Shown: in pieces, positions 1 to 64,000 of the stretch
Position numbering within the stretch: position 1 is the stretch's first letter
How the letters are laid out: the number at the start of each line of letters is the position of its first letter
DNA from: Sulfurovum sp. NBC37-1
GTDB taxonomy: Bacteria > Campylobacterota > Campylobacteria > Campylobacterales > Sulfurovaceae
DNA length: 64,000 nt
NCBI RefSeq assembly: GCF_000010345.1
Contig: NC_009663.1
Location: 310,001-374,000 of the forward strand
Direction of reading: 5' to 3'
Position numbers and translations under genes: made by a program
Notes under the pieces: model-generated
Databases searched by the model: none
The model's input: the letters and a program-made list of their open reading frames with translations, nothing else
What the model was told of the DNA's origin: nothing

Positions 1-2
1 TC

Positions 3-581
3 TGTATCTCGCTGCAGAGAATTTATGTCAATGCGGAAGTTTACGGAGAGTTCGCAACACTCATTGCCATGGAGACGGCCAAACTCAAGGTAGAGTCACC
101 TTATGAGGACGATACCTTCATGGGGCCGCTTATCGACGGTGAGTCCAAAGAGAGAGCAAAGAACTGGATAGCGTCAGCCAAGGCTGAAGGTGCCAGAGTG
201 ATCGTCGGTGGAGAGGAAACCGTGGAAGGGCTCTTCCCCCCAACCGTCATGGCGGATGTGACCGATGAGATGAAGATCATCTGCGAAGAGGTCTTCGCGC
301 CTATTGTTTCACTGGTCTCAGTGCCAAATTATGATACAGCCGTGAAGAAGATGAACGATTCTCCCTACGGGCTGCAATTTTCCATCTTCACCAATGATCT
401 GAAAATGACACAGGCATTCATAGACGATGCCCAGTGCGGAGGTGTAGTGATCAACGATATCCCGACACTGCGTTTTGACGTGCAGCCTTACGGTGGTGCC
501 AAACTTTCAGGTGTGGGACGGGAAGGCCCGAAATGGGCGCTTGATGAGTTCACAGAGATCAAAAGTATTGTTATATGTTGA
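3..581 (+). CDS. NAD(P)-dependent aldehyde dehydrogenase, C-terminal part
   Basis: This is the 3' end of an aldehyde dehydrogenase whose start lies before the window; the reading frame is open from base 3. The first visible codons read CISLQRIYVN, the stretch that carries the catalytic cysteine in this superfamily, so the catalytic Cys is codon 3-5. The downstream part holds family landmarks: MGPLID, the EEVFAPIV glutamate region, NDSPYGLQ and the end motif PYGGAKLSGVGREG. The family oxidises aldehydes to acids with NAD(P) in the cytosol; the substrate cannot be told from this piece. An internal ATG at 69 is not the true start. A 25-bp inverted repeat follows the stop. Confidence 0.93.
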   Translation, partial: CISLQRIYVNAEVYGEFATLIAMETAKLKVESPYEDDTFMGPLIDGESKERAKNWIASAKAEGARVIVGGEETVEGLFPPTVMADVTDEMKIICEEVFAPIVSLVSVPNYDTAVKKMNDSPYGLQFSIFTNDLKMTQAFIDDAQCGGVVINDIPTLRFDVQPYGGAKLSGVGREGPKWALDEFTEIKSIVIC

Positions 582-590
582 ATGTTTTAC

Positions 591-676
591 GTCATTCTGA
601 ACTCGTTTCAGAATCCCTCAAGGATGCAAAAGTAATTTTGAAAGATAAAAAGATCCTGAAACAAGTTCAGGATGAC
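591..676. repeat. Intergenic inverted repeat (GTCATTCTGAAC type)
   Basis: Two arms of 25 bases, at 591-615 and 652-676, are inverted copies of each other with about three or four differences. The left arm begins GTCATTCTGAACTCG and the right arm ends AGTTCAGGATGAC. The transcript could fold into a long stem with a 36-base loop. It lies between the aldehyde dehydrogenase stop and the next gene. I know similar GTCATTCTGAACTTGTTTCAG units as dispersed intergenic repeats in unrelated bacteria; calling it mobile is inference. Confidence 0.75.
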
Positions 677-693
677 ATAGTGGAAGGATAAAT

Positions 694-1176
694 ATGGACT
701 ACATGTTCCAACCCGGTTTTCTGGGAACCAGAGCACCTTTTTTTATGGATTTCGTTACACTGATAGTCGCTTTTCTGCCACTGCTGGTAGGCATAGCGAT
801 CTCTTTTGCGCGTCATAAGAAATATACCTTGCATAGTACAGTTCAGATCACAATCTTTATCATTTCTGTCATTGTAGTGGGCTATTTTGAATATGGTGTA
901 CGTCTGGGTGGAGGGTATGAAGCGTTTGTGAAGGGGACACATGTTTCCCATAATTATCTTTTGTTCGTTCTTGTTTTGCATATTGCTATTTCCGTTATTA
1001 CGCTGGGTGTGTGGGCAGGCACGCTTGTGCATGCCAGAAAAAGTTATGCAAGAGGTGGTCTGCTTCCCGGACCGGATTCAACATCACATAAAAAAGTGGG
1101 TATCCGTTCCTTTATCGGTATCGTACTGACGGCACTGACTGGGATATGGCTCTATCTGCTCCTGTTCGTGTTTTGA
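694..1176 (+). CDS. DUF420 membrane protein
   Basis: A 160-residue integral membrane protein with about four or five hydrophobic segments. The N-terminal FLGTRAPFFMDF stretch and the spaced histidines in the membrane segments (SHNYLLFVLVLH, LVHARK) fit the DUF420 family. Relatives such as Bacillus CtaM/YozB are linked to haem-copper oxidase assembly. I see no oxidase gene nearby, so that role here is inference. AAGGA at 684-688 supports the start. Confidence 0.8.
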   Translation: MDYMFQPGFLGTRAPFFMDFVTLIVAFLPLLVGIAISFARHKKYTLHSTVQITIFIISVIVVGYFEYGVRLGGGYEAFVKGTHVSHNYLLFVLVLHIAISVITLGVWAGTLVHARKSYARGGLLPGPDSTSHKKVGIRSFIGIVLTALTGIWLYLLLFVF

Positions 1177-1194
1177 TGCAAAAGGGGACTTCTT

Positions 1195-1665
1195 ATGAAG
1201 AAAATTGCTATTTCCGCTTGCCTTCTGGGAGAGGCCTGCCGTTATGACGGTACGGACAACAGAGATGATCTGCTCTTGGAAAAACTGGAAGGATGTGAAC
1301 TGATCCCTTTTTGCCCGGAGGACGATGCTTTCGGAACACCGCGTCCTACGATGGATCTGATAGAGATGCAAGAGGGGATCAGGGCGATCTCCAATGAAAC
1401 AGGTGAAGATCTCTCTGCCCCGGTCGAAGCCTATGCCAAAGATTTTTTAAAAAAGTATAGTGATATCGATCTTTTTATTGGGAAGGACAGAAGTCCAAGC
1501 TGTGGGGTCTGTTCCGCAAAGCTTTATGATGAACACAAAGTTCTGATCAGTGCTGGGGCGGCAGGCCTCATGGCAAAAGAGGCGATGCACAGGGGTATTG
1601 AAGCGATCGATGCCGAAGCATATATTGAAAAGATCGGTGATCCGACAGAGAAGGATAAACATTGA
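1195..1665 (+). CDS. DUF523 family protein
   Basis: A 156-residue cytosolic protein of the DUF523 (YbbK-like) family. The diagnostic pattern is visible: SACLLGEACRYDG at the N terminus, FCPED and GTPRP in the middle, and GKDRSPSCG near residue 100. The conserved cysteines suggest metal or cofactor binding, but I know of no established activity. The stop overlaps the TTG start of the protease gene by four bases, so the two are probably translationally coupled. Confidence 0.88.
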   Translation: MKKIAISACLLGEACRYDGTDNRDDLLLEKLEGCELIPFCPEDDAFGTPRPTMDLIEMQEGIRAISNETGEDLSAPVEAYAKDFLKKYSDIDLFIGKDRSPSCGVCSAKLYDEHKVLISAGAAGLMAKEAMHRGIEAIDAEAYIEKIGDPTEKDKH

Positions 1666-3128
1666 AACTATTGATCACACTATTATTGGGTACACTTTTT
1701 TTAACGGCCGGAACGACAGAAGAGGAGATCGCCAAGCAGGCGATTGTTAAAATATACACGACTTTCAAAGCACCAAACTACCAGGAACCGTGGAACTCCT
1801 CCATGGCAAGTGCGACAGGTTCCGGAGCCATCATCGAAGACAAGCGTATTTTGACCAATGCGCATGTGGTGGCCAATCATACTTTTATCGAAGTCGAGCG
1901 CTACGGGGAGAGAAAACGTTACATTGCCAAGGTAAAATTCGTTTCGCACCAGGCTGACCTTGCACTGTTGGAAGTGGAAGATGAGACATTCTTCAACGGT
2001 GTGACTCCGCTTCAGTTTGACGGTTTGCCACAGATCGAGCAGAAAGTGGTCGTCTACGGCTATCCGATGGGTGGAAGTACGCTGTCGGCTACGATCGGTG
2101 TTGTATCGCGCATAGAGCATCACCGCTATTCGCACAGCGGCGAGAAATTCCTTGCCATCCAGGTGGATGCCGCGGTCAATCCCGGCAACAGCGGAGGCCC
2201 CGCTCTCTCAAATGGAAAGATCGTCGGCGTGGTCATGCAGGTGATCAAAAGATCTCAGAATATCGGTTACCTTGTACCGGTGATGATGGTAAAACATTTC
2301 CTCAAAGATATTGAGGACGGGAAATGTGACGGATTTGCTGACCTCGGTCTGACAACACAGAAAATGGAGAATCCCGCGATCAGGCACTATTACCATATGG
2401 ACGAGAACGAGACGGGGAAGCTCGTGGCTGAGATCGTTTACAACTCTTCGCTCAAGGGGATTCTGAAAAAAGGGGATATCCTGACAGCGATAGACGGGCA
2501 CAAGATAGAAAATGACGGAACGATTGCTTTTCGGCCGCATGAATTCACAGATTTCAACTATTATGTGGACCGCTACCAGATGCATCAGAGTGTTGAGCTG
2601 GAAGTGCTGCGCAATGGAGAAAAAATGAAGGTGGATGCCAATCTGACCAATACGGCGGACGATATTCTTCTGGTGAAAACGACCCGTTACGACAGGATGC
2701 CTACCTATTACATCTATGGCGGATATGTCTTTTCTCCTTTGACAAGAAACTTGCTACTCTCTACCAACCGGAACAGGCTGGCACTGAGTTATTTTGCTAC
2801 ACAATGGCCTACAAAAGAGAAAAAAGAGGTGGTCGTACTGCTCAAAGTGCTGGCATCGGATATCAGCCGGGGCAATAATGGTTTTGCCATGTGGCCCATA
2901 GAGAAGATAAACGGTGAAACTTTCGACAGCTTCAAGACCTTTTTCGAGAAGTTCAACAATGCTGAAGGGCAATATGTCGTCCTTGAAGACAAGGACGGTG
3001 TGCGTGTGGTCATTGATAGAAAAGAGGCAGAAACCAAACAGAAAAAAATACTTGACAAGTATAATATCGAGTATGACAGATCTATTGATCTAAGAAAGAA
3101 GCAGTCGGAAAGCAATGAAGCCCAATAA
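1662..3128 (+). CDS. Deg/HtrA-type serine protease with PDZ domain
   Basis: A 488-residue trypsin-fold protease with an N-terminal hydrophobic signal segment (residues 1-16), so probably periplasmic. The catalytic triad is His68 (LTNAHVV), Asp99 (HQADLALLE) and Ser177 (NPGNSGGP). A PDZ-like region follows at about residues 240-330 (LKKGDILTAIDGHKI). The C-terminal 150 residues resemble the long tail of plant Deg9-type proteases more than E. coli DegP. The start codon is TTG and overlaps the stop of the DUF523 gene; the 3' end overlaps the reductase start by 14 bases. Substrates are unknown; protein quality control is the family role. Confidence 0.88.
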   Translation: MKLLITLLLGTLFLTAGTTEEEIAKQAIVKIYTTFKAPNYQEPWNSSMASATGSGAIIEDKRILTNAHVVANHTFIEVERYGERKRYIAKVKFVSHQADLALLEVEDETFFNGVTPLQFDGLPQIEQKVVVYGYPMGGSTLSATIGVVSRIEHHRYSHSGEKFLAIQVDAAVNPGNSGGPALSNGKIVGVVMQVIKRSQNIGYLVPVMMVKHFLKDIEDGKCDGFADLGLTTQKMENPAIRHYYHMDENETGKLVAEIVYNSSLKGILKKGDILTAIDGHKIENDGTIAFRPHEFTDFNYYVDRYQMHQSVELEVLRNGEKMKVDANLTNTADDILLVKTTRYDRMPTYYIYGGYVFSPLTRNLLLSTNRNRLALSYFATQWPTKEKKEVVVLLKVLASDISRGNNGFAMWPIEKINGETFDSFKTFFEKFNNAEGQYVVLEDKDGVRVVIDRKEAETKQKKILDKYNIEYDRSIDLRKKQSESNEAQ

Positions 3129-4764
3129 GATCGAACGCCTCAAATCGGAATACCACCCTTATGATTTCAGAGAGAAGATCTTCTGCCTTGACCTTGAAGA
3201 TCTTTCTGAAGAGGACCGTTTCTACCTGAAGAACTGGGGTATCTACAATATCAAGCTGATGCCCGAAAAATTTATGCTGCGTATCCGTATAGCAGGCGGA
3301 CGCGTAGAGGAAGGTATGCTTTCTTTTCTTTTTGGGATCGCCAGGGAATATCATCTTGAACTGCTTGTGACAGCGCGTGCACAGATTGAGCTGCATGGCC
3401 TGAATGCCTACAATGTACTGAAAGTCTGGCAAAAGCTTCAAAACGCCAATATCACTACTCTACAGACCCTTACGGATAATTTCCGGAATATCGTGACTGA
3501 TCCGTATGATGGTGCGACAAAAGAGAACAGGGTAGAGGTCTATTCTCTCATTATGCAGATGCAGACGCTTTTTTTAAACAAAGAAGCATGGATGGGGATG
3601 CTGCCCAGAAAGTTCAATGTCGCTATTAGCGGAACACAAAAAAGTCATCTCCATTTCTTCGGGAACGACCTCTACTTCGCACTTGCCAAAAAGAAGGGAG
3701 AGTGGGGATTTAACCTTTATCTGGGGGGTAAGAATTCCGAAGTGGCGCGGGAGGCAGACATTTTCGTATTGCCACACAATGTACCGCCCATGTTTGAAGC
3801 GGTCGCTAAAGCTTACAATACTTACGGACTTCGCGGAAGCCGGGCTAAGACCAGACTGTTCCACCTGCTCTCAGAGATCGGTATGACAGCTTTTGTAGAG
3901 AAAATAGCGGAGTTCTACCCGTATACTATGGAAAAGGCAGGTGCCCTGCAGCATGAAAAATGCACTTTTACTTCGTTTGTTGAACTCAAGGATGGCACGT
4001 TTGGTTATTGTTACCAGACACATTTTGGGAAGCTCAGCACGAAGGAACTCGAAATACTTTTGGACTATGCCAAAAAAGAATCTCTGCAGATACGTCTGGG
4101 TGTGGACCAGAACATCTATCTTCTGGGACTTAAAGAGAAATATGTGCCCTTTGAAACAGATACGGGTTCCTCCCATATTGTTGCCTGTGCGGGGAGTGCC
4201 TATTGTGGGCTCTCACTGTGGGATGTCAAAGCAGAGACAACCTATCTGCCTCTGAAGAAGATAAAACAGCATAACATACAGGTCGGTTTCAGCGGCTGCC
4301 TCAAAGGATGCGGCAGACACCACCATGCGGACATCGGTCTTGTCGGGTTACGTACCAATGTATTTGGAGATACCCAAAAAGCGGCAAGGGTCTTTCTTGG
4401 AGGAGAGTACAGTAGTGGAAAAGCTGCAGCAAGACTCATTTTCCATGCTGTACCACTGCAGCATCTCTCCGGGCTTTTGGAGAGTATCATCGAAGAATTT
4501 GAAGCCAGTAGTGAGTCAGACTTTGAAATATTCTGTAGAATGTATCTGAACCTTCTCAGTAGCAATTTTGTTGCGTTGTGGTTCCTCGCGAAACTTTATC
4601 TAAAAGTGCCGATTCGGCTGGCGCTCCTGCCTGAAGCAAGACTCTATGAGAAACTGTTAGAGCACAGTGATTTTCCGAAATCTGAAGAGGATGAGAATTA
4701 TATTGAAAGTATCAAAATAATGATGCATGCTTTATGGGATGATGCACTTACTCGTACTTCTTGA
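3115..4764 (+). CDS. Sirohaem/4Fe-4S nitrite or sulfite reductase
   Basis: A 549-residue nitrite/sulfite reductase family protein. The four cluster and sirohaem cysteines are Cys358 and Cys364 (CAGSAYC) and Cys395 and Cys399 (CLKGC), with the family spacing C-x5-C and C-x3-C. The following GRHHHADIGLVG is the usual siroheme-domain sequence. Assimilatory reduction of nitrite to ammonia (NirA-like) is my preferred reading for this phylum, but sulfite reduction cannot be excluded without a structure-based comparison. The C-terminal 90 residues are longer than in plain NirA and unassigned. The start overlaps the protease gene. The end runs 17 bases into the convergent small gene. Confidence 0.85.
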   Translation: MKPNKIERLKSEYHPYDFREKIFCLDLEDLSEEDRFYLKNWGIYNIKLMPEKFMLRIRIAGGRVEEGMLSFLFGIAREYHLELLVTARAQIELHGLNAYNVLKVWQKLQNANITTLQTLTDNFRNIVTDPYDGATKENRVEVYSLIMQMQTLFLNKEAWMGMLPRKFNVAISGTQKSHLHFFGNDLYFALAKKKGEWGFNLYLGGKNSEVAREADIFVLPHNVPPMFEAVAKAYNTYGLRGSRAKTRLFHLLSEIGMTAFVEKIAEFYPYTMEKAGALQHEKCTFTSFVELKDGTFGYCYQTHFGKLSTKELEILLDYAKKESLQIRLGVDQNIYLLGLKEKYVPFETDTGSSHIVACAGSAYCGLSLWDVKAETTYLPLKKIKQHNIQVGFSGCLKGCGRHHHADIGLVGLRTNVFGDTQKAARVFLGGEYSSGKAAARLIFHAVPLQHLSGLLESIIEEFEASSESDFEIFCRMYLNLLSSNFVALWFLAKLYLKVPIRLALLPEARLYEKLLEHSDFPKSEEDENYIESIKIMMHALWDDALTRTS

Positions 4765-4963
4765 ACTGCTCCAGCCAGGCTTTGTCTTCCTCTGAGAGTG
4801 TTCCCACGCGTTCCAGTAGCTTCTTTTTGATGGAGATGAGGTCCTCGGTGGAGAGATAGGCGAGAAGATCGGGGTTGATGGTCGGGTCCTCTTTGCCGTA
4901 AGCGATCAGTTCTTCTATCTCCTGAAGCAGTTTTTCTTTGTCTGGTATATTTTTTTCATTCAT
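4748..4963 (-). CDS. Small conserved-looking hypothetical protein (71 aa)
   Basis: A 71-residue, charged, predicted helical protein (KEKLLQEIEELIAYGKEDPTI and STEDLISIKKKLLERVG). It has no signal or membrane segment. I do not recognise a named family. It is supported by sensible composition, a separate position between convergent and divergent neighbours, and a 17-base tail overlap with the reductase. The start ATG at 4963 has no clear Shine-Dalgarno sequence; a second ATG lies four bases downstream in another frame. Confidence 0.65.
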   Translation of the reverse strand: MNEKNIPDKEKLLQEIEELIAYGKEDPTINPDLLAYLSTEDLISIKKKLLERVGTLSEEDKAWLEQFKKYE

Positions 4964-4968
4964 TTTGC

Positions 4969-4974
4969 TATACT
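4969..4974 (+). promoter_or_regulatory. Probable -10 box for the peroxiredoxin gene
   Basis: TATACT lies 28 bases before the chosen start at 5002, giving a short leader. There is no clear -35, as is usual in Campylobacterota. Inferred from position and sequence only. Confidence 0.45.
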
Positions 4975-5001
4975 ACCAAAAAAATGTATAAAGGATACAA
5001 T

Positions 5002-5472
5002 ATGCTGAATGTTGGAGAGAAGGTACCGGATTTTTGCCTGCCGAACCAGGACGAAGAGGAGATCTGTTTTCGGGATATCAAGGGAAGATGGATCGTACTT
5101 TACTTTTACCCAAAAGACAATACGCCGGGCTGTACGACAGAAGCATGTGATTTCACTGCGGCTCTGCCTGATTTCGAAGGCTTGGATGCTATCGTGCTGG
5201 GTGTCAGTCCTGACTCTCCAAAGAAACACAGGAATTTCATAGAGAAAAAAGATCTGGGTATCACGCTTCTGGCTGATGAAGAAAAAGAACTCTGTCAGAC
5301 ATTCGGTGTCTGGCAGCTTAAAAAGAACTATGGACGTGAATACATGGGTGTGGTACGTTCGACCTTCATCATCGATCCCGACGGCAAAGTAGCTGCAAAG
5401 TGGGAGAAAGTGAAGGTAAAAGGTCATGTGGATGAGGTGAAAGCGAAACTTGAGGAGCTTCAGACCGCGTAG
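5002..5472 (+). CDS. bcp: Bcp-type thioredoxin-dependent peroxiredoxin
   Basis: A 156-residue atypical 2-Cys peroxiredoxin that reduces peroxides with thioredoxin. The peroxidatic and resolving cysteines are in PGCTTEAC near residue 45. NVGEKVPDFCLPNQ at the start and VRSTFIIDPDGKV near the end are typical. I chose ATG 5002 over an in-frame ATG at 4984 because AAAGGA sits between them at good distance and the family starts close to the LxxGxxxPDF motif. The stop codon TAG (5470-5472) is the first three bases of a hairpin repeat. Confidence 0.92.
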   Translation: MLNVGEKVPDFCLPNQDEEEICFRDIKGRWIVLYFYPKDNTPGCTTEACDFTAALPDFEGLDAIVLGVSPDSPKKHRNFIEKKDLGITLLADEEKELCQTFGVWQLKKNYGREYMGVVRSTFIIDPDGKVAAKWEKVKVKGHVDEVKAKLEELQTA

Positions 5473-5566
5473 GGCGCAATGTATTGTGCCTTGACGTATT
5501 TGACCTTTCGACATCGACTTGTCTGTTATCTGATTTTATTTTGTGGTGTGTGAGTACGCACCCTAC
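5470..5566. repeat. Pair of TAGGGTGC-type hairpin repeats in opposite orientation
   Basis: The left unit, 5470-5490, is TAG followed by GGCGCAAT-GT-ATTGTGCC, an 8-bp stem with one G-T pair. The right unit, 5545-5566, is GGTGTGTGAGTACGCACC plus CTAC, the same family in reverse. The pair is 97 bases long, like the pair at 63522-63597. It makes up most of the first third of the 331-base gap between the peroxiredoxin gene and rpsB. Confidence 0.7.
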
Positions 5567-5609
5567 AGCTATTCTCCCGCTTTTCAAACAGTCTTAAAAC
5601 TTTTTTCGG

Positions 5610-5615
5610 TATAAT
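5610..5615 (+). promoter_or_regulatory. -10 box of the rpsB-tsf promoter
   Basis: TATAAT, preceded by a T-rich run (ACTTTTTTCGG), is the best promoter in the gap before rpsB. It implies a leader of about 180 bases. The leader contains ATTCCA-N-TTGGAAT and the symmetrical TATTTACA-G-TGTAAATA at 5757-5773, close to the ribosome binding site AAGGAG at 5792-5797. A long structured leader fits autogenous control by S2, as known in E. coli, but this is inference. Confidence 0.6.
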
Positions 5616-5803
5616 CGCGTTCCTTATTCTCTATGAGGGTAAGTAAAACACATGTAGTTATTCCTTGCACGGTTGTGTGATTCCAGTACTATTTGGAATG
5701 AACATTGAGGACTACAGCGGATCAAACCTAGTGATGAAGCGATGCTTTTAACTGAGTATTTACAGTGTAAATATTCTATTAACGATATACCAAGGAGAAA
5801 CTT

Positions 5804-6838
5804 ATGGTAACAATGAAAGACCTATTGGAGTGTGGAGTACACTTCGGACACCAGACAAGAAGATGGAATCCAAAAATGAAGAAATTCATTTTCGGTGCAA
5901 GAAAGAACATTTACATCATTGACCTTCAAAAAACACTCAGATACTTCAAATATACATACAATGTCGTTAGAGATGCAGCTGCTGAAGGGCAAACTGTACT
6001 TTTCGTAGGAACCAAGAAGCAGGCAAGACAGGCAGTTAAAGAACATGCCGAGAGAGCGGGTATGCCTTACGTTGCAACAAGATGGCTCGGTGGTATGTTG
6101 ACAAACTACCCAACTATGAAAAAATCTATCAGAAAACTTGAGATCATCGAGCAGATGGAAGAGAACGGCCAGCTTGATATGTTGACCAAAAAAGAAGCAT
6201 TGATGCTTTTGAGAAAAAAAGAGAAACTGAGCTCATACCTCGAAGGTTTCAGATATATGAAAAAACTTCCGGACATGATGTTTGTTATCGATGCGGTTAA
6301 AGAGAACATTGCGGTAAAAGAAGCAAGAAGACTTGGCATGAAAGTGATCGCACCGCTCGATACGAACTGTGATCCTGATGTGATTGACTATCCGATCCCG
6401 GGAAATGATGATGCTATTAGATCTATCAACCTTTTCTGTAAAGAAATGGCAGATGCTATTATTGAAGGTAAAGCAGCATATGCTGAAGCGAACGGTGGAG
6501 AAGCTGAAGAAGTACCAGCAGGTGAAATGGAAGCGGTTATGGCTGAAGCAGCGACAGAGGAAACTGCAGCACCTGCAACTGAAGCTGAAGTTGAAAAGCT
6601 GGTTGAAGAGAAAGCAGCACCAAAAGCGGCAGCAGCTGAAAAGAAAGGTGATGACCTTACAAAGATCGCAGGTGTCGGTAAAGTCTATGCAGGCAAACTC
6701 AATGACGAAGGTTTCTACACATTCAATGATGTAGCGAACATGACAGATGAGCAGATCAATGTAATGGAAGAGAAGTACAGTTTCAAAGGAAACTTCAGAG
6801 ATGCAGTAGCATCTGCAAAAGAATTGGCGGAGGCGTAA
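5804..6838 (+). CDS. rpsB: 30S ribosomal protein S2 with an extra C-terminal helix-hairpin-helix domain
   Basis: Residues 1 to about 230 are an ordinary S2: [22 protein letters not shown] at the start, [19 protein letters not shown] and DTNCDPD. The protein is 344 residues, about 100 longer than usual. An acidic Ala/Glu-rich linker (about 230-280) leads to a compact domain at about 283-344 with [21 protein letters not shown], a helix-hairpin-helix pattern like that attached to some L21 and NuoE proteins. It heads an operon with tsf, one base after its stop. The strong AAGGAG fits high expression. Confidence 0.97.
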
Positions 6839-6839
6839 T

Positions 6840-7901
6840 ATGGCAAACTTTGGACCAAAAGATATCAAAAAACTCAGAGAGATGACCGATGCAGGGATGA
6901 TGGACTGTAAAAAAGCATTGACCGAAGCTGACGGCGATATGGACAAAGCGGTTGAGTGGCTGAGAGACCAGGGAATGGGTGCTGCGGCTAAAAAAGCCGG
7001 AAAAGTAGCAGCTGAAGGTGCTATCGGTATTAAAGTTGAAGGTCACAAAGCTGTGATCGTCGAGATCAACTCTCAAACTGACTTCGTTGCACAGAACGAC
7101 AAGTTCAAGGCACTGATGGACACGGTAGTAAACCATGCATTCGAGAACAATCTTGCTGACGCGGAAGCGATCAACAACTCCACTATCAATGGTGAGCCGT
7201 TCGCTGACTTCCTTTCTCAGCAGATCGCCATTATCGGTGAAAAACTTGTTGTAAGAAGAGCAGCACTGATCGTTGGAGATGAAACAACCGCAGTAAACGG
7301 TTATGTTCACTCAAATGCACAGAATGGTGTTATTATCGAAGCGAAATGTGATTCAGCGAAAACAGCGGAAGCAATGACGCCGGTTCTTAAAGAAGTAGCA
7401 ATGCATGCGGCTGCTATGGCTCCAAGTACACTTTCTTTCAAAGACTTTGACCCAAAATTCGTTGAAGATGAGACCAAAGGTAGAATCGTAGCGATCGAAA
7501 CAGAGAATGAAGAGCTTAGACGTTTGGGGAAAACTGAAAAGAATGTTCCTCAGTACATCTCTATGAGCCAGTTGACGGATGAAGTAATGGCTGCTGCAGA
7601 AGAGGCTCTTAAAGCAGAACTTGCTGCAGAAGGCAAACCTGAAAAAATCTGGGACAAGATCCTTCCGGGAAAACTGGCAAGATTTATCTCTGATAACACA
7701 ACACTTGATCAGGAACAGTGTCTCCTTGATCAAAAATTCGTTATGGATGACAGCAAGACGGTATTTGAATACGTTCAGGAAAAAGCGAAAGCAGCCGGCG
7801 GTTCAGCTGAGATCGTACACTTTGTAAGACTTGAAGTAGGTGAGGGTATCGAGGTTGAGGAAGAAGACTTCGCAGCCGAAGTAGCCAAGCAAATGGCATA
7901 A
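6840..7901 (+). CDS. tsf: Translation elongation factor Ts
   Basis: A 353-residue EF-Ts, the nucleotide exchange factor of EF-Tu. The N-terminal UBA-like part (KKLREMTDAGMMDCKKAL) and the core motif VEINSQTDFVAQN are clear. It starts one base after the rpsB stop, the usual gene pair. At 353 residues it is longer than the E. coli protein (about 283) and matches the longer epsilonproteobacterial form. Confidence 0.97.
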   Translation: MANFGPKDIKKLREMTDAGMMDCKKALTEADGDMDKAVEWLRDQGMGAAAKKAGKVAAEGAIGIKVEGHKAVIVEINSQTDFVAQNDKFKALMDTVVNHAFENNLADAEAINNSTINGEPFADFLSQQIAIIGEKLVVRRAALIVGDETTAVNGYVHSNAQNGVIIEAKCDSAKTAEAMTPVLKEVAMHAAAMAPSTLSFKDFDPKFVEDETKGRIVAIETENEELRRLGKTEKNVPQYISMSQLTDEVMAAAEEALKAELAAEGKPEKIWDKILPGKLARFISDNTTLDQEQCLLDQKFVMDDSKTVFEYVQEKAKAAGGSAEIVHFVRLEVGEGIEVEEEDFAAEVAKQMA

Positions 7902-7925
7902 TAGTTCTTCTGCTTCATCGCATCT

Positions 7926-7982
7926 TTGAGGGAGTTTGTTTGGTCACATACTTATTGTATGCTCCCAAACAACAACCCTCAA
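7926..7982 (+). terminator. Long stem-loop after tsf
   Basis: Arms 7926-7943 (starting TTGAGGG) and 7965-7982 (ending CCCTCAA) pair over 18 bases with a two-base mismatch. An inner CATAC/GTATG stem continues in the loop. It is probably the end of the rpsB-tsf transcript. It lacks a run of T after the stem, so it may act with Rho or as a transcript stabiliser. Confidence 0.6.
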
Positions 7983-8088
7983 ACCTACAATAAATCAAAA
8001 GACTATTATATTTTCAGAAAACAGATATTTATCATAATTCTAAAATCTTTCTCTCTACTAACCAATCCCCCATTTTCTCTTTTTATGC

Positions 8089-8094
8089 TAAAAT
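8089..8094 (+). promoter_or_regulatory. Possible -10 box for the LolD-like gene
   Basis: TAAAAT within TATGCTAAAATACCC, 26 bases before the start codon at 8120. T-rich DNA precedes it. Weak evidence; position is right. Confidence 0.4.
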
Positions 8095-8119
8095 ACCCAA
8101 AATTATCCAAAGGTATGTA

Positions 8120-8770
8120 ATGTCCCAACCATTATTGGAAGCTACCGGTATTTCCCACAGTTTTGACTATCCGCTTTTTTCAGACATTCATTTCAGTATT
8201 GCAGCAAAACAGAGTGCAGCCATCGTTGGGCGCAGCGGCAGCGGAAAGTCGACACTTCTGCATATTTTCTCAACTTTTTTGCAGCCCGATTCCGGGAATG
8301 TCACCCTTTTTGAACATGAATTATACACTTTGAAAGACAGTGAGATAGAATCGCTCAGACGCTATGATGTGGGGATCATCTTCCAGTTCCATTATCTTTT
8401 CAAGGGGATGAGTGCTTTGGAAAATATTTCTGTCGCTACCATGCTCTCGGGTGAAACCATTGACAATGAAATACTAAAGAAACTGCAGATAGACCATCTG
8501 ATGGCACATAAGACCTCCGAGCTTTCAGGAGGGGAGCAGCAGAGGGTTTCTATTGCCAGGGTGTTGAGTAAGAAACCGCGTATCATTTTTGCAGATGAGC
8601 CCACGGGAAATCTGGACAAAGAGACTGCTGAACTGGTTATGGAGGTGCTTGCAGCCTACATAAAAGAGCACGATGCTGCATTGGTACTGGTTACCCATGA
8701 TGAGAGTATGGCGGCCCGCTGTGATGCCATTTACAAACTCAAAGACAAAACATTGGAAAAAAGTGCATGA
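8120..8770 (+). CDS. ABC transporter ATP-binding protein, LolD/MacB-like
   Basis: A 216-residue ABC ATPase. Walker A is GRSGSGKST near residue 37, the signature is LSGGEQQR, Walker B is IIFADEPTGNLD, and the switch histidine is in VTHDE. The sequence is of the LolD/FtsE/MacB class, whose members work with lipoprotein-releasing or related permeases at the inner membrane. No permease gene is adjacent; the only partner in the operon is the 44-residue membrane protein that overlaps its stop. Confidence 0.87.
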   Translation: MSQPLLEATGISHSFDYPLFSDIHFSIAAKQSAAIVGRSGSGKSTLLHIFSTFLQPDSGNVTLFEHELYTLKDSEIESLRRYDVGIIFQFHYLFKGMSALENISVATMLSGETIDNEILKKLQIDHLMAHKTSELSGGEQQRVSIARVLSKKPRIIFADEPTGNLDKETAELVMEVLAAYIKEHDAALVLVTHDESMAARCDAIYKLKDKTLEKSA

Positions 8771-8901
8771 AAATCGATATTATGAACATGGTCTATACTG
8801 TCTCGATGATACTTCTGGCATTCGTCTCCGCTATAGTAATAACAAAGAGCATCTCCAAATGGCTGAAGTTTAATGATAAAGAAAAAGAGAAAGAAGAGTA
8901 G
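8767..8901 (+). CDS. 44-residue single-span membrane protein coupled to the ABC ATPase
   Basis: A small open frame starts at ATG 8767, overlapping the ATPase stop by four bases (ATGA). It encodes MKIDIMNMVY, then a hydrophobic span at about residues 9-26, then a basic/acidic tail ending EKEKEE. The overlap start, membrane span and charged tail support a real gene. I do not recognise the family. Its stop codon, TAG at 8899-8901, is the first part of a hairpin repeat. Confidence 0.6.
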   Translation: MKIDIMNMVYTVSMILLAFVSAIVITKSISKWLKFNDKEKEKEE

Positions 8902-8920
8902 GGTGCGTATTCACGCACGA
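8899..8920. repeat. TAGGGTGC-type hairpin repeat
   Basis: TAG-GGTGCGTATTCACGCAC forms a GTGCGT/ACGCAC stem. The TAG is the stop codon of the small membrane protein. The element lies in the short gap between two convergent genes and could double as a transcription end. Confidence 0.7.
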
Positions 8921-8938
8921 TGGTTATAGCAAAACCGC

Positions 8939-10033
8939 CTACTTTGCCTGAGAGATCAATACGCCTTCCAGAAGCTTGTCAATGTCTCCATCCAAAATCG
9001 CATCGACATTGGTGAATGCCTGCCCGCTTCGGGTATCTTTTACCTGCTGATAGGGCTGCATGACGTAGGAGCGTATTTGGTGTCCCCATCCGATGTCCGA
9101 TTTCTCCACACCGTCTATCTCTGCCTGTTTTTTTGCCATTTCATATTCGTAAAGGCGTGATTTGAGCATTTTCATGGCGGCGGATTTGTTCTTGTGCTGG
9201 CTTCGGTCGTTCTGGCACTGTACCACTATGCCTGTAGGCTCATGGGTGATACGGATGGCAGATTCGGTCTTGTTGACGTGCTGACCGCCTGCTCCTGATG
9301 CACGGTAAGTATCTATACGCAGGTCCTTGTCTTCTATCTCAATGTCTATATCGTCGTCGATCTCCGGTGAGACCATAACGGAAGTGAAAGAAGTATGTCG
9401 CTTGGCATTAGAATCGAATGGGCTGATGCGTACCAGTCTGTGGATGCCGTTCTCTACTTTGAGATAACCATAGGCATTCTCTCCTTTAATGATGAACGAA
9501 ACATCTTTGATTCCTGCTTCTTCACCCGGTTGGTAGTCCAGCACTTCTACTTTGAACCCGTGGCGCTCCGCCCAGCGCAGGTACATACGGTAGAGCATAC
9601 TCGCCCAGTCCTGGCTTTCCGTACCTCCCGCACCGGGGTGAATGGAAACAATGGCATTGTTGCTGTCATGCTCGCCGCTGAGCATCATCTGTACTTCGAG
9701 GGCATTGGTGCGTTCCTTGAGCGTTTCGGCATCTTCATAGAGCATCTCGAGGGTCTCTTCATCTTTCTCGGCCTTGGCCATTTCAAAATATTCTATGGCA
9801 TCATAAACGGCATCGTTGGCATTATGGTAGGTTTCCAGAATACGCTCTGTTCTTGTTTTCTCCTGGGAGATCTTTCCCGCATTTGCAGTATCATTCCAGA
9901 AGTTGGGGTCCTGCTGCATTTCTTCTATTTCATCGAGACGTTTTTTCAGTTCGTCTGGTTTGACGATATTGCTGATGTTCTCCATTTTTTTGGAGAGGGT
10001 CTTTAGGAGTTCGCCGTATTCGTAAGCATCCAT
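8939..10033 (-). CDS. prfB: Peptide chain release factor 2
   Basis: A 364-residue class I release factor that reads UGA and UAA. The GGQ loop is in [18 protein letters not shown] and the stop-codon recognition motif is SPF in [13 protein letters not shown] chose the start at 10033 ([13 protein letters not shown]), which matches the H. pylori RF2 start and has AAGGA ten bases upstream. The longer frame from 10081 would run through the panC promoter. There is no programmed +1 frameshift here: the gene is a single open frame. Confidence 0.95.
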
Positions 10034-10106
10034 TCGAAAAAGTTCCTTGTTCCTCATTAAATTTTGGTATGATTTTACCAAAATATTACAAAATAGAGGG
10101 TTAGAG

Positions 10107-10931
10107 ATGATTATTGCACGAACGGTCCGGGAACTTCAGGAGGCGAAAAAAGAACTGAATGGCAGCATCGGATTCGTACCGACGATGGGTGCGCTGCATC
10201 AGGGGCATCTCTCGCTTATACAACAGGCAAAAAAAGAGAATGACCATCTCATTGTTTCCATCTTTGTCAATCCGACACAGTTTCTTGAAGGAGAGGACCT
10301 CAATGCCTATCCGCGCAGGGAAGAAGCAGACAGGAAGATCTGTGAAGTGGCAGGGGTGGATATTGTCTTTATGCCGGAGATTGGGCAGATGTATGAGAAA
10401 GATGAACTCTGCATCGGAGCACCGGCGATACGCGGGTACATTCTGGAAGGTGAGAAACGCCCGGGGCACTTTGACGGGATGCTTCAGGTGGTCATGAAAC
10501 TGCTTAATCTCTCTTCTGCGACCCGTGCCTACTTCGGAAAGAAGGATGCTCAGCAGCTTTCCCTCATCACACAAATGGTCAAGAACTATTTTATGGATGT
10601 GCAGATCATTCCCTGTGAGATCATCAGAGATGAGTATGGTTTGGCGTTGAGCAGTCGCAATGTCTATTTAAATGAGGAAGAAAAGCATCGGGCATTGGCA
10701 CTTTCACGTTCTCTCAAACGTGCCACCAAGATGGTGATGCAGGGTGAACTGGATGTGGAAGCCATTAAAAAAGAGATGATGCAGGTACTTTCCGAAACGG
10801 ACCGTGTTGAGTATATCGCCATTGTGGACCGTCAGTTCAAAGCGCTTGAAAAGGTACAGATAGGCAATACTATCATTCTGGTTGCTGCATGGATAGGAAA
10901 GCCGAGGCTCATCGACAATATCTGGATCTGA
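10107..10931 (+). CDS. panC: Pantothenate synthetase
   Basis: A 274-residue PanC that joins pantoate and beta-alanine using ATP. Motifs are [16 protein letters not shown] (HIGH-like), [25 protein letters not shown] and [10 protein letters not shown] (KMSKS-like). I chose ATG 10107 because GAGGG lies just upstream and the family begins a few residues before the first strand. A frame from 10047 reaches back into the divergent prfB leader. The 3' end abuts the convergent ftsI-like gene. Confidence 0.96.
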
Positions 10932-12974
10932 TTAAAACAGATCTTCCGCAGACATTTCCTCTATTTTCTCTTTTGTGAACGGTTTTTTGACCGGTGATTT
11001 TGGCTTGGGCTTCGGTTTGACCTTACATTTCTTTTTTGGCTTGGGCTTTGGTTTAGGCTTCATCTTGAAGAGTTTGTTGATCGATGGATTTTTAACTTCC
11101 CTACGCTCAGGGGAAGTGCCATTCATCTCTTTGGGTTTATTCAGCTTTATAGGTGCTAGTGCATCTGTCTTGCCGCCTTCAGGTTTGAGGTAATCAAGCT
11201 CTACTAATGTGTCAACTATACGTCTGAATGTCGGTACCGCAGACTGTGAAGCAAAATATTTGTGATATTTTTTTGCACGGATCACCAGTACGCCGATGGT
11301 ATACTTGTGCCCCTCTTTGTCATTGGCAAAGCCGTAAAAACTGCTGTGATATTCTCTGACATAACGTCCGCCTTTGGCAATGTGTGCTGTCCCTGTCTTC
11401 CCGCCGATCTCGAGTCCGGGGTATTGTGCTTTGACTCCCGTACCACGTTTGACAACTTCAAGAAGTATGTTGTGTATTTGTCTGGCTGCCTGTTTGTCTA
11501 CCGCTTTAAGGTCACCGACCTTTGGTTCAAGGGTATAGTGGCTCCCTTTGGCATCAGAAAGGTAATCCACCAGACGCGGGGTTACGGCAACACCGTCATT
11601 GTTGAAAGCCGAGTAAGCTTTAAAGAGCTGGGCAAAAGTGACCAGCATACCGTAACCGTAAGAGGAGTTGGCACGGTGCATCTTGTTATTAAGAAGGTGC
11701 AGTGGTTTGATCCTTCCGGGGACATCACGTGAAAGGTCGAGTCCTGAAGGTCTGGAGAGGCCGAACTTGATGAGACCGTCCCTGAACTCCTGTCCTGTCA
11801 GCCTCCACGAGATCTGGGAGATACCCACGTTGGAAGAGTGGACAATAATATCAGTCGCCGTAAGTGAATCAAACTTCTCGTCATCACTGATCCAGCGTCG
11901 TTTTCCTATCTGGAGACGACCATTGTAAGTGTTAAACCATGTATTGGGTGTGACCACCTTATGGTCCAGGGCAATGCCAAGGGTGATTGGTTTGAGTACT
12001 GAGCCCGCTTCATAGGCGTATTCGGAAAACTTTGGATCCAGTGCGGAAATGTCTTTGTTATGAATATGGCGTGGATCGTAGCGCTCTGTACTGGCAAGTG
12101 CAAGGACTTTTCCTGTTTTACTCTCCATGACCCCTGCAAGGATCTCGTCCGCATCGATACTGGTTTTCATCTGGTCGATCATCATTTCGACCCTTCGCTG
12201 GAAGGCAAGAGGCACATTGAGATGCAGGTCCATCCCATCGACACGAAGCATATCTATACTGTTCTTGTTGTGAATGACCGATGCAACGACATCCCTTTCC
12301 CCTTTAAAATAGCCGTTTTTCTTGGATGTAATATGTTTTTCATATTTGCGTTCCAGTCCCTTGATACCGTGGGGTCGGCTGTAGCGGTCTTCATTTCTGT
12401 TGCGAACGTATCCCAGGACCGGACTGAGTACGTCCTTGAGAGGAAATTCTCTTGTCTCTCCATTCTCTACAATGTCAAGCCCATACAGTACTTCGATACC
12501 GCTGCTGGTCTTGGTGGTCTTGAAGGCACCCAGTTTTCTCAGTTTGTAGGCCAGCTCTTTGAGCTGCATGGCAGATTTGAAATTGATATCTTTTGCAAGT
12601 ACGATATTCCCCTGTATATCTTTGCCTTTTTTGTCTTTGAATTTTTTCAGCACATCCTCTTTGGGGATACCGCTGTAAATACTGAAAAGCCTGACGAATG
12701 CCTTGCGTTTCGCAGGGTCGATACTCGCACCATGTATGACCGCCTGATAGGTCTTTTGGGAGCGGCTGAGGGTATAGTTGTCTGCAGAAACGATGTCTCC
12801 GCGCAGAGAGCGGTCATGGACAATTGTGTATTGACTGGGAATATGTCTGTGGGAAAGTATGGTCTTGAGTACCGAAAATAAAAAAATAGCCATGGCAGCG
12901 ACCAGCAGTATAAAAAGAAAGCTGATCTTGTTCTTTCTTTGGTGCAGTGCCAGATTTTCTATATTTTTGTTCAT
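10932..12974 (-). CDS. ftsI: Penicillin-binding protein 2/3 (FtsI-like) with a Lys-Pro tail
   Basis: A 680-residue class B transpeptidase. One N-terminal membrane span (about 18-40) is followed by the dimerisation domain (RGDIVSADN). The transpeptidase motifs are SxxK in AGSVLKP, SxN in SSNVG and KTG in GGKTGTAH. Next to ftsW it is best read as the divisome FtsI rather than the elongation PBP2. The last 70 residues are unusual, with repeated KPKPKPK, then a SAEDLF end. The tail would lie in the periplasm. It is transcribed away from ftsW. Confidence 0.9.
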   Translation of the reverse strand: MNKNIENLALHQRKNKISFLFILLVAAMAIFLFSVLKTILSHRHIPSQYTIVHDRSLRGDIVSADNYTLSRSQKTYQAVIHGASIDPAKRKAFVRLFSIYSGIPKEDVLKKFKDKKGKDIQGNIVLAKDINFKSAMQLKELAYKLRKLGAFKTTKTSSGIEVLYGLDIVENGETREFPLKDVLSPVLGYVRNRNEDRYSRPHGIKGLERKYEKHITSKKNGYFKGERDVVASVIHNKNSIDMLRVDGMDLHLNVPLAFQRRVEMMIDQMKTSIDADEILAGVMESKTGKVLALASTERYDPRHIHNKDISALDPKFSEYAYEAGSVLKPITLGIALDHKVVTPNTWFNTYNGRLQIGKRRWISDDEKFDSLTATDIIVHSSNVGISQISWRLTGQEFRDGLIKFGLSRPSGLDLSRDVPGRIKPLHLLNNKMHRANSSYGYGMLVTFAQLFKAYSAFNNDGVAVTPRLVDYLSDAKGSHYTLEPKVGDLKAVDKQAARQIHNILLEVVKRGTGVKAQYPGLEIGGKTGTAHIAKGGRYVREYHSSFYGFANDKEGHKYTIGVLVIRAKKYHKYFASQSAVPTFRRIVDTLVELDYLKPEGGKTDALAPIKLNKPKEMNGTSPERREVKNPSINKLFKMKPKPKPKPKKKCKVKPKPKPKSPVKKPFTKEKIEEMSAEDLF

Positions 12975-13061
12975 TTATTTCCCTATATGTTCTGCAATTT
13001 TATCAAAGTTATCTATTAAATGCGTTAAAATACTAATTAATATGGATTTAAAGAAGACAGT

Positions 13062-14246
13062 ATGATAGACAAACCTCTTTTGGCAGCAGTTGTGGCACTA
13101 TTGACACTCTCTATGGTCATGAGCTATTCACTCTCTACCTTTACAGTGCTGCATTTCCATTATGATGATCTTCATTTTTTTCTCAGGCAGAGCATTTCGA
13201 TTTTTATTGCCTTTACCGCTATGGTCGTTTTGAGCAGACTCGATCCGGACAAATGGTTCGCTCCGGTGGGCCTGACACTCTTTTTTATATTTTTCATATT
13301 GATGATAGCGATGCAGTTCATGCCTTCTTCTCTTGTAAAAGCAGTAGGCGGAGCAAAGAGATGGATACATCTGGGACCTATTTCCCTGGCACCGGTCGAG
13401 TTCTTCAAAGTGGGCTTCGTATTTTTTCTCTCTTGGAGTTTTGCCCGTAAGTTCAGTAACAAAAATCATACCGGTTTTGTGGATGAGATCCGATCTTTCA
13501 TGCCATATATCATTGTTTTTCTTGTAGCGGTGGTCATCATCGCGGTCTTTCAGAAAGACCTTGGACAGGTCGTGGTACTCGGTGGGACATTGATGGTGAT
13601 GTTTCTCTTCGTGGGCAGTTCATGGAAGTTTTTTCTGACGATGCTTTCGGGTATTTTCATCGCATTTATCGGGTTGATCTTTTTTGCACCACACCGTATG
13701 GCAAGGATCAAGAGTTGGTGGAGTACGGTACAAGACAGTATCCTTTCTGTGTTGCCTTTTGAACGGCTTGAGACATTGCGGGTGGCGACAACGGCCAAGG
13801 AACCTTATCAAATATCCAACTCGCTCAATGCCCTACATAACGGTGGCCTCTTTGGCCAGGGCCTGGGGAACGGACAGTTTAAACTGGGCTATCTTTCTGA
13901 GGTCCATACAGACTTTATTCTGGCAGGGATCACCGAAGAGCTGGGTTATGTGGGGCTTGCACTGGTGACACTGACCATCCTTTTCATCGTGTTCCGCATC
14001 TTCAAGATCGCATCCAAAGTGAAGAACCCGATGTATTACCTTTTCAGTATTGGCGTGGGTCTGTTGATCTCTTTTGCTTTCATACTCAATGCCTACGGTA
14101 TCTCCGGCATCACTCCGATCAAAGGGATCGCCGTACCATTCCTCAGTTACGGCGGATCACACATCATCGCTGCCTGTGTAGCCATAGGTATGGTGCTGAT
14201 GGTCTCCAAAAAAGTCCCCCGGGATCGTAACGGGAGAATGCTGTAA
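13062..14246 (+). CDS. ftsW: SEDS peptidoglycan polymerase FtsW
   Basis: A 394-residue SEDS protein with about ten membrane spans. The family sequence GGAKRWIHLGPISLAPVEF and the end motif PFLSYGGSHIIA are present. It polymerises glycan strands with its cognate class B PBP. FtsW is preferred over RodA because of the adjacent ftsI and the murG gene that follows. AAGAAGA precedes the ATG. Confidence 0.92.
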   Translation: MIDKPLLAAVVALLTLSMVMSYSLSTFTVLHFHYDDLHFFLRQSISIFIAFTAMVVLSRLDPDKWFAPVGLTLFFIFFILMIAMQFMPSSLVKAVGGAKRWIHLGPISLAPVEFFKVGFVFFLSWSFARKFSNKNHTGFVDEIRSFMPYIIVFLVAVVIIAVFQKDLGQVVVLGGTLMVMFLFVGSSWKFFLTMLSGIFIAFIGLIFFAPHRMARIKSWWSTVQDSILSVLPFERLETLRVATTAKEPYQISNSLNALHNGGLFGQGLGNGQFKLGYLSEVHTDFILAGITEELGYVGLALVTLTILFIVFRIFKIASKVKNPMYYLFSIGVGLLISFAFILNAYGISGITPIKGIAVPFLSYGGSHIIAACVAIGMVLMVSKKVPRDRNGRML

Positions 14247-14264
14247 GGGGTAGTGAGGAGCGCG

Positions 14265-14285
14265 TAGGGTGGGCAATAGCCCACC
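14265..14285. repeat. TAGGGTG-type hairpin repeat
   Basis: TAG then GGTGGGC-AATA-GCCCACC, a 7-bp perfect stem, 19 bases after the ftsW stop. Same family as the copies at 5470, 8899, 51118 and 63522. Confidence 0.7.
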
Positions 14286-14325
14286 ATATGAGGAATATCG
14301 CATATAGTCACAAACAATGCCTAAA

Positions 14326-14380
14326 GGGTACCTCTAATAACCCTAGATGTTATGAGCATCTAGGGTTATTAGAGGTACCC
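14326..14380. repeat. Perfect 24-bp inverted repeat before murG
   Basis: Arms 14326-14349 (starting GGGTACCTCTAATAACCC) and 14357-14380 are exact reverse complements around a 7-base loop TTATGAG. The right arm ends ten bases before the murG ribosome binding site AAGGAG (14391-14396). The short words CCTAAAGG flank it on both sides as a direct repeat. No T-run follows. It could be an attenuator-like stem, an RNA processing site or a small inserted palindrome. Confidence 0.85.
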
Positions 14381-14402
14381 TAAAGGCTTAAAGGAGAAAA
14401 AA

Positions 14403-15419
14403 ATGAGTATCATTATGACAGGCGGCGGTACAGGCGGACATCTTGCCATCATCAAAGCAGTAAAAGAGCAGCTCAAAGGTGAAGAACTCATCTATATTGG
14501 TTCAACGACCGGGCAGGACAGACAGTGGTTCGAAAATGATGAGGATTTTACAGAGACCTATTTTTTCGACACACGCGGTGTGGTTAACCAAAGAGGCTTT
14601 GGCAAACTAAAATCACTCTGGATGATGTTGCAGGCGATGATGAAAGCCCGAAAACTGCTTAAAAAATACGATGCGAAAGTCGTTTTTTCGGTAGGAGGGT
14701 TCTCCTCTGCGGCTACAGCCTTTGCCGCAAAGTCGGCCAGTGTGCCTTTGGTCATACATGAGCAGAACGCCGCACTGGGTTCTCTCAACAAGCTACTCCG
14801 CCCCTATGCTGCTGCTTTTATAAGCTCCTATCTTGAAGAGAGCCCCATCAAAGCCTATCCGATCAAGGAAGTATTCTTTGACAATGTACGTGTGAGAAAA
14901 AACGTGGAGACCATCATCTTTCTCGGCGGTTCACAGGGTGCAAAGGCCATTAATAAACTGGCCCTCGAGATCGCGCCAAAACTCAAAGAGAGAGGTATCA
15001 GAATCATCCATCAGGCGGGAGAGAAGAACATAGACGAAGTACGCAAGGACTATGAAGATATTGGCATTGAAGCCGAAGTGTTCGGTTTCACCACAAAGCT
15101 GGCGGACTACATGAAAGAAGCGGATCTTGCCATAGCAAGGGCGGGGGCCTCCACGCTTTGGGAACTCTCGGCCACGGCTTTGCCGACTCTGTTCATACCA
15201 TATCCCTATGCTGTCAGCGATCACCAGTACTATAATGCCCAGTTCCTGGTAGAAAAAGATCTGGCATGGATCATGAGAGAAGGGGAAATCGATACCCAAA
15301 AAGTATTGGCACTCCTGGGCGAAGATCTTGAAACAAAAAGCAGAGGCCTGATGGAGATTGTGGAAAAGGATGGCAGTAAACAGATAGCAGATCTTTTAAA
15401 AAATTATGCAAAAAGCTGA
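14403..15419 (+). CDS. murG: UDP-GlcNAc:lipid I N-acetylglucosaminyltransferase
   Basis: A 338-residue GT28 enzyme making lipid II at the inner membrane. The N-terminal glycine loop is TGGGTGGHLA; the second is FLGGSQGAKAINK; the UDP-sugar site is RAGASTLWEL followed by PYPYAVSDHQYYNA. It follows ftsW in a cell-wall gene run and has a strong AAGGAG. Confidence 0.95.
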   Translation: MSIIMTGGGTGGHLAIIKAVKEQLKGEELIYIGSTTGQDRQWFENDEDFTETYFFDTRGVVNQRGFGKLKSLWMMLQAMMKARKLLKKYDAKVVFSVGGFSSAATAFAAKSASVPLVIHEQNAALGSLNKLLRPYAAAFISSYLEESPIKAYPIKEVFFDNVRVRKNVETIIFLGGSQGAKAINKLALEIAPKLKERGIRIIHQAGEKNIDEVRKDYEDIGIEAEVFGFTTKLADYMKEADLAIARAGASTLWELSATALPTLFIPYPYAVSDHQYYNAQFLVEKDLAWIMREGEIDTQKVLALLGEDLETKSRGLMEIVEKDGSKQIADLLKNYAKS

Positions 15420-15425
15420 TATAAT
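15420..15425 (+). promoter_or_regulatory. -10 box for the cytochrome gene
   Basis: TATAAT begins one base after the murG stop, 32 bases before the cytochrome start codon at 15457, with AAGGA just before the ATG. Confidence 0.6.
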
Positions 15426-15456
15426 AGTTTAAATAAATTGAATAAAAGGAAAAAAT

Positions 15457-15849
15457 ATGAAAAAAATAGTTGTATCATTCATTACTATGGGAGTATTGGC
15501 ATCCGGTTTACATGCTTATAGTCAGGAAGACAGGATCAAAGATATGCGTACGATGGCAGATGCTCTCTCGGAAGTGCAGAAAGGTATTCTCTATAACAAC
15601 AAGAAGCTGGTACGCGATGGTGTAGAAAGCCTGAAAGCAGCATCCAAAAATATTGAGATCGCACCAAAGACAGACATGGACTACAGTTCAAGTTTTGCCG
15701 AAGGGCAGGCAAAGAACATTGTAAAGTATGCCAACAAACTCAATACGAATATGGACGAAGGAAAAAAACACTCTGCTTTGTCGAACTATACCAAAGTGTT
15801 GAATCAGTGTGTCTCCTGCCATAACAAGATCAGAAAGTGGAACCAGTAA
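15457..15849 (+). CDS. Periplasmic class II-like cytochrome c
   Basis: A 130-residue secreted protein. The signal peptide is MKKIVVSFITMGVLASGLHA. A single haem-binding site, CVSCH, lies near the C terminus (about residues 119-123), the arrangement of the four-helix cytochrome c' group. The mature part is helical and charged. It probably carries electrons or binds a small gas in the periplasm; the partner is unknown. Confidence 0.8.
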   Translation: MKKIVVSFITMGVLASGLHAYSQEDRIKDMRTMADALSEVQKGILYNNKKLVRDGVESLKAASKNIEIAPKTDMDYSSSFAEGQAKNIVKYANKLNTNMDEGKKHSALSNYTKVLNQCVSCHNKIRKWNQ

Positions 15850-15930
15850 ACTTTTGGTAGTTTTCCCACAAAAGTAACACAATTTATGGGAATAATATTT
15901 TAAATAAATTGTATTAAAGAGGAGTAGTTT

Positions 15931-16359
15931 ATGAAAAAAATAGGAAGATTGGCTCTTGCCGGTATGGCTATTTTTGCGTTGAATGGTTGTGGAGGAGGAG
16001 ATACTGTTATTGTTGATCCTGGACCGGAACTCGTTACATTGTATTTAGTGGATGAGTTTGGTGTAGGAATTGATCATGTGCCTTATACGTGTATCGATGC
16101 CTATGATGAAATCATTGTGGATGATGTTACAATGCCTGATGGTGAATTTACTTTTGCTCTCGGAGACCGTTGTACCTTTGATTTATTCGGCTTTCCGGGC
16201 GATATAACAGTACCTCTTTATATTGTTGATATTGACTTATTCGGCAAAGATGATATTCCTTATGAATGTGATAATGGTATAGATTTTACAAGCGGTGTGA
16301 CTGATTTTGATGGTTGGTTTGCATATCCTATGGATGCATATTGTAAATTCCATTTCTAA
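15931..16359 (+). CDS. Acidic secreted lipoprotein with two internal repeats
   Basis: A 142-residue predicted lipoprotein; the lipobox is ALNGC with Cys20. The mature part is rich in Asp, Gly, Tyr and Val and has two related halves: VPYTCIDAYDE...DGEFTFALGDRCTF and IPYECDNGIDF...DGWFAYPMDAYCKF. Each half has a Cys about 25-30 residues before a second Cys, so each may carry a disulfide. I do not recognise the family. AAGAGGAG precedes the start. Confidence 0.7.
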   Translation: MKKIGRLALAGMAIFALNGCGGGDTVIVDPGPELVTLYLVDEFGVGIDHVPYTCIDAYDEIIVDDVTMPDGEFTFALGDRCTFDLFGFPGDITVPLYIVDIDLFGKDDIPYECDNGIDFTSGVTDFDGWFAYPMDAYCKFHF

Positions 16360-16519
16360 ATTTATTGGAAGGTAAAAACATTAGGTTTGACAGGAAGCGG
16401 CATAGAAAAAATGCTTTTTGTAAAACCAACGTCTTTATTTCCAAAAATAGGAAAAATATCTATATAAAACTATAACATATAAAACTGTAACTGTTTCAAA
16501 AACTTAACGATTATTTGGA

Positions 16520-16525
16520 TATAAT
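16520..16525 (+). promoter_or_regulatory. -10 box of the first polysaccharide operon
   Basis: TATAAT in TTTGGATATAATAGAAG, 35 bases before the manC start. It is the only clear promoter in the 200-base gap after the lipoprotein gene. The six following genes are tightly packed, so it may drive all of them. Confidence 0.6.
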
Positions 16526-16559
16526 AGAAGTATTAATTTATACAAGAAAAGATACTTAG

Positions 16560-17930
16560 ATGACCAATATTATTTTATGTGGTGGAAACGGGACAAGATT
16601 ATGGCCTATCAGTCGAACATTGATGCCTAAACAGTTTGTGAAACTTTTTAATGATGAATCACTTTTTCAGCTTACAGTTAAACGAAACAGTACAGCATGC
16701 AATCAACAGTTTATTGTTTCCAATGCCGAACAGTATTTTCTGGCAGTAGATCAACTTGACGAACTTGAGGTTACACAAAGCAAGTTTTTGTTGGAGCCAG
16801 TAGGCCGTAATACTGCACCGGCTATTGCACTTGCATGTTTTGCGCTTGATCCTGATGAAATCATCCTTGTTTCTCCTTCCGATCATCTCATAAAAGATGA
16901 GGAAAACTATATTCAAGTATTACACAGGGCAAAAGAACTTGCAGAACAGGATAATCTTGTTACGTTTGGTATTAAACCTGAATATGCAGAAACAGGTTAT
17001 GGCTATATTGAATCAGTGGGGGAAGAAGTAAAAGCATTTCATGAAAAACCGGATATACAAACAGCCAAAAAATACATCAATGCTGGCAATTTCTATTGGA
17101 ATAGTGGTATGTTCTGTTTTAAAGCAGGGTTGTTTCTTGAAGAATTGCAAAAATATTCACCAGAGATTTACCAATCGTCAGAAATAGCATATAAGCATGC
17201 CAAAATAAATGATATGATCCGTATTGCTTATGATGATATGCAAAATATTCCGGAAGACAGTATTGATTATGCTGTAATGGAGAAAAGCCAAAAAGTCAAA
17301 ATGGTTGCTTCTGATATCGGATGGTCAGATCTTGGCAGTTTTGATGCTTTGGCTGAAGAAATGCCAAAAGATCAGAATGGTAATACGCAAAGTGAACATC
17401 TCTATAGTATCGATGCAAGAAACAACTTTGTTTACACAAAAGAGAGAGCTATTGCGTTGGTTGATATAGAAGACCTGATAGTAGTCGATACAGCGGATGC
17501 TCTGCTTATTTCCAAAAAAGGAGTATCCCAAAAAGTCAAAGAAGTTGTGAAACTGTTGCGAAAAGGTGAGTCGGAACTGCATCATATCCATCTTACCGCC
17601 CATAGGCCATGGGGTACTTATACTATTCTGGAGACGAATGAGAAATATAAAATAAAACGTATCGTTGTTCATCCAGGCAAACGTCTCTCACTTCAAAAGC
17701 ATTTTCATAGAAGCGAACATTGGATCGTTGTTTCCGGAACGGCCCTTATTACAATGGGTGAGAAGGAGTATCTTTTAAAACCAAATGAATCAACCTATAT
17801 TCCAATGGGAGAAATGCATCGTCTTGAAAATCCGGGGAAAATAGATGTCATTCTCATAGAAGTGCAGGTAGGAAGTTACCTTGGTGAAGATGATATTGTG
17901 CGTATTCAAGATGATTTTCAAAGGTCTTAA
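16560..17930 (+). CDS. manC: Mannose-1-phosphate guanylyltransferase / mannose-6-phosphate isomerase
   Basis: A 456-residue bifunctional type II enzyme. The nucleotidyltransferase part has GGNGTRLWPISR (about residues 8-19) and EPVGRNTAPAIALA. The C-terminal cupin (about 340-450) has HPGKRLSLQKHFHRSEHW. It makes GDP-mannose, the substrate of the gmd gene product 26 kb downstream. The adjacent wzm start follows directly after its stop. No phosphomannomutase is in the window. Confidence 0.93.
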   Translation: MTNIILCGGNGTRLWPISRTLMPKQFVKLFNDESLFQLTVKRNSTACNQQFIVSNAEQYFLAVDQLDELEVTQSKFLLEPVGRNTAPAIALACFALDPDEIILVSPSDHLIKDEENYIQVLHRAKELAEQDNLVTFGIKPEYAETGYGYIESVGEEVKAFHEKPDIQTAKKYINAGNFYWNSGMFCFKAGLFLEELQKYSPEIYQSSEIAYKHAKINDMIRIAYDDMQNIPEDSIDYAVMEKSQKVKMVASDIGWSDLGSFDALAEEMPKDQNGNTQSEHLYSIDARNNFVYTKERAIALVDIEDLIVVDTADALLISKKGVSQKVKEVVKLLRKGESELHHIHLTAHRPWGTYTILETNEKYKIKRIVVHPGKRLSLQKHFHRSEHWIVVSGTALITMGEKEYLLKPNESTYIPMGEMHRLENPGKIDVILIEVQVGSYLGEDDIVRIQDDFQRS

Positions 17931-18725
17931 ATGAAACAGATGTTTCTTGCCGTTTGGGCATACCGATTCTTTATTGTCTCTTCCATACAGACTGAGTTTC
18001 GATCCCGATTTGCCCGTAGTAAATTCGGCGGCTTCTGGATGGTTCTGCATCCTTTGGCACAAGTCCTGATATATGCACTCATACTTTCACAAATTATGAA
18101 AGCAAAATTTCCAGGAGTAGAAACACAATACGCATATCCCATTTACATACTTTCAGGAATGCTTGCATGGACACTCTTTTCAGAGATCCTGAATCGCTCA
18201 TTAAATGTTTTTATCAGTAATGGAAATCTTCTCAAAAAAATGTCTTTTCCTAAGCTGGCACTACCTCTTATTACCTTAGGTATCTCTCTTATAAACTTTT
18301 TTATTTTTACAGTCATGATGTTTATTGTTTTTGGCTTTTTGGGACACCTTCCCTATCATGCCTTGTATTGGCTTCCACTCTTGACACTTATCACTCTTGC
18401 ATTGGCAACAGGTATAGGGCTGTTTCTGGGAACCCTCAATGTTTTCATAAGGGACATAGCCCAAATGATGGAGATCATCATGCAATTCTGGTTTTGGCTG
18501 ACGCCCGTCGTCTACATGATCTCCATTGTGCCCGAAAAATATCATGTACTTTTTCTTATTAATCCCATGACAGGCATTGTTACTGGATTTCAAAGTATCC
18601 TGCTTTACGATAAAGCACCTGACCTCTCACTATTGGTTTATCCTACCCTTTTTGCGCTTATCAGTATGCTGCTTGCGATGGTGGTATTCTATAAGGCACG
18701 AGAAGAAATGACGGACGTGCTATGA
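17931..18725 (+). CDS. wzm: Polysaccharide ABC exporter, permease (Wzm-like)
   Basis: A 264-residue ABC-2 permease with six membrane spans. FRSRFARSKFGGFWMVLHPL near the N terminus and the later NVFIRDIAQM and QFWFWLTPVVY are the usual Wzm/TagG/KpsM landmarks. It would move a lipid-linked polysaccharide across the inner membrane with the next gene product. It overlaps wzt by four bases. Confidence 0.92.
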   Translation: MKQMFLAVWAYRFFIVSSIQTEFRSRFARSKFGGFWMVLHPLAQVLIYALILSQIMKAKFPGVETQYAYPIYILSGMLAWTLFSEILNRSLNVFISNGNLLKKMSFPKLALPLITLGISLINFFIFTVMMFIVFGFLGHLPYHALYWLPLLTLITLALATGIGLFLGTLNVFIRDIAQMMEIIMQFWFWLTPVVYMISIVPEKYHVLFLINPMTGIVTGFQSILLYDKAPDLSLLVYPTLFALISMLLAMVVFYKAREEMTDVL

Positions 18726-19948
18726 AACTAGTATTAAAAGTAAGCAATATCAGTAAATTTTTTAAAGAATATAAAAGTGAATGGTATCGTATAGCCTCAT
18801 GGTTTGGATTTAATTTTAAACCAATCGAAGTGCATCACATTCTCAAGAAAATAGATTTCACAATTGCACCGGGTGAATCTGTCGGAATAGTAGGACAAAA
18901 CGGTGCCGGGAAAAGTACACTTCTTAAGATCATTACAGGCACACTCAAACCCTCCGGAGGAACTGTTGAGGTCAATGGCAGGATTTCCGCCATTCTTGAA
19001 TTGGGTATGGGGTTTAATTCCGACCTGACAGGGCGGCAAAATGTCTACCATTCAGCCGGCCTCATGGGATACAGTGTAGAACAAATAGATAAAGTAATCG
19101 CAGATATTGAAAGTTTTACTGAGATCGGTGAATATTTTGATCAACCGGTTAGAACATACTCCAGCGGCATGCAGATGCGTGTTGCTTTCGGGGTAGCAAC
19201 CATGTACAGACCGGAAATCCTCATAGTAGACGAAGCACTATCGGTAGGTGATACCTATTTCCAGCATAAAAGTTTTGAGCGTATCCGTGAATTTCAAAAA
19301 CAGGGTACAACATTGCTGATAGTCTCTCATGACAAAGGAGCGATTCAGGCCATTTGTAACAGGGCTATCTTGCTTGAAAAAGGTGTAGTCATCAAAGATG
19401 GAGACCCTGAAGCAATTATGGATTTCTACAATGCGCTTATTGCGCAAAAAGAAAACAGCACGATCAAACAAGTGGTTAGAGAGGATGGAAAGACGGAAAC
19501 AATATCGGGAACAGGTGAAGTCAGTATTGAAAATGCACAACTCTGCAATGCACACAACGAACCCGTTGAGTATATCAACGTAGGCGAGGATGTGACACTT
19601 AAAGTGGATATATCTGTACATAAAGATATCCCGCAGCTTGTCCTGGGCTATTTGATTAAGGATAGGTTAGGCCAAGAAGTATTTGGGATAAATACCCATC
19701 ATCTTGAGCATACTCTAAACAATGTCCCTCAAGGGGAAAAGATAGAATTCAATTTTGCATTTCCAATGAATGTAGGTGTGGGATCATATGCAATTTCACT
19801 TGCCGCACATGCACAAGACACACATCTTGAAACAAATTACGAATGGAAAGATCAGGCATTACTCTTCAATGTGATCAATATCGACAAAAAAGAATTTGTC
19901 GGTCTCTCGTGGATTGAACCAAAAATAGAGGTACATTATGTTAACTGA
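18722..19948 (+). CDS. wzt: Polysaccharide ABC exporter, ATPase with glycan-binding C-terminal domain (Wzt-like)
   Basis: A 408-residue ATPase. Walker A is GQNGAGKST, the signature YSSGMQMRV, Walker B ILIVDEALSVGD, with IVSHD. Residues of about 260-408 form a separate beta-rich domain, as in the Wzt proteins that recognise a capped O-chain end. That matches the methyltransferase gene that overlaps its stop by 11 bases, since a methyl cap is what such domains bind in E. coli O8/O9a. Confidence 0.92.
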   Translation: MKLVLKVSNISKFFKEYKSEWYRIASWFGFNFKPIEVHHILKKIDFTIAPGESVGIVGQNGAGKSTLLKIITGTLKPSGGTVEVNGRISAILELGMGFNSDLTGRQNVYHSAGLMGYSVEQIDKVIADIESFTEIGEYFDQPVRTYSSGMQMRVAFGVATMYRPEILIVDEALSVGDTYFQHKSFERIREFQKQGTTLLIVSHDKGAIQAICNRAILLEKGVVIKDGDPEAIMDFYNALIAQKENSTIKQVVREDGKTETISGTGEVSIENAQLCNAHNEPVEYINVGEDVTLKVDISVHKDIPQLVLGYLIKDRLGQEVFGINTHHLEHTLNNVPQGEKIEFNFAFPMNVGVGSYAISLAAHAQDTHLETNYEWKDQALLFNVINIDKKEFVGLSWIEPKIEVHYVN

Positions 19949-21140
19949 AAATTTTTACAGAGCATTTGAAGACAAATACAGAGGATCAAGAGGTATGATC
20001 AAAGAGCGTCTAAAAATATACCTTCCTTTTCTTTTTCCTTTAAAAGCACTATATCCCGATACCAGAGTACTTGATATTGGATGCGGTAGAGGAGAGTGGC
20101 TTGAGTTATTGAAAGAACATGCCATAGAGGCTGAAGGTATTGATTTTGATCAGGGAATGCTTAATGCCTGTCATGAGATAGGCCTTAAGGTTCGACAAGG
20201 TGATGGAATTGCCTATCTCAAAGAACAGGCTGATGAAAGCCTACTTGCAATCAATGCATTTCATGTGGTTGAGCATATTTCTTTCGACCAGCTTCATGAC
20301 CTTGTGAATGAAGCACACCGTGTCCTGAAACCAGGCGGTCTGTTAATCCTGGAAACACCTAATCCCGAAAACATTAGAGTAGCGACGGAAACCTTTTATC
20401 TAGATCCAACACATATAAAACCTATTCCTTCCCAACTCTTGTCATTTTTACCGGAGTTTTACGGTTATACGCGTACAAAAATAGTGAGGCTGCAGGAGTC
20501 CAGAGATCTTATAAACCAACAAAATATTAACTTATGGCAGGTTTTAGACGGGGCAAGCCCCGACTATGCAATTATTGCACAAAAAAATGCTGCGGTGGAG
20601 ACACTGAAACAATTCGATGAACTTTTTTCAAAAGATTTTGGAATTTCTTTAAATCTGCTGACGGAAAGATTTGAAAATCGTTTTCAATACATGGAGGCCA
20701 AAGCAACACAGGCAGAAGCCAAAGCAACACAGGCAGAAGCCAAAGCAACACAGGCAGAAGCCAATTTTCACATGCTTCTCAATAGTCGCTCCTGGAAGAT
20801 CACAAAGCCCTTACGTAGTACAGTAAAAATTGCGAGAGAGTTTAAAACAAGTGCAAAGCACTGGGTAACTTTTTCATCAGATAGCATACCCCAAAAAGCA
20901 CTTTTTTCATTACTTGAAACTATCAGATACCAAATTCAAAAACATCCCAGACTTGCGTTAAATATGAAAAATATTTTATTTAAAATACCAGGTCTCAGAA
21001 AGAAGATCAAACAACTTTTCCATAATCAGGCAAACCACAAGAAGATATGTATTGAATCTCCTAAATTGTTTATTCCCGATACTCAAACCATATCTTCAGA
21101 TCTTAAAAAATCAATAAAAAAGCATAAGGAAGAAAAATGA
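19938..21140 (+). CDS. SAM methyltransferase with heptad-repeat coiled coil (WbdD-like chain terminator candidate)
   Basis: A 400-residue protein. Residues 1-230 are a class I methyltransferase with motif I VLDIGCGRGEWLELL (44-58) and FHVVEHI. FYRAFEDKYRGSR at the start is typical of methyltransferases in Wzm/Wzt loci. Residues 254-274 are three exact copies of AKATQAE, one heptad each, coded by three exact 21-base repeats. Then comes LNSRSWKITKPLR and a basic tail that may contact membrane. Unlike E. coli WbdD there is no kinase domain. A cap-and-ruler role is inference from order and architecture. Confidence 0.82.
   Translation: MLTENFYRAFEDKYRGSRGMIKERLKIYLPFLFPLKALYPDTRVLDIGCGRGEWLELLKEHAIEAEGIDFDQGMLNACHEIGLKVRQGDGIAYLKEQADESLLAINAFHVVEHISFDQLHDLVNEAHRVLKPGGLLILETPNPENIRVATETFYLDPTHIKPIPSQLLSFLPEFYGYTRTKIVRLQESRDLINQQNINLWQVLDGASPDYAIIAQKNAAVETLKQFDELFSKDFGISLNLLTERFENRFQYMEAKATQAEAKATQAEAKATQAEANFHMLLNSRSWKITKPLRSTVKIAREFKTSAKHWVTFSSDSIPQKALFSLLETIRYQIQKHPRLALNMKNILFKIPGLRKKIKQLFHNQANHKKICIESPKLFIPDTQTISSDLKKSIKKHKEEK
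20697..20759 (+). repeat. Three exact 21-bp tandem repeats coding a coiled-coil heptad
   Basis: The unit GCCAAAGCAACACAGGCAGAA occurs at 20697-20717, 20718-20738 and 20739-20759, in frame, and is followed by a partial GCC. Each unit codes AKATQAE. Gain or loss of a unit keeps the reading frame and changes the helix by exactly one heptad. Confidence 0.95.
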
Positions 21141-24055
21141 AACGTCTCATACTTCATCTTACTGAAACTCTACTTATGTCATTTCAGGAAAATGAACAAA
21201 CAAAAAATCTTAATTCCTTTACTGCTTATATTGATAAACTTTATAGAAAATATGATTTATGGATTATCTGCAATGCCGCATTTCCGCAAAGCATTATTAC
21301 CATACGTCATAATCTAAGAGGTTTACTTCCACAAGATCGCATCCTTGTTTTTCATCTTCCTTTTCAAAACAGCATAAACCCCTTTGAAAAAGAAGTCAAT
21401 CATCTCATTGAAGAATATTTCCTTTCACAGCTACATCCTGAAATTATACTTCATATGGATCATTCCCATATAGGGGGTACATCCTCCGGCTGCCAAGTTT
21501 CCGTAAGCAGAGCAAAAATGAGAAAGGTGCCTTCAGACCATAAGGTTCAACCAAAACCGTCACTGGCCTATTTCTCTCCTATACCACCAGTAAAAAGTGG
21601 TATTGCACATTACAGCAAAGAACTTCTCCCGCATATCAGCAAATACTACGACATTACTCTGGTTATAGATCCAATAACAACACAACTTGCAAATAAAAAG
21701 GGACCCTATAAAATTCTATCTGTCGATGCTTTTAAGGAACAATACGAGAATTTTGACAGAATTCTCTATCATTTTGGAAACAGTTCTTATCATAGTTATA
21801 TGTGGCCACTTTTAAAAGACTATCCGGGTATAGTAGTTTTGCACGACTTCTTCCTTAGTGGATTACTCTCCTATGAAGAGTTTGCTAACGGTAAAACCGT
21901 CTGGACAGAACAACTCTTCAAATCTCATGGATATCACGCACTTCAGATGCGCTTTGACGATGACAAAATAGAAGAACTCAAATACCGATACCCCTGCAAC
22001 TATGAGATACTACAATATGCAACAGGTATTGTGGTTCATTCAGAATATGCAAAAAATCTTGCCAATGACTGGTATAATCCCCATCCGCTTAACAGGTGGA
22101 GTACTGTACCGCTTCTGCGAGAACCGGTAACAGAAAGAGACAAAAAAAATTCCCGAGCATTTCTTTCACTGCCTGAAGACGCACTTATCCTTTGCAGTTT
22201 TGGTATTCTCAATGCTACCAAACTCAATCACATGCTTATTCAAGCTTTTTTAAAGTCATACCTGTCTGGGATTCCAAACTGCTATCTTGTCTTTGTCGGA
22301 GAAAATAAAAGTGGTGAATATGCAATAAAACTTGAAGAAATTATCAAAGCATCAGGCCTCAAAAAACAGATTATAATTACTGGATGGGTCGATGATAATA
22401 CATTTCATCACTATCTCAGCGCTACAGATATAGGTATACAGTTGCGTACCGCATCACGAGGAGAATCCTCTGCATCTGTACTTGACTGTATGAATTACGG
22501 CCTGGCAACTATTATCAATGCCAATGGTTCCATGGCGGAACTTCCCAAAGATGCAGTACTCATGCTTAATGATAATTTAACTATTGATGACCTGGTGGAT
22601 GCATTGGAAAAGCTGCAAAAAGATAAAAACTTTCGTACAGGCCTGGGGCAAAAAGCCAAAAGATATATTCAAGAATATCATAATCCTTTTATATGTGCCG
22701 AAAAATATCAGAAAACTATTGAGAAAAACTATACTAAACATAAAACTTATAATGATCTTATCAGCAAGTTGGCTAAGATGGAGCAAACCTCCACTGCTGT
22801 ATCTCAAGAATTAAATAAAATATCTGACTCAATTTCCCATTCAACCCTTCAAAAAATTACACAAACACAGTTACTTGTCGATGTTTCAGCCATTGTCCAA
22901 AATGATTTACGAACCGGCATAGAGCGTGTAGTACGGGCCCAACTTCTTGAATTGATAGCTATTACGCCTGATACTGTCAGGGTTGAGCCGGTCTATCTTT
23001 CGGAAGAGAACGGTTTGCACTATCGTTATGCACCTGCTTTTACTGCAAATATATTAAATATTCCTGTTCACATCAGGGAAGAAGTAGTAGACGTCAAAAA
23101 CGGTGATATCTTTTATGGTCTAGATTTTTATAGAGATGGTGTCATAAAAGCAGCAGAAAGCGGTATTTTTACTCATTGGGCAGCAAAAGGTGTTACCATA
23201 AATTTTGCTGTCTACGACCTTTTACCTATACGCTATCCACATTTTTTTCCTGAGGGAACTTCGGACCTCCACAGCAAATGGCTCGAAGCGATTGTACCTG
23301 TTTCAGACACCCTCGTCTGCATTTCAAATACAGTTGCCAACGAACTAAAAACATGGATATCTTCTTATCTTCCTGAAACATTGGAGAAAAATATTCATAT
23401 CGAAACAGTACATCTTGGATCTGACATCACTGCATCAGCTCCTACAGAAGAATTGCCAGACAATGCTAAAGAGACCCTTGATCAAATTGGCACAAAGACA
23501 ACTTTTTTAATGGTTGGGACCATCGAGCCAAGAAAAGGACACCTCCAGGTTCTTGCTGCATTTGAATTGCTCTGGGAGAAGCAGGAGGATATCCATCTTG
23601 TCATTATCGGCTCAGAAGGATGGAAAAGCCTTCCCGATTCTGATCGCAGAACAATCCCTGAAACCATAAATAAAATCAAAAACCATCCCCAGTTAGGCAA
23701 AAAACTGTTTTGGTTTGAAAAAGCCAGTGATCTTTTCCTGGAAACACTTTATCGACAGTCCGATGCCCTCATTGCGGCCAGTGAGGATGAAGGTTTTGGG
23801 CTTCCCCTTATTGAAGCTGCACATTATACACTTCCAATTATTGCTAGAGACATCCCTGTATTCAAAGAAGTAGCTTCCCGGCATGCATTCTATTTCCCGA
23901 ACGATAATGAACCTTTAACGCTCTCAAATGCGATTATTGAATGGCTGAACAGCTATCGTAACGGTGGTCACATCCTTTCTGAAGAGATGAATTATATCAG
24001 CTGGGAAGAGAATGCCCAGAGAGTCATTGACCTTCTGCTCAGTAATGGCCGCTAA
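21137..24055 (+). CDS. Twin GT4 glycosyltransferase (972 aa)
   Basis: Two glycosyltransferase modules in one protein. The first (about residues 145-545) starts LAYFSPIPPVKSGIAHYS and has the donor-site pattern RGESSASVLDCMNYG. The second (about 575-970) starts LLVDVSAIVQNDLRTGIERVVR and has GTIEPRKGHLQVL and SEDEGFGLPLIEAA, the EX7E motif. The first 140 residues are less clear. Multi-module enzymes of this kind (WbdA, WbpX) polymerise mannose or rhamnose chains in ABC-dependent O-antigen loci. It overlaps its neighbours at both ends. Confidence 0.88.
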   Translation: MKRLILHLTETLLMSFQENEQTKNLNSFTAYIDKLYRKYDLWIICNAAFPQSIITIRHNLRGLLPQDRILVFHLPFQNSINPFEKEVNHLIEEYFLSQLHPEIILHMDHSHIGGTSSGCQVSVSRAKMRKVPSDHKVQPKPSLAYFSPIPPVKSGIAHYSKELLPHISKYYDITLVIDPITTQLANKKGPYKILSVDAFKEQYENFDRILYHFGNSSYHSYMWPLLKDYPGIVVLHDFFLSGLLSYEEFANGKTVWTEQLFKSHGYHALQMRFDDDKIEELKYRYPCNYEILQYATGIVVHSEYAKNLANDWYNPHPLNRWSTVPLLREPVTERDKKNSRAFLSLPEDALILCSFGILNATKLNHMLIQAFLKSYLSGIPNCYLVFVGENKSGEYAIKLEEIIKASGLKKQIIITGWVDDNTFHHYLSATDIGIQLRTASRGESSASVLDCMNYGLATIINANGSMAELPKDAVLMLNDNLTIDDLVDALEKLQKDKNFRTGLGQKAKRYIQEYHNPFICAEKYQKTIEKNYTKHKTYNDLISKLAKMEQTSTAVSQELNKISDSISHSTLQKITQTQLLVDVSAIVQNDLRTGIERVVRAQLLELIAITPDTVRVEPVYLSEENGLHYRYAPAFTANILNIPVHIREEVVDVKNGDIFYGLDFYRDGVIKAAESGIFTHWAAKGVTINFAVYDLLPIRYPHFFPEGTSDLHSKWLEAIVPVSDTLVCISNTVANELKTWISSYLPETLEKNIHIETVHLGSDITASAPTEELPDNAKETLDQIGTKTTFLMVGTIEPRKGHLQVLAAFELLWEKQEDIHLVIIGSEGWKSLPDSDRRTIPETINKIKNHPQLGKKLFWFEKASDLFLETLYRQSDALIAASEDEGFGLPLIEAAHYTLPIIARDIPVFKEVASRHAFYFPNDNEPLTLSNAIIEWLNSYRNGGHILSEEMNYISWEENAQRVIDLLLSNGR

Positions 24056-25023
24056 TGTTCGGATACCTCAGGTTTACACTGGCCTTTTTTGTTATGCTGT
24101 CTCATGTTGGGGTGAAAATATATGGAATGAATCCCGGAGTAACAGCTGTAGTTATCTTCTATATACTGGCAGGCTTTGTTGTCTCTCATCTTTACAGAGA
24201 TATCTTTTCAGACAAAAAGAAAGAACTTCTTTATTTTTATAAAGACAGAATACTGAGAATCTTTCCTCTCTATCTTTATGTTGTAGCCATTACACTTATT
24301 TTTCTTCTTGCTACCTCTTTTGGAAACCCTCTGTTTGAGCCTCTGCGTATGGTTGAGAATCTGCTAATCATACCGTTGAACTATTATATGTACATAGACA
24401 GCACAATCCTTCAGGATCCCAAATGGTGCCTTGTCCCTCCTGCATGGTCTTTGGGAACGGAACTTCAGGCCTATATACTTCTGCCGCTTGCGCTCGTATT
24501 CAGACAAGTAAAGTTTGCTTTGTTCATAATTACTTACAGCGTATATACTTTGGCCAATTTCTCTTTTCTTCAGCCCGATTATTTCGGCTACAGACTGATA
24601 GCAGGAGTCTTTTTTATCTTTTTACTTGGCGTTTCCATTCATAAAAATGAAAAAGAAGATCGCTATATTCTGATTTCTACAGTGATTGTAACGATTTTAT
24701 TTGTAATTATATCTATATGGGTAGGTTCATTTGGCCAGGCATTTAGCCGGGAAACCTTTATAGGCATAACCGTAGGGGTACCCCTTGTATTTGCCATTTC
24801 AAAGATAAAAAACAACTTCCCGCTGAATGCTCTTTTAGGCTCCTTATCCTACGCTTTGTTTCTTACACATTTTTTATCTATCTGGATACTGAAATATCTA
24901 AAAATAATGCCATCTCAGACCTTTGTGTATATACTTGAAGTACTAAGCATCTCTCTTTTTTTCTCATTCATTGGCGTCTTTTTCATAGAAGAGTATTTTA
25001 GAAAAAAAAGGATTAAAAAATGA
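24055..25023 (+). CDS. Acyltransferase 3 family membrane protein (OafA-like)
   Basis: A 322-residue protein with about ten membrane spans. YLRFTLAFFVMLSHVG with the catalytic-type histidine, the RILRIFPLY arginines and PPAWSLGTELQAY are the acyltransferase 3 pattern. Members acetylate sugars of O-antigen or capsule. Its start shares one base with the stop of the preceding gene (TAATG), so it belongs to the same operon and probably O-acylates the exported chain. Confidence 0.87.
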   Translation: MFGYLRFTLAFFVMLSHVGVKIYGMNPGVTAVVIFYILAGFVVSHLYRDIFSDKKKELLYFYKDRILRIFPLYLYVVAITLIFLLATSFGNPLFEPLRMVENLLIIPLNYYMYIDSTILQDPKWCLVPPAWSLGTELQAYILLPLALVFRQVKFALFIITYSVYTLANFSFLQPDYFGYRLIAGVFFIFLLGVSIHKNEKEDRYILISTVIVTILFVIISIWVGSFGQAFSRETFIGITVGVPLVFAISKIKNNFPLNALLGSLSYALFLTHFLSIWILKYLKIMPSQTFVYILEVLSISLFFSFIGVFFIEEYFRKKRIKK

Positions 25024-25077
25024 TTTTTCGTTATTGTTTCAAGTTCTGTTTTTGTACATCCATCTCTTTTTTTCATC

Positions 25078-25097
25078 AAAACAATATATATTGTTTT
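25078..25097. promoter_or_regulatory. 20-bp perfect palindrome, candidate operator
   Basis: AAAACAATAT followed at once by ATATTGTTTT, an exact 10+10 palindrome. It ends one base before the TATAAT box at 25099-25104, so a bound protein would cover the -35 to -15 zone. It is too AT-rich for a strong terminator hairpin. I know no regulator for it. Confidence 0.55.
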
Positions 25098-25098
25098 G

Positions 25099-25104
25099 TA
25101 TAAT
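25099..25104 (+). promoter_or_regulatory. -10 box of the UbiA-GtrA-DprE operon
   Basis: TATAAT preceded by TTG, in TTTTGTATAATAAGG, 74 bases before the ubiA-like start at 25178. This is the only clear promoter in the 154-base gap. AAGGAG precedes the start codon. Confidence 0.6.
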
Positions 25105-25177
25105 AAGGTATTAAATTTATTTAATTTAATGAGTAAAAAATTAGGTAATTCCCCCGCCAAATGAAGGAGCTTCTTCT

Positions 25178-26047
25178 ATGGATATACTATCTGTTGTAAA
25201 GCTCATGCGTCCTCATCAATATATTAAAAATCTATTTATATTCCTTCCACTCTTCTTTGCCATGAAAATTACAGATATTACTCTCTTATCCAACGCTTTT
25301 TTCGCTTTTATTGCTTTTTCTTTCACTGCGAGTGCCGTTTATACACTTAATGATTATCACGATATCCAAGAAGACAAACAACATCCAAAAAAGAAAAACC
25401 GGCCATTGGCATCTGGAGCCATTACAAAACCACAGGCTATTGCAATCATGGGAATATTATCTACACTGGGATTTCTGTTGATGACTGCATTGTCATGGGA
25501 AGCGGCAGGCATACTCCTTGCCTACGTAGTCATGAATATTGCCTACAGTTTCTACTTTAAACATATTGCAATTTTGGATGTCACTATCATCGCCATCGGT
25601 TTTGTATTGCGTCTTTTTATCGGATCGGCTGTTACGGATGTTCCTCTTTCCATGTGGATCGTTGTCATGACATTTCTTCTGGCTCTTTTCATGGCGTTGG
25701 CAAAACGCAGAGACGATGTACTTATCTATCTCGATACAGGTAAAAAAATGCGTAGGGTTATCGATGGATACAATCTCCAGTTTCTTGATACCGCAATGGC
25801 GATTATGGCTTCCGTGGTTATTGTTGCCTATACTATATACACCACATCTCCTGAAGTGGTGTATAGAACACAAAGTTCCTATCTTTATATTACTGCCCTT
25901 TTTGTCATTTTGGGTGTTATGCGCTATCTTCAGATAGCCTTTATACACAAAAATAGCGGTTCTCCAACCAAAATCATGCTCAAAGACCATTTTATGCAGC
26001 TTGTATTATTTGGGTGGATTATTACTTTTGCCTGGATCCTTTACTAA
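25178..26047 (+). CDS. UbiA-family prenyltransferase, polyprenyl-phosphate phosphoribosyltransferase type
   Basis: A 289-residue protein with eight or nine membrane spans. The first Asp-rich motif is NDYHDIQED at residues 58-66, followed by KKKNRPLASG. KLMRPHQYIKNLFIFLPLFF is characteristic of the DPPR-synthase branch (mycobacterial Rv3806c), not of quinone or haem enzymes. That branch moves 5-phosphoribose from PRPP to polyprenyl phosphate. The next three genes are the rest of the same pathway, which supports this reading. The GtrA-like start shares one base with its stop. Confidence 0.85.
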   Translation: MDILSVVKLMRPHQYIKNLFIFLPLFFAMKITDITLLSNAFFAFIAFSFTASAVYTLNDYHDIQEDKQHPKKKNRPLASGAITKPQAIAIMGILSTLGFLLMTALSWEAAGILLAYVVMNIAYSFYFKHIAILDVTIIAIGFVLRLFIGSAVTDVPLSMWIVVMTFLLALFMALAKRRDDVLIYLDTGKKMRRVIDGYNLQFLDTAMAIMASVVIVAYTIYTTSPEVVYRTQSSYLYITALFVILGVMRYLQIAFIHKNSGSPTKIMLKDHFMQLVLFGWIITFAWILY

Positions 26048-26454
26048 TGTTGGTCGCAAAGTATGGCATCTTTGCTCTAATCTCCACATTGGTCAATCTC
26101 TTTTTTCAATGGATGAGTTTTAGTGTCTACGATAGTTTCGGCTCACTTTATGTAGCGATGTTCGCTGGAACACTTGCAGGCTTGTTTGCCAAATATATAT
26201 TGGACAAAAAATGGATATTTTATCATACTCCAAAGGACAAAAAAGATGATGCCAGGAAATTTTTGCTGTACTCATTCATGGGCATATTCACCACCATTAT
26301 CTTCTGGGGAACGGAAATGGCTTTTTATTATCTTATATCTAATCCTAACGCCAAATATGCCGGTGCCGTTATTGGCCTGACTCTTGGCTATATCATCAAG
26401 TACTTTCTTGACAAAAAATATGTTTTTATCCATAAAAAAGAGGCAACAACATGA
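26047..26454 (+). CDS. GtrA-family membrane protein
   Basis: A 135-residue protein with four membrane spans. KYGIFALISTLVNLFFQW and two copies of a Y-x-LDKKW/YxF pattern (YILDKKWIF, YFLDKKYVF) fit GtrA. GtrA proteins are thought to flip or gate lipid-linked sugars; Rv3789 in the mycobacterial arabinose locus is one. I chose ATG 26047 (MLVAKYG), which overlaps the ubiA-like stop as TAATG, over an in-frame ATG at 26014. Confidence 0.85.
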   Translation: MLVAKYGIFALISTLVNLFFQWMSFSVYDSFGSLYVAMFAGTLAGLFAKYILDKKWIFYHTPKDKKDDARKFLLYSFMGIFTTIIFWGTEMAFYYLISNPNAKYAGAVIGLTLGYIIKYFLDKKYVFIHKKEATT

Positions 26455-27752
26455 AAACCTGCAGTGCGTGGGGCATGTACCCTAAAATAAAATGTCAATA
26501 CTTCAAGTTCGATAAAAAAGAGACCCTTAAACGGATCATCAGTAACCATGGTGAACTGATCCCTTACGGAAACGGAAGAAGTTATGGTGACAGTGCATTA
26601 AGTACCAATATTATCACTTTAAACTCCCACGATTACTTTTTAGATTTTGATGAAGAGAAAGGTTTGCTCCATCTTGAAGCAGGCGTACTACTTTCGGATA
26701 TTCTCGAACACTTCGTTCCAAGAGGGTGGTTCCTTAAGGTTACACCAGGAACAAAGCTCATCACTGTTGGCGGTGCGATTGCCTCTGATGTTCATGGTAA
26801 AAACCACCATAGGGAAGGCTGTTTCTCTGAATGTATTGAAGATTTCAGCATAATGCTTGAACATGGAGAAGTTGTTAGCTGTTCCAGAGAAAAAACACCA
26901 GAACTTTTTAAAGCAACTTGCGGAGGTATGGGACTGACCGGTGTCATTCTCGATGCCAGAATCTACCTTAAAAAGATAAACTCGCAATACATTGAGCAGA
27001 CCACCATCAAAACCCAAAATCTCAAAGAGACTTTCGAAGCTTTTGAAGCTTACAGCCATATGCCGTATTCGGTTGCCTGGATTGACTGCCTTGCCAAAAA
27101 AGACAAGATAGGCAAATGCCTGCTGATGGTTGGAGATTTTAAGAATGACGGCAGACTGGATTACAAAATAAAAAAGCAAAAAGAAATTCCTTTCAATTTT
27201 CCAGGCTTTGCGCTTAATAAGTGGAGTGTTAGAGCTTTTAACTGGCTTTACTACGGTAAAGTCAAAGAACGGGTTTCAAAACAAAGTGTCGACATCGATA
27301 CCTTTTTCTATCCACTTGACGCAATCGGTCACTGGAACCGTATCTACAGTACAAATGGTTTCACACAGTACCAGTTCATTCTACCTAAAGATACAAGCTA
27401 TAAAGGCTTGGAAGAAATCCTGACCGTCATTGCCGACTCCGGCAAAGGCTCCTTCCTTGCCGTACTGAAACTCTACGGCAAGGCCAACAGGAATTGGCTC
27501 TCTTTCCCCATGGAAGGTTACAGCCTTGCTCTTGATTTCAAGATAGAAAAAGGCCTCTTTTCACTGCTGGATAGACTCGATGAGATAGTACTGAAACACA
27601 AGGGTAGAATTTACCTTACCAAAGATGTCAGAGTAAACAAAAAAACATTCGAGCAGGGATACCCGCATATAGAGAAATTCAGACAATACAGAGAAAAGAA
27701 TAAGATGACTGCCAGATTCCAGTCCCTGCAATCAAGAAGAGTGCAAATTTAA
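26451..27752 (+). CDS. dprE1: DprE1-like FAD oxidoreductase (polyprenylphospho-ribose 2'-oxidase)
   Basis: A 433-residue VAO-type flavoprotein. FAD-site motifs are YGNGRSYGDSAL (39-50), GGAIASDVHGKNHH (107-120) and GGMGLTG. The same stretches in mycobacterial DprE1 are nearly the same. Lys391 in IYLTKDVR would be the catalytic lysine (Lys418 in M. tuberculosis). The residue 31 positions before it, Ala360 in YSLALDF, stands where the benzothiazinone-reactive Cys387 is. It would oxidise the ribose C2 to a keto form for the next enzyme. ATGA overlap with the GtrA-like gene. Confidence 0.87.
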   Translation: MKTCSAWGMYPKIKCQYFKFDKKETLKRIISNHGELIPYGNGRSYGDSALSTNIITLNSHDYFLDFDEEKGLLHLEAGVLLSDILEHFVPRGWFLKVTPGTKLITVGGAIASDVHGKNHHREGCFSECIEDFSIMLEHGEVVSCSREKTPELFKATCGGMGLTGVILDARIYLKKINSQYIEQTTIKTQNLKETFEAFEAYSHMPYSVAWIDCLAKKDKIGKCLLMVGDFKNDGRLDYKIKKQKEIPFNFPGFALNKWSVRAFNWLYYGKVKERVSKQSVDIDTFFYPLDAIGHWNRIYSTNGFTQYQFILPKDTSYKGLEEILTVIADSGKGSFLAVLKLYGKANRNWLSFPMEGYSLALDFKIEKGLFSLLDRLDEIVLKHKGRIYLTKDVRVNKKTFEQGYPHIEKFRQYREKNKMTARFQSLQSRRVQI

Positions 27753-27780
27753 CATCATTATAAGTGAAAGGGTTTATAAA

Positions 27781-28512
27781 ATGAGTTATATATTAATTAT
27801 AGGCGCAAAAAGTGACATGGCCCGAGCAATTGCCAGAGAGTATGCCAAAAACGGGTACAATCTCTATCTTGCCGCCAGAAATGTGGATGAACTGACCGAG
27901 TTCGCAAAAGATATAATTACGAGAACGCAAAGAGAAGTGGATCTTGTAGAATTTGATGTACTGAATTACACCAGCCATCAGGCATTTTATGAAAATCTCC
28001 AGGAAAAACCACTCGGTATTATTTCTGCCGTTGGGTATCTCGGAGACCAGAAAAAAGCCCAGAATGATTTTAGTGAAACGCAGAGGATCATTGACACCAA
28101 CTATACGGGTATTGTCAGTCTGTTCAACATTGTTGCCACCGACTTCGAGAAACGACGTAGCGGTTTTATGGTCGGTATCTCTTCTGTTGCAGGCGACAGG
28201 GGTCGGAAAAGCAACTATATCTACGGTTCAGCCAAAGCGGCACTAACTGCTTATCTTTCCGGTCTGAGAAACAGACTTTATGATGCGCAGATACAAGTAC
28301 TGACGGTCAAACCTGGGTTTGTAGCGACCAAGATGACGGAAAACCTGGATCTTCCTGAAAAGCTGACTGCACAGCCCGAAGAAGTAGCAAAAGCTATTTT
28401 TAGTGCTCAACAGAGAGGGAAAAATGTGATTTATACAAAATGGGTCTGGAAGTATATCATGATGATCATCAGAGCTATCCCGGAATGGAAATTCAGGAGC
28501 ATGGATATATGA
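27781..28512 (+). CDS. dprE2: DprE2-like short-chain reductase (keto-ribose to arabinose)
   Basis: A 243-residue short-chain dehydrogenase. The nucleotide loop is IIGAKSDMARAIA (6-18). Catalytic residues are a serine in GISSVAG and Tyr148-x3-Lys152 (YIYGSAKAA). DprE2 reduces the keto intermediate of DprE1 with NADH to polyprenyl-phospho-arabinose, and gene order (DprE1 then DprE2) is as in mycobacteria. It overlaps the next gene by four bases. Confidence 0.87.
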   Translation: MSYILIIGAKSDMARAIAREYAKNGYNLYLAARNVDELTEFAKDIITRTQREVDLVEFDVLNYTSHQAFYENLQEKPLGIISAVGYLGDQKKAQNDFSETQRIIDTNYTGIVSLFNIVATDFEKRRSGFMVGISSVAGDRGRKSNYIYGSAKAALTAYLSGLRNRLYDAQIQVLTVKPGFVATKMTENLDLPEKLTAQPEEVAKAIFSAQQRGKNVIYTKWVWKYIMMIIRAIPEWKFRSMDI

Positions 28513-30188
28513 CAAGTACTTCAAGTACAAAATTTTTTTTAATTCTCACTTCACTGATTATCTTTCTGATAGTGGGATTGTCCAGAAATCATTCGGTAAA
28601 CAGTGATCCAAAAGGTACTCTGCTTACTGCGCAAAGTATCATCGAGAATCAAACCATTAAACTTGATAATTATGAAAATATACAAAAATACGGTTACCAA
28701 ATATACAAAAAAAACGATCATTACTATTATTATTTTCCTTTAGGTTCGTCGATCTCAAGCATACCGTTTGTCTGGGTAGCAAAATACATATTTTCTTTAG
28801 ACATGAATAAAACAGATGACGACACGCAGGTACAGAAAATAATTATTGCCGTTGTTGCGGTACTTATATTTTTGTTTCTTTTTAAGATTTCCACTTTTTA
28901 CTTCAATGATAAAATCAGCATCATAATAGCCGCTTCTTTCTGGTCTGCAACATCCCTGTCCAGTACACTGGGGCAGGGCCTGTGGTCTCAGGACTTTGCT
29001 ACATTGTATGCAGCAATCTCGGTTTACTTGGGACTCTGCTTCATAAAAGACAGACACCGGAAGTGGTGGGCTTGGCTTGGCTTGGCATTATTTATGGCAT
29101 ATCTTACCAGGCCTACGATGTCTCTATTGACTATTTCCATCATACTGTTTTTATTTTTCAACCATCAAAAAGCTCTTGCAGTCAAAGTAGCATTGCTGGT
29201 CACCGCCTTATTGGTTTTGTTCGTTTTGTTTTCTCTTCATGAGTACAATCAGCTGTTGCCTGATTACTATTTGCCAAAACGACTGGAAAGCCAAACATTC
29301 TGGACTGCCCTCTATGGCAATCTTCTTAGTCCTTCAAGAGGCATTTTAATATTCTCTCCATTTTTATTCATATTTGTTCTCAATGCAAAAACATTATTTA
29401 CCGTACTGAAGAACGATAAAACGTTGATCATATTTGCATCCTGGATCATACTGCATCTCATTATTATTTCAAAATTTCCGCATTGGTGGGCAGGATGGAG
29501 TTATGGACCTCGATTCATGATCGATGTCTTGATTCCCATTTATCTGTTGTTTGTCATATTGCTTTACGAAATCTTCAAAAAGAGATCATCCGTATACAAC
29601 AAACTAAATTTGATTTTTCTGGCTGTTACGGTACCGCTGGCGATATATATCAACACGTATCAAGGTCTGTATAATCCTTATACAAAGAAATGGAATACCG
29701 AACCAAATATTGACCAAAATCCGTATTATCTGTTTGACTGGAAATATCCACAGTTTTTACACAGCAAACACAGACATGAAGCAAGACGGAAAGAATTTAA
29801 CGAATACATGAAACATATTATTTTGTTCGATTCTCCCAAAATAACTTACAGCTATGGCTGGTCATTTCCTGAAAAAAACCATATTTGGTCCCTGGGTGAC
29901 AAATCTGCCCTTTCCGTAAAACTGGAAAACAAAACCTACCATGGGACATTGTTGTTGAATGTAGGTGCATTCGGTAAACAGAAGGTAAAGATCTATCTGA
30001 ACAATACGCTTGTTTCTGAAAGTAGCATAGCAGGTTATTCAAACCATTTAAAAATTGACTTCGACCCTCATATATTAAAACCCGAAGATATCAATACCAT
30101 AAGGTTCGAATATTCCGATCCCCACAGGTCAGAGAATGGAGACAGGCGAATTTTGGCTATGGCATTGAAATCTCTGGACATAGAGTGA
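28509..30188 (+). CDS. GT-C type membrane glycosyltransferase, arabinosyltransferase candidate
   Basis: A 559-residue protein with about ten membrane spans and a soluble C-terminal part (about 440-559) that looks beta-rich. An early acidic stretch, NHSVNSDPKGT, sits in the first periplasmic loop where GT-C enzymes keep the catalytic Asp. HWWAGWSYGPRFMIDV is a motif I associate with lipid-sugar GT-C enzymes. It ends the operon that makes a lipid-linked pentose, so transfer of D-arabinose to a glycan or protein is a reasonable inference. I chose the start at 28509 (ATGA overlap) over 28440. Confidence 0.78.
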   Translation: MTSTSSTKFFLILTSLIIFLIVGLSRNHSVNSDPKGTLLTAQSIIENQTIKLDNYENIQKYGYQIYKKNDHYYYYFPLGSSISSIPFVWVAKYIFSLDMNKTDDDTQVQKIIIAVVAVLIFLFLFKISTFYFNDKISIIIAASFWSATSLSSTLGQGLWSQDFATLYAAISVYLGLCFIKDRHRKWWAWLGLALFMAYLTRPTMSLLTISIILFLFFNHQKALAVKVALLVTALLVLFVLFSLHEYNQLLPDYYLPKRLESQTFWTALYGNLLSPSRGILIFSPFLFIFVLNAKTLFTVLKNDKTLIIFASWIILHLIIISKFPHWWAGWSYGPRFMIDVLIPIYLLFVILLYEIFKKRSSVYNKLNLIFLAVTVPLAIYINTYQGLYNPYTKKWNTEPNIDQNPYYLFDWKYPQFLHSKHRHEARRKEFNEYMKHIILFDSPKITYSYGWSFPEKNHIWSLGDKSALSVKLENKTYHGTLLLNVGAFGKQKVKIYLNNTLVSESSIAGYSNHLKIDFDPHILKPEDINTIRFEYSDPHRSENGDRRILAMALKSLDIE

Positions 30189-30533
30189 TAAAGTCGAATC
30201 TATAATGAATTTCCCAAAGAGGTTTATTATACATTATATATATGTTAAAAAAAATATGTATAAATATCAATTTTATCGCCTATCTGCAATGTATCTTTGC
30301 TATAAATTATTATTTTATTAAAAACTTTATATTTTTATGTTGCATTTTATAAAAATGTATGATATAATACATCTGAGTATTTATAAAATACTATCGATAG
30401 TTGAGTTGTGTATACTGTTTGCAATTGATAAAGTTGTGGGCTTGGGCAATAGAGCAGCTTGAGTAAACGGCTTTCAATAGTAAATTTTTATAGATGACTT
30501 AAAAAAACAACCATAAACAAGGAGAACAAACAC
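30189..30533. other. 345-base AT-rich gap before the RTX gene
   Basis: No gene is visible. It holds long A/T tracts, the promoter box at 30363-30368 and a leader of about 160 bases ending in CAAGGAGAAC before the start codon. A long AT-rich leader with a strong ribosome binding site fits an abundant surface protein, where a stable mRNA leader is common. I see no strong hairpin. Confidence 0.7.
30363..30368 (+). promoter_or_regulatory. -10 box of the RTX/S-layer gene
   Basis: TATAAT in TGTATGATATAATACATC, the best promoter in the gap before the RTX gene. Confidence 0.6.
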
Positions 30534-33500
30534 ATGGCTTTAACTCAAACAGAAGTTTCAGAACTATACGTTACTATTTTCAATCGAGCAAGTGAGGGGG
30601 ACGGGAATATATATTGGCAGTCGTCTACAGACGCTGTAACAGCTGCTAACAATATGCTTGCCACAGATGCTGCAAAAGATTACTTTGGCGGTAGCATGGA
30701 TTCGGATGCAGCATTCGTTGCATGGATTTATCAGAACACGCTAAACAAAACAGTGGCAGACGATCCTGATGGTCAGCAGTACTGGGTAGACCAGCTTGCA
30801 TCTGGTGTCAGTAGAGGAGAAATGGTAGTTAACATGATAGACGCTATCAACACTTACTCCGGCTCGACAGATCCATTAACATTGGCTGCTTACAACCAGT
30901 TCCATAATAGAACAGTTGTTTCAGACTATACAGCCGATACACTGCATAATGCACCTGATGACTGGGCAACAGCTTTGTCATTCGGAGCTCCGACGGGTCT
31001 TTATGTAACAGATGATGCTGCAACAGTTACATCTGCAGAAGAGCAGATCAACGATATGAGTGCATTCCACCTGACAGTCAATCCTGACACTGCAACGGCA
31101 GGCACATTCATCGCAGACAGAGGATGGAACCCCGGTGGTACTGACCAAATGAATACACTGAACGACGATGACCATCTGACAGGTGTAGGTACTAACCCAA
31201 CGTTGGACTTTACATTTGTAACTGACAGTGAGACGGGTGATTACGATATCATGCCTACGATGAACAACATGGAAACAATCAACGTTGCATTTACCGCTGA
31301 TGCAGTTTCGGCTCCTCTGCAGACACTTGACCTGCAGGACACAACAGGTGTTGCACATCTGAACGCAACTAGAATTGATCAAGCGGTTACTGTAACATTT
31401 GACAATATTCAAGATAGATTACAGGATGCTTCCATATCTAGAACGAATGACGACGCTAATAGTAATGTAATTTTTGATCACAGAGCAGCAGCGCTTGCCG
31501 GTGCAACTGATCAAGTAGCACTGGAATTAAATGATGCTCAGGTAAACAATGTTAGATTTGATGGTGTGACTCAGGGTTATGAAACCATTAACCTCTCTTC
31601 ACATGGAGATGCCAACATGATGAATACCTTTACTGCCGAAGAGCTTGAGACACTGCTTATAGATGGTGACCAGAACTTGACACTTGGTGGTACCGTAACC
31701 ATTCAAAACGGGGTAAGCGGTCAGAGAGAAGGAGACTTCTTCACAGCAGGCTTGGCCAATGTTGCAGGTTCGCTGACAACAGTAAATGCTACAAACCTCT
31801 CAGGAGACTTAACATATAACATCGGTAATGAAATGGATGCAGGTGCAGATGGCACAAGCGGTCAATCTGTAGAATTACATGTTGTCGGTGGTAACGGAAA
31901 CGATTCATTTGTGATTACAAATGGTGTACAGATCGGATCAGCCGTAGGAAATACAGATACAATTGACGGTGGAGCAGGTCTAAACTCTTTAACATTGACA
32001 GGTGCGAATGGTCCAATAGGTCAAGTGCTTGCTGAAGCAGCAACAGGTCCTTCAATGACTCATATTCAGACTTTGGATATTAGAAGTGGTCATGACAACA
32101 ATGCAGTTGGAGATGTAGTTACTGTAGATGCCGATGCTTTTGATGAACTTGCTACAATCAGTGTAAGAAATGAAGGTATGAGAGTAGTTGGTGGTATTCC
32201 GGTAAACAGAGCTGAAGGTATGGTTGTAAATCTGAATGACTTGACTGTTGCGCAGGCTGATCATATTGAGGTACTTCATGGTACAACAGGTAACAGCCGT
32301 ATCGCAAACAATATCATTGTTGCTGATGTTAAAACAAACACAGCCGCAGACAGCCTGGGAGTTACAATTGCTGATGGTATCAATGTAGATCCTAGATTTA
32401 ACCTGCAGTTGAACGATACAGTAGGTACATCATTTGAAAATGTAACTATTACAGATATGGATACAGAAAGTAACACGATCGATCTTAACAGTAATGGTAA
32501 CCAGACAGGTACCATCACATTGATTGGCGGTGAAGCTGGTGACTTTATGAACCTCGATACAAATGGTTTGGTAAACAGATCAGGTTTATACCAATATGAC
32601 ACTTCAGGTAATGCAGTTGATACAGCTGGTATCCAAGATGTTGGTACTACCGCAGGAAATGTTAGACTGACTGCTTCAACCATTGATGCTTCACAGGCAG
32701 TGAGTGATGTAGTGGTAAGAGTTTCTGAAGGTGCAAACGGTGCTGTCGGTGCACAAAACATTACAATGGGTACAGGAAATGATACTGTTATTTTTGATGC
32801 TCTTGAAAATGGTACATCAGGACTTTCTGTTTCTGACACTGTAGCTGGTGCTGCAGGTAACGATACATTGGTAATCGATGGTGACATTTCTGCTGCCGGT
32901 GCTCCTACAGACATAAGCCTTGGTGCTTCAGAGTGGACAAATGTTTCCGGTTTTGAAACATTGCAACTGGTTGGAAATGGCGGAGTCGATAGTGTTGCCG
33001 TTGGTACAAAGAATGCTTACAACCTTATCTTGACAGATCAGTTGGTAGACGATAATGCTTCTGATGCCAATCAACTGGATATCGTCAATGACAACGGAAA
33101 TGTTCCTACAGCAAGCCGGAACAACGGTGTGACAATAGATGCAACAAAGCTTTCTGCAAGCAATTCATTTACCTATGATGGGCAGGAAAGAGATGCTACT
33201 GTTACAGTTGCAACATTTATGACACCTGATAAATTTATATTTGCAGATGCAAACATAAACGGTTCTTCAGTAATCGATGGTGGAGCAAACGTTACCAATA
33301 CGGCTGGTGGTACTAAAGCGGCTGGACACACAGCAAACGCAGATGTTCTTGAAATTCAAAATACTGCCATTGTAACAACGGGTGACCTTGCTGGCATAAC
33401 CAACGTTTCTAACTTGAGATTTACAAACGATCAGGCAACTGACCAGACAATTACTTTAAGTTTAAATGATGCAGTAGTTGACAGAATGGTAAACAACACA

Positions 33501-34127
33501 GCTGCAGCCGATGGCACAAATGCTGCTACAATTGGTCAAACAAATGAAACATTGACTATTAGAGCAATTGACAACGGTGCTATCTCGGATTCTATCTTGG
33601 ATATGAATACTGACGGCATGACAAATGCAGCATTGCAGCTTAATGTTAGAGGTGGTGGTGGTGCAGATACCATTAATGGTGGTACTGGTGCCGATGTTCT
33701 TAACGGACGTGGTGGTGCAGATACTATTGACGGTGGTACTGGCGTAGATACACTGACAGGTGGTGCTGGTGCAGATACATTTGTGTACACCAGCGGTTTG
33801 GATTCATGGGTAGGTGCAGTTGATACAATCACTGACTTTACTACCGGTACTGATTTTATTAATGTTCATGCAGCAGTAGCAGCTGCAGTTGTTGGTCCTG
33901 TTGCTACGACACTTACGGCTGCTCACTTTAGTTCAGCTGCCGCATCACTTGCGAATGGTGCTGCTATGGGTGGTGCTGCCGGTGCAGCGAACGTATATCT
34001 TGATACGACCAATAATGATATTTATGTTGACCTTAACGGTAACAACGTTTATGATGCTGGGTCTGATTTATATATTCACAATACTGGTGTAGCGGGTACG
34101 GCTACGACAGGTGATTTCATAGTATAA
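30534..34127 (+). CDS. RTX-type S-layer or surface protein with DUF4214 N terminus
   Basis: A 1197-residue protein with no signal peptide and, as far as I can read, no cysteine. The first 140 residues (ELYVTIFNRASEGDGNIYW) match DUF4214. The middle is long, Thr/Asn/Asp-rich and beta-like. Residues of about 1040-1085 hold RTX calcium repeats (GGGGADTINGGTGADVLNG). The hydrophobic end GTATTGDFIV fits a type I secretion signal. Size, composition and the nearby type I system with a SapC-family gene point to an S-layer protein like Caulobacter RsaA; an adhesin is the alternative. Confidence 0.85.
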   Translation: MALTQTEVSELYVTIFNRASEGDGNIYWQSSTDAVTAANNMLATDAAKDYFGGSMDSDAAFVAWIYQNTLNKTVADDPDGQQYWVDQLASGVSRGEMVVNMIDAINTYSGSTDPLTLAAYNQFHNRTVVSDYTADTLHNAPDDWATALSFGAPTGLYVTDDAATVTSAEEQINDMSAFHLTVNPDTATAGTFIADRGWNPGGTDQMNTLNDDDHLTGVGTNPTLDFTFVTDSETGDYDIMPTMNNMETINVAFTADAVSAPLQTLDLQDTTGVAHLNATRIDQAVTVTFDNIQDRLQDASISRTNDDANSNVIFDHRAAALAGATDQVALELNDAQVNNVRFDGVTQGYETINLSSHGDANMMNTFTAEELETLLIDGDQNLTLGGTVTIQNGVSGQREGDFFTAGLANVAGSLTTVNATNLSGDLTYNIGNEMDAGADGTSGQSVELHVVGGNGNDSFVITNGVQIGSAVGNTDTIDGGAGLNSLTLTGANGPIGQVLAEAATGPSMTHIQTLDIRSGHDNNAVGDVVTVDADAFDELATISVRNEGMRVVGGIPVNRAEGMVVNLNDLTVAQADHIEVLHGTTGNSRIANNIIVADVKTNTAADSLGVTIADGINVDPRFNLQLNDTVGTSFENVTITDMDTESNTIDLNSNGNQTGTITLIGGEAGDFMNLDTNGLVNRSGLYQYDTSGNAVDTAGIQDVGTTAGNVRLTASTIDASQAVSDVVVRVSEGANGAVGAQNITMGTGNDTVIFDALENGTSGLSVSDTVAGAAGNDTLVIDGDISAAGAPTDISLGASEWTNVSGFETLQLVGNGGVDSVAVGTKNAYNLILTDQLVDDNASDANQLDIVNDNGNVPTASRNNGVTIDATKLSASNSFTYDGQERDATVTVATFMTPDKFIFADANINGSSVIDGGANVTNTAGGTKAAGHTANADVLEIQNTAIVTTGDLAGITNVSNLRFTNDQATDQTITLSLNDAVVDRMVNNTAAADGTNAATIGQTNETLTIRAIDNGAISDSILDMNTDGMTNAALQLNVRGGGGADTINGGTGADVLNGRGGADTIDGGTGVDTLTGGAGADTFVYTSGLDSWVGAVDTITDFTTGTDFINVHAAVAAAVVGPVATTLTAAHFSSAAASLANGAAMGGAAGAANVYLDTTNNDIYVDLNGNNVYDAGSDLYIHNTGVAGTATTGDFIV

Positions 34128-34142
34128 TAAATACACTCTATG

Positions 34143-34167
34143 CGCTTCCGCCTGAAAGGTGGAAGCG
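34143..34167 (+). terminator. Intrinsic terminator of the RTX gene
   Basis: CGCTTCCGCC-TGAAA-GGTGGAAGCG, a 10-bp stem with one G-T pair, 16 bases after the stop and followed by TTT. Between here and 34353 I see nothing else; the genes on either side converge. Confidence 0.8.
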
Positions 34168-34352
34168 TTTCAGATAAAAGTTTATTTATCTTTCTCATTC
34201 CTACCGTTTTTGGTGGGGATGAATAGAAAAACAAATCCTGCAAAAATCTACTAAATTCTACACATATCAAAAAAGAACCATTTGACCCATTAATTATATT
34301 GGAACTTTCAGAAGTGAATGCCAATGCTCCAACTACGGGTATATTTTCAGTT

Positions 34353-36275
34353 TCAATCTTTCAGTTCATTTTCATACGCTTTTACAAGATCACCTATTTC
34401 GTCAAGAAGAGGTTTGAGGTATGGCTCATACTTACGCCATCGGTTCATAGAACTTTGGTAGAGAGGCTGACGTACCTGTGAAAGGCTTGCAGTTCGTACA
34501 GCCTTTTTGCTTTTGTGGAAATCCAGGCATTCTTTGCGCCACTCCACCCCGATATGCCCGGCTATCTTCTTCGATTCGCCTTCCAGGTCCCCTACCATGT
34601 CTTCATAGCGTACATCCAGTATCGTACCTTGGGGAAGTACACTTTTCCAGTATGCCATCAGCTCGGTATAGAGCCGGTAGTAGCGCCCCATCGTACGAAG
34701 GTCATCTGCCCAGTAGTGCCCTTCGGCAAAATGGATGCGATAGGCAGAGAGACAGGTCTCCACAGGATGTCTGCGTGCATGGACAATGGACGCATTGGGC
34801 AGCATCAGATGGATGAATCCTGTATGCATAAAATTGTGCGGCATTTTGTCTACGATCCGCCTGCTTTCTTTTGGTGCAAGGGCCTCTATCTTGTCAAGAT
34901 AGCGTTCCCCCATCTCTTTATAGCTTGGTCCCTCTTTTCCCTGTGCATTCTTTCCAGGGAAGAAAGATTCTCCATCTATCTTCACCCCCTCCAGCACTTC
35001 GCTTATATGGCTTAGTTCGCCCGCACCATATACATTGCCCAGACCTGAGAGTACCTGTTCCATCAGTGTTGTACCCGAACGCGGCATACCGAGTATAAAT
35101 ACCGGTTTACTGCTTGTGCATCCTGTGGGGTGTGAAGGTTTGAAGTAGTTTTTCGGCAGCGCTCTCAGCTTGTCATGCACATAGGATCTTGTTACTGCCA
35201 GTTCTTTAAAATGTCTCTCTTGCGAACGAAGCATTCCCCCGACTTTATAATGCTCAAAAGCTGTAGCAAGTTCACCTACATCATCATAAACCTTCCCCAG
35301 TGCATAATGCATCAATACTCTTTTTTCTGCTGCCATATCAGCCATATTCGCCTGTGCAAAACATATCTTTTTAAAAAACGCATCTCCGTATCTATAGGTA
35401 TGCATTGAACTTAAGCTTTGAAGAATTTCCATATTTAGAGGATCTTTCTCTAAAACTTTTGTAAAACAAAAAGAAGCTTTGTCAAATTCTCCCAAAATCT
35501 TGTAAGCCATACCAAGAGAACGATTAAAAGCGATATTTTCCGGTTCACTTTTCTGTACTGCCTCAAAGTGCTCAAGTGCTTCGTCAAAATTATTTGCCTC
35601 AAAGCAGCTTCTTCCGTAAGTCCATCGCAGCGCATTGTTTTTAGGATAGAGCAGAAGTGATTCGTATAGCCACTGATGTTCTTTCCTGGCGTCTCCATAT
35701 TTTTTCTTTAGCAAAAACCATGTATTCCACTGTTTTTCGGAAATATTGGGAGTATCCCCTTTGACCAGAACATCGTACTTTTCCCATGCTTCTGCTTTAT
35801 TGCCGAACTTGCTCAGTAGATCTGCTTCCCGCCATAGAAGTATGCTGTTGCCGGGGTCAAGCTTTAACTGCTTTAAAAGTATTTCTTTTGACGATCGCAT
35901 ATCACCGAGCCTGTGATGCAAATGATATAATTCTTCGAGCAGCCTGCTCTGATTGGGATCTATCTCTATGGATCTGGAAAATGCCTCCACAGCTGCCATC
36001 CACTCCTCTTTGAGCTTATGGTAGTGTCCCAACAGTTTCCATACCTCGGCATCCGAAGAGGTCACTTCAAGTGCTTTTTCAAGAAGAGGTAACGCAAAAT
36101 CCGGTGTGACTGTCTTCATCCAGATCGATGCCAGCAGTTTGTGGGCAGGTAAATATTTTGGATGAGCGGCTGTCAATTCCTGCAGTAGCAGTACGGCACT
36201 GTCATAGTCTCGTTTTTGAAGTGCCTGGTTTGTCTGATGCATTTTTTTATTTATAGTTTCTTGTTCTTTTGTCAT
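34353..36275 (-). CDS. TPR-repeat sulfotransferase (copy 1)
   Basis: A 640-residue protein. Residues 1 to about 350 are tetratricopeptide-like helices. Residues of about 385-640 are a sulfotransferase domain with the PAPS 5'-phosphosulfate loop FILGMPRSGTTLMEQVL near residue 390 and RRIVDKMPHNFMHTG after it. It would transfer sulfate from PAPS to a protein or glycan. Its start overlaps the stop of copy 2 by four bases. The catalytic half is almost the same as in copy 2, with a 138-base identical DNA run, while the TPR halves differ. Confidence 0.87.
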   Translation of the reverse strand: MTKEQETINKKMHQTNQALQKRDYDSAVLLLQELTAAHPKYLPAHKLLASIWMKTVTPDFALPLLEKALEVTSSDAEVWKLLGHYHKLKEEWMAAVEAFSRSIEIDPNQSRLLEELYHLHHRLGDMRSSKEILLKQLKLDPGNSILLWREADLLSKFGNKAEAWEKYDVLVKGDTPNISEKQWNTWFLLKKKYGDARKEHQWLYESLLLYPKNNALRWTYGRSCFEANNFDEALEHFEAVQKSEPENIAFNRSLGMAYKILGEFDKASFCFTKVLEKDPLNMEILQSLSSMHTYRYGDAFFKKICFAQANMADMAAEKRVLMHYALGKVYDDVGELATAFEHYKVGGMLRSQERHFKELAVTRSYVHDKLRALPKNYFKPSHPTGCTSSKPVFILGMPRSGTTLMEQVLSGLGNVYGAGELSHISEVLEGVKIDGESFFPGKNAQGKEGPSYKEMGERYLDKIEALAPKESRRIVDKMPHNFMHTGFIHLMLPNASIVHARRHPVETCLSAYRIHFAEGHYWADDLRTMGRYYRLYTELMAYWKSVLPQGTILDVRYEDMVGDLEGESKKIAGHIGVEWRKECLDFHKSKKAVRTASLSQVRQPLYQSSMNRWRKYEPYLKPLLDEIGDLVKAYENELKD

Positions 36276-38206
36276 ATGTCAAGCTCCTTTTCATATGCTT
36301 CGACAAGATCTCCGATTTCATCAAGCAGAGGCTTGAGATAGGGTTCGTACTTACGCCAGCGGTTCATAGAACTTTTATAGAGAGGCTGACGTACCTGAGA
36401 AAGACTTGCCGTACGGACAGCTTTTTTGCTCTTGTGAAAGTCAAGACACGCTTCACTCCACTCCACCCCGATATGTGCAGCAATTCTTTTTGATTCACCT
36501 TCCAGATTCCCTACCATATCTTCATATCGTACATCCAGTACCGTACCTTGGGGAAGTACACTTTTCCAGTATGCCATCAGCTCGGTATAGAGCCGGTAGT
36601 AGCGCCCCATCGTACGAAGGTCATCTGCCCAGTAGTGCCCTTCGGCAAAATGGATGCGATAGGCAGAGAGACAGGTCTCTACCGGATGTCTGCGTGCATG
36701 TATGATAGACGCATTGGGCAGCATCAGGTGGATGAATCCTGTATGCATAAAATTGTGCGGCATTTTGTCTACGATCCGCCTGCTTTCTTTTGGTGCCAGG
36801 GCTTCTGTTTTTTCAATGTACTTCTGCCCTCTCTCTTTGTAGCTTAATGCCTTTTCCTTCTGTGTATTCTCTTGTTGAAAGAAAGGCTGACCGTTCACGT
36901 CCATCCCCCGCAGCACCTCGTCAATATAGCCAAGTTCACCCGCACCATGTACATTGCCCAGACCTGAGAGTACCTGCTCCATCAGTGTTGTTCCCGAACG
37001 CGGCATACCGAGTATAAATACCGGTTTACTGCTTGTGCATCCTGTGGGGTGTGAAGGTTTGAAATAGTTTTTCGGCAGCGCTCTCAACTGATACAGTCTT
37101 TCGTCCAATGACCGGTACTCTATGTTCTGCAGTCCCTGGGAATGCAATGTTCCTCCCAGGCGATAGTGTTCAAAAGCTGTTGCCGGATCTCCAGCGTCGT
37201 CATAAGCTCTACCCAGATTATAATGCAGAGCTACACGATGTTCTTTACTGAACTCTGCCATGTGTACGGCTAATTTATTTAAATGCCTGAAGATTTCATC
37301 ACCGTATTGAATCTTGTATTTACCAATAAGACGGTCCAAGGGGACCAGTATATCCGGATTGATTTCCAATGCTTTTTTATAGTGAAAATTAACTTTTTCC
37401 CTTTCGTTGAAGATGCTGTACAGATTGATTAGAAGCGAATTAACCCTTACATCATCCGGATAACGGTGGTATGTCTCCTCTGCCACTCTCAAAGCAGAAA
37501 GCTCATCTCCGTCAGACTGACAGCTTTTTGCATAGAGATTACGCAATTGGACATTGTCAGGATCTTTCTCCATCCAGTTTTCAAGCTTGGCTCGTGCTTC
37601 TTTTACCTGCTTCAAATCTATCATAAGATCCAGCCACTCCTCCAGAAATTCGCTTGGAAGATCAATATGGTTTTCATCAAGCAGTAACTGTGCATACAGC
37701 TCCAAGGCTTCGGTCTTTTTCCCTGTTGCAGCAATCAGTCTTGCATGCCAGTATTGATAGAGGATTTTATCAGGATCATTTTTAAGCAATATTTTGGAAA
37801 TTTCAAATGCTGAACGGGAATCACCCAGTACATCATAAGCTTCAAGCATACCAGTGTAGATCTCTCTTCCTTCTTCACTTTCAGTATCGATGAAGTTCAA
37901 AGCCTTCTTGAAGGCACCCAGACATTTGGCATACTCTTTTGTTTTTTTATAGAGATACCCCATAGCCTTCCAGTTCTCAGGATCTTCAGGCATAAGTGCA
38001 ATAGCTTTATTTAAGTGTTCTTCCGCCTTTTTTTGAAAACGGGAATGGGTTAAGATTTTCCCCAACTCTCTGTATGCAGGTGCATACGTATCGTTATGCT
38101 TGATAATATCATTTAAAATTGTAACTGCATCATTATACGCTTTTGCTTCATATGCCTCTGCGGCGTCTTTCATTTTAACAGTGAGTTCTTTAGGGCTGTA
38201 AACCAT
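36272..38206 (-). CDS. TPR-repeat sulfotransferase (copy 2)
   Basis: A 644-residue protein of the same architecture: TPR helices (about 1-360) with repeated patterns such as YRELGKILTHSRFQKKAEEHL, then a sulfotransferase domain with FILGMPRSGTTLMEQVL near residue 395. The region around residues 430-460 (DEVLRGMDVNGQPFF) is where it departs from copy 1; flanking parts are near identical. It lies downstream of the SapC-family gene in the export operon direction. Different TPR halves with one catalytic half suggest two targets for one chemistry. Confidence 0.87.
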   Translation of the reverse strand: MVYSPKELTVKMKDAAEAYEAKAYNDAVTILNDIIKHNDTYAPAYRELGKILTHSRFQKKAEEHLNKAIALMPEDPENWKAMGYLYKKTKEYAKCLGAFKKALNFIDTESEEGREIYTGMLEAYDVLGDSRSAFEISKILLKNDPDKILYQYWHARLIAATGKKTEALELYAQLLLDENHIDLPSEFLEEWLDLMIDLKQVKEARAKLENWMEKDPDNVQLRNLYAKSCQSDGDELSALRVAEETYHRYPDDVRVNSLLINLYSIFNEREKVNFHYKKALEINPDILVPLDRLIGKYKIQYGDEIFRHLNKLAVHMAEFSKEHRVALHYNLGRAYDDAGDPATAFEHYRLGGTLHSQGLQNIEYRSLDERLYQLRALPKNYFKPSHPTGCTSSKPVFILGMPRSGTTLMEQVLSGLGNVHGAGELGYIDEVLRGMDVNGQPFFQQENTQKEKALSYKERGQKYIEKTEALAPKESRRIVDKMPHNFMHTGFIHLMLPNASIIHARRHPVETCLSAYRIHFAEGHYWADDLRTMGRYYRLYTELMAYWKSVLPQGTVLDVRYEDMVGNLEGESKRIAAHIGVEWSEACLDFHKSKKAVRTASLSQVRQPLYKSSMNRWRKYEPYLKPLLDEIGDLVEAYEKELDI

Positions 38207-38360
38207 TCTTTCCTCTTAATTCTTGTTTAGTTTAAGAGATGATTATACCCAATTTTACATTGTATTATAAGAAGCTGCAAACCACCACTTACTCCACAAA
38301 ATAAATTTTTTATTGTATTTCGGTATAGATGATATTTTGGGGTGTGATAAGTACACATAT

Positions 38361-38429
38361 CGGCCGCGCTGATCGTTTAGTGATCAGTGCGGCCGATGCG
38401 ATGTTGTAGCGAAGCGGAAACGTCGCATC
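38361..38429. repeat. Two adjacent hairpins between sulfotransferase and SapC-family genes
   Basis: Hairpin 1: CGGCCGCGCTGATC (38361-38374) with GATCAGTGCGGCCG (38382-38395), 14 bp with one G-T pair. Hairpin 2: GATGCGATGTT (38395-38405) with AACGTCGCATC (38419-38429), 11 bp with one G-T pair. The two share base 38395. GC-rich against an AT-rich background. It lies inside the minus-strand operon, between the stop of the SapC-family gene and the start of copy 2, so it could partly terminate or protect the transcript. Confidence 0.75.
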
Positions 38430-38457
38430 TTGCAATTGAAGAGACAGAGGAATTCAT

Positions 38458-39138
38458 CTATTTAGATAGTTTTCCTATATTTTCAAGCGAAAGAGTATGC
38501 AGCTCTATTATTTCCATCCATCCATTTTTGACAGCCTCAAGCAAAAACGCATCTTCTTGTTTGAAAAACTTCTGTTTGTTAATAATAAAAAAACCATCTA
38601 CTTTCTGCTTTTCTTCATTCTCTCTCTTGATAGTGAATTCGGCTGCATCCACCAAACCTTTTTCTTTTAAATGTTTCAAGATATTTTCAGTTATCTGATT
38701 TTCTTCATGATATGCTGCTAAAAAGTTTTTCATATTTTCTAAAATATCTGTGGGGGCACCTTCACTGTCAAATAAAGCATTTCCTTCGTCTGAGTTAAAT
38801 AAACCACTTTCAGAATCGAAACCTATATGAAGTGTTTCATTCGCTTCATCCTGAATCAATGTAAACGGATATCTTCTTAAAAACGAAGGAATGTATTTTC
38901 CTTTCCATTTGCCATTTTCATTTATCGCTCCATTGCTCTCTACCCCTGTTAAAATCATAAGTTGTGGTGTATTACCCTGCATTATAATTACAATTGGAAA
39001 TTCACAGCAAAGTGATTTGACCTCACTAAATGTAATAGGAATCAGGTTGAGATCTTTTGCATAAATAAGATCCGTTGCGGGTGTATATGAGAAAGATTTG
39101 TGCTCTTTCTTGTTGAGTATTTCTATATTTTTGTACAT
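38458..39138 (-). CDS. sapC: SapC-family protein
   Basis: A 226-residue soluble protein without signal peptide. IPITFSEVKSLCCEFPIVI, the later KWKGKYIPSFLRRYPFTLI and the FDSEG stretch are the SapC (PF07277) pattern. In Campylobacter fetus SapC is encoded with the type I exporter SapDEF of the S-layer protein; its exact work is not established. Here it follows the TolC-like gene by 12 bases, the same grouping. Confidence 0.85.
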   Translation of the reverse strand: MYKNIEILNKKEHKSFSYTPATDLIYAKDLNLIPITFSEVKSLCCEFPIVIIMQGNTPQLMILTGVESNGAINENGKWKGKYIPSFLRRYPFTLIQDEANETLHIGFDSESGLFNSDEGNALFDSEGAPTDILENMKNFLAAYHEENQITENILKHLKEKGLVDAAEFTIKRENEEKQKVDGFFIINKQKFFKQEDAFLLEAVKNGWMEIIELHTLSLENIGKLSK

Positions 39139-39150
39139 ATGTATGTTCCT

Positions 39151-40464
39151 TTATTTAAAATATTTATTTTGTACCTGACCAACATACTTCAAATCTGATT
39201 TTCCAATGTAGTAATACATTCCTACAACCGAAAGGATCAGATCCGACTCATTATTGATGAGTCTTAATTGATTGTCGTAGTAGTCAGACTCGGCAAGATA
39301 GACATCGGTAAGACTCTGCATACCGTTTTTGTAGCTTTCCACTGTTCCTTCAAAATACTTTTTCGAAGCTGCTACAGCGGATTTCTGGGCTTTGACACTT
39401 GCAATTCCCCCTTTGATATCCTGCATAGTTTTCTCCATCGAGATCTCAATGTTGAGGCGGGTATTTTCCGTATCTTCCTGTGCTGCCATATAGAGAAATT
39501 TTGCCTCCTTAACCCTGTCATCGACATAACCGCCCTGGTAAATGGGGAAACTGAGCTGCAACATTGCCCTGGAGTCATTTCTTCGGGTAACATAATCGAT
39601 CGTTCCCCCGGCATCTCCATAACTCAATACAGCATCGAGTTTGGGTGATCTTTCACTGTTGCGAAGTCCTATCTGTATCTTGGCAATTTTTGTACTTTGC
39701 TCATCAAGCATGATACGCGTATTGTTACGCATATTCTTTCTGAGGTTAAGAAAATTAGCTTTTCTGTAAGCCTTTTCCACTGCAGTGATATTGAACGAAA
39801 GCTTAGAAATGTATTTTTCAACATTCTCATATTTGGTCAAAAGTCTGAGATTATAAAGATTATATGCATAGATCTGTTTTGCCTTGATCAGCTCTGCCCT
39901 GCTTTGCTCAAGTTTGGCAAGTGACTGTGATTTATCAGTACCGGAAGCGAGTTTTATATTGTACCTGTCAACAATGGTTGCATAGGCCTTTTCAAGCAAA
40001 ACTGTTTTTTTTTGCAAAATCACTACAATCTTTTTTTGTCTTATCAACTCTACTGACGTCTGGAGGATCTGTGTGATCAGTTTTGCTTTTTCATCTTTTT
40101 CCTGAAGTCTCGTCAGCTTCTCTTTGGCTCTGGCATCAGTCATCATGTGCAAAAGCTGTGCACGGTAAACAGGCTGCTTGAGAGTGAACTGGTAGTTATA
40201 GCTTAGACCGTTATAAGGCCTTATCCCACTTACGGATTCATATTGGTAATTTTGTCTACCATACTGTCCAGACATATCAAAATGCGGCTTGTACTGATCC
40301 ACACTCTGGTCATAGACACTGTGACTGGCAGAGACTCTGTGTGTATAGCTTTTGATCCTGGGATTGTTTTTTATGCCGTGTTCGCAAAGTTTTACCAGCG
40401 AATCATTTTTTGCCTCAAGAGAGGTGAAGAGAAGCAGGCAAAGGAATATCGCTCTAGTTCGCAT
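39151..40464 (-). CDS. TolC-family outer membrane channel of the type I system
   Basis: A 437-residue protein with signal peptide MRTRAIFLCLLLFTSLEA. Long helices with TolC-type repeats (SAVEKAYR..., LAESDYYDNQLRLIN) and RPYNGLSYNYQFTLKQPVY fit the TolC/PrtF/SapF group. It would form the outer membrane exit duct for the RTX protein. It overlaps the end of the membrane fusion gene by 11 bases. Confidence 0.9.
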   Translation of the reverse strand: MRTRAIFLCLLLFTSLEAKNDSLVKLCEHGIKNNPRIKSYTHRVSASHSVYDQSVDQYKPHFDMSGQYGRQNYQYESVSGIRPYNGLSYNYQFTLKQPVYRAQLLHMMTDARAKEKLTRLQEKDEKAKLITQILQTSVELIRQKKIVVILQKKTVLLEKAYATIVDRYNIKLASGTDKSQSLAKLEQSRAELIKAKQIYAYNLYNLRLLTKYENVEKYISKLSFNITAVEKAYRKANFLNLRKNMRNNTRIMLDEQSTKIAKIQIGLRNSERSPKLDAVLSYGDAGGTIDYVTRRNDSRAMLQLSFPIYQGGYVDDRVKEAKFLYMAAQEDTENTRLNIEISMEKTMQDIKGGIASVKAQKSAVAASKKYFEGTVESYKNGMQSLTDVYLAESDYYDNQLRLINNESDLILSVVGMYYYIGKSDLKYVGQVQNKYFK

Positions 40465-41794
40465 GGAAAATCCCTTTACTCAACTGTATAAGAGGCTGCA
40501 TTATATATTCTAAAAGTGTCATCTTGCCTGTTTTAACAAAAACTGCTGTAGGCATTCCGGGAAGAATTAAAAAATTATTTTTTTTGATTGCCTTTTCTCC
40601 TTCAGGAGTGAATTTTACCAAAATACGATAAAATGGTTCTTTCATACCTTCAGGTACAATAGAATCTGCAGAAATATAACTAATCTTCCCTGCAATTGGA
40701 ATAGCAGAAGGATCAACAAAAGAGGGAAAAGAGATTTCTGTCTGTTGCCCTACATGGATTTTTTCTATATCCGTAGGAAGAACAAAAGCTTCAATTTTCA
40801 ATTTTTGTTTTAAAGGTACTATTGACATGATGGGTTTCTGTGGTGCAACAACTTCACCGGAAGCGTGAATCTTCATATCTGTTACACGTCCTTCTCCGGG
40901 TGACTTTATTATGGAATTATCTATTCCATTCTCATACGACATAATTTGTGTTTTTGTCAGTTTATTCTCAAGTTTCAGCTTGCCTAGATTGGAGAGGGCA
41001 TTATTTTTAAAAGTATTTTTTTCAAGATCCATTTGCTTTTTATTGGCATCTATACTGGCAATATTTTCTCTGATGGTAGATTCTAATGATTCAATTTGCT
41101 GATGTATTTGTTCTATTTTTCGCTCCGTTTCAATCGATTTCTGTTCATCAACAGCATTTTGCTTAAGTAACTTTTTCCATTTTTTAAGTTCAAGTTCATA
41201 TGATGACAAGAGTTTTTTATTGGATTCTATATGTTTCTTTAAACCTACATTTTGCTCGGTAAGTATCTTGTTTTTACTTTTTAACAATGTAATTTTTGAT
41301 TTAAGACTCTCCATTTCGGAATGGAAAAGAGATATTGCATCTGATTTAAGCTCCTGATATTCTTCCGGATTGAGTAACTTCTTTTCAAGTGCATCACAAT
41401 TGAGTTCTTTAAGAAAGGAAGCTTCAGCTTTTAATCTGCAGATCGTAAACAGTGCCGCATCATATTGGCTGATGGCTGCATCTAATTTTGACAAATAGTC
41501 AGTACTGTCTATTTCAAGCAGTTTATCGCCTTTTTTAACCACATCACCTTCATGTACAAAAATCTTCTTAACAATCCCTCCTTTTGGATGTGTTATTATC
41601 TTATTGTAGGTATCGGTAATGACTTTTCCATTTGCAGTGATAGTCGTAGCAATATCAGCAAATACACTCCATATACCAAATAAACCAAATATCAATAATA
41701 TGGTAATAATACCTGCTTTACGTGCAGAACGATGTGTCTTTTCTAATAATTCATGATGATTTTCAACATCTGTATTTGTTTTAAGAGTCTTCAT
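40454..41794 (-). CDS. HlyD-family membrane fusion protein of the type I system
   Basis: A 446-residue protein. One membrane span at about residues 28-50 (AGIITILLIFGLFGIWSVFADI), then a lipoyl half-motif (HPKGGIVKKIFVHEGDVVKKGDKLLEID), long coiled-coil helices (about 125-285) and the second lipoyl half (IKSPGEGRVTDMKIHASGEVV). It bridges the ABC protein and the TolC-like duct. Start overlaps the ABC gene by 14 bases. Confidence 0.92.
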   Translation of the reverse strand: MKTLKTNTDVENHHELLEKTHRSARKAGIITILLIFGLFGIWSVFADIATTITANGKVITDTYNKIITHPKGGIVKKIFVHEGDVVKKGDKLLEIDSTDYLSKLDAAISQYDAALFTICRLKAEASFLKELNCDALEKKLLNPEEYQELKSDAISLFHSEMESLKSKITLLKSKNKILTEQNVGLKKHIESNKKLLSSYELELKKWKKLLKQNAVDEQKSIETERKIEQIHQQIESLESTIRENIASIDANKKQMDLEKNTFKNNALSNLGKLKLENKLTKTQIMSYENGIDNSIIKSPGEGRVTDMKIHASGEVVAPQKPIMSIVPLKQKLKIEAFVLPTDIEKIHVGQQTEISFPSFVDPSAIPIAGKISYISADSIVPEGMKEPFYRILVKFTPEGEKAIKKNNFLILPGMPTAVFVKTGKMTLLEYIMQPLIQLSKGIFHAN

Positions 41795-43541
41795 TTTTTA
41801 TTTCTTTATCTTTATTTTCCTGAGTTTTGTCATTAATAACTTGAGTTGAATTTTTATATAAAGCGTTCATAACTTTTTCTCTTTCATCATAATATACAGT
41901 TTTCCCATCGTTAAGCACTAAAAGTTTATCTGCCAAAGATAAGATATTTTGTTTATGCGTGACAAAAATAACAGTAATACCCTTCTCTTTCATAACCCTT
42001 AATGCCATTGTCAATGCATATTCACCTGCATCATCCAAATTTGAGTTCGGTTCGTCCAACACTACGATCTTTGGATTTCCATAGAGAGCCCTGGCAAGAC
42101 CAATACGTTGTTTCTGTCCTCCGGACAGCGCCATGCCGCCCACACCAACTCTTGTACTATAGCCATCAGGGAGATTAAGAATCAATTCGTGAGTGCCGGA
42201 CAACTTGGCTGCTTCAATAATATCTTCATCTGAAGGATCTTCTTCAAATCTGGATATATTCTGAGCTACTGTCCCGCCAAACAACTCAATATCTTGGGGG
42301 AGATAACCTATATGCTTTCCAAGCTCAATCCTATTGTACTGATGTATATCGGCACCGTCAATACGAATATGGCCATTAGAGGGCTCCCATACGCCTACAG
42401 CAGTTTTAACAAAAGAAGATTTGCCTGCCGCACTGGGTCCAATTACACCAATTGTCTCACCCGTATTAATCTGAAGATTAATTCCCTTGAGTACAGGTAT
42501 TTTGCCAAGAGGGGGGATAGTCACAACTTGATCGAACGTAATTTTACCCTCTGGCTCAGGCAAGGATAATTTTTTTTCTTCTTTTGGAAAATCCTGAAGC
42601 AAACTGTTAAGCTTGTGATAGGCTATTCTCGCACCGCTAAATTGCTTCCAGCCTCCGATGATCTGACTGACCGGTTGAAGGGCACGCCCCATAAGTACTG
42701 CTCCGGCAATAATCATACCTGGAGAAATACTACCTCCTATTACCAAAATTGCACCAACACCATACATCATGGATGATGAAAGCATTCTGAATGATTTAGA
42801 AGCATTACTGTAGAACGATCCTGTTGTGCTGGCTTTGTTATTTGTCATGAGATAACTATTGTACTTTTCCATCCACAATCTATGCAGATTCTCTCGCATC
42901 CCCATTGCCTGAACCACTTCAACATTGCGTATATTGTTTCCAAAGAAATTCATTGCATGAGCATACGATTTATTGGATTCTTCCAAACCTTCTTTTGTCA
43001 TTTTTTCATTTAGCCAGGTAAGTACAAGAATGATTGCAGTTGCAACCAATCCATATATGCCGTATACAGGGCTGAAAGCGAACATGATCGCAATATAGAT
43101 AGGAAACCACGGAAAATCAAAGAATGCAAATATTCCTTGTCCGCTCAAAAATGTCTTTATACTTTTAAAATCCTGTAGGGGTTGTGTATTGGCTTTATCC
43201 GGGAATTTGGATGCTAAAGCAAAAGTAGCATTAAAAATACGTTCATTTAAAAGCAGGTCCAGTTTATTGCTGGCATAAATGGTCAATTTGCTCCGAACAT
43301 AATCCAAAATCCACATTCCTATAAAAAACATGATAGTAATGAGGGTTACGAGCAATAATGTATTTAGATTTTTGGAAGGCATAACAATATCATATACTAC
43401 CAACATATAGAATGGTGCTGCCAACATTAAAATATTAAGAAAAAAGCTATAGATACCAAGCATAATAAAAATATGCTTCATCTCTTTTAAAGCTACCTGA
43501 AGATCAGACTTGTTTCGTTGGTTGGCATTTTTATTTGTCAC
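41781..43541 (-). CDS. Type I secretion ABC transporter (PrtD/SapD type)
   Basis: A 586-residue half-transporter: membrane part at about 20-310 without a peptidase domain, ATPase part with Walker A GPSAAGKSS (about 365-375), signature LSGGQKQRIG and Walker B IVVLDEPNSNLD. The PrtD/RsaD/SapD class exports RTX proteins without a leader peptide. It heads the minus-strand operon ABC-HlyD-TolC-SapC-sulfotransferase-sulfotransferase. The start is GTG with AAAGGA upstream. Confidence 0.92.
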   Translation of the reverse strand: MTNKNANQRNKSDLQVALKEMKHIFIMLGIYSFFLNILMLAAPFYMLVVYDIVMPSKNLNTLLLVTLITIMFFIGMWILDYVRSKLTIYASNKLDLLLNERIFNATFALASKFPDKANTQPLQDFKSIKTFLSGQGIFAFFDFPWFPIYIAIMFAFSPVYGIYGLVATAIILVLTWLNEKMTKEGLEESNKSYAHAMNFFGNNIRNVEVVQAMGMRENLHRLWMEKYNSYLMTNNKASTTGSFYSNASKSFRMLSSSMMYGVGAILVIGGSISPGMIIAGAVLMGRALQPVSQIIGGWKQFSGARIAYHKLNSLLQDFPKEEKKLSLPEPEGKITFDQVVTIPPLGKIPVLKGINLQINTGETIGVIGPSAAGKSSFVKTAVGVWEPSNGHIRIDGADIHQYNRIELGKHIGYLPQDIELFGGTVAQNISRFEEDPSDEDIIEAAKLSGTHELILNLPDGYSTRVGVGGMALSGGQKQRIGLARALYGNPKIVVLDEPNSNLDDAGEYALTMALRVMKEKGITVIFVTHKQNILSLADKLLVLNDGKTVYYDEREKVMNALYKNSTQVINDKTQENKDKEIKNEDS

Positions 43542-43561
43542 GTAAAAGAATCCTTTAAATC

Positions 43562-43604
43562 AACTTAGTTTTAAGCAAGTTATTGAATATTACTAAGTTC
43601 AATA
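43562..43604. promoter_or_regulatory. Inverted repeat in the divergent region between type I operon and gmd
   Basis: AACTTAGT (43562-43569) and ACTAAGTT (43592-43599) are exact inverted copies, and TATTGAA/TTCAATA pairs interleave with them. They sit 20-60 bases before the ABC start, in the zone where its promoter must be. Possible operator; the short arms make this uncertain. A TATTAT at 43684-43689 may be the -10 box for gmd on the other strand. Confidence 0.35.
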
Positions 43605-43655
43605 GTTATATTTTAAAATAAAAACAAGGTGAAGAAACTATTTCCAATTGTTTGA

Positions 43656-45637
<1,982 letters not shown>

Positions 45638-45648
<11 letters not shown>

Positions 45649-46792
45649 AAAAAAGATTCTTGTAGATGGACTGGCCTTGCTATCACCTTTTACAGGAGTA
45701 GCAAAGTATACATACGAAAATGCCTATCGTATGCAAAGCCGATATTCAGACCGCTATGAATGGTTTTATGATTATGGCTTTCATAGTAAAGAACTCATTA
45801 AACCGAATAGTACAAAAACAAGTGAAAACTTTTTAAAACAACTTAAATCTTTTATTGTTTCAAATCCCCTACTTAAATCTTTTGTAAGAAATGTACTTTC
45901 TTTTGTAAGTTATATTTCATCACCTGAATATGATCTTTATTGGCAACCCAACTACATTCCCAAAAAAGTAAAAGCAGAAAAAGTAGTGACGACTGTACAT
46001 GACTTCTCATTTCATATTCAATCGGAATGGCATCCAAAAGAACGCTTAAAATACTACCAGAAGAACTTTTGGAAAAAAGCAGCTGTTTCAGACTGGATTA
46101 TTACCGGATCCAACTTTACAAAAAAAGAAATAATGAAGTATATGAACTATCCTGAAGGGAGGATCTCTGTAATTTACCATGCAGTAGATCATGATCTCTA
46201 TAAAGTGTATGATGAACACATACTTCAAACAACAAAAGAGAAGTTTGAATTAGGAGATCACTATTTACTTTTTGTGGGCAGTATAGAACCCCGTAAAAAT
46301 CTTCTCAATCTCTTGAAGGCGTACCATCTTCTATCTGATGAAATCAAAAAAGATTATCCTCTTGTTTTGGTGGGCTTCAAAGGATGGGAGAATAAAGAGA
46401 TTATGTACGAGATCGAACAAGAGAAAGAACATATTAGATATCTTGGCTATCTTTCTGATGCAGAGTTGGCTCATGTATATAACCTTGCAACACTTTTCAT
46501 TTACCCCAGTCTGTATGAAGGATTTGGGATTCCTCCGCTGGAAGCGATGGCCTGCGGGACAGCAGTTATTGCTTCCAATGCTGCTTCCCTACCTGAAGCC
46601 TGTGGTGATGCGGCCGAATATATTGACCCAGTGAGCAGTCATGATATTGCTGAAAAGATCAGAGATATACTTTCTGATTCTGTTAAAAGAGATATAATGA
46701 TCAATAAAGGCCTGGAACATGCCAAATTGTTTACATGGGAGAAGGCTGCTGCTGAACATATAAAGGTCTTTGAGCAGATTTTGGGTATATAA
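45638..46792 (+). CDS. GT4 glycosyltransferase, WbpY-like
   Basis: A 384-residue GT4 enzyme. [22 protein letters not shown] at the N terminus is typical of the WbpY-type rhamnosyltransferases. [15 protein letters not shown] and the EX7E stretch [15 protein letters not shown] follow. With gmd and rmd directly before it, transfer of D-rhamnose in chain growth is the best guess. The start overlaps rmd by 11 bases. Confidence 0.87.
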
Positions 46793-46813
46793 TATAATTA
46801 AAAAAGAAAATAA

Positions 46814-47932
46814 ATGCCAAATCCTAAAATAGCAATCATACATGACTGGTATCAGAATAAAGGTGGGGCTGAAAATGTCATTTCTTCTCTTTTAAATCTT
46901 TATCCGGATGCAGATTTTTTTGCACTTGTGGACTTTTTCGATGATCAGAAGCGGCAAGATGTACTAAAAGGAAAAAAAGTCACTTATACTTTTATACAAC
47001 GGCTTCCTTTTGCCAAAAAAATCTTCAGACATTATCTTTTTCTTTTCCCTTTGGCGATTGAACGTATGGATTTACGGGGATATGATCTAATTATCTCTTC
47101 ATCCCATGCCATTGCCAAAGGTGTTATGACAGGACCGGAACAGTTGCATATCTGTATCAACTACTCACCAATGAGATATGCCTGGGATATGTATTTTGAC
47201 TACAGAAAAGAGCATAATTTGAAAGGAATCAAAGAAAAGTTTTTATTTTATGTATTGCATAAAATAAGAATTTGGGATGTAATTGCATCGAATCGGGTAG
47301 ATCATTTTATAGCGATCTCAAGATTGGTACAAAAGCGTATCGCAAAATATTATAGAAGAGAATCTACGATTATTTATCCACCTGTGGATATAGAGAATTA
47401 TACATTATGTGAAAATAAACAGGATTACTATTTTACTATGTCACGATTAGTGCCTTATAAAAGAGTTAAAATGATCGTAGAAACATTTGTTAAAAACGGA
47501 AAACCCTTGGTGGTGGCTGGAACAGGGCCGCAACTTAAAGAGATTGAACAAATAGCAACAGATAATATAAGGATACTGGGATATGTGGATGATCAGATGG
47601 TTGTAGAGCTTATGCAGAAGGCCAGAGCTTTCCTCTTTGCCGCCTATGAAGATTTCGGTATTGTTCCGGTAGAAGCAATGGCATGTGGTACACCGGTTAT
47701 TGCTTATGGTGTAGGAGGCATTAGGGATACACTTATAGATAGAAAAGTAGGACTCTTTTTTGATGAGCAAAATGAAATGTCTCTTAATAATGCCATTGAC
47801 AGGTTTGAAACAATGGACTTTGACTATGTGACAATAGCTAATCATGCTGCCAAATTTTCAAATAAACGTTTTGAGAAAGAGATAAAAAAATTTGTTGATG
47901 GTAAATGGGGAGAATTTTTAAAAAATAATTAA
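46814..47932 (+). CDS. GT4 glycosyltransferase, WbpZ/WbaZ-like
   Basis: A 372-residue GT4 enzyme. IAIIHDWYQNKGGAENVIS is the acceptor-side start typical of WbaZ/WbpZ proteins, SRLVPYKRVKMIVE and YEDFGIVPVEAMACG the donor side. In Pseudomonas A-band synthesis the matching enzyme adds an early rhamnose to the lipid primer. Twenty-one bases separate it from the previous gene. The operon ends before alaS; I see no clear terminator. Confidence 0.87.
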   Translation: MPNPKIAIIHDWYQNKGGAENVISSLLNLYPDADFFALVDFFDDQKRQDVLKGKKVTYTFIQRLPFAKKIFRHYLFLFPLAIERMDLRGYDLIISSSHAIAKGVMTGPEQLHICINYSPMRYAWDMYFDYRKEHNLKGIKEKFLFYVLHKIRIWDVIASNRVDHFIAISRLVQKRIAKYYRRESTIIYPPVDIENYTLCENKQDYYFTMSRLVPYKRVKMIVETFVKNGKPLVVAGTGPQLKEIEQIATDNIRILGYVDDQMVVELMQKARAFLFAAYEDFGIVPVEAMACGTPVIAYGVGGIRDTLIDRKVGLFFDEQNEMSLNNAIDRFETMDFDYVTIANHAAKFSNKRFEKEIKKFVDGKWGEFLKNN

Positions 47933-48011
47933 AAATTAATTTTAAACCCTTCACCTCCCAATAACCACAAATTCGCTAAAATATCTGCAATTTATATGTA
48001 GGACATTTTTA

Positions 48012-50585
48012 ATGGATATTAGAAAAACATTTTTAGACTATTTTCAGAGCAAAGGCCATAAACTTGTACCGAGTTCGCCTTTGGTACCAGATGATCCGAC
48101 ACTGATGTTCACCAATGCCGGAATGGTGCAGTTCAAGAACATCTTTACGGGCGAAGCGCCTATCCCGAATCCTCCCAGAGCGACCTCTTCGCAGACCTGT
48201 TTGAGAGCGGGTGGGAAACACAACGACTTAGACAATGTCGGTTACACGGCGCGCCACCATACGCTTTTTGAAATGCTGGGTAACTTCTCTTTTGCAGATT
48301 ATTTCAAAGAAGATGCCATAGCCTATGCCTGGGAGTTCGTGACCGATGAAAAATATCTGGACCTGCCTGTGGAGAAGATCTGGGTGACCGTGCATGACAG
48401 TGACGATGAAGCGTACGATATCTGGAAGAAATACATCTCTGAAGATCGCATTATGCGTTTCGGTGATAAAGACAACTTCTGGCAGATGGGCGATACCGGC
48501 CCCTGCGGTCCGTGTTCGGAGATATTCTATGATCAGGGGGCAGAGCACTTTCATTCAGAAGAGGATGTGATGGGTGGAGAGGGTGACCGTTTCCTTGAAA
48601 TCTGGAACCTTGTCTTCATGCAGTACGAAAGAGACGAAAAGGGTACGCTAAATCCGCTGCCGAAACCGAGTATCGATACAGGTATGGGGCTTGAAAGGGT
48701 CGTTGCCATCAAAGAGGGCGTATTCAACAACTACCACTCCTCACTCTTCATGCCTTTTCTGGAGAAGATAGGCGAACTGGTAGGAAAGCCGTACGATTTT
48801 GATGCGCCTAACTCCGCTTCCTACAGGGTCATTGCCGATCATCTCCGTTCTGTCTCTTTCCTTTTGGCACAGGGTGTTAACTTCGACAAAGAGGGACGAG
48901 GGTATGTACTCAGACGCATCATGCGTAGAGCCATCCGTCACGGATATCTTCTGGGACTGCGTGAACCGTTCATGTACAAACTTGTGGACACGCTGGTAGA
49001 CCTTATGGGAAAACAGTACGACTATCTTGCCAGTAGAGCCGAAGCGATCAAAACATCGATGAAGATGGAAGAGGAGCGTTTCTTCGAGACCATTGAAGCG
49101 GGGATCAAACTCTTTAACGAAGAGCTTAAAAATACGCAGGATGTCTTTAACGGGGAAGTGGCATTCAAACTTTATGATACTTTCGGTTTCCCTCTGGATC
49201 TGACCGAAGATATGCTTAGAGAGAAGAATATCAGATTGGACATCGATGCTTTCAACAAAAAGATGGAAGCACAGAAAGCCCAGTCCAAAGCGAACTGGAA
49301 AGGTACCGGTGATGCAGCGACAACAGGTGACTTCAAGCTGCTCAAGGAAGAGTTCAACACAAATGAATTCGTCGGTTATGAAACACAGGAAGTAACAACA
49401 AAAGTACTGGCACTGCTAGATGAGAATTTTAAAAAGACAGATGCCATAAATGGCAAAGGCTGGGTACTGCTTGAAAAGACACCGTTCTATGCCGAGTCCG
49501 GAGGACAGGTGGGCGACAAGGGTAAATTAGAAATTAGAAATGAGAAATTAGAAATTAGGGTTCTGGATACGAAGAAGTTCCTGGACATGAACCTTTCCGA
49601 AGTGGAGGGGAAACTCTCTGTGGGTGATGAGGTGAAAGCTGTGGTCGATCCAAGCCGTGTGGAGATCGAAAAGCACCACTCTGCGACACACCTGCTGCAT
49701 GCAGGTTTACGTGCGATCCTTGGGGACCACATTGCCCAGGCGGGTTCACTCAATGATGACAAGCGACTGCGTTTCGACTTCTCCCATCCTAAAGCGATGA
49801 CAGCCGAAGAGATAGAAAAGGTCGAAGCATGGGTGAATGATAAGATCAGCCGTGCCATTCCGAGAAAGACGGAGATCATGAGTGTGGATGAGGCAAAGAA
49901 AGCAGGTGCCATGGCACTGTTCGGAGAAAAGTACGGCAATGAAGTACGTGTTGTCAGTATGGGTGACGCTTCCATCGAGCTTTGTGGAGGTACTCATGTG
50001 GATAATACGGCACAGATAGGCCTCTTTATGATCACCAAAGAGAGCGGTGTGAGTGCAGGGGTGAGACGTATAGAGGCTATCTGCGGCAGGGCAGCCGTTG
50101 AGAAGGTCAAAGCGCTCAGAGAGGAACTCTCGCAGATCAAGGAAGAGGTCAAGAACCAAAACCCGATCGCAGGAATAGCCAAACTCAAAGAGCAGATAAA
50201 AACACTTAAAAGTGAAGTAGCCTCAGCCATGAGCGCATCTCAAAAAGAGTTGAGCACGGTTAATGTCAATGGTGTCAATGTCATCGTCGAAGAGGTACAA
50301 ACCGGCGACATCAAATCAATGATAGATGATGTCAAGAACAAATATGATAATGTTGCCGTCATGCTTTTCCAGAAAAAAGGTGACAAGGTGCTCCTGGCAG
50401 CCGGTTCGAAGAATACTCCGATCAAAGCAGGTGACTGGATCAAAGCGATCGCACCTATCGTCGGTGGCGGCGGGGGCGGCCGTCCGGACTTCGCACAGGC
50501 CGGAGGAAAAGATGCTTCCAGGATCACAACGGCACTTGAAGAAGCGAAAGTCTACCTGAGCGAGATACTTGAGGGCGGAAATTAG
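48012..50585 (+). CDS. alaS: Alanyl-tRNA synthetase
   Basis: An 857-residue AlaRS. The catalytic core starts [22 protein letters not shown]; the editing domain has [15 protein letters not shown] and the zinc-binding [11 protein letters not shown]; the C-terminal domain ends with [15 protein letters not shown]. All are complete. A stretch at residues 505-516 ([12 protein letters not shown]) is coded by a 35-base heptamer array that looks inserted between the aminoacylation and editing parts. Confidence 0.97.
49524..49558 (+). repeat. Heptamer array (AAATTAG x5) inside alaS
   Basis: Five tandem 7-mers: AAATTAG, AAATTAG, AAATGAG, AAATTAG, AAATTAG. The base composition differs sharply from the flanking GC-balanced gene. 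The reading frame stays open through it and gives a repeated KLEIR. Confidence 0.9.
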
Positions 50586-50586
50586 T

Positions 50587-51120
50587 ATGAAGTCCGGAAT
50601 GGTTGATCTTTTCGGCACTTATGCGCATGAGATCGTGTTTTTGCATGTATTCTCGGCCTTTGTCTGGGTAGGGGGAATGATCGCCATACGTTTAGCAGTC
50701 CATCCGAACCTGCAGCTCATAGAAGACCCGAAGGTAAGACTGGGAAGAACGCTGGCGATCACCGGAAGATTCTTTAATATCGTTATGCCTTTTATTTTGC
50801 TCATCATTCTGACGGCTGTCATTATGGCGGTCGGTCTTGGTTTCCGTGCAGCAGCAGTCAGTGCTTCCGGAAATATTCTCAGTGAAACAGCCTATGCGAC
50901 CTATCAGATCGTTCATGTCAAAGAGGTGATATGGATGGTCATGACACTGAACTTTACATGGATGTATTTCAAACGCAGAAAGGCACAGAAACTTTTTAAT
51001 GCGGGTGAACTTCCTGCAGCCAAAGAGACGGTAGCCATCATCCCGAAACTTTTACTCCCGATCAATATCGTGCTTGGTATCGCTGCGATCTGGCTGGGTA
51101 TTACGCTGAGAGGGTTGTAG
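50587..51120 (+). CDS. CopD-like membrane protein of unknown function
   Basis: A 177-residue protein with four membrane spans. HEIVFLHVFSAFVWVGGMIAIRL with two histidines, and VHVKEVIWMVMTLNFTWMYFKRRKA, resemble the CopD/DUF2214-like proteins with membrane haem or metal ligands. I cannot name the family with certainty. I chose ATG 50587, one base after the alaS stop, rather than the in-frame 50569 inside alaS. The stop TAG at 51118-51120 is the start of a hairpin repeat. Confidence 0.7.
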   Translation: MKSGMVDLFGTYAHEIVFLHVFSAFVWVGGMIAIRLAVHPNLQLIEDPKVRLGRTLAITGRFFNIVMPFILLIILTAVIMAVGLGFRAAAVSASGNILSETAYATYQIVHVKEVIWMVMTLNFTWMYFKRRKAQKLFNAGELPAAKETVAIIPKLLLPINIVLGIAAIWLGITLRGL

Positions 51121-51146
51121 GGTGCTGTCTTCTGACCGCACCCTGC
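51118..51146. repeat. TAGGGTGC-type hairpin repeat
   Basis: TAG-GGTGCTGTCTTCTGACCGCACCCTGC; GGGTGC pairs with GCACCC. It differs from the copy at 63523 (GGTGCTGTCCCCTGACGGCACC) by a few bases. The TAG ends the membrane protein gene. The ribosome binding site of maf (GGAGG) follows directly. Confidence 0.75.
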
Positions 51147-51156
51147 GGAGGTATCT

Positions 51157-51717
51157 ATGATTTGTTTATGTTCGGCTTCTGAGTCAAGAGCGTATTTGTT
51201 AGAGAAGTTCGGTATTGAATTTGAGCAAAAATCTGTTGATTTTGATGAAGATCAGATCGTGAGCGATGTTGCAAAAGATTTTGTCTATCTGGCAAGCAAA
51301 GGCAAACTGCAGACTGCTGAAAAACGCTATGGATTGGATATATCGTTACTGACTGCAGACAGCGTAATTGCTACGGCGGAGGGGGAGATACTCAGAAAAC
51401 CTAAAAACAGGGAGGATGCCAGACGTATCCTCTCTTTGCAGAGCGGTTCATATATTTCCATCATCTCCTCTGTGCATTTTAAAACCAAAGCATTTCTTTT
51501 TACCGATACCTCTGCAACCCATTACCATTTTGCAAAGTTTGATGCAGATGACCTTGAAGCTTATCTTGAAAGTGAACTCTGGCAGGGAAAGGCAGGCGGA
51601 TGCATGGTCGAAGGGTTTTGCAAAAAATACATCAAATCAGTGGATGGATATGAAAGCACCGCCATGGGACTGCAGGTAGAGGCACTGCTTCCCTGGATAG
51701 AGTGGGTGAAGCAATAG
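51157..51717 (+). CDS. maf: Maf-family nucleotide pyrophosphatase
   Basis: A 186-residue Maf protein, a house-cleaning enzyme that hydrolyses modified nucleoside triphosphates. LCSASESRAYLLEKFGIEFE is the N-terminal motif (with the S-x-S-x-R pattern), LLTADSVIA carries the catalytic aspartate and GKAGGCMVEG the late motif. The bioF-like gene starts directly after its stop. Confidence 0.9.
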   Translation: MICLCSASESRAYLLEKFGIEFEQKSVDFDEDQIVSDVAKDFVYLASKGKLQTAEKRYGLDISLLTADSVIATAEGEILRKPKNREDARRILSLQSGSYISIISSVHFKTKAFLFTDTSATHYHFAKFDADDLEAYLESELWQGKAGGCMVEGFCKKYIKSVDGYESTAMGLQVEALLPWIEWVKQ

Positions 51718-52824
51718 ATGTATGAGAACGAACTCAAAGCCCTGAAAAAAGCAGGCCGTTTTAGAGAGCGGAAGCTTTTCGATGAAAAACTGACCGATCT
51801 GGCTTCCAATGATTATCTTGGACTGGCAAACGATAAAAAACAGTTCAAAAAACTCTGTACGCTTATGGATACCTATGAAACCTTCTCGCCCAAAGCCAGT
51901 ATGCTTGTCAACGGATACCATCCCATCCACCGACATTTTGAAGAGACGCTCAGTGGGCTGAACGGATTTGAGTCCGGATTGGTCGTCGGGTCCGGTTTTC
52001 TGGCAAATATGTCACTGGTGGAAGCACTGGTGCGCAAGCACGATATGCTTTTTATGGATGAAGAGTATCATGCTTCCGGGATGATGGCGACCGGACTGCT
52101 AAAGGATCGGGTCGTTTTCTTCAGGCATAACGATGCCGGGGACCTTAGAGAGAAAATGTCCAGCTATCCTGCCAAACGTCAGATCATTGCCGTTGAGGGT
52201 GTCTACTCCATGAGCGGTGAGGTATGCAGCAGGGAGGTATTTGATATAGCCAGGGAGAACAGTGCACTGCTTATCGTCGATGAAGCACACAGTTCGGGAG
52301 TACTGGGTAAAAACCTATTGGGTGTATTTGAACATTACGGGATAGAGATATCATCGAACCATATCAAGATGGGGACACTGGGTAAAGCATACGGCAGTTA
52401 CGGTGCCTACATACTTGCCAATGCGGAAATCGTCTCTTTTCTGGAGAACAGGGCCAAACCGATCATCTACTCTACCGCTCCTTCTGTCCTCGATACTGCT
52501 CTGGCTCTGATCAACATAAAAACGGTCAGCAAAAAAGCGGCCAGATACCGGGTGAAGATCGATGCAAGGCTCAGGATCGTAGAAGAGGTACTGGGGATAA
52601 AAAGTGAAAGCCTGATCATTCCCATCCCCGTGAAGAACAACGAAGAAGCACTTCGGCTGCAAAAAGCAATGATGGATAAAGGCTTCCTCGCAGGTGCGAT
52701 AAGACAGCCCACGGTCGACTCTCCCATACTGCGTGTGATACCAAGACTCGGCGTCCCGAAGAAGCATTTGCGAAAAGCATTGCATCTCATTAGCGATACT
52801 TCGCTACAATCATTTAATAATTAA
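51718..52824 (+). CDS. bioF: 8-amino-7-oxononanoate synthase-like PLP enzyme
   Basis: A 368-residue alpha-oxoamine synthase. SNDYLGLAND at residue 30, IVDEAHSSGVLG (Asp188) and the PLP lysine Lys223 in KMGTLGKAYGSYG are all present. In biotin synthesis it joins pimeloyl-ACP and alanine. At 368 residues it is slightly shorter than the usual enzyme. No other bio gene is adjacent, so a related condensing role (KBL type) cannot be excluded. Confidence 0.85.
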   Translation: MYENELKALKKAGRFRERKLFDEKLTDLASNDYLGLANDKKQFKKLCTLMDTYETFSPKASMLVNGYHPIHRHFEETLSGLNGFESGLVVGSGFLANMSLVEALVRKHDMLFMDEEYHASGMMATGLLKDRVVFFRHNDAGDLREKMSSYPAKRQIIAVEGVYSMSGEVCSREVFDIARENSALLIVDEAHSSGVLGKNLLGVFEHYGIEISSNHIKMGTLGKAYGSYGAYILANAEIVSFLENRAKPIIYSTAPSVLDTALALINIKTVSKKAARYRVKIDARLRIVEEVLGIKSESLIIPIPVKNNEEALRLQKAMMDKGFLAGAIRQPTVDSPILRVIPRLGVPKKHLRKALHLISDTSLQSFNN

Positions 52825-52837
52825 AAAAAGGTTTTAT

Positions 52838-54997
52838 GTGTTCAGCAGTTTGATCAAAGGCTCCATCATCTTGATGATCATCTTCATTGTTGCGTTGACG
52901 GCGGCATTCATCTATGCCTATGAAGAGATCTCTCTGGATGCAGACAAACTGATCAATTATCAGCCTGAGATCTCTTCGGTCATCCTGGACAGGAACGGGA
53001 AGAAACTCGCGTATGTGTTCAATAAGCAACACCGTCTTTATGCAAGGTATGATGAGCTTCCAAGCCATCTAGTCGAAGGGCTTGTCGCGATGGAAGATAC
53101 GAAGTTCTTCGAGCACAATGGTGTAAATCCGGATGCGATCGTCCGTGCCATCATAAAAGATATCAAGGCCGGTAAATTTGTAGAGGGTGGAAGTACATTG
53201 ACCCAACAGCTGATCAAGAACAAGATCCTTACTAACGAGAAAAAACTGGCGAGAAAGATCAAAGAGGCGATCCTGGCACTCAAGATCGAACATGAACTGA
53301 CCAAAGAACAGATTATCGAGCGTTATCTTAACGAGATCTCTTACGGGAACAATTATTTTGGTATCAAAACTGCTGCGAATGGTTACTTCCATAAGGAACT
53401 CGATGAGCTGACGCTCAAAGAGTCGGCGCTTCTGGTCGGTCTGCCCAATGCACCGAGCTACTACAACCCGATCAGACATTACAAGCGTGCGCTCAACCGA
53501 GCCAACAATGTTCTCTACCGTATGAAAAGCCTGGGATGGCTAACGGAGAGTGAGTACCTAAAAGCGGTCAAAGAGTCTCCAAAGGTTTATAAAACCTCGT
53601 TGACTCAGAACATCGCCCCCTATGTCGTGGATGAAGTGGTCAGGCGTTTCAAAGGACGTGGGGATGATATCAAAACTGCCGGATACCGGATCTATACGAC
53701 CATCGATATGAAACAGCAGAAGATCGCAAAAGAAGCGGTCGACTATGCCTATAAGAAAGTATTGGAGAAATACAGGGAGAAGCCGAAGACTTCGACCATC
53801 AATACTGCTTTTGTCGCAGTGGAGAGCAAAACAGGGGACATACTGGCCATGATCGGCGGGGTAGATTATAAAAAATCGGCGTTCAACCGTGCTACACAGA
53901 CGCTCAGGCAGCCAGGTTCGGCCTTCAAGCCTTTCATTTACCAGACGGCGCTCGATATGGGCTACAATCCTGCCAGTCCTCTGACAGACCTTGCCAGAAC
54001 GTTCCAGTATTATGAGAATGGTAAGCCAAAAGTATGGTCGCCAAAGAACTATGAGAGGGACTTTAAAGGCTTCATGCCTCTCAGGGAAGCATTGGTACAT
54101 TCCCGGAACCTGGCAACGATCAACCTTGTCTCCGAGATCGGGGTCAGTACCATCAGAAAACGCCTGGCTTTCCTGGATGTACCGCATATTCCCAGAGATA
54201 TGTCCATCGCACTGGGAAACCTTGGTCTGTCCCCTATGAAAATGGCACAGATCTTTTCCGTCTTTGCCAACGGCGGCCATATGATCGAACCCAGACTGAT
54301 CTCCAAAGTGATCTCCAAGGAAGGTGCGGTGATCTACGAGACCCGTCCCAAAGAGATCGCCAATTTCACGACACCCGAACAGGCTTATCTGATGACGGAT
54401 ATATTGATGGACGTGGTCAAGCGCGGTACGGGAAAAAACGCAAGGGTCAAGGGGATAGAGCTTGCAGGGAAGACCGGTACGACGAACAATGGTGTCGATG
54501 CCTGGTTCTGCGGTTACTCTCCGACGATCGAAGTGATTTCCTGGTTCGGACGGGATGACAACAAGCCTATCGGACGCAAGGCTACGGGCGGTGCACTGGC
54601 CGCACCGGCTTTTGCCTATTATTTCAGGAAACTTCTCAAGGAGTACCCTGAAACAAAGCGGACTTTCGATATTCCTGAAGGGGTATACAGAGGGGAATAT
54701 AAAGGAAAAAGCGAACTGTATACCAAGACTTCCCCTTTGCCTGAGGATAATAAAAAGAAAACCGAAGAGGAGAATCAGACGGATGACGTGATGGATATAT
54801 GGGATTCGGATACCCAGGTCCAGTACCCGGATGATGCTACAGACGTCAGTCCTGATGAGGAAAGTCCTTTCGCCGAGACGATCAATATTGACGATGAGAT
54901 TATCCAGGAGGGACCTGTCAATATTGACGATCCTCTGCATCCGACAAGAAATGAACCGGTAGTGCCTGCATCCAGAGACAGCGGCACTATGTTTTAA
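52838..54997 (+). CDS. Class A penicillin-binding protein 1A
   Basis: A 719-residue bifunctional peptidoglycan synthase. One N-terminal membrane span (about 8-28); glycosyltransferase Glu86 in AMEDTKFFEH and GGSTLTQQLIKN; transpeptidase motifs SxxK in PGSAFKP, SxN in HSRNLAT and KTG in GKTGTTNNG. The acidic C-terminal 90 residues are unstructured. The start is GTG at 52838 with AAGG upstream; an ATG two bases before is in a dead frame. Confidence 0.94.
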   Translation: MFSSLIKGSIILMIIFIVALTAAFIYAYEEISLDADKLINYQPEISSVILDRNGKKLAYVFNKQHRLYARYDELPSHLVEGLVAMEDTKFFEHNGVNPDAIVRAIIKDIKAGKFVEGGSTLTQQLIKNKILTNEKKLARKIKEAILALKIEHELTKEQIIERYLNEISYGNNYFGIKTAANGYFHKELDELTLKESALLVGLPNAPSYYNPIRHYKRALNRANNVLYRMKSLGWLTESEYLKAVKESPKVYKTSLTQNIAPYVVDEVVRRFKGRGDDIKTAGYRIYTTIDMKQQKIAKEAVDYAYKKVLEKYREKPKTSTINTAFVAVESKTGDILAMIGGVDYKKSAFNRATQTLRQPGSAFKPFIYQTALDMGYNPASPLTDLARTFQYYENGKPKVWSPKNYERDFKGFMPLREALVHSRNLATINLVSEIGVSTIRKRLAFLDVPHIPRDMSIALGNLGLSPMKMAQIFSVFANGGHMIEPRLISKVISKEGAVIYETRPKEIANFTTPEQAYLMTDILMDVVKRGTGKNARVKGIELAGKTGTTNNGVDAWFCGYSPTIEVISWFGRDDNKPIGRKATGGALAAPAFAYYFRKLLKEYPETKRTFDIPEGVYRGEYKGKSELYTKTSPLPEDNKKKTEEENQTDDVMDIWDSDTQVQYPDDATDVSPDEESPFAETINIDDEIIQEGPVNIDDPLHPTRNEPVVPASRDSGTMF

Positions 54998-55014
54998 CAA
55001 GAAAAAGGAACAGT

Positions 55015-56322
55015 ATGCACAGTTTTGCCCCGGAAATAATGCTGATCACCATACTGAGTCTGGTGATCTTCTCAGATGCCCTTGCCAATAAGATCAAGAT
55101 ACCTTCCGTCTTTTTGCTTCTCATTGGTTCATACCTTATCTATACCTATTTCAAAGTGGCCGTTCCCATAGACCTGACGACACATTTCGATACGATCATC
55201 CTTTTCTGTATACCGCTGATTTTCATGGGCGATGCCCTTCATCTGCATTTCTCCGATATCAAAAAACACGGTTGGAGCATCTTCTATCTGGCGGTGATCG
55301 CAGTGGCACTCTCCATCACGGTTGGGGCAAGTCTGTACCATTTCAATGTATTCGAGGACCTGACGCTGGGTGCCTACGTATCACTCTTTGCGATCAATAT
55401 GGCCACGGATGCGGTTTCTGTACAGTCCGTGCTCTCCCGTTTCAAAGGGATAAGCCATGACATCAAAGTACTCATCGAGGGTGAATCGCTGGGTAACGAT
55501 GCTACGGCGGTCATAGCGTTCTTTTTCATAGGACTCCCCTGGATGATGAGTGGAGAGATCGATGCTATGCATGCAACTACTGAAGCTCTGCGTGTGTTTG
55601 CCGTAAGTATCGGTATGGGACTGGCCACAGGATATGCGTTCTATATGCTGATGAAGCTTTTCTCGGACAGGCGGGGTGAACTGTTTGCTTTTATCATAGA
55701 AGGGTATGCCGCCTATGTTCTGGGAGAAGAAATGCATGTAAGTGGTATTCTGACGCTGATCACAGCGATCATCGCTACCAAAGCATGGATCGATATGGAT
55801 ATCAAAGCCCTTGAAGAGACGGAAGAGAAAAAACGAAAAAGTTTCATGCGTACTTTGCGAATGGGTTCAATTGTCGCGACGACCAGGGAGCGTCTGGAAT
55901 ATATTTATGAGATGGCAAAGGAGTTTGGTTACATTGCAGCCGTTATGATCTTCTTTGTTTTGGCGGAGATGGTGGATGTTGATACACTGTGGAGCTATCG
56001 AATGGAGATACTGATCATGTTCGGTGTTACCACGCTTATACGTGCGCTTTCGATGGCGAAGTTTGCTTTTTTTGGAAAGACGATCGATTCTATCAAGCCG
56101 GTAGGGTTTGAGGGGTGGTTCATCCTTACCTTCTCTGGGATGAAAGGGGCACTCTCCATTATCCTGGTCCATATGATACCGGCAGATTACGAATACAAAG
56201 TACTCTTTGAAGCGGTGACGACTGGTGTGGTGATACTTTCTATCTTTGTGTACGGCACTACTTTATGGGCATATTTTACCTTCTTTAAAAAAGAGGAGGA
56301 GACAAAGTTATTCGTCCATTGA
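55015..56322 (+). CDS. CPA1-type Na+/H+ antiporter
   Basis: A 435-residue membrane transporter with about twelve spans. NMATDAVSVQSVLSRF, EGESLGNDATAVIAF (the ion-site aspartate) and TFSGMKGALSIILV are the NhaP/CPA1 pattern. It exchanges protons for sodium or potassium at the inner membrane. It starts 17 bases after the PBP1A stop. Ion preference is not visible. Confidence 0.88.
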   Translation: MHSFAPEIMLITILSLVIFSDALANKIKIPSVFLLLIGSYLIYTYFKVAVPIDLTTHFDTIILFCIPLIFMGDALHLHFSDIKKHGWSIFYLAVIAVALSITVGASLYHFNVFEDLTLGAYVSLFAINMATDAVSVQSVLSRFKGISHDIKVLIEGESLGNDATAVIAFFFIGLPWMMSGEIDAMHATTEALRVFAVSIGMGLATGYAFYMLMKLFSDRRGELFAFIIEGYAAYVLGEEMHVSGILTLITAIIATKAWIDMDIKALEETEEKKRKSFMRTLRMGSIVATTRERLEYIYEMAKEFGYIAAVMIFFVLAEMVDVDTLWSYRMEILIMFGVTTLIRALSMAKFAFFGKTIDSIKPVGFEGWFILTFSGMKGALSIILVHMIPADYEYKVLFEAVTTGVVILSIFVYGTTLWAYFTFFKKEEETKLFVH

Positions 56323-56343
56323 TTCTGCGTCTTTATACAAGGC

Positions 56344-56760
56344 TTAAAAATCCGCTCCGATCACACAGGCCTTGTCTCCCTGGGCAGATTCAAGATCTGT
56401 GATATTGCCGTTGCTCTCATGATCGAGCCAGTCAGCAAGGTTTTCTTCATAACAGGTAGCATTCGGATCGGTAATTGATCCCTCTTTTTTGTTATATGTT
56501 TTACAGGTGACACCCAATTCGGTAACCAGTACTTCCGGGTTTTCAAAATCATTGCTGATCAATCCGTTTTTGATCGTGAAACATGCTGCACGATTAACGT
56601 TGTTGATAATCACTACCCGCTCTTTGAGCTTCATCGTATCGGCAGTCACATCTCCGCTGATTGCATCGTTGACCGCAGTATTGATCGCATCATCAATGGT
56701 ACTGCATCCTGTGAAGAGCCATAGTGCTGCTATAAATATACTTGTATTTTTCAGTGTCAT
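56344..56760 (-). CDS. Small lipoprotein of unknown function
   Basis: A 138-residue predicted lipoprotein with lipobox LFTGC (Cys19). The mature part has four more cysteines (ACFTI, VTCKTY, ATCYEE, KACVIG), enough for two disulfides. I do not know the family. It has its own promoter (TATAAT on the minus strand at 56780-56785) and AAAGGATG. Confidence 0.75.
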   Translation of the reverse strand: MTLKNTSIFIAALWLFTGCSTIDDAINTAVNDAISGDVTADTMKLKERVVIINNVNRAACFTIKNGLISNDFENPEVLVTELGVTCKTYNKKEGSITDPNATCYEENLADWLDHESNGNITDLESAQGDKACVIGADF

Positions 56761-56779
56761 ATATCATCCTTTGGGCAGC

Positions 56780-56785
56780 ATTATA
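56780..56785 (-). promoter_or_regulatory. -10 box of the small lipoprotein gene
   Basis: TATAAT on the minus strand, 20 bases before the start codon at 56760. Confidence 0.55.
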
Positions 56786-56851
56786 GCAGGAGGAAGATGA
56801 GAGGGTTTTAATGAATATGTTTTTTTGATAGGAAAATGTAAAGAAGATATA

Positions 56852-56873
56852 TTCCCAGGCCAGAGCCCGGGAA
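56852..56873 (-). terminator. Stem-loop after glnA
   Basis: On the minus strand TTCCCGGGC-TCTG-GCCTGGGAA, a 9-bp stem with one G-T pair, starting seven bases after the glnA stop. The following T content is modest, so it is a likely but not strong terminator. Confidence 0.6.
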
Positions 56874-56879
56874 GAGGTA

Positions 56880-58310
56880 CTAGCAAGAGTAAGTTGTTTT
56901 AAACTCAAATGCTGTCGGGCGAGACTCGTCTGGCCATACTTGTCTCTCGAACATATAGTGCTGATACGCATCGAGGAACTCTGGTGTGAAGACAGGCTGA
57001 AGGAAATCGTTATCTGTAATAAGACCTTCAAGCGCTTCACGTAGTGTATGAGGCATTTGAGGGATACCTTTTTCACGGATCTCATCAAGAGAAAGTTCAA
57101 AGAGATCTTCATCCATTGGACCGACCGGCACAGTTTTGCTCTTGATACCGTCAAGACCTGCCATCATCATAACTGCAAATGCAAGATATGGACATGCTGT
57201 TGAGTCAGGGAAACGCATTTCGATACGTGTTGCTTTCTCACCTGCACCGTAAGGGATACGGCAAGAAGCTGATCTGTTCTGAGAAGAGTAAGTCAGAATA
57301 GACGGTGCTTCAAATCCAGGGACAAGTCTCTTGTACGAGTTAGTACTTGGGTTTGTAAATGCTGCTACGGCTGCTGCGTGTTTAAAGATACCACCTGTAT
57401 AGTGGATGGCCATCTCAGAAAGGTTGCCGTAATTCCCTTCTTCGTAGAAGAGGTTGCTGCCGTCTTTCCAAAGAGACTGGTGTACGTGCATACCGTTACC
57501 GTTGTCTCCAAAGAGTGGTTTTGGCATGAATGTAGCCGTTTTACCGTTGAGGTGTGCTACCATTTTAACGACATACTTGTACTTCTGGACGTTATCCGCT
57601 GCACCGATGATGTCGGAGAATACGATACCGATCTCGCCCTGTCCCTGGGCCACTTCATGGTGTCCCAGAATGACTTCAAGACCAACTTCTTCAAGAAGAA
57701 GCATCATTTCAGCTCTGAGATCCACCATGGAATCTGTCGGCTGAACCGGGAAGTAACCGCCTTTTGTTCTTGGTCTGTGACCCATATTGCCTATATCATC
57801 AAATCTTGAAGGATCGTTCCATTCACCCTCTTCCGTGTCAACTCTATATCCCGCTTCATTGATATTGTCCGTGAATTCTACATGGTCAAAAATAAAGAAC
57901 TCGTTTTCAGGACCGAAATAGGCTGCATCGGCAATACCGATCTCTTCAATATGCTGCAATGCTTTCTTGGCGATTGATCTTGGACATCTTTCATAAAGTT
58001 GACCTTTGTAGATATCATAAACGTCACAGAATACGATGATGGTGGAATCAGCTGTGAACGGATCGAGGAATGCTGTCGGTACATCCGCTTTCAAGATCAT
58101 ATCTGATTCATTGATCGGCTGCCATGCTTCGATGGAAGAACCGTCAAACGGGAAACCGTTCTCAAGGTTTTCAGCGTTTACCGCACTCATTCTGTATGTC
58201 AAGTGATGCCATGCACCTTTGATGTCTGTGAAACGAAGATCAACAAACTCTACTTCATTCTCCTCGCAGTATTTAAAAAACTCGTCGATGTTGTTAACGA
58301 ACTTACCCAT
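56880..58310 (-). CDS. glnA: Glutamine synthetase type I without the adenylylation tyrosine
   Basis: A 476-residue GS-I that makes glutamine from glutamate and ammonia. [23 protein letters not shown], the metal-site [10 protein letters not shown] and [19 protein letters not shown] are present. In the enteric enzyme the adenylylated Tyr397 is in NLYDLPPEE; here the aligned stretch is DLFELSLDE, with Phe in its place, as reported for H. pylori. So adenylyl control is not expected. AGGAG precedes the ATG. Confidence 0.97.
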
Positions 58311-58340
58311 TAATTTCTCCTATAAATTTTAGTATCTACT

Positions 58341-58346
58341 ATTATA
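58341..58346 (-). promoter_or_regulatory. -10 box of glnA
   Basis: TATAAT on the minus strand in GGCTATAATAG, 31 bases before the glnA start. Confidence 0.6.
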
Positions 58347-58380
58347 GCCACTAATCATTAAGTTTTTTCAGACTTTTTGC

Positions 58381-59172
58381 CTAAAAAATAACCAATTCCC
58401 TATCACGGCCTTCAAAAGTAACAGCTTTGGTGTATCCGACCTCTTTTGCAAGTGCTACAGCCTTCTCATAACCAAATCCCACCTGCTCCACACTGTGTGC
58501 ATCCGAAGAAAAAGTAATAGGGATATCTAATGCATAGGCTTCCTGAAGCAGTGCTTTTGAGGGGTATATTTCGCCGATGGGTTTACGCAGTCCGGCGGTA
58601 TTAAGCTCTATAACCATCTTGGACTTTTTAATGCTCTGAAGTGCCTCTTTTGCAAGGATTCGGGTATCGGTCTTTGGGAGATACTTGAAGACTTTGATGA
58701 GATCCAGGTGCCCGACAATGTCAAATTTTCCCGAATCGGCCATCGCCTTGGTCGCTTCGAAATAGGCTTGCCATATTTCGTCGATATCCCTGTTCTTCCA
58801 GCCGCCTATGAATTCCGGGTTGTCAAAACTCCACTTATCGATGAAGTGTACCGAGCCGATGAGGTAATCCACATCGGCATTAAGTACATTCTCCTCCATA
58901 TGTCCGGGAAGCCAGTCTACCTCATAGCCGAGCAGTATCTTGATCTGGTCTTTGTACCTCTCTTTGGCAGAGAGTACATCATTGACATAGGCATCCATAT
59001 CACATAAAGGCAGGCGGTATTTTTCATCAAAATCCATCGGGGCATGCTCAGAGAAACCGTAGATATCAATGCCGAGATCGATGGCTTTTTGTATGTATTC
59101 ATCAATAGTGCCTTCAGCGTGGTTGCAGCGTGCTGTATGGTTGTGCAAATCTATGCGTGTTCTTTTATTCAT
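58381..59172 (-). CDS. hisK: PHP-domain histidinol-phosphatase (HisK-type)
   Basis: A 263-residue PHP phosphoesterase. Metal ligands are in DLHNHTARCNHAEG, GFSEHAPMDF, GYEVDWLPG, GSVHFIDKW and FSSDAHSVEQVG. The HisK-type histidinol-phosphatase finishes histidine synthesis by removing phosphate from histidinol phosphate. No other his gene is near, so a different small phosphate ester is possible. Confidence 0.85.
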   Translation of the reverse strand: MNKRTRIDLHNHTARCNHAEGTIDEYIQKAIDLGIDIYGFSEHAPMDFDEKYRLPLCDMDAYVNDVLSAKERYKDQIKILLGYEVDWLPGHMEENVLNADVDYLIGSVHFIDKWSFDNPEFIGGWKNRDIDEIWQAYFEATKAMADSGKFDIVGHLDLIKVFKYLPKTDTRILAKEALQSIKKSKMVIELNTAGLRKPIGEIYPSKALLQEAYALDIPITFSSDAHSVEQVGFGYEKAVALAKEVGYTKAVTFEGRDRELVIF

Positions 59173-59212
59173 GTGATGATTTTAGCATAAAAACTGTTCT
59201 TTACTACTAATA

Positions 59213-59256
59213 GGGTAAAATTAGAGCCATTTATCGGGAGGCAAATATACCCGATA
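59213..59256 (+). promoter_or_regulatory. Promoter and leader hairpin of the U32 gene
   Basis: TAAAAT at 59213-59218 is a likely -10 box. The leader holds TATCGGG (59232-59238) and CCCGATA (59250-59256), a 7-bp stem with an 11-base loop, about 24 bases before the start codon. Confidence 0.4.
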
Positions 59257-59279
59257 CAGCAATAAGCGTTAGGACAAAA

Positions 59280-60620
59280 ATGACAGAGAACAAGAAAGTA
59301 GAACTTTTAGCACCCGCAGGAAACCTTGAGAAGATGAAGATCGCACTCAACTACGGGGCAGATGCCGTCTATGGCGGTACCAGCACTTTCTCTCTGCGTA
59401 TCCGTTCGGGAAAAGAGTTCGACATGGATTCTTTTGCACAGGGGATAGCCTATGCCCATGAGAGAGGCAAGAAGGTCTACTGTACGGTCAACTCCTTTCC
59501 GTTCAATTCGCAGATAAGGCTTTATGAGAATCACATCGCCAAAATGGCAGAGCTGAAGCCCGATGCACTCATCGTCTCAAGTCCCGGTGTAGTGAAGATC
59601 GCCAAAAGGATCGCACCGGATATTCCCATTCACCTCTCCACCCAGGCCAACGTGATGAACGCGATGGATGCCGAGGTCTATTATGATCTGGGTGTGAAGC
59701 GTATCATCGTGGCACGTGAGATCAGTCTGAAGGACTGTGAAGCGATCAAATCGGTGATCCCGGACCTGGAACTTGAAGTCTTTGTGCACGGTTCGATGTG
59801 CTTCGCCTACTCGGGACGATGTCTTATCTCGGCTTTGCAGACAGGACGCGTTCCCAACAGAGGTTCCTGTGCCAATGACTGCCGTTTCCCCTACGAAGTC
59901 TATGCCCACAATCCCGAAAGCGGGACGACCTTCAGGCTCGATGAGGAAGAGGGGATCGGAACCTACATCATGAATGCCAAAGATATGAACATGGCTTCGC
60001 ATATCGATGAGATACTCGACAGCGGTGTGATCGACTCACTTAAGATCGAAGGGCGTACAAAATCACCCTATTATGCAGGGGTGGTCACAAAGGCCTACCG
60101 TCATGCCATCGATGACTATTATACCAAAGATTTTGATGCTTCACGCTACCAGAGAGAGCTGAATACTACACAGAACCGCGGATTTACCGATGCTTACCTG
60201 ACCTCGCGTCCCTTCGAAAAGAGCGATGCCGAGTCTCATGAATTTTCCATCCAGTACGGAACACATCAGGTGGCCGGGCTTGTCGGAGAAGATGGTACGA
60301 CATGGCGATGCAAAGACAAGACCTGTGCAGGAGACTCTGTCGAGATCGTTCTGCCTGTGGGAGCAAGTGTGGAACTGGTCGACAATGAATATGGAAAGAT
60401 AGACGAGGTCAACGGACAGTACTGGCTGACGTTCAAAAAGATCGTCACAGCCGATGGCAAAGAACTGGAATGCGTACATAGCGGCAATCTGAATGCACTG
60501 GTTCTGCCTACGCCTTTACCGGGCTATACGATTCTGCGAAGAAAGATCGCCGAGGCACTGAAGAAAAAAGGACTCATAGCGGAGTCCACTCCTATGAATC
60601 TTGAACCAAAATCAACATAA
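59280..60620 (+). CDS. Peptidase U32 family protein (TrhP/YegQ-like)
   Basis: A 446-residue protein. The family signature EVFVHGSMCFAYSGRCLIS is complete. ELLAPAGNLEKMKIALNYGADAVYGG opens the TIM-barrel part, and a small C-terminal beta domain (about 330-430) follows. Members once called collagenases are now known as tRNA uridine C5-hydroxylation enzymes (TrhP) or ubiquinone hydroxylation partners; the TrhP role is the closest by length. PurE follows 10 bases after its stop. Confidence 0.88.
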   Translation: MTENKKVELLAPAGNLEKMKIALNYGADAVYGGTSTFSLRIRSGKEFDMDSFAQGIAYAHERGKKVYCTVNSFPFNSQIRLYENHIAKMAELKPDALIVSSPGVVKIAKRIAPDIPIHLSTQANVMNAMDAEVYYDLGVKRIIVAREISLKDCEAIKSVIPDLELEVFVHGSMCFAYSGRCLISALQTGRVPNRGSCANDCRFPYEVYAHNPESGTTFRLDEEEGIGTYIMNAKDMNMASHIDEILDSGVIDSLKIEGRTKSPYYAGVVTKAYRHAIDDYYTKDFDASRYQRELNTTQNRGFTDAYLTSRPFEKSDAESHEFSIQYGTHQVAGLVGEDGTTWRCKDKTCAGDSVEIVLPVGASVELVDNEYGKIDEVNGQYWLTFKKIVTADGKELECVHSGNLNALVLPTPLPGYTILRRKIAEALKKKGLIAESTPMNLEPKST

Positions 60621-60630
60621 AAGGAAGCAA

Positions 60631-61125
60631 ATGAAATTCGTATCGATCGTAATGGGAAGCAAAAGCGACTACACTATTATGGAAGAGAGTGCAAAGACCC
60701 TGGAAAAGTTCGGTGTACCTTATGAGATGATCATCTCTTCGGCACACAGGTCTCCGGAAAGAACAAAGAATTACATCAAAGAAGCTGAAGAAAAGGGTGC
60801 GCAGGTATTTATTGCGGCAGCGGGAATGGCGGCACACCTTGCGGGTGCTCTGGCAGCAAGTACGATCAAGCCGGTACTGGGCGTACCAATGGAGAGCGGA
60901 CCGCTTAGAGGAGAAGATGCCCTTCTCAGTACAGTCATGATGCCGGGCGGAATGCCTGTCGGAACTGTAGCCATCGGTAAGGCAGGAGCCGTCAATGCGG
61001 CCTACCTTGCTATCCAGATCATGGCACTTCAGGATGATGAGCTCAAAGTCAAACTTCAGGAAGACCGTATTTCCAAAGCGAAGAAAGTAGAGCTTGACTC
61101 TTCCGAGATCGAAACGATACTGTAA
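60631..61125 (+). CDS. purE: N5-carboxyaminoimidazole ribonucleotide mutase
   Basis: A 164-residue class I PurE, purine synthesis. [39 protein letters not shown] and [17 protein letters not shown] are the family sequence. I chose ATG 60631, which has AAGGA seven bases upstream; an earlier in-frame ATG at 60601 lies inside the U32 gene. Confidence 0.96.
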
Positions 61126-61132
61126 CCCCAAA

Positions 61133-61165
61133 CACTCGTTCCCACGCTCTGCGTGGTAATGAATA
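61133..61165. repeat. Intergenic hairpin repeat (CGTTCCCACGC type)
   Basis: CGTTCCCACGC-TCT-GCGTGGTAATG, with a perfect 6-bp stem CCACGC/GCGTGG (61142-61147, 61151-61156). I know closely similar CGTTCCCACGCTCTGCGTGGGAATG units as dispersed repeats in many bacterial genomes. It marks the left border of the AT-rich ATPase-nuclease pair. Confidence 0.7.
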
Positions 61166-61192
61166 CTTTAAATTAGACGTAAAAGGCAAAGC

Positions 61193-62101
61193 ATGGAACT
61201 CCAACTTAAAAATATTGGTATGATTAAAGAGGCTAATATAAAATTAGATGGTCTTACTGTGATTGCTGGGGAGAATGATACGGGGAAGAGTACTGTTGGG
61301 AAATTTCTATATTTTACTTTATGTCATGACTTAAAGACAAAAAAAGATATTGATACTTTGTTTGAATCCATTTTTAAAACAAATATCGCGAAGTACAATA
61401 CTCCCCCATCTTCAGTGGAAAATAACAATAAAGACTTCAAGTTGCAACCGATTTTTATTGAGACTCCACTAGTCTGGAATTTCACAGATTTTTTTAGAGA
61501 TATAGCCCTTGTTGAATCTCAAATGAATATAGAAATTGATTATCCATATCTTATGAAAGATTTGAACTTCAAACTTTTTATAAAAAATGCTTCTAATGGA
61601 GTAGATATAAAAGAGAAAATGACCTCTTTAATGGATGGTAAATTTGAAAAAGATGAAAAGGGTAGTTACTTCTTTAATCGTAATGGAAAGAGAATAGAAC
61701 TTGTCAATACAGCGACAGGTATTAAATACTTTGGAATCTTTCAAGTTTTATCTCAAAATAATTATCTAAATAAAAATACGGTTTTAGTTTTAGACGAACC
61801 TGAAGTCCATCTTCATCCAAAATGGCAACTCGAGATGGCAAAAATCATCGTAGAACTTGTGAAAAATGGGGTGAAAGTATTGGTAAATTCTCATAGTCCT
61901 TATATGATAGAAGCACTACAAAGATATAGTGAATTAGCAGAAATAAATTCAGATTTTTATTTAGCAGAAGATGGCTATATCAAAAAAGAAAATAATAGCA
62001 ACTCAGAGACTTTAGCAAAAATATTTGAAAAACTCTCTGAACCTTTTGATGTGTTTGAAGAGATGGACAGTCAGAAAATGAAGAAGTTAATCAATGGCTG
62101 A
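61193..62101 (+). CDS. OLD/AAA15-like ATPase, candidate defence ATPase
   Basis: A 302-residue ABC-type ATPase of the OLD/RecF-like group. Walker A is GENDTGKST (26-34), the signature TATGIK (173-178), Walker B VLVLDEP (197-203) followed by EVHLHP, and the switch is NSHSP (232-236). The segment between (about 45-165) is short, without the long coiled coil of SMC proteins, and no TOPRIM domain follows. It is far more AT-rich than purE and glyQ; for example the 60 bases from 61501 have 16 G/C, those from 60841 have 37. It overlaps the nuclease gene by eight bases. Confidence 0.85.
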   Translation: MELQLKNIGMIKEANIKLDGLTVIAGENDTGKSTVGKFLYFTLCHDLKTKKDIDTLFESIFKTNIAKYNTPPSSVENNNKDFKLQPIFIETPLVWNFTDFFRDIALVESQMNIEIDYPYLMKDLNFKLFIKNASNGVDIKEKMTSLMDGKFEKDEKGSYFFNRNGKRIELVNTATGIKYFGIFQVLSQNNYLNKNTVLVLDEPEVHLHPKWQLEMAKIIVELVKNGVKVLVNSHSPYMIEALQRYSELAEINSDFYLAEDGYIKKENNSNSETLAKIFEKLSEPFDVFEEMDSQKMKKLING

Positions 62102-62630
62102 TATAAGTCATTTTATACGAGAATATCAAAATTTTCAAAGTACGTTTAGAAAGACAAGTTTTGATAGTGACAATAGTCAGTATTTGTGTAATGATGAAAG
62201 TCAAAGTGTTCTTAACTTCGATAAAGTTTTAGCAGAGAAATATCCAGATAGTAATGTGCGACCTAAATCATTTGATGCTCTTTATGTTTATGAAAATATT
62301 ATTTTTTGTATAGAGTTTAAAAATCAAAAACCATCACAAATAAATAACCAAGATATTTGTGAAAAACTAACAGCAGGTAAGGCTGAATTAGATACACTTT
62401 TACAATCATTGAATATTCAATCTAACAATTATAATTTTGCTTATTGTGTTGCTTATAAAAAGTGTATTGAGCCACGTGATAGATATAAGTGTGGTATTGA
62501 TAAAGGTAAAATATTGTTCGGATTAAAACAATATAAGAATGAAGGACTAGTAAAAGAAATTTTTACACAGGATGTAGATTTTTTTACAAAAGAATTTAAA
62601 AAACAATTTCAAAAGGAACTAACGTGTTAA
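62094..62630 (+). CDS. Putative PD-(D/E)XK nuclease paired with the ATPase
   Basis: A 178-residue protein I do not recognise by name. It has Asp61 in SFDALYV and Glu74-x-Lys76 in FCIEFKNQK, with beta-like sequence between, the pattern D-x12-E-x-K of the PD-(D/E)XK nuclease fold. A helix with [13 protein letters not shown] follows, as in that fold. The gene overlaps the ATPase end by eight bases and the glyQ start by seven, so all three are probably co-translated. A nuclease effector gated by the ATPase is inference. Confidence 0.65.
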
Positions 62631-63508
62631 CATTTAGTGATATGTTACTGAAACTTCAGCAATTCTGGGCAGAGCAGGGATGCAACATTGTCCAGCCGTA
62701 CGACATTCCGGCGGGAGCGGGAACCTTTCATCCTGCTACACTGCTTAGAAGCTTGGATTCAAAACCGTGGGCAGCTGCCTATGTAGCACCGTCGCGTCGT
62801 CCAACCGACGGACGTTACGGAGAGAACCCGAACAGACTTGGTGCCTACTACCAGTTCCAAGCATTGATCAAACCGAGTCCGGACAATATCCAGGAGCTTT
62901 ACCTTAAATCTTTGGAGTATCTTGGCCTCAACCTCAAAGAACATGATATCCGTTTTGTCGAGGATAACTGGGAATCACCGACACTGGGTGCCTGGGGCCT
63001 TGGTTGGGAAGTCTGGCTTGATGGTATGGAGGTGACGCAATTCACTTACTTCCAGCAGGTAGGAGGGATCGCCTGTGATCCGGTAGCCGTGGAGATCACT
63101 TACGGTACCGAGAGACTGGCGATGTACCTTCAGGGTGTCGAATCGGTGTTCGACATTGTGTGGAACAGGAATGGTGATGAAGTGACGACCTATGCGGATG
63201 TGCACAAAGAGAGCGAATATGAATTTTCCAAATACCACTTTGAAGTGGCAACGGTAGAAAAACTTTTTCAACATTTTGAAGATGCCAGTAATGAGTGCAA
63301 GCTTTGTCTTGAAGTAGGACTACCGCTTCCTGCCTATGACCAGTGTATGATCGCATCGCATGCTTTTAATGTTCTGGATGCCAGAAAAGCGATCTCTCAG
63401 GCGCAGAGACAGAACTACATTCTGAAGGTGCGTGAGCTTTCCATCGGATGTGCGCAGTTGTATAAAGCGCAGGAAGAGGAGCGTAACCAAAGAGTACGGG
63501 GTACATAG
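62624..63508 (+). CDS. glyQ: Glycyl-tRNA synthetase alpha subunit
   Basis: A 294-residue Gly[39 protein letters not shown] and [19 protein letters not shown] are family motifs. The start is GTG at 62624 with AAAAGGAAC upstream; the first residues [15 protein letters not shown] match the usual start, so the ATG at 62642 is not the start. The GTG and ribosome binding site lie within the end of the nuclease gene. glyS is not in the window. Confidence 0.95.
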
Positions 63509-63521
63509 ATTGCGGATTATT

Positions 63522-63597
63522 GTAGGGTGCTGTCCCCTGACGGCACCAATGAAATAATATATCAATAGAAAGGTGCTGTGAGGGCACAGCACCCTAC
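63522..63597. repeat. Pair of TAGGGTGC-type repeats in opposite orientation
   Basis: Outer arms GTAGGGTGCTGT (63522-63533) and ACAGCACCCTAC (63586-63597) are exact inverted copies. Inside, GGTGCTGTG-AGGG-CACAGCACC (63572-63593) folds on its own, and the left unit GGTGCTGTCCCCTGACGGCACC has GGTGC/GCACC. The same paired layout occurs at 5470-5566. Confidence 0.8.
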
Positions 63598-63608
63598 GAA
63601 GGAATAAT

Positions 63609-64000
63609 ATGAAGCTACAAGAAGTATATGATTTTCTGGACAAACTTTCCCCCTTTGAACTCCAGGAGAAATGGGACAACTCCGGACTGATCGTCGGTGA
63701 GATGAAGCGTGAGGTCCCGCAGATCGTCGTCTCACTGGATATAGACAGTGATATGATAGAAGAGGCCAAAGAAGGTACCCTTTTCGTGGTACATCATCCG
63801 CTGATATTCGGTAACCTTACGCAGCTTGATTTTGCCAAGTATCCCTCCAACCTCCTTGAGAAGATGATACTGAAAAAACAGTCACTTATCGCACTGCATA
63901 CCAACTTTGACCAGACACATCTGAACCGTTATGTTTTCGAAAAAGTCCTTGGGTTTGAAATGGCATCCCAGGAACCTTTTGTCTGTATGGCAGTAGGTGA
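63609..64000 (+). CDS. Nif3-like dinuclear metal protein, N-terminal part
   Basis: The first 130 residues of a Nif3/YbgI-family protein that continues past the window. LQEKWDNSGLIVG and the metal-ligand stretch FVVHHPLIFG, with LIALHTNFD further on, are the family motifs. Its function is not established; GTP cyclohydrolase 1 type 2 is an old annotation name. GAAGGAATAAT precedes the start. Confidence 0.9.
   Translation, partial: MKLQEVYDFLDKLSPFELQEKWDNSGLIVGEMKREVPQIVVSLDIDSDMIEEAKEGTLFVVHHPLIFGNLTQLDFAKYPSNLLEKMILKKQSLIALHTNFDQTHLNRYVFEKVLGFEMASQEPFVCMAVG

Follow-up and report, generated by a model that had tools for sequence, protein, structure and literature searches.

A five-gene operon of Sulfurovum sp. 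NBC37-1 very probably makes a lipid-carried arabinose donor and uses it on a surface polysaccharide

The window analysed here is a stretch of 64,000 bases (C1:310001-374000, where C1 is the single contig of the 2,562,277-base genome of Sulfurovum sp. NBC37-1); positions without the C1 prefix are counted from its first base. Five forward-strand genes that overlap or nearly touch, and are translationally coupled, lie at 25178-30188, where the original prediction had placed them. They encode a UbiA-type polyprenyl-phosphate phosphoribosyltransferase (DPPRS/PPPRS; 25178-26047), a small membrane protein of the GtrA family, the proposed flippase of a lipid-linked pentose (26047-26454), a DprE1-type flavin oxidase of polyprenyl-P-ribose (26451-27752), a DprE2-type short-chain reductase (27781-28512) and a GT-C glycosyltransferase with a C-terminal beta-rich domain, the proposed arabinofuranosyltransferase (28509-30188). 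The stop and start codons at the UbiA/GtrA junction overlap in TAATG, which sets the GtrA start at the ATG at 26047 instead of the mechanically called GTG at 26014. GtrA and DprE1 are joined by an ATGA overlap at 26451, DprE1 and DprE2 are separated by 28 bp, and a further ATGA overlap links DprE2 to the GT-C gene, which starts at the ATG at 28509 and not at 28440. All five reading frames are intact. A promoter scan gave a signal no better than chance.

Family profile scores bear out the four protein types predicted for the first four genes. UbiA scored 233 bits against the decaprenyl-phosphate phosphoribosyltransferase family NF008977 (cut-off 234), while the best family of another kind reached 54 bits once the HAD-UbiA fusion family NF006088 (186 bits) was set aside. 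It matched the M. tuberculosis decaprenyl-phosphate phosphoribosyltransferase (PDB 8j8j) over its whole length (residues 4-284; 29% identity, E 1.5e-38), with the NDxxDxxxDxxHP motif kept and the aspartate-rich NDYHDIQEDKQHP aligned with NDVRDVEADREHP of 8j8j. GtrA scored 164 bits against NF037976 (cut-off 50). For DprE1, the score against NF053785 was 368 bits, below the NCBIfam equivalog threshold of 500 and far above the next family at 63 bits; the M. smegmatis DprE1 structure (PDB 4aut) was matched at 37% identity (E 6e-67). The protein keeps GRSYGD, HGKNHH, the Gln pair of QYQF, K340 (the Lys in KLYG) and Y388/K391 (YLTKDVR). DprE2 scored 181 bits against NF053786, again below the NCBIfam equivalog threshold (250), and the general SDR model PRK07102 scored higher (371); with its catalytic Ser-Tyr-Lys residues present, it is by sequence an SDR of the DprE2/PRK07102 group. 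The motifs named beforehand were all found, namely NDYHDIQED at residue 58 of UbiA, GGAIASDVHGKNHH at residue 107 of DprE1 and Tyr-x3-Lys at residue 148 of DprE2. Benzothiazinones bind covalently to a cysteine of DprE1 (C394 in M. smegmatis, C387 in M. tuberculosis). The equivalent of Cys387 in the window protein is Ala360, and alanine occupies this position in 10/10 aligned Campylobacterota sequences (the window protein and nine relatives), so the Campylobacterota enzymes should escape covalent benzothiazinone attack there.

The fifth protein has hardly any relatives in the 397 Campylobacterota genomes. The GT-C enzyme scored 39.6 bits against PF13231 (cut-off 26.1) and carries an Asp after its first transmembrane segment as well as a GPRF motif, which it shares with a 34% identical homologue in a Syntrophobacterales locus (L104); a DprE1 cassette lies in that same locus, approximately 7 kb away. 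Among the other 396 Campylobacterota genomes, one weak match was found, limited to the C-terminal 120 residues. Sequence comparison with the PDB returned a chance match only and no solved relative, and comparison with plasmids returned no match. An AlphaFold model built from a two-sequence alignment was too poor for a fold search (pLDDT 39). The beta-rich C-terminal stretch may represent a carbohydrate-binding domain similar to that of Citrobacter ORF12.

The operon is set among surface-glycan genes. Upstream, on the forward strand, lie a ManC/GMP-PMI gene for GDP-mannose supply (16560-17930; TIGR01479, 564 bits), genes for a Wzm/Wzt O-polysaccharide ABC exporter whose Wzt carries a C-terminal carbohydrate-binding domain (17931-19948; PF01061; PF14524 Wzt_C, 133 bits) and genes assigned by Pfam to a methyltransferase protein, a double GT4 glycosyltransferase and an acyltransferase_3 protein (19938-25023). 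The double glycosyltransferase of this O-polysaccharide locus (21137-24055) is 972 residues long and has two GT4 domains. Directly downstream, 345 bp from the operon, is a gene for an RTX/DUF4214 S-layer-like protein (30534-34127), and SapC and type I secretion genes follow at 38458-43541. Between these, two TPR-sulfotransferases, which may sulfate a surface glycan or a surface protein, are encoded on the reverse strand (34353-38206). Gmd (TIGR01472, 491 bits), a second SDR, likened to Rmd solely by its position, and a pair of GT4 enzymes (Pfam) lie 13 kb downstream of the operon (43734-47932, forward strand); they presumably belong to the same polysaccharide island as the upstream glycan genes. 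GC content falls to 0.34-0.44 across 16-48 kb compared to 0.43-0.48 in the flanks, suggesting that this stretch (16000-48000), which holds the O-polysaccharide, arabinose and S-layer genes, is one acquired surface-glycan island.

The operon contains neither a HAD nor a PAP2 phosphatase gene, as had been anticipated. The pathway had been called complete-looking; this holds for the donor-making genes and needs amending for the 5'-phosphatase, which is missing locally. A second UbiA-GtrA-DprE1-DprE2 cassette is present in the same genome (C1:1577024-1580408), 76-83% identical to the window cassette protein by protein. Its surroundings (L036, C1:1568000-1587999) form another glycan locus with EpsG, a formyltransferase, NTP_transf_5 and GT4 enzymes, and with no obvious GT-C gene adjoining the cassette. 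Behind the second cassette, 1.24 Mb from the window operon, lies a gene for a HAD-IB phosphatase (C1:1576360-1576977; TIGR01490, 136 bits against a cut-off of 98), the sole protein of its kind in the genome at E 1e-3. A HAD-IB homologue was found near 15/19 further cassette loci, the second cassette included, most commonly in the order UbiA-GtrA-DprE1-DprE2-GT-C-HAD. Across Campylobacterota, HAD-IB occurred in 17/19 genomes with a full-length DprE1 compared to 33/378 genomes without (Fisher p 5e-15, with genomes counted as independent despite their relatedness); as these 33 genomes indicate, the link is not exclusive. Because of this proximity and co-occurrence, the HAD-IB protein is the best candidate, and a likely one, for the missing dephosphorylation step. 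In the mycobacterial pathway, Rv3807c is the proposed dephosphorylating enzyme. A search of the genome for a PAP2 protein of this kind linked to the cassettes found none; a linked PAP2 was rejected as the phosphatase, as both PAP2 genes of the genome lie away from either cassette.

The four-gene core is distributed patchily, with a full-length DprE1 in 19/397 sampled Campylobacterota genomes (approximately 5%). Most of 19 further loci (18 other Campylobacterota genomes and the second copy of NBC37-1) keep these four genes and their order. DprE1 was also found in at least Thermodesulfobacteriota, Bacteroidota, Gammaproteobacteria, Chlorobiota and further groups. In 54 loci drawn from many phyla and having sufficient flanking sequence, UbiA accompanied DprE1 in 49 and DprE2 did so in 52. 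Named cassette relatives of highest identity, among the matches listed, include Sulfurovum and Sulfurovaceae MAGs. In a quick maximum-likelihood tree, the window DprE1 paired with a DprE1 from a Thermodesulfobacteriota MAG (SH-aLRT 98; binning errors are possible in a MAG) and not with its own paralogue, suggesting that the cassette has been exchanged horizontally. A recent duplication of the two cassettes within the genome is unsupported, since the window DprE1 groups apart from its paralogue. In the locus of that nearest DprE1 (L058, 8678-12029), the four-gene core stands alone between housekeeping genes, without glycan genes. Plasmids gave short, distant matches only to the cassette DNA. 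The donor module is widespread and probably mobile. Many Campylobacterota cassettes are accompanied by a GT-C of approximately 490 residues with a PMT_2 domain, to which the window GT-C was unrelated by BLAST. Most simply read, the cassettes share one constant donor module, with a transferase suited to each local acceptor; there is evidence for GT-C genes being swapped between loci, as exchangeable transferases beside a mobile donor module.

We consider it likely that the five genes form a three-component pentofuranose-addition system of the Araf type that places D-Araf onto an ABC-exported O-polysaccharide. Such systems are marked by a UbiA protein with the NDxxDxxxD motif and by DprE1/E2 homologues, and the operon has both, the homologues scoring below the equivalog cut-offs. 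The assignment of donor synthesis is strong and that of the acceptor moderate. We infer the reactions, the identity of the sugar, its flipping and its acceptor as follows. Undecaprenyl-P-D-Araf would be made in the cytoplasm, with the UbiA-type enzyme acting as polyprenyl-phosphate phosphoribosyltransferase. A phosphatase, for which the HAD-IB protein of the second cassette acting in trans is the best candidate, would take off the 5'-phosphate, after which DprE1 would oxidise and DprE2 reduce C2 to give undecaprenyl-P-D-Araf. GtrA would flip this donor, and on the outer side of the inner membrane the GT-C enzyme would transfer D-Araf to a glycan. Most probably D-Araf would form side chains of the mannose/6-deoxyhexose-based O-polysaccharide that the surrounding genes encode and an ABC transporter exports. 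The predicted lipid-linked D-Araf pathway stands for its donor-making steps, on homology and conserved motifs, and falls short at the local phosphatase.

The original prediction of a D-Araf-decorated surface glycan agrees with the gene context, which makes the O-polysaccharide the likelier target. An alternative explanation is that the same donor serves to modify a protein with D-Araf, in the manner of TfpW and pilin; the target could be the neighbouring RTX/DUF4214 S-layer-like protein or some other exported protein. In favour are the position of the S-layer-like gene immediately behind the operon, the nearby genes for SapC and type I secretion, and the precedent of the P. paraeruginosa pilin (PMC12369383); however, the 345-bp gap places that gene beyond the coupled genes, secretion by the type I route would skip the periplasmic action of a GT-C, and the genes upstream of the operon are O-polysaccharide genes. 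A protein acceptor is unlikely, if still the foremost competitor. It is also conceivable, because DprE1 and DprE2 score below the NCBIfam equivalog cut-offs, that DprE1/E2-like proteins with a different stereochemical outcome yield a lipid-linked pentofuranose other than Araf, such as Ribf, Xylf or an unknown epimer, the more so as the sugar is set by the identity of the epimerase (Kelly et al. 2024, PMC11127046). We regard this as improbable: the operon has an oxidase-reductase pair with the DprE1 active-site residues kept, while Xylf systems rely on one SDR epimerase and it is the Araf systems that have DprE1/E2 homologues (PMC11127046). It seems very improbable that the lack of a phosphatase makes this operon a relic or leaves it without function. 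Its relatives usually have the HAD gene nearby and it has neither HAD nor PAP2, but its five frames are intact and coupled, the HAD-IB gene is present at the second cassette and two PAP2 proteins are encoded elsewhere, and deletion of noeN in a Rhizobium lowered arabinosylation without abolishing it (PMC5080398).

With D-Araf on the O-polysaccharide as the preferred reading, the Sulfurovum operon is a new example of a pathway type described in 2024 and not a new kind of system. The earlier statement that D-Araf outside Actinobacteria is known on some pilins and rhizobial signals is outdated, given the O-polysaccharide systems (PMC11127046) and a cassette found in many phyla. Among the openly available papers searched, none was found to report D-Araf in Campylobacterota. 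What is new here is a second cassette in the genome, the HAD-IB protein as a candidate for the phosphatase, and evidence that a mobile donor module is combined with exchangeable transferases. The findings extend lipid-linked D-Araf chemistry, known best as the target of tuberculosis drugs, to vent-type Campylobacterota, give its phosphatase step a concrete candidate and show a donor module that is widespread and probably mobile. More tentatively, and with somewhat less than an even chance of being right, this may be a Gram-negative variant in which a stand-alone HAD-IB protein is the dedicated polyprenyl-phosphoryl-5-phosphoribose phosphatase, the UbiA-GtrA-DprE1-DprE2 module is mobile with interchangeable GT-Cs, and the window GT-C founds a new arabinofuranosyltransferase family.

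The mycobacterial decaprenylphosphoryl-arabinose pathway comprises Rv3806c, Rv3807c, Rv3790, Rv3791 and Rv3789. The UbiA, DprE1, DprE2 and GtrA types are all present in the window, and the operon very probably makes the lipid-carried arabinose donor of this tuberculosis cell-wall pathway and uses it on a surface polysaccharide. The window differs in that no Rv3807c-type PAP2 is in the operon (the HAD-IB protein being the candidate instead), Cys387 of DprE1 is replaced by Ala, the proposed acceptor is not arabinogalactan and the carrier is presumably undecaprenyl phosphate. The pathway type is that of the three-component pentofuranose addition systems found in O-polysaccharides generally, with Citrobacter youngae O1/O2 as the prototype (Kelly et al. 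2024, PMC11127046). That prototype has a MATE flippase, a GT-C of family GT136 and side-chain pentofuranose on an exported glycan; its locus contains ManC, Gmd, Rmd, Wzm and Wzt-CBM with the pentofuranose genes downstream, and dephosphorylation is by a HAD domain fused to UbiA (PMC11127046). Similar to it, the window has a UbiA-family PPPRS, a separate putative flippase, a GT-C and putative epimerising enzymes, and the likeness is close in the ABC-transporter O-polysaccharide locus with ManC, Gmd, Wzm and Wzt-CBM. In contrast, the window has GtrA in place of the MATE flippase, a UbiA without a fused phosphatase domain, and DprE1 plus DprE2 where the prototype has one SDR epimerase. D-Araf for the P. 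paraeruginosa pilin depends on PSPA7_6245-6251 with the transferase TfpW (PMC12369383), and noeC/H/O/P provide D-Araf on rhizobial Nod factors, with noeN as the proposed phosphatase (PMC5080398). As proposed for the window operon, the pilin and noeC(N)HOP systems rely on a lipid-linked D-Araf donor from related enzymes and a dedicated transferase; their acceptors and transferases are different, and it is the window GT-C, compared to theirs, that shares an operon with the donor genes.
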